DNA of 20,640 bases, from assembly GCA_016463265.1 (NCBI GenBank), contig JAEMRP010000001.1, positions 5,993 through 26,632 of the forward strand, in the 5' to 3' direction. Origin of the DNA: Microbacteriaceae bacterium. Its GTDB lineage: Bacteria; Actinomycetota; Actinomycetes; Actinomycetales; Microbacteriaceae. Positions 1 to 20,640 of this stretch are shown piece by piece. A program made the translations under genes and the position numbers. How positions within the stretch are numbered: the first letter of the stretch is position 1; the number at the start of each line of letters is the position of its first letter. Below the pieces are notes generated by a model. It had not been told where the DNA came from. It made no database searches and worked only from the letters and a program-made list of their open reading frames with translations.

Positions 1-84
1 CTCGCGGTGGCTCATAATTAATGGAACCCGGGGAATCCGCACGACCCGACTGTTCCAGTGTACGAGCCTCAGCAAATCGTGTGG
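1..84. other. Left edge, nothing supportable
   Basis: 84 bases downstream of the first gene's stop. A minus-strand ATG at 15-13 begins MSHRE and runs off the edge. Five codons are too few to call a gene. Confidence 0.3.
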
Positions 85-699
85 CTAGTTGAGTTTATTT
101 ACCCGCGCGAGAACCGAACTCGCCTGCAGGTCAAGGGCGAAGTCAGAGAGGGTCACCGCTCGCTCTAACAGGGCGCTCGTCCCGATTTCCGTCCCGGCGA
201 CAAGGGTCGTCACACCGTGTGCCTCGATTCGGCAATACGCGGCCGCGCGTTCGAGGGCATCGGAAAGGTCTCCGACAAATGCTCCGCGCAGGATCTCGTC
301 AGCAAGATCGCGAATGTCTTCGGGCCCGGTCGGCTGTCGAGCGCCAGCGACAACCTCGTCGATTGTGTTCAAGTCGTTCACACCCCGTTGGTAGGCGTGG
401 GCGGCCGTATCTGGGTCATTGACGATACTTGCGTGAACGACATAGAGTCGCCAGAGCGCACCGGGCAACGAATGAGCCGGTGCCGCGGACCACAGTTCGG
501 CAAGTTCTCCAACTCCGTATTCGCTCGTGTACGCCAGCAATCGCCGGAGGACCTCGGCGCTGCCGTTGTCCCTGACCCGCGCGACGAGCGCCGTGGCTGT
601 GTCGTGCGCAATCTGAAGTTTTAGAGCCGGGTCCATTGCCCCCTCGAGTTGGTCGAACGTGCTCGGTTCAACGGCGACGGGTCGGCGGGGTCTGTTCAC
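85..699 (-). CDS. Conserved actinobacterial protein of unknown function
   Basis: About 204 residues, predicted mostly alpha-helical and soluble, with no signal peptide or membrane segment. The open frame continues upstream to 837, but I chose the GTG at 699 because a GAGGA ribosome-binding site lies about 5 bases before it and the upstream residues are low-complexity Arg/Pro-rich sequence. Conserved-looking stretches include LPGALWRLYVVHASI and RGAFVGDLSDALERAAAYCR. From memory this matches a family of roughly 200-residue proteins common in Microbacteriaceae, sometimes carried under misleading names such as RNA polymerase beta subunit; it has no polymerase features. It is divergent from the cytochrome-b-like gene at 762, with about 60 bp between them. 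Function unknown. Confidence 0.75.
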   Translation of the reverse strand: MNRPRRPVAVEPSTFDQLEGAMDPALKLQIAHDTATALVARVRDNGSAEVLRRLLAYTSEYGVGELAELWSAAPAHSLPGALWRLYVVHASIVNDPDTAAHAYQRGVNDLNTIDEVVAGARQPTGPEDIRDLADEILRGAFVGDLSDALERAAAYCRIEAHGVTTLVAGTEIGTSALLERAVTLSDFALDLQASSVLARVNKLN

Positions 700-748
700 A
701 ATCCTCAACGATAGGTGATGCCACGACGACGGGGCTCTCAACCTTCGG

Positions 749-754
749 TATCGT
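749..754 (+). promoter_or_regulatory. Possible -10 box for a leaderless transcript of the cytochrome-b-like gene
   Basis: TATCGT lies 7 bases before the GTG at 762 and no Shine-Dalgarno sequence precedes that start. This spacing would put transcription start at or next to the start codon, as in the leaderless mRNAs common in actinobacteria. No convincing -35 box is seen. Confidence 0.3.
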
Positions 755-761
755 CTAACTC

Positions 762-1670
762 GTGAGCACTGAAACCCACGCTGCCGGCCGCAAAGGTCGG
801 GCTTTGTGGGCTGTAATGGCCGTTGCGCTTGGTGCAATCGCCCTCAGCGCCATCGCGTTCACGTTGCGCGCGCAGCCTGCGGTGCAGGATTTTCTGGTTC
901 GCTATCCGGGCGTCATCACGCCGACACCCGACGCACCGACGGGCATTCCGGTGTGGCTTAACGTGACGCACTTCCTCAACATGCTTTTCCTCATGCTGAT
1001 CATCCGCACCGCCCTGTCGATTCGCTCGAAGAAGCGCCCGCCCGCCTTCGTGACTCCGCGCCGCGGCATTTTTGGCCAGCCTCCGCGCCGCATCGGCATC
1101 AATGTCTGGCTGCACAACACCGTCGACCTGCTCTGGATGCTCAATGGCGTCGTCTACATCGTGCTTTTGTTCGCGACCGGCCAGTGGGTCCGGATTGTGC
1201 CGACCACCTGGGATGTCATTCCCAACGCGGTGTCGGCTGCGATTCAATACCTCACGTTCACCTGGCCGCTCGAGAACCCGTGGGTCGTCTACAACAGCCT
1301 GCAGATGCTCTCGTATTTCGGGGTGGTGTTTGTGCTTGCACCGCTTGCGATAGTTACCGGCGTAAGGCTGTCTTCCGCTTGGCCTCTGGACGCGCCTCGG
1401 TTGAATCGCGCGCTGCCCGAGCGCCCTATCCGTCGCCTACACAGCATCGTGTTGTTCGCCTTCATGGCATTCATTGTGGTCCATGTCAGTCTTGTGCTCT
1501 TCACCGGCGCAGTGCTGAACCTCAACGTGATGTTCGCAGCACGAAACGATTTGAGTTACGTTGGCACCATCATCTTCATCGCCGCGCTCGCGGGGCTGGC
1601 TGGGGTGTGGTTTGCGCTGACTGACTCGGTGCAAAAGAGTCTCGCCCGTCTGACCGGCGAGGTCAGCTAG
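762..1670 (+). CDS. Cytochrome b/b6-type integral membrane protein
   Basis: 302 residues starting at GTG. An N-terminal membrane segment (about 14-36) is followed by roughly four further hydrophobic helices (about 66-86, 118-140, 178-203, 227-252) and a last one at about 267-286. Four histidines sit inside or at the ends of helices: H70 (NVTHFLN), H118 (WLHNTVDLLW), H227 (RLHSIVLF) and H241 (VVHVSLVL). This is the arrangement expected for two b hemes in the cytochrome b561 / thiosulfate-reductase gamma-subunit superfamily. Such proteins pass electrons between the quinone pool and a molybdopterin or other partner enzyme, but no partner is adjacent here. The family call is by motif; the partner and electron direction are unknown. 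Confidence 0.72.
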   Translation: MSTETHAAGRKGRALWAVMAVALGAIALSAIAFTLRAQPAVQDFLVRYPGVITPTPDAPTGIPVWLNVTHFLNMLFLMLIIRTALSIRSKKRPPAFVTPRRGIFGQPPRRIGINVWLHNTVDLLWMLNGVVYIVLLFATGQWVRIVPTTWDVIPNAVSAAIQYLTFTWPLENPWVVYNSLQMLSYFGVVFVLAPLAIVTGVRLSSAWPLDAPRLNRALPERPIRRLHSIVLFAFMAFIVVHVSLVLFTGAVLNLNVMFAARNDLSYVGTIIFIAALAGLAGVWFALTDSVQKSLARLTGEVS

Positions 1671-1892
1671 CGAGAATCCCGTTTGAGCCGTTGATGAACC
1701 ACTGGTTCTGGGATAGGGCATCACCTCTGGCTTGACGGGGTCGCAACCAGTCGGACAATTTACCCTGGAGCAGGCCGGAAAAGCATTAGGGGCTGGTTCG
1801 AGTTCCCTATTTGCTGCCAGATGTGGAAGATGTCTTCGAGGCACTTCCGTTTCGCGGTCACGCCGAGGGGCTCGAGCGCAATGGTGCAAACC
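1671..1892. other. Convergent intergenic region, no gene recognised
   Basis: 222 bp between the convergent ends of the cytochrome-b-like gene and patD. No frame carries a recognisable protein and no GC hairpin with a T-run is visible. It contains a perfect 13-bp palindrome, GAACCA-C-TGGTTC, at 1696-1708. It is also the left edge of the polyamine/amino-sugar locus, so a scar of an older gene is possible. I checked the three minus-strand frames for a C-terminal rlmB piece matching the remnant at 12026-12256 and found none. Confidence 0.4.
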
Positions 1893-3365
1893 CTAGGTAG
1901 GCCTAAACGAGTCGTGGGCCTCGGATTGTGAGTGCTTGAGCATGACATGTTGAAGCACCGAATACTCGTGGAGTGCTTCCGCGCTCATGTCCTTGCCAAA
2001 GCCACTTCCTTTGACACCACCGTGTGGCGCTTCAGAAGCGATGGGTAGGTGGTCATTTACCCAGGTCACTCCGGCTTCAATGGAGCCCGACACGCGTAAT
2101 GCCCGACCCACGTCTGCCGTCCATACTGACGAGGCAAGACCGTAGGCAGAATCGTTGGCCAACGCAATGGCTTCCTCCTCGGTGCTAAAGGGGATAGCAA
2201 CCAAAACAGGTCCAAAGATTTCCCGTTGAACCGCCTCATCCGTTTGCGCAAGTCCAGTGATCAGTGTCGGCTCAAAGTAATAGCCATCTCCTGGCACAGA
2301 CCTTCCCCCCGCGTGAATCGTCGCGCCACGGGCTCGAGCCTCGTCCACGAACGCCTGGACACGCGCCCGGTGGGCTTCAGAAATGAGGGGCCCTATGTCG
2401 GTGGACTCGTCCTCTGGGGAACCGACCTTGATTGCGGTCATGACTGCAGCGATCTCAGCGACAGCGGCATCAAAAACTGCCTGGTCGATGTAACAGCGGG
2501 TTGCGGCGGTGCAGTCTTGACCGCTGTTATACGTTGCGCCGAGCGCGAGCGCTCGGGCCATATCGGCGAGGTTCGCGTCGTCAAACACAATGGCCGGAGC
2601 TTTTCCGCCGAGTTCGAGGTGGACTCGCTTTGTTGTCTTAGAGGCAAGCTCCATGACGCGCGAGCCTGTGGTGCTCGAACCGGTGACCGACACCATCGAA
2701 ACGGCAGGGTGACTGGCGAGTAGCTCACCGACATCACCGCCGCCAGTGACAATATTGAGCACTCCTGCAGGTAAACCGGCCTCGAGGGCGAGCTCACCGA
2801 GGCGCAGTGTTGTCGAAGGAGTTTGCGGAGCGGGTTTGAGAACAACAGTGTTGCCAGCCGCAAGAGCGGGGCCAAACTTCCAAATGGCCATAATCAAAGG
2901 AAAATTCCAGGGAGCAATCCCCGCAACGACACCGAGCGGCCGTCGAATGAGGATTGAGGTGTAGCCCTTGGTGAGGGTTGCCGCTCCCGTCCCCTCGAGC
3001 GAACGCGCGGCTCCGGCAAAGAATCGGAGGTTGTCTACTCCAAACGGGATTTCGCCATCGCGCACCACCGAAACGGGCTTACCTGTTTCACGGACCTCAC
3101 ACCGGGTGAGCGTCTCGCTGTCTGCCTCGATGAGGTCAGCAAACCGAAGAAGCACTTGAGAGCGTTGCCCGGGCGTACGATCCTTCCACTCGGGGAAGGC
3201 AGCCTGGGCCGCATCGACCGCGTCGTTGACCTGACTCAACGAGGTTGCTCGATAGGGAAAGACATCGCCAGATTGCGCTGGGTTGATGCGCACAATCTCT
3301 TCTCCGGATCCCGCTACTCGGGTACCGGCAATGAGAGCCTGAAAGTCGATGGAGTTGCCCTTCAC
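1893..3365 (-). CDS. patD: Gamma-aminobutyraldehyde dehydrogenase (NAD(P)-dependent aldehyde dehydrogenase)
   Basis: 490 residues, full length for the aldehyde dehydrogenase superfamily. It oxidises an aldehyde, most likely 4-aminobutanal from putrescine, to the acid (GABA) in the cytoplasm. Visible catalytic residues are N154 (APWNFP), K177 (VVLKP), E251 (LELGGKAP) and the nucleophile C285 (SGQDCTAATR). The GQDCTA context, DNLRFFAGAARSLEG before the active site, and the HVMLKH ending all resemble E. coli PatD rather than succinate-semialdehyde or betaine aldehyde dehydrogenases. The start is GTG at 3365, sharing one base with the TAG stop of the upstream oxidoreductase (TAGTG), so translation is probably coupled; the Shine-Dalgarno sequence is weak. 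It is the last gene of the pot operon. Related omega-amino aldehydes are alternative substrates. Confidence 0.88.
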   Translation of the reverse strand: MKGNSIDFQALIAGTRVAGSGEEIVRINPAQSGDVFPYRATSLSQVNDAVDAAQAAFPEWKDRTPGQRSQVLLRFADLIEADSETLTRCEVRETGKPVSVVRDGEIPFGVDNLRFFAGAARSLEGTGAATLTKGYTSILIRRPLGVVAGIAPWNFPLIMAIWKFGPALAAGNTVVLKPAPQTPSTTLRLGELALEAGLPAGVLNIVTGGGDVGELLASHPAVSMVSVTGSSTTGSRVMELASKTTKRVHLELGGKAPAIVFDDANLADMARALALGATYNSGQDCTAATRCYIDQAVFDAAVAEIAAVMTAIKVGSPEDESTDIGPLISEAHRARVQAFVDEARARGATIHAGGRSVPGDGYYFEPTLITGLAQTDEAVQREIFGPVLVAIPFSTEEEAIALANDSAYGLASSVWTADVGRALRVSGSIEAGVTWVNDHLPIASEAPHGGVKGSGFGKDMSAEALHEYSVLQHVMLKHSQSEAHDSFRPT

Positions 3366-4762
3366 TAGCTGTTGAACCCAACTTTAAGGGAATCGAGAAG
3401 CCTCAGCCATAGGTTTCGTCGTCCCGTCTCGTCCTCTTTGACCAGCGACCACCTGGTGAACTGTACAAGCGGATAACGGAAAGGTTCGGGCGGGAACGGC
3501 AGTGGCTTTTGTGCCACCATCTCTAGCCTTCTCAGGGGCGACGACGCGTCATCCAACAGATCAAGTGCGGCTGTAGCACCGAACCTGGACGATCCTGTGC
3601 CAAGGCCAGTGAAGCCAAGTGCCGAGGCCACTCGACCCCCAAGCGCTGTCGAAAAGTAGGGGGTGAAACGGGATGTCGAATCAATGACACCAGCCCACTG
3701 GTATTCAAACCTGACCCCCTCCAGCTGGGGGAAGGTGTCGAAAAAATGCTTGGCGAGGAGGGTGTGTGATGCGTCTCGCACTTCGCGACGTGGCGAAGAG
3801 TCATCTCCGAAATAGTAGTTTGCGTCATACCCGCCCCACACAATACGGTTGTCGGCAGTTTTCCGGTAGTAGTGGAACTGGTTGCCGAGGTCTGTAAGCC
3901 CCTGGGATTCTCGCCAGCGAAGTGAGTCAAGGTGACCGGCAGACAGCGGTTCGGTGGCGAGCACATGGTCAAACAGAGGCAACACGCGCGCCTTTATTCC
4001 CCCGACCAGCGGGGAAAAGACGCTGGTGGCAAGGACCGCCTTGTGAGCGCGGAGGCGCCCCTGTGGCGCGACCAAGTCAAGCCCGGTCCGACGTGCCTGA
4101 AGAGCAGTAATTGGGGAGTGCTGGTAGAAGCGCACCCCGAGGTCCTGCGCAACTCGGACCATCCCAACCAGCATTTTTACTGGGTGAAACAGTCCACTCC
4201 CTGTTCTCACCCGAACACCTCCCAAATATGTCGGAGAAGCAACATCTTCTCGCATTTGCTCGGCGTCGAGTAACTCGGCCGCTTCCCCGAAACGGTTATT
4301 GATCTCGTATACGGCTTTCAGATGCTCCGCTTGAACCGGAGTGACCGCGATCGCAGTCTTGCCGCAATCAGACCATTCTGCATCGATGCCGTAGTCAGAG
4401 ATAAACGCACGTATTTGACGCATGTTTTCTCGCCCGAGCTCGACAAGAGTTGCCATGTCATCCGGCCACATGGCCTGACCGTGGGCGTGCCCGTGGGTCA
4501 GGCTTTCAGAAATGAAGCCGCCGTTTCGAGATGACGCGGCGTGGCCGAGGGTGTTTTTCTCCACAACGACCACGTCGCGCTCGGGCTGCCGAGTTTTGGC
4601 CAGAATCGCCGTCCATAACCCGGTGAACCCCGAGCCAACAACGGCCAGGTCCGTTTTTTGCTCGCCCGTGAGAGTCGGGAAATCCCAGTCGGTGGGAAAC
4701 GCATGAGCCCAGACAGACTGGCGCGTGGCATCGGCCAGGGATTTCTCCACCTCAGGAGGCAC
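3365..4762 (-). CDS. PuuB-like FAD-dependent amine oxidoreductase (DAO family)
   Basis: 465 residues. The N-terminal Rossmann dinucleotide-binding motif VVGSGFTGLW (G43, G45, G48) is followed by an acidic residue after VVVVEK (E68) and by ASSRNGGFISES, typical of the FAD-binding part of the DAO / PuuB / DadA family. In PuuB the reaction is oxidative deamination of gamma-glutamylputrescine to an aldehyde, using oxygen as acceptor. Here the product would feed the aldehyde dehydrogenase encoded immediately downstream. The start is GTG at 4762, with GGAG about 9 bases upstream, and it overlaps the end of potA by 11 bp. No gamma-glutamylputrescine synthetase (puuA) is present in the window, so the substrate may be a free polyamine or another imported amine. 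Amadori-compound or D-amino-acid oxidase activities are alternatives within the same fold. Confidence 0.78.
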   Translation of the reverse strand: MPPEVEKSLADATRQSVWAHAFPTDWDFPTLTGEQKTDLAVVGSGFTGLWTAILAKTRQPERDVVVVEKNTLGHAASSRNGGFISESLTHGHAHGQAMWPDDMATLVELGRENMRQIRAFISDYGIDAEWSDCGKTAIAVTPVQAEHLKAVYEINNRFGEAAELLDAEQMREDVASPTYLGGVRVRTGSGLFHPVKMLVGMVRVAQDLGVRFYQHSPITALQARRTGLDLVAPQGRLRAHKAVLATSVFSPLVGGIKARVLPLFDHVLATEPLSAGHLDSLRWRESQGLTDLGNQFHYYRKTADNRIVWGGYDANYYFGDDSSPRREVRDASHTLLAKHFFDTFPQLEGVRFEYQWAGVIDSTSRFTPYFSTALGGRVASALGFTGLGTGSSRFGATAALDLLDDASSPLRRLEMVAQKPLPFPPEPFRYPLVQFTRWSLVKEDETGRRNLWLRLLDSLKVGFNS

Positions 4763-5786
4763 GAACTACCACTCCTGTGTCGCCTGCCCAAGAAATCTTC
4801 GTGGCGTCGCCGACACGGGGGACCTCAGAATTTCCCACCAGATACTTCACCGGAATTTCCAGGCCACACTCGGCAACGACCAAACAGTTTGGCCCATAAA
4901 AATTGGTACTGATTACCGTTCCCGTGATTGCCCCGGCTGGGGTTTGTGAGATGTCCTCCGGGCGAAGCATCAGCCATATCTCGGCGCCGTCTTCGGAGGG
5001 AAGTGAGCAGGGCACCTTGACGCCGTTGGTCAGGTGGAGGCGGCCAGAGGAGAGGTGGCCGCGGAGCAGCGTGCTCGTGCCGATGAAGTTGGCGACGAAC
5101 GGGTTACCGGGGTTTTTGTACAACTCCACGGGAGTTGCCACCTGCTCGACTCGCCCCTGATCCATGACCGCGATACGGTCTGCCATTGACATCGCTTCTT
5201 CCTGGTCGTGGGTGACCACCACGAAAGTGATTCCCACCTCGTGCTGGAGGCGCTTGAGTTCCAACTGCATGTCCTCCCGCACCTTGCGATCCAGTGCCGA
5301 CAGGGGTTCGTCGAGGAGAAGAATTTTGGGCCGCTTAACAATGGCCCGAGCGAGAGCAACCCGTTGTTTTTGGCCCCCGGACAATTGGTGAGTCCTGCGT
5401 GTTGCCATGTCCCCCAGACCTACCGTCGCCAGCAGCGAGGTCACCCTCTCGGCAATCTCACCCTGCGGACGCTTTTCTCTGCGCAACCCGTAGGCGACGT
5501 TGTCAAAGACGGTCATGTGCGGAAAGAGCGCGTAGGACTGGAACATCAAGTTCACAGGCCTCTCATTGGGGGGCACGTCGGCGACATCCTGGCCATCGAG
5601 GACAATCTGCCCCGAGTCGAGAGATTCGAATCCGGCGAGGGCGCGCAACAGAGTGGTCTTGCCACTGCCCGATGGTCCGAGGATTGCAAAAAACTCGTTG
5701 GTGTGGATTTGGAGACTGACGTTGTCTAGAGCCGCAAGCTGGTCGAACGCTTTGGACACATTGTGGATATCAAGGAGGACTGTCAT
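4752..5786 (-). CDS. potA: Polyamine-type ABC transporter ATP-binding protein
   Basis: 344 residues. An ABC ATPase domain comes first: Walker A GPSGSGKT (37-44), Q-loop Q83, signature LSGGQ (135-139), Walker B ILLLDE with E160, and switch histidine H193. A C-terminal TOBE-type regulatory domain (about 270-340) follows, as in the spermidine/putrescine PotA and related importers. All catalytic residues are intact. ATG at 5786 overlaps the potC stop by 4 bp (ATGA), so translation is probably coupled. It energises the PotB/PotC channel at the inner face of the membrane. Confidence 0.92.
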   Translation of the reverse strand: MTVLLDIHNVSKAFDQLAALDNVSLQIHTNEFFAILGPSGSGKTTLLRALAGFESLDSGQIVLDGQDVADVPPNERPVNLMFQSYALFPHMTVFDNVAYGLRREKRPQGEIAERVTSLLATVGLGDMATRRTHQLSGGQKQRVALARAIVKRPKILLLDEPLSALDRKVREDMQLELKRLQHEVGITFVVVTHDQEEAMSMADRIAVMDQGRVEQVATPVELYKNPGNPFVANFIGTSTLLRGHLSSGRLHLTNGVKVPCSLPSEDGAEIWLMLRPEDISQTPAGAITGTVISTNFYGPNCLVVAECGLEIPVKYLVGNSEVPRVGDATKISWAGDTGVVVRAS

Positions 5787-6553
5787 ATCGATTGACTCAA
5801 CTTCACAGAGCGTTGGCTAATAAGGACGATGGCGACGCTGAACAACAAGACAAGGCTGGCGAGGGCATTGATTTCCGGCGTCACACCAAAGCGCACCATC
5901 GAGTAAATCACAATCGGCAGGGTCGGTGTGCTTGGGCCGTTGGTAAAGAACGTAATCACAAACTCATCGAACGACAAGGTGAACGCCAACAGCGCCCCCG
6001 CGATAATGGCCGGCATCAGGCTGGGCACCGTAACACGGAAGAACACCCCTCGTGGGGTATCTCCCAAATCGAGGGCTGCCTCTTCGAGGGCGGGATCAAT
6101 TTGGAGGATGCGTCCGCGGGCAATGGCCGCGACAAATGCCATACAAAAAATCGTGTGGCTAAGAATCACCGTGGTCAGGCCAAGTGGAAAGCTGATGGCG
6201 CTAAAAAGTGCCAGCAGGCCGATGGCCAGGGCGAGGTCGGGAATAATCGCTGGTGCCAGCGCCAGCGCCTGAACCGCGGACGACGTCGAGTGTCGGGTGA
6301 TGCCAATGGCCAACAGGACCCCGAGGACAACGGAGAGAATCATCGTCGACACGCCAACGATGAGGGAATTTCGAAGGCCCTCAAGCACACTGGCGTTGGC
6401 AAACAGTTCCGAGTACCACTTAGTGCTAAACCCGGTCCACTGGAAAGGAATCTTGGAGGCGTTGAACGACATCACAATGACGATGGCGATGGGGGCATAC
6501 AGAAAGAAACACACGGCTGCAAGGACCCAGCCGAGTTTGCCGACACCCGTCAT
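5783..6553 (-). CDS. potC: Polyamine-type ABC transporter permease
   Basis: 256 residues with about six hydrophobic helices. The EAA coupling loop, where the permease contacts the ATPase, is LEEAALDLGDTPRGVFFRV (about 156-174). FTLSFDEFVITFF near residue 210 is a hallmark of the PotC family. ATG at 6553 lies 2 bp after the potB stop. It pairs with PotB to form the translocation pore. The substrate is inferred from family and neighbours, not from the permease itself. Confidence 0.9.
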   Translation of the reverse strand: MTGVGKLGWVLAAVCFFLYAPIAIVIVMSFNASKIPFQWTGFSTKWYSELFANASVLEGLRNSLIVGVSTMILSVVLGVLLAIGITRHSTSSAVQALALAPAIIPDLALAIGLLALFSAISFPLGLTTVILSHTIFCMAFVAAIARGRILQIDPALEEAALDLGDTPRGVFFRVTVPSLMPAIIAGALLAFTLSFDEFVITFFTNGPSTPTLPIVIYSMVRFGVTPEINALASLVLLFSVAIVLISQRSVKLSQSI

Positions 6554-6555
6554 CG

Positions 6556-7446
6556 TCAGCCCTGCCCGAGAACTCGTTTAGTGATGCGCGCCTGCAGAGC
6601 AAACAACAGCACCAACATAACCACCATGGCTATTGCCAGAACGGATCCAAAAGGCCAATCCCGAGCTTTCAAGAACTGGTCGCGAATGAGGTTCCCCACC
6701 ATGACCGTCTTTCCCCCACCAAGCAGCTCGGGAACAATGAAGTTACCGACACTAGGCACGAACACAAAGACGCAACCCACCAGAGTTCCGGGAATGGCCA
6801 GGGGAAAAACTACCTGCCGGAGAGCAGTGAACCTGCTCGCGCCGAGGTCAATGGCCGCCTCGCGAAGGCTCGGGTCGATGCGGGAGAGCGCTGCATAGAT
6901 TGGCAACACCATGAGTGGCAGGTAGGCGTAGAGCAAGCCCATGACCACGGCGCCAGGCGTGTAGAGCAACGCCAGCGGGTCGGAAATGATTCCAAGCCCC
7001 AGTAATCCCTGGTTCAGAAGACCTTCTGAGCTCAGAAGGACAATCCAGGCATAGGTCCGTATCAGGAAGTTTGTCCAGAAGGGAAGAATAACCAGGACCA
7101 GAGCAATGTTTTGATGCTGCGGCTGAAGTTTCGTGATGGCTAGCGCAGTGGGAAAGCCAATTAGAAGAGCGAGCAGGGTAACAGTGGAAGAAAGGGCAAC
7201 TGAAGTGCCGAGGATTCCGACGTACAGGCTATCCAGGGCGCGAGCAAAGTTGTCGAGGGTCAGAGAATAAACGATCCCGCCGTACTGGCCCCTTTGGAAA
7301 AACGAATAGGTCGCGATGATGGCGACGGGTAGCACCATGAATGCAATGACATACCCCATCGCGGGGTAGAGAAAGATTCCCCGTGCGAAACGGGCGTGGC
7401 GTGTCTTGACGTCACGCCCGCTCGCACTGGTGTCCGTGGAGACCAA
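6556..7446 (-). CDS. potB: Polyamine-type ABC transporter permease
   Basis: 296 residues, with a short charged cytoplasmic N-terminus followed by about six membrane helices. The EAA loop reads LREAAIDLGASRFTALRQV (about 194-212), and PFWTNFLIRTYAW (about 122-134) is typical of PotB. The only workable start is TTG at 7446, placed immediately after the TAA of potD with no gap. There is no clear Shine-Dalgarno sequence, so translation probably depends on ribosomes terminating on potD. Confidence 0.9.
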   Translation of the reverse strand: MVSTDTSASGRDVKTRHARFARGIFLYPAMGYVIAFMVLPVAIIATYSFFQRGQYGGIVYSLTLDNFARALDSLYVGILGTSVALSSTVTLLALLIGFPTALAITKLQPQHQNIALVLVILPFWTNFLIRTYAWIVLLSSEGLLNQGLLGLGIISDPLALLYTPGAVVMGLLYAYLPLMVLPIYAALSRIDPSLREAAIDLGASRFTALRQVVFPLAIPGTLVGCVFVFVPSVGNFIVPELLGGGKTVMVGNLIRDQFLKARDWPFGSVLAIAMVVMLVLLFALQARITKRVLGQG

Positions 7447-8535
7447 TTAGCCGGAAGTGATTTCGGTTGCCAGCCGGGTGTACAGCGCAGCGGCGTTTCC
7501 AAGGTCAACCAAACCTTCGTAGCCGAGCAGTTGTGCAGCGGTGAAGCCCATGTTCGGGAAGTCCCCGACAAGACCCGGCAAGACCGCATCCATGGCGGCC
7601 TGATTGGGAACTTTGTAGAGGATGTTTTCCGCCACCCAGGCGTGGTTTGTCGGTTCGAGGATGAAGTTGATGAAGGCGTGAGCTGCTTCCTTGTTCTTCG
7701 AGGACTTCAACACCACCATCGTGTCTACCCACAGGTCGCTTCCTTCAGAGGGGACCACGAACTTGATGTCGGGGTTCTCAATGGTGCCGTAGTTGCACCA
7801 TCCGTCCCATGCGACAGTCATCACCGCTTCACCGCTGACAAGGCGGCTATAGAAGGTGGTGTCGTCATAGGCGAGGAGGTTGCCCTTCGCCTCGAGGAGA
7901 AGGTCTTTCACCTCGTTCATTTCACCCTCATCTTGCGTGTTTACCGAGTAACCCAACGCCTTTTGCGCGGGCAGCATCAGCCAACGTTCGGTGGCGAGCG
8001 CGGTTACTTTGCCCTTGTACATGTCGTCCGGACGCAAAAGGTCCATCCAACTGGTGGGCTCGTTCCCTGCCATCAAGTCACTCCGATAACAGATTCCCGT
8101 GGTTCCCCACGCGTAGGGCACAGAGAACTTGTTGCCCGGGTCGTAGGAGAGATTGTCGGCTTCTGGGGCGAGGTTCGCAAGGTTCGGTATCAGCGACTTG
8201 TCCAGTTCGTAGATGAGATCTTGGTTGGCTAGTGCCTGGGCAAACTGACCAGAGACGAAGGCGATGTCAATACCGGAGTCGCCCCCCGCGGTCAGTTTGG
8301 CCATAATCTCTTCGTTGGTGGCGTGGTTGGTAATCGTCATCGACGACCCCACTGCCTCTTCAAACGCCGTCGCGAGATCTTCTGGGTAGTAACCTGCCCA
8401 GTTGCTGACAACGAGATTTTGCGCGCTCAGGTCTGCGTTGGGGTCGAGTGGCTCGCTCCCGCCACCCGTGGCGCAGGCTCCCAGAAACAGTGTGGATCCC
8501 ACAAGAACGGAGAGACTGATAGTTGTCCTGCTCAT
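7447..8535 (-). CDS. potD: Polyamine-type substrate-binding lipoprotein
   Basis: 362 residues from ATG at 8535, which has GGAG about 8 bases upstream; the frame stays open to 8751, but those residues are not signal-peptide-like. A lipoprotein signal peptide ends at lipobox LGAC with C21 as the lipidated residue, so the protein is tethered outside the membrane. PotD hallmarks are NWAGYYP (45-51), PYAWGTTG (140-147) and LWVDTM with D271, which aligns with the carboxylate that holds an amine in E. coli PotD. The segment usually reading W-N/S-G-S/D is WDGWC (243-247) here, so the ligand may not be plain putrescine or spermidine. It is first in the operon potD-potB-potC-potA-oxidoreductase-patD. 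Confidence 0.88.
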   Translation of the reverse strand: MSRTTISLSVLVGSTLFLGACATGGGSEPLDPNADLSAQNLVVSNWAGYYPEDLATAFEEAVGSSMTITNHATNEEIMAKLTAGGDSGIDIAFVSGQFAQALANQDLIYELDKSLIPNLANLAPEADNLSYDPGNKFSVPYAWGTTGICYRSDLMAGNEPTSWMDLLRPDDMYKGKVTALATERWLMLPAQKALGYSVNTQDEGEMNEVKDLLLEAKGNLLAYDDTTFYSRLVSGEAVMTVAWDGWCNYGTIENPDIKFVVPSEGSDLWVDTMVVLKSSKNKEAAHAFINFILEPTNHAWVAENILYKVPNQAAMDAVLPGLVGDFPNMGFTAAQLLGYEGLVDLGNAAALYTRLATEITSG

Positions 8536-8575
8536 ATACCTGCTCCAATCAGTTCGGATTGAGTGTTTTGCCAAT

Positions 8576-8581
8576 CGTATA
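8576..8581 (-). promoter_or_regulatory. Possible -10 box of the potD operon
   Basis: On the minus strand the sequence reads TAACTATACG, giving TATACG at 8581-8576, about 40 bases upstream of the potD ATG at 8535. The -35 position is poorly conserved and is covered by the palindrome at 8591-8608, which would fit an activator-dependent or regulated promoter. On the plus strand I could not identify a convincing promoter for the glycosyltransferase. Confidence 0.3.
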
Positions 8582-8590
8582 GTTAAAGCT

Positions 8591-8608
8591 GTGGACTTAC
8601 TAGACCAC
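8591..8608. promoter_or_regulatory. Imperfect palindrome in the potD / glycosyltransferase divergent region
   Basis: The 18 bases from 8591 read GTGGaCT-tacT-AGaCCAC: six of the seven arm positions are complementary, with one A/A mismatch. It covers the place where the -35 box would lie if TATACG (8581-8576, minus strand) is the -10 of the potD promoter. That is a normal position for a repressor or dual-regulator operator. No regulator gene is present in the window, so the binding protein is unknown. Confidence 0.35.
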
Positions 8609-8779
8609 TGGCAACTAAAGCACGGCACAACACATGGCGACGTTCCGTCACGATCACCCGTGAGCAATGTAGCGGGGTGTGGCTTTTCTTTGGCATGATA
8701 GAAGCCACGATCAAGCCCACCTAACCTTCGGACAGGTGAGCCGTAATTCACGATGACGTGACAAGACGGGAGTACCGCT

Positions 8780-10087
8780 ATGGCCGAGAAGTTGACCGTT
8801 CTTTTCCTCCCCGAGTCCGCCTACGGGCCAACAAACCAGTGCATTGGCCTCGGGCACAAGCTGTTGCAGCGGGGCCACCGTGTGGTGTTCGCCGCGGAAT
8901 CGTCGTGGAAGGGAAAGCTCGAAGCTTTGGGGTTTGTCGAAGACTTGGTCGACTTGGCACCCCCTCCGGCCGACGGTGACGACCAGGATGCCGGACAGTT
9001 TTGGAAAGACTTCATCCGCGAGACGGCCCCAGAGTTCCGAAAGCCCACCATCGAGCAGTTGGAGACTTTCGTCAAGCCCACCTGGCAGGCCCTCATCGAC
9101 GGAGCAATGTATTGCGAACCACAGTTGAAGGCGATCATGGAGCGGGTCAAGCCCGACGTAGTGGTCGAAGACAACGTTCTGTGTTTCCCAGCCCTAATGA
9201 CCTCAGGAGCACCATTTGTTCGGATTGTCTCCTGTAATCCCCTGGAAATGAGGGGGCCAGACATCGCCCCGACGTTCTCGGGGTACGCGCAGGATAACAA
9301 GGGGCCCTGGCCAGCGTTTATCGACCAATACCGCAGCACCCACTTCGAGATGTGGAGCGCCTTCAACGAGTGGGTGCAGCAGCAGGGCGCACCAGCTCTG
9401 CCCGAGCTCGAGTTTATCCACGAGTCTGAGGTGGCAAACCTCTATGTCTACCCCAAAGAAGCCGATTACACAGATGTTCGGCCACTCGATGACACCTGGC
9501 ACCGCATGGATTCGAGCGTGCGGGAAACGGACGACAACTACCCACTACCAGAGAAGGTGCGCAACCGCCCAGAGGGCTCAGCCCTCATCTACCTGTCGCT
9601 TGGCTCTCTTGGCAGTGCCGACGTGGCACTCATGAAGCGGCTCGTGGATGTGCTGGGAACAACCCCGCACCGATTTGTCGTGAGCAAGGGGCCCCAGCAC
9701 AACGATTTCGAGTTAGCGGACAATATGGTGGGAGCAGAGTTCCTCCCCCAAACCACCATCATCAACCAGGTTGACCTGGTGATTACTCACGGTGGGAACA
9801 ACACCACGACCGAGTCTCTTCACTTCGGCAAGCCGATGATTGTGTTGCCCCTGTTCTGGGACCAGTACGACAACGCCCAGCGAATTCACGAACTGGGCTT
9901 CGGCATTCGTCTAGACACCTACTCCTTTAGCGACAAAGAGATGCTCAGTGCCCTCGACACTCTTCTGGGAGACCACGATTTGCGACAAAAACTTGTCGCG
10001 CAGGGCGAGCAAATCCGGGCCCGCGACGGGTTGTCGGTTGGGGCAAACGTCATCGAGTCAGTGGGGTTGGCCCATAAAAATAGGTAG
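8780..10087 (+). CDS. GT1 family glycosyltransferase (UGT/MGT-like, GT-B fold)
   Basis: 435 residues, ATG with GGGAG 7 bases upstream. The C-terminal donor domain carries the GT1 signature at about 335-368: ITHGGNNTTTESL, GKPMIVLPLFWDQ and YDNAQR, which binds the nucleotide sugar. The N-terminal acceptor domain has CIGLGHKLLQRGHRVVF (21-37), as in bacterial and arthropod UGTs. In those enzymes the preceding motif is GHxN, whose histidine is the catalytic base; here it reads GPTNQ (16-20), so the base appears replaced by P17. The cytoplasmic enzyme would move a sugar from a nucleotide donor to a small acceptor, or do the reverse; donor and acceptor are unknown. It is the first gene of a three-gene plus-strand cassette, divergent from potD. 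Confidence 0.85.
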   Translation: MAEKLTVLFLPESAYGPTNQCIGLGHKLLQRGHRVVFAAESSWKGKLEALGFVEDLVDLAPPPADGDDQDAGQFWKDFIRETAPEFRKPTIEQLETFVKPTWQALIDGAMYCEPQLKAIMERVKPDVVVEDNVLCFPALMTSGAPFVRIVSCNPLEMRGPDIAPTFSGYAQDNKGPWPAFIDQYRSTHFEMWSAFNEWVQQQGAPALPELEFIHESEVANLYVYPKEADYTDVRPLDDTWHRMDSSVRETDDNYPLPEKVRNRPEGSALIYLSLGSLGSADVALMKRLVDVLGTTPHRFVVSKGPQHNDFELADNMVGAEFLPQTTIINQVDLVITHGGNNTTTESLHFGKPMIVLPLFWDQYDNAQRIHELGFGIRLDTYSFSDKEMLSALDTLLGDHDLRQKLVAQGEQIRARDGLSVGANVIESVGLAHKNR

Positions 10088-11108
10088 TGCAATCGAAGCC
10101 AACCTTCTCCGCCGGCTCGTGCCACCGCATCGAGCCGGCGCAGTCGGTGACCAGGCTGGTGTCGTTGTGGATTGTTGGCCAGTGGATGACAACAGAGCCA
10201 TCTACCTCGTCGACCAGTCCGCCACAACCTTTGCGCTACCGATCATCGACGACGGGGAATTACGACGTGCTCGGGCCGGGGATTGTTTCATCACGGCCAT
10301 GCCGAGAGGCCACCACGGCAGTTTTTCCTCAACCATCAGACTCGATGCGCCAGTTGTCAGCGAAGAACGAATAGAGGTCGACCAAACAAACGAGTCGTTC
10401 GTGCTCAACAACACCTGGATTATCAAGTGGAACATGACGGTGGGGTCACACCGAACTCTTACCAAGGAGCGGCGTCTCAGCGCGCACAATTACCCGCACA
10501 CCCCAGCCCACTTCGGTCACATCACCTGGACTTCTCCAGACAATTCGGAACACTTACTTGCAGGAGTTCAAGAATTTCTCCCTGGTTCAGTAGACGGCTG
10601 GACCTGGTGTGTCGCACACGCGATGGAAAACCACTGCGAGACCTGGCCGGGGGCCCTTGGCGAAGTCGTTGCCCTCATGCACAACGCTTTTGATGGCACC
10701 ACGCTCGCTCACGGTGACTTGCACGTCGGCCAAATTCTCAACCAGGGTAATTCCTACTTCATCATCGACTTTGATGGCGATCCCCTCGGTCACACCCCAG
10801 AGTCGTGGCTTCAGGACGTGGTCGGCATGTTGTGCTCGTTTATTCACGTGGCGGCTGTCGCCGAGGTCAAATATCACGCGGCGCACAACTTCTCAGAGTG
10901 GGTGAGGATTGTTTCCGACCAGTTTCTCGAGACCTACCTCGCCACTCGGCCGTGGGTGAGCCTTCCTCCACGAGATCAGCTGCTGGCGTTGATGGCCCAC
11001 AAGGAAGTGACAGAAATGCTCTATGCAACCACGTATCTTCCCGAGTGGACATACGCAGCCGAGTATGGTCACGCTTTTGTAGAGAGGCTAATTGGTGAAA
11101 GCCAGTAA
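10038..11108 (+). CDS. Glucosamine-kinase-like sugar phosphotransferase (maltokinase/APH fold)
   Basis: About 356 residues if it starts at TTG 10038. Kinase motifs are intact. VDQTNES (10377-10397) followed by IIKW holds the presumed phosphate-binding lysine. HGDLHVGQIL (from 10710) is the catalytic-loop Brenner motif with the base D. IIDFDGDP (10761-10784) is the metal-binding DFD. EFLPGSVDGWTW and the C-terminal EVTEMLYATTYLPEW closely resemble what I remember of the actinobacterial glucosamine kinase GlcNK, and are less like maltokinase Mak1. Expected reaction: glucosamine + ATP -> glucosamine-6-phosphate. The start is uncertain: recognisable homology begins around SAIEANLLRRLVPPH, just after the glycosyltransferase stop, but no ATG or GTG with a ribosome site sits there; GTG 10119 is another option. 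It overlaps the SIS gene by 14 bp. Confidence 0.78.
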   Translation: MGQTSSSQWGWPIKIGSAIEANLLRRLVPPHRAGAVGDQAGVVVDCWPVDDNRAIYLVDQSATTFALPIIDDGELRRARAGDCFITAMPRGHHGSFSSTIRLDAPVVSEERIEVDQTNESFVLNNTWIIKWNMTVGSHRTLTKERRLSAHNYPHTPAHFGHITWTSPDNSEHLLAGVQEFLPGSVDGWTWCVAHAMENHCETWPGALGEVVALMHNAFDGTTLAHGDLHVGQILNQGNSYFIIDFDGDPLGHTPESWLQDVVGMLCSFIHVAAVAEVKYHAAHNFSEWVRIVSDQFLETYLATRPWVSLPPRDQLLALMAHKEVTEMLYATTYLPEWTYAAEYGHAFVERLIGESQ

Positions 11109-12024
11109 ATTCAGCGACGACCTACAGAAAAAAACCGACAACCTCGTGCGGCTGTCCGGCCACCAATTCGATTGGCCCGACCTCCGCGGCGAACGCGTGG
11201 TAATCGTCGGCATGGGTTCGTCGTATTTCCTTGGCCAGTGGTTCTCCCGTCGCCTTCAGATGTTGGGAATCAACGCCTTCGCGCTGTTAGCCAGTTCGCG
11301 GGATGTTCCGGTGTTGGCAGACTCGGATGTCGTCGTAGCCATTTCGGCGACTGGGCAGTCGCTCGAGACGGTGGCATTTGTCGACCGCGTCGACAGCCCT
11401 GTCTTTTTTTTGACTAATAATCCCGCACCACCAATCCACTCGCGTCACCACGTGGTCAGCATGCACAGCCTCCCGGAATCAGGCGGCGTGGCTAGCCTTA
11501 CCTACCAGGCAACAATCGCTGCCCTTCTAGACCTGGAACAACGCCTCACTGGGCAGATAGTCTCCGATAGTACTTTCATCACAGCCGCCGAAGCCACGAG
11601 CTGGATTATCGAGAACCAGGCGGACTGGCATAAAGAAATCCTCGAGCAGGTGACAGGGGGTGAGGGCATCCAGTTTGTGGCCCCGCTGGAGCGGCTTAGC
11701 TCAGCCCAGCAGAGTGCGTTGATGATCCGTGAGTGTCCAAGGATCCGAGCAGAATCCTCGGAGGCCGGCGACTGGGCGCACATCGATCTGTATTTGACAA
11801 AAAACCACGACCTGCGCGTGGTTCTTTTTGCGGGGTCACCCTGGCAAGAGCAAGTGTTGGATTGGACCACCGAGCGCAAGCGTCGGGTCGTGATGATTGG
11901 TGGCAACTCAGATCGAGTTGATTTCTCTCTGCGCTACCCCCACGATGATGACGAGCTTGTGGCCCTGCTCACCGAGACAACATTTGCCGAGTTAGTTGCA
12001 GCGAAACTGTGGAGTGAGCAGTGA
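11095..12024 (+). CDS. Stand-alone double-SIS-domain protein, GlmS-isomerase-like (probable amino-sugar phosphate deaminase/isomerase)
   Basis: 309 residues from GTG at 11095, with AGAGAGG 7 bases upstream; a TTG one codon earlier is possible. Two SIS domains are visible. The first has GMGSSYFLG (39-47) and ISATGQSLET (83-92), the phosphosugar-binding Ser/Thr loops. The second contains RECPRIRAESSEAGDWAH (212-229), matching the GlmS isomerase pattern AExxxAGxxxH. The N-terminal glutaminase domain of GlmS is absent, so it cannot draw ammonia from glutamine. Relatives of this form deaminate glucosamine-6-phosphate (archaeal GlmD, AgaS) or cleave glycated amines (FrlB). Translationally coupled to the kinase, it would most simply turn glucosamine-6-P into fructose-6-P and ammonia; cleavage of a sugar-amine conjugate is an alternative. 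Confidence 0.82.
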   Translation: MKASKFSDDLQKKTDNLVRLSGHQFDWPDLRGERVVIVGMGSSYFLGQWFSRRLQMLGINAFALLASSRDVPVLADSDVVVAISATGQSLETVAFVDRVDSPVFFLTNNPAPPIHSRHHVVSMHSLPESGGVASLTYQATIAALLDLEQRLTGQIVSDSTFITAAEATSWIIENQADWHKEILEQVTGGEGIQFVAPLERLSSAQQSALMIRECPRIRAESSEAGDWAHIDLYLTKNHDLRVVLFAGSPWQEQVLDWTTERKRRVVMIGGNSDRVDFSLRYPHDDDELVALLTETTFAELVAAKLWSEQ

Positions 12025-12025
12025 G

Positions 12026-12256
12026 AGCGACGAGGTTGCGGGGGTCGGTCACGCCGTCCAGAGCAACAAACAACGGGGTTTGTCCGCGACTTTCAAAGGT
12101 GCCAAGCAATTCGAGCGGGTGGCTGCAGGCATAGGGAGGCGCTTCTTACGCGAGCCCCTGATGCACCGAGTTTTCGCCGCACGGGCGGTCCATCTCGTCC
12201 CTTTTACGGCCCATGAAAGGTCGCTAGTTATTCTCCTGGAGCACGGCAATCGTTAG
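12026..12256 (-). pseudogene. rlmB: Decayed fragment of RlmB/TrmH-family 23S rRNA 2'-O-methyltransferase
   Basis: Reading the minus strand in one frame gives GENSVHQGLA, a TAA stop (12148-12146), then EAPPYA, and further on GQTPLFVALDGVTDPRNL. This is the linker between the N-terminal RNA-binding domain and the SpoU methyltransferase domain of RlmB, where intact proteins read HQGLALxxPPYxY and LDGxTDPxNLGAIIRSA. A second in-frame stop (TAG, 12226-12224) lies upstream. The match ends at NLVA (12026): the expected glycine is valine and the rest of the methyltransferase domain is missing, replaced by the SIS gene whose stop codon ends at 12024. The first domain is also absent. The fragment is non-functional and marks a breakpoint. 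Confidence 0.8.
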
Positions 12257-12279
12257 TCACCGAACATTTCACAAGTCGG

Positions 12280-12285
12280 TAGAAT
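12280..12285 (+). promoter_or_regulatory. Probable -10 box for tRNA-Lys
   Basis: TAGAAT lies 21 bases before the first base of the tRNA. A weak -35 candidate, GTCACC at 12256-12261, has an 18-base spacer. The short leader fits a tRNA promoter. Confidence 0.45.
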
Positions 12286-12306
12286 TGGTCCAGCGACTTC
12301 GTGCGC

Positions 12307-12379
<73 letters not shown>

Positions 12380-12387
12380 CAGAAACA

Positions 12388-12429
12388 GAGAGTCCCGACC
12401 ATCTCGTGGCCGGGACTCTCGTGGTCTTT
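12388..12429. terminator. Strong hairpin terminator after tRNA-Lys
   Basis: A 10-bp perfect stem, GAGAGTCCCG (12388-12397) with CGGGACTCTC (12411-12420), closes a 13-base loop and is followed by GTGGTCTTT. It lies 8 bases after the tRNA. On the minus strand it also sits just beyond the stop of the surface protein and runs into TGTTTCTGT, so it may end both converging transcripts. Confidence 0.8.
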
Positions 12430-12457
12430 CGCCGCTAACGTCGAGACCTAGGTCGGC

Positions 12458-14020
12458 TTATTGTTGCACGTGACGGCGACGCAGGCTTCGCCGTAACACG
12501 ACCGCCACACCCAGCAGGCTTGCCGCGATCCCGATCGAAATGGCTGAAACCGAGGTGTTTCCGCCCGTGGTCGCGAGCGCCGAAGTGGAATCCGCCGAAT
12601 CCGAACCTGAGCCGCCTCCAGAGCCACCACTACCACCGCCACCGCTCTTGATTGCCCAACGAGTTTGAATGATGTCGTTGAATCCGTTGTAGTAATACCA
12701 AATGGCTACGGTTTGCCCGTTGTTTGAGATGCTCACGTCCTGGTAATAGGAGTCAACACCGTCGTTTGAAAGCTGCTCAACAGGTGCCCACTCTGCGCCG
12801 CCGTCATACGACGAGCGAGAATGCACAAGGATGTCGCTGCCGGTGTCACGCCTCCAAACGGCAACCGTGACGTCGGTATCGCTCATGCTCACTTGAGGAT
12901 ATTCACTGTCTCGTCCTGGGTCGGATAAACTCTGGACGGCTTGCCAGTTGATTCCTCCATCGATAGACGTTCGAGTTTGCACGATTTTGTTGATGCCGTC
13001 ACTCCGTGACCAGATAACGACGGTGTGACCAAGAGAATTAATCTCCACCTGAGCATCGCCAGCGGACTGCGCACCCGCGGAAAGATCCGGTGCCGAGGAC
13101 CACGTGTTTCCAGCGTTAATTGAATAGCCGGCTTGAATGATGTCATTGCTTCCGTTACTCCGCTTCCACACGGCAACCGCCTGGCCCGCATCGTTCAGGC
13201 TCACCTGGGGGTTGTCCGCAGAGTGTCCAGCAGCGGATAAATTCTCTACTCCAGACCAGGTCTGGCCACCGTCAGTTGAGCGACGCGCTTGGATGATGTC
13301 ATTGCTTCCGTCGTTACGCTTCCACACAACTACTGCTTGACCAACTGAATTGAGACTCACCTGGGGGTTCCCCGCGTTCTGGAGTGTGGCGGATATAGTC
13401 GCGACCGAAGACCACGTCAGTCCACCGTTAGTCGAATAAGAAGTTTGAATAGTGTCGTTACTTCCGTTACTCCGCTTCCACACGGCAACCGCCTGGCCCG
13501 CATCGTTGAGGCCCAGCACCGGATCCCATGCTGCTTCCCCCCCGTCAGCAAAAAGAGGTTCTACGCCAGACCACGTTTGGCCACCGTCAATTGAACGATT
13601 CGACCGGATTACCCCATCGTTCCAGGACCGCCAGACAACAGCGACAGTCTCATTGTTATTAATCACCACCTGGGAATTATCGGTATCCTCAGCGCCAATT
13701 GATGAGATCTTGGTGACGGCCGACCATGTCGTTGAACCATTGAGCAAATAGCGCGTCTGTACGACGTTCGCGGTTCCGTCAAAGCGCGACCACACTGCAA
13801 CAGCGTTTCCATTGTCGTTCACGCTCACGAGTGGCCGGATAGATGTCTGGCCCGGGGCGGACAGGTCAAACGGATCAGACCACGGGGTGCCAAGCGCAGC
13901 AGCGGGTGAAATTCCCGAGAGGACGCCCGGTATCACGCCAACGGTGACTGCCGACGCGAAGCCAACGCCCGTCAGTACAGCGACAACCGTTCGCAACGAC
14001 AAAGATTTAGGGGTTTTCAC
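12458..14020 (-). CDS. Secreted LAxTG-anchored beta-propeller protein with eight sialidase/Asp-box-like repeats
   Basis: 520 residues from GTG at 14020. An N-terminal signal peptide (about 1-42, ending near SPAAALG) sends it out of the cell. Residues about 45-455 are repeats of roughly 52 residues, each with QVSLNxxGQAVAVWxRxxG, then SxDGGxTWS, an Asp-box-like turn. There are seven complete units. The N-terminal WSDPFDLS and the C-terminal half unit together make an eighth, the usual velcro closure of a propeller. A Gly/Ser-rich linker (about 457-475) follows, then LATTG (482-486), a hydrophobic helix (about 491-509) and RRSLRRR: a sorting signal of the LAxTG type used by class E sortases. 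Catalytic sialidase residues are not evident, so binding or adhesion is more likely than hydrolysis. Confidence 0.82.
   Translation of the reverse strand: MKTPKSLSLRTVVAVLTGVGFASAVTVGVIPGVLSGISPAAALGTPWSDPFDLSAPGQTSIRPLVSVNDNGNAVAVWSRFDGTANVVQTRYLLNGSTTWSAVTKISSIGAEDTDNSQVVINNNETVAVVWRSWNDGVIRSNRSIDGGQTWSGVEPLFADGGEAAWDPVLGLNDAGQAVAVWKRSNGSNDTIQTSYSTNGGLTWSSVATISATLQNAGNPQVSLNSVGQAVVVWKRNDGSNDIIQARRSTDGGQTWSGVENLSAAGHSADNPQVSLNDAGQAVAVWKRSNGSNDIIQAGYSINAGNTWSSAPDLSAGAQSAGDAQVEINSLGHTVVIWSRSDGINKIVQTRTSIDGGINWQAVQSLSDPGRDSEYPQVSMSDTDVTVAVWRRDTGSDILVHSRSSYDGGAEWAPVEQLSNDGVDSYYQDVSISNNGQTVAIWYYYNGFNDIIQTRWAIKSGGGGSGGSGGGSGSDSADSTSALATTGGNTSVSAISIGIAASLLGVAVVLRRSLRRRHVQQ
13149..13507. repeat. Near-identical repeats inside the propeller gene with a 312-bp period
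   Basis: The 47 bases at 13149-13195 recur exactly at 13461-13507. Between them, around 13300-13350, lies a more diverged copy. The 312-bp spacing equals two 156-bp (52-residue) blade units, so blades 3 and 5 match each other better than blade 4. Blades 2 and 4 also share SxDGGQTWSGVE at near-identical DNA. This points to duplication of, or conversion between, two-blade units. Confidence 0.85.
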
Positions 14021-14042
14021 GTTGACTTCTTTCGCATTGAGG

Positions 14043-14057
14043 CGGTGATTTTCACCG
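14043..14057. promoter_or_regulatory. Perfect palindrome between the surface-protein and GNAT genes
   Basis: CGGTGA-TTT-TCACCG is a 6-bp perfect inverted repeat with a 3-base centre. It lies 23 bp upstream of the surface protein start, within its leader, and about 85 bp upstream of the GNAT start. On the plus strand its right arm overlaps TTCACC (14051-14056), a possible -35 spaced 18 bases from TACGAT (14075-14080). It could be an operator or a short mRNA hairpin. Confidence 0.35.
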
Positions 14058-14140
14058 TAAGTTTTCTAAAATCATACGATTATTTTGGATCACGAACCTG
14101 CGAGAGACACCCTGCGCAACGGGAACGTTACCCTGAGTTG

Positions 14141-14683
14141 ATGTCCTATCCGCTTTTGACCCCGCGCCTCAGCATTGAACCCCTAGCGCTGCGAGACGTG
14201 GACGAATTCGTCCGGTACAGGCAGGACCCGGAAATCGCTCGCTATCAGAGCTGGGACATGAACTATTCGGCACAACAAGGCCTGCACCTCGTTCAGTCAC
14301 AGGCGGATGTTGTGCTGCCTGCGCCGGGTAACTGGTTGCAACTAGCAATTCATGACCGTGAGACCGGCGAACTGCTTGGCGATTTAGCGTTGCACACCAT
14401 CGACACCGCCGAACTTTCGTTTGAGATTGGCTTCACATTAGCGACCAAAAATCAAGGAAACGGCATCGCCCGCGAAGCCACTCGCCGACTTCTCGATTTC
14501 CTGTTCGACGAAGTGGGGGCGATCTGGGTTTGCGCGAGCTGCGACAGTCGCAATTCACCGTCAATCGCGTTACTTCTGGCGCTTGGCTTTGAAAATCGTC
14601 CGACCGAAAGCTGGACCGAGATCTTCAAAGGTGAATCAATTGTCGTGAACTACTTCGGAACTAGCCCATCAACACGTCGTTGA
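14141..14683 (+). CDS. GNAT family N-acetyltransferase (RimJ/RimL type)
   Basis: 180 residues from ATG at 14141; the frame is open further upstream but without family resemblance. The opening TPRLSIEPLALRDVDEF is typical of the RimJ/RimL subfamily. Later come ELLGDLALHTID, ELSFEIGFTLATKNQGNGIA (the acetyl-CoA pyrophosphate-binding loop Q/N-G-x-G-x-A) and CDSRNSPSIALLLALGFE (the C-terminal coenzyme A-binding helix). It would transfer an acetyl group from acetyl-CoA to a protein N-terminus or a small amine; the substrate cannot be told. It converges on the UbiA-like gene and overlaps it by 23 bp. Confidence 0.85.
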   Translation: MSYPLLTPRLSIEPLALRDVDEFVRYRQDPEIARYQSWDMNYSAQQGLHLVQSQADVVLPAPGNWLQLAIHDRETGELLGDLALHTIDTAELSFEIGFTLATKNQGNGIAREATRRLLDFLFDEVGAIWVCASCDSRNSPSIALLLALGFENRPTESWTEIFKGESIVVNYFGTSPSTRR

Positions 14684-15356
14684 TGACGACGCCGAGACAC
14701 GCTACTCCGACAATGACGAGAACCACGACCAGAACCCCCGAACGACGTTTGCCAAGCGAGACGGCGAGCCCACCCCAACCGGTTTCGCGGTCGATGTCGA
14801 TGTCGGGAATCGCGTTGAGCAGGTGCGCGGTCACCCCCACAAGAACGCTGAGCGCAATCAACGGGAATGATGGCCACAGAGTTGGCGAACTCGCCTGCGC
14901 GATGAACGCCGGCATCAGAGCGAACGACACTGCATACGGGACCCATGACCAGACCGTTCGAGCAAGGAAAAAGTTGTAAACAAGTGCGCTCGCGACGGCC
15001 GCGATGTGTGCGGCACCACCGACCCACCCTGCGGCGAAAAATGACAGCGTAATCGTCAGTGTCGCGCTGAGCAGGATTGGCAGGCGAAGGTCTTCGGGTC
15101 GCAGGTCGCCTCGGACCGTCGGTTTATTGGAGCGTCCCGCCGCGCGATCCGCCGCCGCATCGTGCACGTCGTTCGTCCAGCCAACAGTTGCCTGGCCGGC
15201 CGCGCTGGCAAGAAACACGAGAGCGACACTCGACCACGAACCACCGCACAGCGCGGTCGATACGGTCATGAGCAGGACCATCGCGAGTGCTTGCGGAAAA
15301 TGCGTCGCGGCAACATACGCGCGAAGTCGAGTCCCTCGGGGCGATTTCTTGACCAC
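14661..15356 (-). CDS. UbiA-family membrane prenyltransferase-like protein
   Basis: 231 residues with about seven to eight hydrophobic helices, shorter than the usual 280-300. It has both aspartate-rich motifs of the family: N62-D63-VH-D66-AAA-D70 (GWTNDVHDAAAD) and PDIDIDRETGWGG with D185, D187 and D189, which bind Mg-diphosphate. These enzymes join a prenyl chain to an aromatic or other acceptor in the membrane. The acceptor is unknown, and no quinone or chlorophyll gene is nearby. The start is GTG at 15356 with a weak ribosome site, 27 bp after the CPBP-like gene, so it is probably the last gene of a cupin/CPBP/UbiA operon. Confidence 0.82.
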   Translation of the reverse strand: MVKKSPRGTRLRAYVAATHFPQALAMVLLMTVSTALCGGSWSSVALVFLASAAGQATVGWTNDVHDAAADRAAGRSNKPTVRGDLRPEDLRLPILLSATLTITLSFFAAGWVGGAAHIAAVASALVYNFFLARTVWSWVPYAVSFALMPAFIAQASSPTLWPSFPLIALSVLVGVTAHLLNAIPDIDIDRETGWGGLAVSLGKRRSGVLVVVLVIVGVACLGVVINDVLMG

Positions 15357-15383
15357 GGTCGGCAGACTAACAGTTCACGAAAG

Positions 15384-16244
15384 TCACGGCGCGGGCGGCG
15401 CTACGAAGAAGATCGGCAGCCACTCGGGATGGTGTGCATAGACGAGCACGAGAAAAACGACAACGTCAAAAAGCAGATGCACAGTGATTATGTACCACAC
15501 CGAGCGGCTCTTCTCGAAAATCCAGCCCTGAATCAAGGCGAAGGGCAGCGTGAGGGCTGGGCCCCACGACCGGTATCCCAGTTCCCATAAAAACGAGACG
15601 AAAACGATTGCCTGCAACACGTTCGCCGTCCAGAACGGGAAGTGGCGGCGCAACAGGGCGAAGACGATGCAGATGAAGAAGAGTTCGTCCCAAATTCCCA
15701 CGAATCCCACGCCAACGAACAGGCGGGCGATTTCGCTGGGCGTTTCGACCGCCGGCCAGTTCTGGTAACTCCCCGAGGTGATGAAATACACCGGCAGGAT
15801 GAGGTAGCCGAGCACGAGAACAGCGCCCAGCCACGCCCACTCGCCCCGCGACCACGGTTCACCTGGTCGGCCCGGGAACCGCACAACGTGATCGCGAAAA
15901 ACCCAACGGCTCATCACATAGGGAAAAACCACACAGAGCGTCAGAACAGAGCCCATCAGTGCGATGTTGCTCCACTCGAGGTTCGCCTCAATCGAGATAA
16001 AGCTGATGGCCACGAGGGGCACCGCAATGAGCGACAGGTCTCGTCCAAGAGCGCGGTTGTTCGTGAATGCGATTACCAAACCGATGGCGAGGGCCGCGTA
16101 CCCAATTCCCATGAACACGGGTATTCCCCGAGTTACGAAGAGCGCGGGAGCCGCCATAGCAATCAGAGTCGCAGCGACGAGCGCGCCACCGCCAAGGCTC
16201 TGCGGAGGGTTAATGTTCACTCCCCGCAGAATAACATCGCCCAA
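15384..16244 (-). CDS. Divergent CPBP-family (CAAX protease / Abi-like) membrane protein
   Basis: 286 residues, about eight hydrophobic segments. The C-terminal half has the layout of the CPBP family, but the motifs are altered. Motif 1, usually EExxxR, reads DELFFI in VGIWDELFFICIVFAL. Motif 2, usually FxxxH, reads FLWELGYRSW without the histidine. Motif 3 keeps HLLFD (HxxxD). Proteolytic activity is therefore doubtful. The start is uncertain: TTG at 16244 gives the longest product, GTG at 16220 is preceded by GGGGA but with almost no spacing. It lies 6 bp downstream of the cupin gene. Confidence 0.68.
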   Translation of the reverse strand: MGDVILRGVNINPPQSLGGGALVAATLIAMAAPALFVTRGIPVFMGIGYAALAIGLVIAFTNNRALGRDLSLIAVPLVAISFISIEANLEWSNIALMGSVLTLCVVFPYVMSRWVFRDHVVRFPGRPGEPWSRGEWAWLGAVLVLGYLILPVYFITSGSYQNWPAVETPSEIARLFVGVGFVGIWDELFFICIVFALLRRHFPFWTANVLQAIVFVSFLWELGYRSWGPALTLPFALIQGWIFEKSRSVWYIITVHLLFDVVVFLVLVYAHHPEWLPIFFVAPPAP

Positions 16245-16250
16245 TCGGCG

Positions 16251-16613
16251 TTAGGCCGAATAGACGACGTAGACCTTGCGAAGCTTCTCGTGGACCGTCC
16301 ACACGCCTTTCCAGCCAATCGGGAAATAGGCGGTGTCGCCAGCGGTGAGAGTAACGGGCTCGCCGCCGTCCTCTTCCACCGTCATGCGGCCAAACACTAC
16401 CGTGATGACCTCACCGGTGTCGGTGAATTCCCAACGCGACGTTCCGGGCTCGGATTCCCACGATCCCGACCACACGCCGTGGTCACTGTCCGCAAGATAG
16501 GACTTGTCGCGAACCACAATGTCGCCATTGATGGGGGTCGCCATCCGCGGGGCGAGAAGGGTTTCGGTGTAGTCGTCTGAATTGAGTTCGTCGGCACGAA
16601 AAACTGTTGTCAT
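16251..16613 (-). CDS. Small cupin-domain protein (cupin_3 / DUF861 type)
   Basis: 120 residues, a single beta-barrel domain. The pattern SRWEFTDTGEVITVVFGRMTVEED, then VTLTAGDTAYFPIGWKGVWTVHEKLRKVYVVY, is typical of the cupin_3 family. In that family the first metal-binding histidines are often replaced, as here, so metal-dependent catalysis cannot be assumed. ATG at 16613 with GGTGA about 7 bases upstream. It is probably the first gene of a three-gene run with the CPBP-like and UbiA-like genes. The role is unknown. Confidence 0.8.
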   Translation of the reverse strand: MTTVFRADELNSDDYTETLLAPRMATPINGDIVVRDKSYLADSDHGVWSGSWESEPGTSRWEFTDTGEVITVVFGRMTVEEDGGEPVTLTAGDTAYFPIGWKGVWTVHEKLRKVYVVYSA

Positions 16614-16691
16614 GGTTGTTCACCGTTCGTTGAATCGGGGGATGGTTTAGCCAAGCCTAGTCCGAATAGTGTTCTGCGAACAGAGTTGAAA

Positions 16692-18500
16692 TTACGCGAG
16701 AGAGTCGCGCCACGCACGGTGCAGAGTTGCAAAACGACCGGAGCCTTTGAGAAGCTCTGCCGTCGGACCGTCCTCGACAATCCGGCCGCCGTCGATGACC
16801 AGAACTCGATCAGCGATTGCGACCGTTGACAGGCGATGGGCGATGATAATCGCCGTTCGGTCCTTCAAAAGTTTCTGAAGTGCGCTTTGGATCAGACGCT
16901 CGCTGGGGATGTCGAGTGACGCGGTTGCCTCGTCGAGAATCAAGACCCGAGGATTGGCGATAAACGCTCGGCAGAACGACACCAATTGTCTCTGTCCGGC
17001 CGAGATTCGACTGCCTCGCTTGTTGACGTCCGTGTCATAACCGTCGGGAAGTGCCGTGATGAAATCGTGCGCACCGACGGCCCGTGCCGCCGCCATCACC
17101 TCGTCGTCGGTTGCGTCGGTCTTGCCCAGTCGAATGTTGTCGGCGATGCTTCCCGAGAACAGATAGGCCTCTTGAGTGACGAGTGTGACGGCTCGTCGGA
17201 AATCGACATCGCCGATTGTGGTCAGGTTGCGTCCGTCGAGCGTCATAACACCATCGGTCGGATCGTAAAAACGAGCGATGAGCTTGGCGAGCGTTGATTT
17301 GCCCGCGCCAGTCGCTCCAACCAGCGCGACAGTTTGTCCCCCGGCAATCGACAACGAGAACTTCGGCAAAACCGGGTTTCCCGCGGAATAGGCGAAGGCC
17401 ACGTCGGTCGCCACGATGTCGCCTCGGCTGGCCTCGAAAGGCGCTGGGTTCGCTGGCTCGACGACCGAGGGTCGTTCTTCGAGAAAACCCGAAATCTTTT
17501 CCAGCGCGGAGGACGCGGATTGGAACGAGTTGTAAAACATGGCGAGGTCTTCGATGGGGCCGAAGAATCGTCGTGTGTATAAAACGACCGCAAGAAGAGC
17601 CCCGACCTCAAGCGTTCCGTCGATCACGCGGAAGGATCCAAACAACAGGACCGCGGCGACCGTGAGCGTCCCGATGACTTTGAGTGCCGGGTCGTAGATC
17701 CCGAAAACATGGATTGTGCGCCGGGTCGCCTCGCGATAGTCCTCGACCTTGGCGGCGTATGCTGCGCGGTCGACAGGTTCCCGTCGGAACGACTTGACGG
17801 CTCGAATTCCGGCCATGCTCTCGACAAACTGAATAATGAGCCGCGTGGAATAGATGCGCGATGCTCGGAATTCGCGGCGAGACGCATTCGAGAACCACCA
17901 CGTGACGGCGACGATGGGAATCAACGCGACAGCAAGCGCAACCCCGCTCGGCGGGTCGATTGACACGAGCGCGACGGCGGTGAACACGAGGAACAGCAGC
18001 CCAGCGACGAGGTTGCTCAATCCACCGCTGAGCAGTTCGCCGAGAGTGTCGATGTCGCTCGTCTGACGGGCGATGATTCGGCCCGATGTGTACCGCTCGT
18101 GGAATTCGAGGCTGAGTCTTTGCGTGTGTTCAAAGATTCGTCGACGCAGTTCGCCGAGAATGTCCTGACTGATTGCGATTGACCAGCGCGTATACGCCGC
18201 AAGAAATCCCGCTGCACTGATTCCGGTGGCTAGGAACGCCACCACGATGGTAAGAATCGGCGCGAAGTTGCCGTCGTCGACCGCCGCGGGCAATCCGATG
18301 TCGATTCCCCACGCAATCAACAGAGGACCCGCGACCTGGGCGGCTGTGCTGGCAACAATCATGATGGCGGTCCACCCGAACCGCACGCGATGCGGCCTCA
18401 CCAGCACCCGCAAGAGCGCGATGGATCGGACGCGAATCGCCTTGTTTTCCCGCGTGGTGAAATCTTGACGGTCTTCACCCGCAACTCCGGTCGTGCTCAT
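16692..18500 (-). CDS. ABC exporter half-transporter, consensus-Walker-B subunit
   Basis: 602 residues from ATG at 18500; the frame is open further upstream but that part lies inside the preceding gene in another frame. Six membrane helices (about 40-310) form the type IV exporter domain. The ATPase domain has Walker A GATGAGKS (395-402), Q443 (TQEAYLF), Walker B VLILDE with catalytic E524, and switch H555. The signature is ISAGQ (499-503) instead of LSGGQ. Together with the partner this gives a heterodimer with one degenerate ATP site. It overlaps the upstream partner gene by 26 bp. The substrate is unknown; drugs or lipids are typical for the family. Confidence 0.9.
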   Translation of the reverse strand: MSTTGVAGEDRQDFTTRENKAIRVRSIALLRVLVRPHRVRFGWTAIMIVASTAAQVAGPLLIAWGIDIGLPAAVDDGNFAPILTIVVAFLATGISAAGFLAAYTRWSIAISQDILGELRRRIFEHTQRLSLEFHERYTSGRIIARQTSDIDTLGELLSGGLSNLVAGLLFLVFTAVALVSIDPPSGVALAVALIPIVAVTWWFSNASRREFRASRIYSTRLIIQFVESMAGIRAVKSFRREPVDRAAYAAKVEDYREATRRTIHVFGIYDPALKVIGTLTVAAVLLFGSFRVIDGTLEVGALLAVVLYTRRFFGPIEDLAMFYNSFQSASSALEKISGFLEERPSVVEPANPAPFEASRGDIVATDVAFAYSAGNPVLPKFSLSIAGGQTVALVGATGAGKSTLAKLIARFYDPTDGVMTLDGRNLTTIGDVDFRRAVTLVTQEAYLFSGSIADNIRLGKTDATDDEVMAAARAVGAHDFITALPDGYDTDVNKRGSRISAGQRQLVSFCRAFIANPRVLILDEATASLDIPSERLIQSALQKLLKDRTAIIIAHRLSTVAIADRVLVIDGGRIVEDGPTAELLKGSGRFATLHRAWRDSLA

Positions 18501-20322
18501 GAGATACCCCCTCGTCATCGACGTCGATGGGCTCGTCTGACAGTGACGAAATGAGATGGCGATACGTCGCGGACGTCGCCAACAGTTCGGAGTGGGTGCC
18601 GACCGCCGCGATGCGCCCGTTGTCCAAGAGGGCGACCCGATCAGCAAGCATGACGGTCGACGGTCGATGGGCGACCACGAGCGCCGTCGTCGTCGAAAGC
18701 ACCTTTCGCAGGGCGGCTTCGACCCGCGCTTCCGTTTCGACATCGAGGGCCGACAACGGGTCGTCGAGGACCAGCACCTCCGGTGCCGCGGCAATTGCGC
18801 GCGCGAGGGCGAGTCGCTGCCTCTGTCCACCCGAGAGGCTCAATCCCTGTTCGCCGATCATCGTGTCCACGCCGTCCGGCAGGTCGTAGACAAACTCGGC
18901 CTCTGCGATCGACAACGCCTGTGCCAACACCGCGTCAGACTCGGACGCGGGAGCGTCAACGAGGTCGTGTCGCCCCAACAACACATTGTTGCGAACGGTG
19001 TCTGAGAACAACGTTGCGTCCTCGAACGCCATCGCGATCCGTGTTCGCAGGGTGTCCAGACTTAGATCACGGACATCAACTCTGTCCAACAGGATTCGGC
19101 CCCCCGTGACGTCGTACAGTCGGGCCGGCAACGCCGTCAGGACCGTTTTGCCGCTGCCCGTTGCTCCGACCACCGCCATCGTTTCACCGGGCAGGATCTC
19201 GAGGGATACGCCATTGAGCACGTCCCGCACATCGCCATCGCCGCCCTCGTGTCGATAGTGAACATCCTCGAACACCAACGAACCGGCCGACGTCTTAGGA
19301 ACTATGGGTGCAGCAGGGCTCGTGATGGTGTTGTCGCGATCAAAGATGTCGAAGATTCGGTCGAGGCCACTCTGCGCTTCGAGGGTCAGGGCCAACAAGT
19401 ACCCGACCGATTCGATCGGTCCAGCGAGCACGGCCGCGGTGGCAAAGAAGGCAAAGAGTTGACCGGTGGTCAGGTCGCCCTGGCTCGCGAGCCACACGCC
19501 GACGAGCAAGCAGGCCGCCAATGCAAAATCGGGAATCCACTCCAGCCAAAAACCGAGCGTCGCTCGCGCGTTGCCTTTGGCGACCTCGAGGTTTCGCCCG
19601 TGTGTTGCGCGTTCCGCGAACCTCGACAGCGAGTCATTACCGCGACCGAACGAACGCAACACGCGAATCCCGTGAACCGATTCTTCGACCGACGTCGCGA
19701 CGTCGCCCCACTGGTCCTGAGCGGCTCTCGACAATCCAGTGAATCGATTCCGAAAACGAGACCCAAACACGAACATCGGAATCGAGCAAATCAGAAAGAG
19801 AATCGCGAGGATCGGACTCCACGTGAAGAGGATTGCAATGCCGAGCACGATGGCGATCGAGTTTCCCACCAGCATCACCGCACCGTAAGACAGCCAGCGT
19901 CGCATGAGGCCGACGTCGGTGTGGGCGCGCGACAACAACTGGCCGCTCTGCCACTTGTCATGGAACGCGACGGGCAAGTTTTGCAGGTGGTCGTAAATCG
20001 CGTTGCGGATTCGTGAATCGATTCGGGTTCCTGGCGTGAGAACCGCGACTCGTCTCAGGTAGATAAACAGTGCCTCGAACAGCCCGAGCAGTGCGATGAG
20101 ACCAACCGCCGGCCACACGAGTGTCGGGTCATCACCGCGCAGAGGACCGTCGACGAGAGCCTCGAGGGCGATCGGGATCCCCAGCGCCAACGCACTCGAA
20201 ATGAGCGAAATGGCCATCCCCGCAATCAGCCCGTAAACGTCTCGACCGGCGAAGGGCAGAATCCGCGCGAGTCCGCGAATCGCCCCGGCTGGGGGCGTGG
20301 ATTCGGCGTCGACTGTTGGCAT
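18475..20322 (-). CDS. ABC exporter half-transporter, degenerate-Walker-B subunit
   Basis: 615 residues from ATG at 20322; TTG three codons upstream is possible. The membrane domain (about 28-315) is followed by an ATPase domain with Walker A GATGSGKT (386-393), canonical signature LSGGQ (496-500) and switch H552. The catalytic glutamate after Walker B is aspartate (VLVLDDP, D521), and the Q-loop glutamine is glutamate (AFEDATLF, E434). Heterodimeric exporters such as TM287/288 and BmrCD show this asymmetry. The C-terminus is acidic and ends HEHDRSCG. There is no clear Shine-Dalgarno sequence, so a very short leader is possible. Confidence 0.9.
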   Translation of the reverse strand: MPTVDAESTPPAGAIRGLARILPFAGRDVYGLIAGMAISLISSALALGIPIALEALVDGPLRGDDPTLVWPAVGLIALLGLFEALFIYLRRVAVLTPGTRIDSRIRNAIYDHLQNLPVAFHDKWQSGQLLSRAHTDVGLMRRWLSYGAVMLVGNSIAIVLGIAILFTWSPILAILFLICSIPMFVFGSRFRNRFTGLSRAAQDQWGDVATSVEESVHGIRVLRSFGRGNDSLSRFAERATHGRNLEVAKGNARATLGFWLEWIPDFALAACLLVGVWLASQGDLTTGQLFAFFATAAVLAGPIESVGYLLALTLEAQSGLDRIFDIFDRDNTITSPAAPIVPKTSAGSLVFEDVHYRHEGGDGDVRDVLNGVSLEILPGETMAVVGATGSGKTVLTALPARLYDVTGGRILLDRVDVRDLSLDTLRTRIAMAFEDATLFSDTVRNNVLLGRHDLVDAPASESDAVLAQALSIAEAEFVYDLPDGVDTMIGEQGLSLSGGQRQRLALARAIAAAPEVLVLDDPLSALDVETEARVEAALRKVLSTTTALVVAHRPSTVMLADRVALLDNGRIAAVGTHSELLATSATYRHLISSLSDEPIDVDDEGVSHEHDRSCG

Positions 20323-20359
20323 GATTATCAATTCAGTCTATGCATGGCAGAATTGCGCC

Positions 20360-20640
20360 GTGACGGAAAAAGAACTCCTCGACCTGTGGAATCGGGCTCG
20401 GACCCATCTCGTGGTCGCTCAATTGGCGCCGACGTTTCTGCTCATCACCACCGTCGGTCTGGTTCCTGCCATTCGCGACACAGGAACGTTTGCGGTCTTG
20501 GCCACCCTTGGAATCTTGCTTGCGTCCGGAATTCTTGGTGCACTCGTTGAGTTTGCGGCTGCACACGAAGCCCAGGCTGTTGCGCGCGACCTTGCCGGAA
20601 TCGCGAAGCCCAGCCACACGTCGCTCACCATCATTCGATT
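20360..20640 (+). CDS. Partial membrane protein, cut by the window end
   Basis: From GTG at 20360 a frame stays open to the last base: 93 codons plus two bases, no stop. After a short N-terminus (TEKELLDLWNRARTHLV) come two hydrophobic segments, about residues 18-42 and 47-66, the second ending in GALVEFAAAHEAQAVARDL. I do not recognise the family. It is divergent from the ABC exporter pair with only 37 bp between starts. Confidence 0.65.
   Translation, partial: MTEKELLDLWNRARTHLVVAQLAPTFLLITTVGLVPAIRDTGTFAVLATLGILLASGILGALVEFAAAHEAQAVARDLAGIAKPSHTSLTIIR

Follow-up and report, generated by a model that had tools for sequence, protein, structure and literature searches.

A nine-gene locus of a Microbacteriaceae bacterium joins amine uptake and oxidation to a GT1-kinase-SIS trio and may encode amine catabolism with sugar as a removable tag

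The window analyzed here is a 20,640-nucleotide stretch of contig JAEMRP010000001.1 from a Microbacteriaceae bacterium, and it carries nine open frames in two divergent groups. The minus-strand group encodes a PatD-type aminoaldehyde dehydrogenase (positions 1893 to 3365; PF00171), a PuuB-like FAD amine oxidase of the DAO family (3365 to 4762; PF01266), and a Pot-type ABC importer consisting of a PotA-type ATPase (4752 to 5786), PotC-type (5783 to 6553) and PotB-type (6556 to 7446) permeases, and a PotD-type binding lipoprotein (7447 to 8535; SBP_bac) with an altered ligand site that belongs to a dedicated orthologue group. The potD open frame extends to 8751, and the ATG before the lipoprotein-like signal lies at 8535. 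The plus-strand group encodes a GT1 glycosyltransferase (8780 to 10087; UDPGT/MGT), a maltokinase-like kinase of the glucosamine kinase family (approximately 10080 to 11108, with a tentative start codon), and a SIS protein resembling GlmS isomerase and glucosamine-6-phosphate (GlcN-6-P) deaminase (11092 to 12024; SIS). A divergent control region of 244 bp (8536 to 8779) lies between the PotD and GT1 genes, and the six-gene and three-gene operons of the preliminary description, including their order, strands, and shared gap, were all recovered. No inverted repeat was detected in this control region at the settings used. A TetR gene is present in 47 of the 54 Pot-bearing loci among the best 80 of at least 570 GT1 relatives; the gap in the window is too small to hold such a gene.

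Families were assigned to the nine proteins with Pfam and NCBIfam profiles. The dehydrogenase falls within the PRK13473 aminobutyraldehyde dehydrogenase subfamily (646.2 bits; cut-off, 615) and below the cut-off of TIGR03374 (529.8 versus 909.3 bits), with 50% identity to Escherichia coli PatD and 39% to E. coli PuuC. The oxidase shares 29% identity with E. coli PuuB over 402 residues, which indicates homology, not activity. PotA scores above the potA subfamily cut-off (TIGR01187, 369 bits; cut-off, 356), and each permease matches BPD_transp_1 (PF00528), with PotC and PotB as the respective top NCBIfam matches, both under cut-off. The genome also contains a GABA transaminase match just over its cut-off (507.9 versus 506.65 bits).

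The residues that we take to be the polyamine ligands of PotD are W34, E36, Y37, D168, E171, W229, W255, D257, and Y293. In the window protein, E36 is replaced by Gly, D168 by Thr, and E171 by Trp, and the others are kept, so the ligand set of polyamine-binding PotD proteins is incomplete. Thr168 and Trp171, with loss of both acidic residues, and the change of Ser211 to Asp occur in all 61 ungapped members. Judged by these residues, the site is different from that of a normal polyamine binder, and the imported amine is probably not an ordinary polyamine. Window-type PotD (at least 63% identity) was found in 4 of 278 genomes of the order, all 4 with GT1; this comparison assumed at most six GT1 genomes among the 278, a figure taken from a differing draw of 297. 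The other 14 PotD-like matches had at most 35% identity, and the 8 of them with loci entered the alignment.

The GT1 enzyme does not have the His-Asp dyad, as its N-terminal loop has Pro17 where the catalytic His would stand. The same replacement occurs in all 85 aligned members, a count biased for the 80 named loci by the presence of Pro in one of the two search patterns; the phylum and order genomes are unbiased. In the phylum sample plus genome G171, Pro was found in all 37 GT1s covering the position, with or without the remaining system (two further GT1s leave it uncovered), and the idea that Pro17 marks the system was rejected. Asp361-Gln362, a pair presumably typical of glucose donors, is invariant (31 of 31). 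The nearest solved structures, UGT203A2 and UGT202A2, which we take to be spider mite enzymes, both keep the catalytic His, in contrast to the Pro of this GT1 clade. In human UGT1A4, too, this His is replaced by Pro. UGT1A4 acts on amines (PMC5075577).

The kinase scored 162 bits against GlcN_kinase, under the cut-off of 550. The glucosamine kinase consensus Q-x2-RE-x2-YA-x3-LP-x-W is exact in 53 of 77 kinase sequences, a set that includes the window, and Q-R-E occupies positions 405, 408, and 409 in 64 of the 77. The window kinase departs from it, reading K..TE..YA...LP.W with K-T-E in place of Q-R-E; D-x-H is present. Q405 and E409 touch the sugar amino group in the glucosamine kinase described in PMC6520443. 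The studied member has a glucosamine Km of 8 mM, suggesting that glucosamine is perhaps a proxy for a different amino sugar. From its residues, the window kinase is best regarded as a homologue whose activity as a glucosamine kinase cannot be taken for granted. The SIS protein has the SIS fold, and its catalytic Glu and His, aligned by eye, correspond to residues that we take to be E488 and H504 in GlmS. It is nearest to GlcN-6-P deaminase by profile and to the GlmS isomerase by fold, and it forms a separate family far under the curated cut-offs of NagB-II, GlmD (34.3 versus 580 bits), and the GlmS isomerase domain (glmS, 31.1 versus 418 bits). Similarity to FrlB is distant (hhalign probability, 86.5%), and the VIA matches listed comprise SIS-type proteins and glucokinase regulatory protein, a listing in which the absence of other proteins carries no weight. 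From the gene sets, those interrupted by stops or lacking an end were omitted, which left 60 of 74 SIS and 72 of 76 kinase genes; SIS set A2 comprises 35 of 43 nonredundant SIS genes plus that of the window.

To compare gene neighborhoods, we used the best 80 of at least 570 GT1 relatives, setting aside 36 loci in which the record or locus ended less than 8.5 kb from GT1 and retaining as uncensored the 44 that extend 8.5 kb or more to either side. Among these 44 of the best 80, kinase and SIS genes accompany GT1 in 41, kinase, SIS, and Pot genes in 38, these plus PatD in 34, and all nine genes are present in 14; Pot genes without kinase and SIS occur in none. Across all 80 named loci, the corresponding counts are 70 for kinase and SIS, 54 for Pot, and 16 for all nine genes, with Pot lacking kinase and SIS in 4 and kinase and SIS lacking Pot in 20. 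GT1 lies on the strand of kinase and SIS in 33 of these loci and on that of Pot in 19, and the switch of transcript is also seen at loci L058 to L060. Conservation of the gene set in other genomes is beyond chance, and the nine genes very probably constitute one system that recurs in many actinobacteria. The co-occurrence check proposed in the preliminary description therefore came out in favor of a single system, and its alternative of two unrelated modules traveling together is disfavored by the 38 loci with both halves and by GT1 standing on either side.

Genome-wide sampling points the same way. GT1 is present in all 13 SIS-bearing genomes among 396 of the phylum (Fisher P = 3e-14) and in all 5 SIS-bearing genomes of the order (Fisher P = 3e-10), the two samples overlapping. 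Seven of these 13, two of them cut by contig ends (G424 and G550), showed no Pot genes close to the trio, so the parts can separate; in G466 and G331, the parts of the system are split over two contigs. Among 29 GT1 genomes without SIS, context is lacking for two (G346 and G530, short fragments), and G476 has a distant Pot set (33 to 44% identity) left uncounted. G392 carries a kinase close to the end of a contig, with no visible SIS gene. Pairwise distance correlations are high for all 36 gene-family pairs (r = 0.46 to 0.95); they are uncorrected for species kinship and were therefore given little weight.

The oxidase is linked in only 20 of the 44 uncensored loci (best 80 of at least 570 GT1 relatives); in all 6 oxidase-less clusters checked, a homologue lies elsewhere in the genome. 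We also inspected 22 loci of oxidase relatives, 20 chosen from the better matches and two more from G049 and G171, one per genome. Within 10 kb, none of the 22 has GT1, kinase, or SIS, 9 have PotA relatives, and 8 have PatD relatives. The oxidase may therefore act on a plain amine. An ornithine aminotransferase gene occurs in 6 loci and a Rieske oxygenase with an amidohydrolase in 2; neither is general.

Gene content, linkage, the occurrence of this PotD only together with the system, its changed binding site, and the replaced catalytic residue of GT1 are direct observations. To explain them, we tentatively favor, at somewhat less than an even chance for the mechanism in its preferred form, one amine-catabolic system that uses sugar as a removable tag. 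We infer each chemical step, the order of steps, and the identities of sugar and amine. The dedicated Pot-type importer would take up the amine, and GT1 would join to it a hexose, probably glucose from UDP-glucose. The PuuB-like oxidase and then PatD would convert the amine end to an aldehyde and an acid. Phosphorylation of the sugar by the kinase would take place at C6, and hexose-6-phosphate would then be freed by the SIS protein together with the nitrogen, either as ammonia or in an amino acid. In the preferred version, the oxidase would break the bond between carbon and the glycosylated nitrogen, leaving glucosylamine, an amino sugar. This would account for the resemblance of the kinase to glucosamine kinases and of the SIS protein to GlcN-6-P deaminases. 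This proposal draws on the linkage of GT1, kinase, SIS, Pot, and PatD, the switching of GT1 between transcripts, the restriction of PotD orthologues to GT1 genomes (4 of 4 in 278 genomes), the replacement of His by Pro, as in UGT1A4 with its amine substrates, the invariant Asp361-Gln362, the Q-R-E motif of the kinases, the kinship of the SIS protein to GlcN-6-P deaminase and GlmS, and the GABA transaminase match. We counted against it the 7 of 13 genomes without visible Pot genes, the lack of specificity of Pro17, and the K-T-E of the window kinase. An oxidase working on a glycosylated amine would be expected within the cluster; its presence in only 20 of the 44 loci (best 80 of at least 570 relatives) and the lack of GT1, kinase, and SIS in the 22 loci of oxidase relatives also argue against this version. 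Glucosyl recycling genes were considered as companions of the cluster and rejected, as galU was found in 1 and pgm in 0 of 126 loci (E value, 1e-12), a further point against the proposal.

Several other explanations deserve consideration. The preliminary description suggested that a ready conjugate of amino sugar and amine may be imported. In such a reading, the oxidase would split this glycated or N-substituted amino sugar into an aldehyde and an amino sugar, with PatD then forming the acid and kinase and SIS yielding fructose-6-phosphate and ammonia. The constant Thr168, Trp171, and Asp211 of PotD (61 of 61) might accommodate a sugar, the kinase and SIS proteins resemble glucosamine kinase and GlcN-6-P deaminase, fructoselysine catabolism (frlABCD) is a precedent for a kinase with a SIS enzyme, and oxidase relatives function without GT1 (0 of 22 loci). 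However, this reading gives no role to GT1, which is found in 13 of 13 SIS genomes, and we consider it rather unlikely. Less likely again is a variant of the tag on a different nitrogen, in which the sugar shields the distal nitrogen of a diamine in the manner of the γ-glutamyl group of the Puu pathway, GT1 adding it, oxidase and PatD acting on the free end, and kinase and SIS removing it to give GABA and hexose-6-phosphate. A PuuB-like oxidase and an aldehyde dehydrogenase between tagging and untagging steps would fit, as would the GABA transaminase match just over cut-off, but PatD is nearer to the free-aminobutyraldehyde enzyme (646 bits) than to PuuC (345 bits), and the PotD site is without residues that bind further amines in polyamine binders.

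The trio might instead be biosynthetic, kinase and SIS feeding sugar that GT1 attaches to an amine-derived product whose aglycone is supplied through Pot and PatD. Relatives are reported inside clusters predicted to be biosynthetic, accompanied in one species by PGM and UDPGP (PMC6520443), and an AMP-binding enzyme gene occurs in 7 of 84 clustered loci. Yet importer, oxidase, and PatD form a catabolic set, no biosynthetic set recurs among the partially annotated recurrent neighbor families, and the nine genes occur in a draft genome of only 1.2 Mb, making this explanation a distinctly poor prospect. The least probable reading, which we regard as very improbable, is that two independent nitrogen-scavenging modules have only regulator and location in common. 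The 7 of 13 genomes with no Pot genes seen near the trio (two cut by contig ends) and the absence of the trio from all 22 ordinary oxidase loci are in its favor, whereas GT1 moves between both transcripts, the PotD orthologue group always occurs with GT1 (4 of 4 in 278 order genomes), and Pot never occurs without kinase and SIS in the 44 uncensored loci (best 80 of at least 570 relatives).

Returning to the removable sugar tag, we hold, with a little more reserve than for the mechanism itself, that it may represent a new amine route in which an N-glycosyltransferase places the amine on glucose and the carbon part of the amine is oxidized off as an aldehyde and then an acid. Kinase and SIS would regain hexose-6-phosphate and free the nitrogen, the sugar doing the job of γ-glutamate in known pathways. 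If true, the idea would imply a new logic for recovering nitrogen from amines, and GT1 enzymes without the catalytic His would gain a new use. The tie to a dedicated amine importer and PatD also makes amine breakdown a directly testable role for a family known as glucosamine kinase, with a weak Km, and for its GT1 and SIS partners, for example in named strains of Nonomuraea, Streptosporangium, Mumia, Nocardioides, or Georgenia.

The trio itself was described for Actinobacteria in mBio in 2019, together with biochemical and structural characterization of the glucosamine kinase family (PMC6520443). In the literature searched, the claim that no described pathway combines the nine genes stands for all nine together, the trio having already been described. 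The same three families are tightly linked at 8780 to 12024, but the 2019 paper assigns its trio to biosynthetic clusters, whereas the trio studied here lies beside genes for a Pot importer and PatD and frequently beside one for an amine oxidase. That paper reports no experimentally demonstrated physiological role for the kinase family and its partners, and its main text has 0 occurrences of “polyamine.” Judged on titles and abstract openings, we found neither literature linking the trio to amine uptake nor other literature on the trio.

Known amine pathways share parts of the system. The Puu pathway of E. coli (puuA-E, puuP) has in common an imported amine, a PuuB-like oxidase, an aldehyde dehydrogenase, and perhaps a GABA-type product; the window system differs in its ABC importer, a dehydrogenase nearer to PatD than to PuuC, and an added sugar module. 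PuuA and PuuD, the γ-glutamyl ligase and the hydrolase of the Puu pathway, were found in none of 126 loci, including the window (E value, 1e-12). PuuA is equally absent within 10 kb of all 22 ordinary oxidase loci; context therefore cannot show that GT1 replaces PuuA, and this idea was rejected. In ydcSTUV-patD of E. coli, a Pot-like ABC importer adjoins PatD as in the window, but no GT1, kinase, or SIS gene is annotated within the 6.5 kb viewed. The fructoselysine pathway (frlABCD) likewise pairs a kinase with a SIS-type enzyme, although its kinase is of a different family. Its SIS-type enzyme releases glucose-6-phosphate and an amine (PMC9609667). The frlABCD locus is without an annotated GT1, whereas the window adds one, and its SIS protein is nearer to GlmS and the GlcN-6-P deaminases.

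The preliminary description had proposed nine genes in this part of the window, and all of them were confirmed in position, strand, and family. The minus-strand operon encodes a PatD-type aldehyde dehydrogenase (1893-3365; 50% identity to Escherichia coli PatD), a PuuB-like oxidase (3365-4762; 29% identity to E. coli PuuB), PotA (4752-5786), PotC (5783-6553), PotB (6556-7446), and PotD (7447-8535), with adjacent frames overlapping or at most 2 bases apart. The PotD frame starts at an ATG at 8535, followed by a lipoprotein-like signal, which bears out the 244-bp divergent gap proposed earlier. On the plus strand lie the GT1 glycosyltransferase gene (8780-10087) and the GlcNK-family kinase and SIS protein genes (with GT1, the trio), the latter two overlapping by 17 bases. 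The draft genome comprises 1,215,161 bases in 252 contigs (completeness, 83.4%). The cluster of another record (“actinobacterium acMicro-4”) matches that of the window at 89 to 98% identity per gene. The cluster looks patchily distributed within the genus, because GT1 was found in only two members of a 15-genome set that includes several incomplete assemblies; one of these two matches (97%) is a fragment lying at the edge of a contig. Beyond the cluster, a minus-strand gene (12458-14020) just past a tRNA-Lys (12307-12380) encodes a protein with BNR (sialidase-like) repeats, followed by consecutive UbiA prenyltransferase, CAAX-type protease, and EutQ-like cupin frames (14661-16613) and by two tandem, overlapping ABC exporter-type half-transporter frames on the minus strand (16692-20331).

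The SIS protein was found in 5 of 297 order genomes (E 1e-10) and GT1 in 6 of 297 (E 1e-40), including all five SIS genomes. Besides the genome of the window, three of these (G054, G099, and G281) have potD-B-C-A, GT1, PatD, and the oxidase in one orientation, with kinase-SIS encoded on the opposite strand; thus, GT1 sits on the amine-operon side there, whereas in the window it accompanies the kinase and SIS. The remaining SIS genome (G049) has the trio only, and the sixth GT1 genome (G171) carries GT1, a TetR gene, and potD-B-C-A on a 4.9-kb contig whose end falls inside GT1. For a wider comparison, we took the best 80 of 570 relatives from a GT1 alignment search, all in named records, and counted linkage in the 44 loci flanked by at least 8.5 kb on each side. 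Among these 44, the kinase and SIS genes accompany GT1 in 41, together with at least three Pot genes in 38 and additionally with PatD in 34; the oxidase is present in 20 and the full nine-gene set in 14. The Pot importer without kinase and SIS occurred in none of the 44. Three loci (L093, L146, and L147) hold the trio only, and three from Herbidospora and Acrocarpospora (L139, L140, and L142) hold, of the system, only adjacent potD and GT1 genes near 8700-11280, the rest being absent within 10 kb. The earlier suggestion of a single system thus gains from the co-occurrence of Pot, kinase, and SIS genes with GT1 in 38 of 44 loci, and we consider it very likely that the nine genes act together.

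Of the best 80 loci, 52 combine GT1, kinase, and SIS genes with PotB or PotC; in 33 of these, GT1 is encoded on the kinase/SIS strand, and in 19 on the Pot strand. A TetR gene is present in 47 of the 54 Pot-bearing loci of the best 80, versus 4 of the 26 others; the acMicro-4 record lacks one, and the 244-bp gap of the window is too small to hold it. Hosts named in record titles include Nanopelagicales or Actinomycetota MAGs, Nocardioides, Mumia, Georgenia, Streptosporangium, and Nonomuraea, and all five Mycolicibacterium-named records, some cut by record ends, have the trio without Pot genes. One MAG labeled Chloroflexi (L103) contains Pot, GT1, PatD, kinase, and SIS genes, which suggests interphylum transfer or a binning or naming error. 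Five loci holding the cluster or part of it (L076, L086, L088, L090, and L096) come from MAGs labeled Bifidobacterium breve and closely resemble other MAG loci; these labels seem doubtful.

In a less biased sample of 396 phylum genomes, 42 have GT1. The SIS protein (E 1e-15) was found in 13 genomes, each of which also has GT1 (Fisher, 3e-14). Pot genes lie near GT1 or SIS in 6 of these 13 (G000, G054, G331, G413, G466, and G481) but, at ≥45% identity, in none of the 27 GT1 genomes without SIS whose context was fetched (Fisher, 4e-4). The trio therefore forms the stable core, which the amine genes accompany often but not always. The GT1 clade extends further. In genomes without an SIS match, GT1 lies next to a PatD relative in three loci (L198, L204, and L218; 54 to 58%). 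It also adjoins an oxidase-like gene in L203, L206, and L216 (DAO domain confirmed for L216) and in L202, which has a distant Pot set as well, and lies near a molybdopterin aldehyde-oxidase-like gene in L207, L208, L212, and L217 (domain confirmed for L208). These associations fit a role in amine chemistry, although for many GT1s without SIS no amine- or aldehyde-oxidizing neighbor was recognized in the contexts fetched.

The importer looks dedicated to this system. A PotD search of 278 order genomes gave 18 hits in two classes: four at ≥63% identity, all in genomes with GT1 (G000, G054, G099, and G171), and 14 at ≤35%. At positions that we take to form the ligand site of E. coli PotD, the cluster-associated group keeps W34, Y37, W229, and D257 as well as W255 (Phe in 8 members). 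D168, E171, and S211 are replaced by Thr, Trp, and Asp, respectively, in all 61 ungapped members, and E36 is replaced by Gly or Ala in 53 of 62. Since these residues have changed and the pattern was absent from the eight aligned distant binding proteins (of 14), the ligand is, judging from sequence, probably something other than an ordinary polyamine.

Oxidase relatives are widespread (89 of 297 order genomes; E 1e-60). In 22 loci around relatives at 44 to 49% identity, no GT1, kinase, SIS, or PuuA gene was found within 10 kb; PotA relatives were present in nine and PatD relatives in eight (≥40% identity), and some of these loci look like ordinary amine breakdown. All six oxidase-less clusters checked have a homologue (45%) elsewhere in the genome. 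The oxidase therefore seems to be a common part recruited by the system. Two oxidase-less clusters have a VanA-type Rieske oxygenase and an amidohydrolase next to PatD (L091, 1289-3877; L111, 1278-3953); these enzymes may offer an alternative route for opening some other amine. An ornithine aminotransferase gene lies near GT1 in six loci (L080, L083, L093, L099, L102, and L123), three of which (L080, L083, and L102) contain PatD as well.

Among the models considered, only those in which GT1 adds the sugar give all nine genes a task. GT1 would glycosylate an amine, and the oxidase would act on the glycosylated nitrogen, leaving an amino sugar that would pass to the glucosamine-kinase-like enzyme and then to the deaminase-like SIS protein; the oxidase is placed there because an amino sugar would be left for these two enzymes. 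We tentatively favor this mechanism, whose every chemical step we infer. Should the order be different, the sugar would be a protecting group on the far nitrogen, which also has GT1 adding it but strikes us as improbable. Import of a ready-made sugar-amine conjugate, a reading outside the models that employ all nine genes, appears rather unlikely.

For GT1, the enzyme that would add the sugar in the mechanism we favor, the closest solved structures are UGT203A2 and UGT202A2, which we take to be spider mite proteins of a family thought to have been acquired horizontally from bacteria. These two enzymes have His at a position where the bacterial GT1 clade carries Pro.
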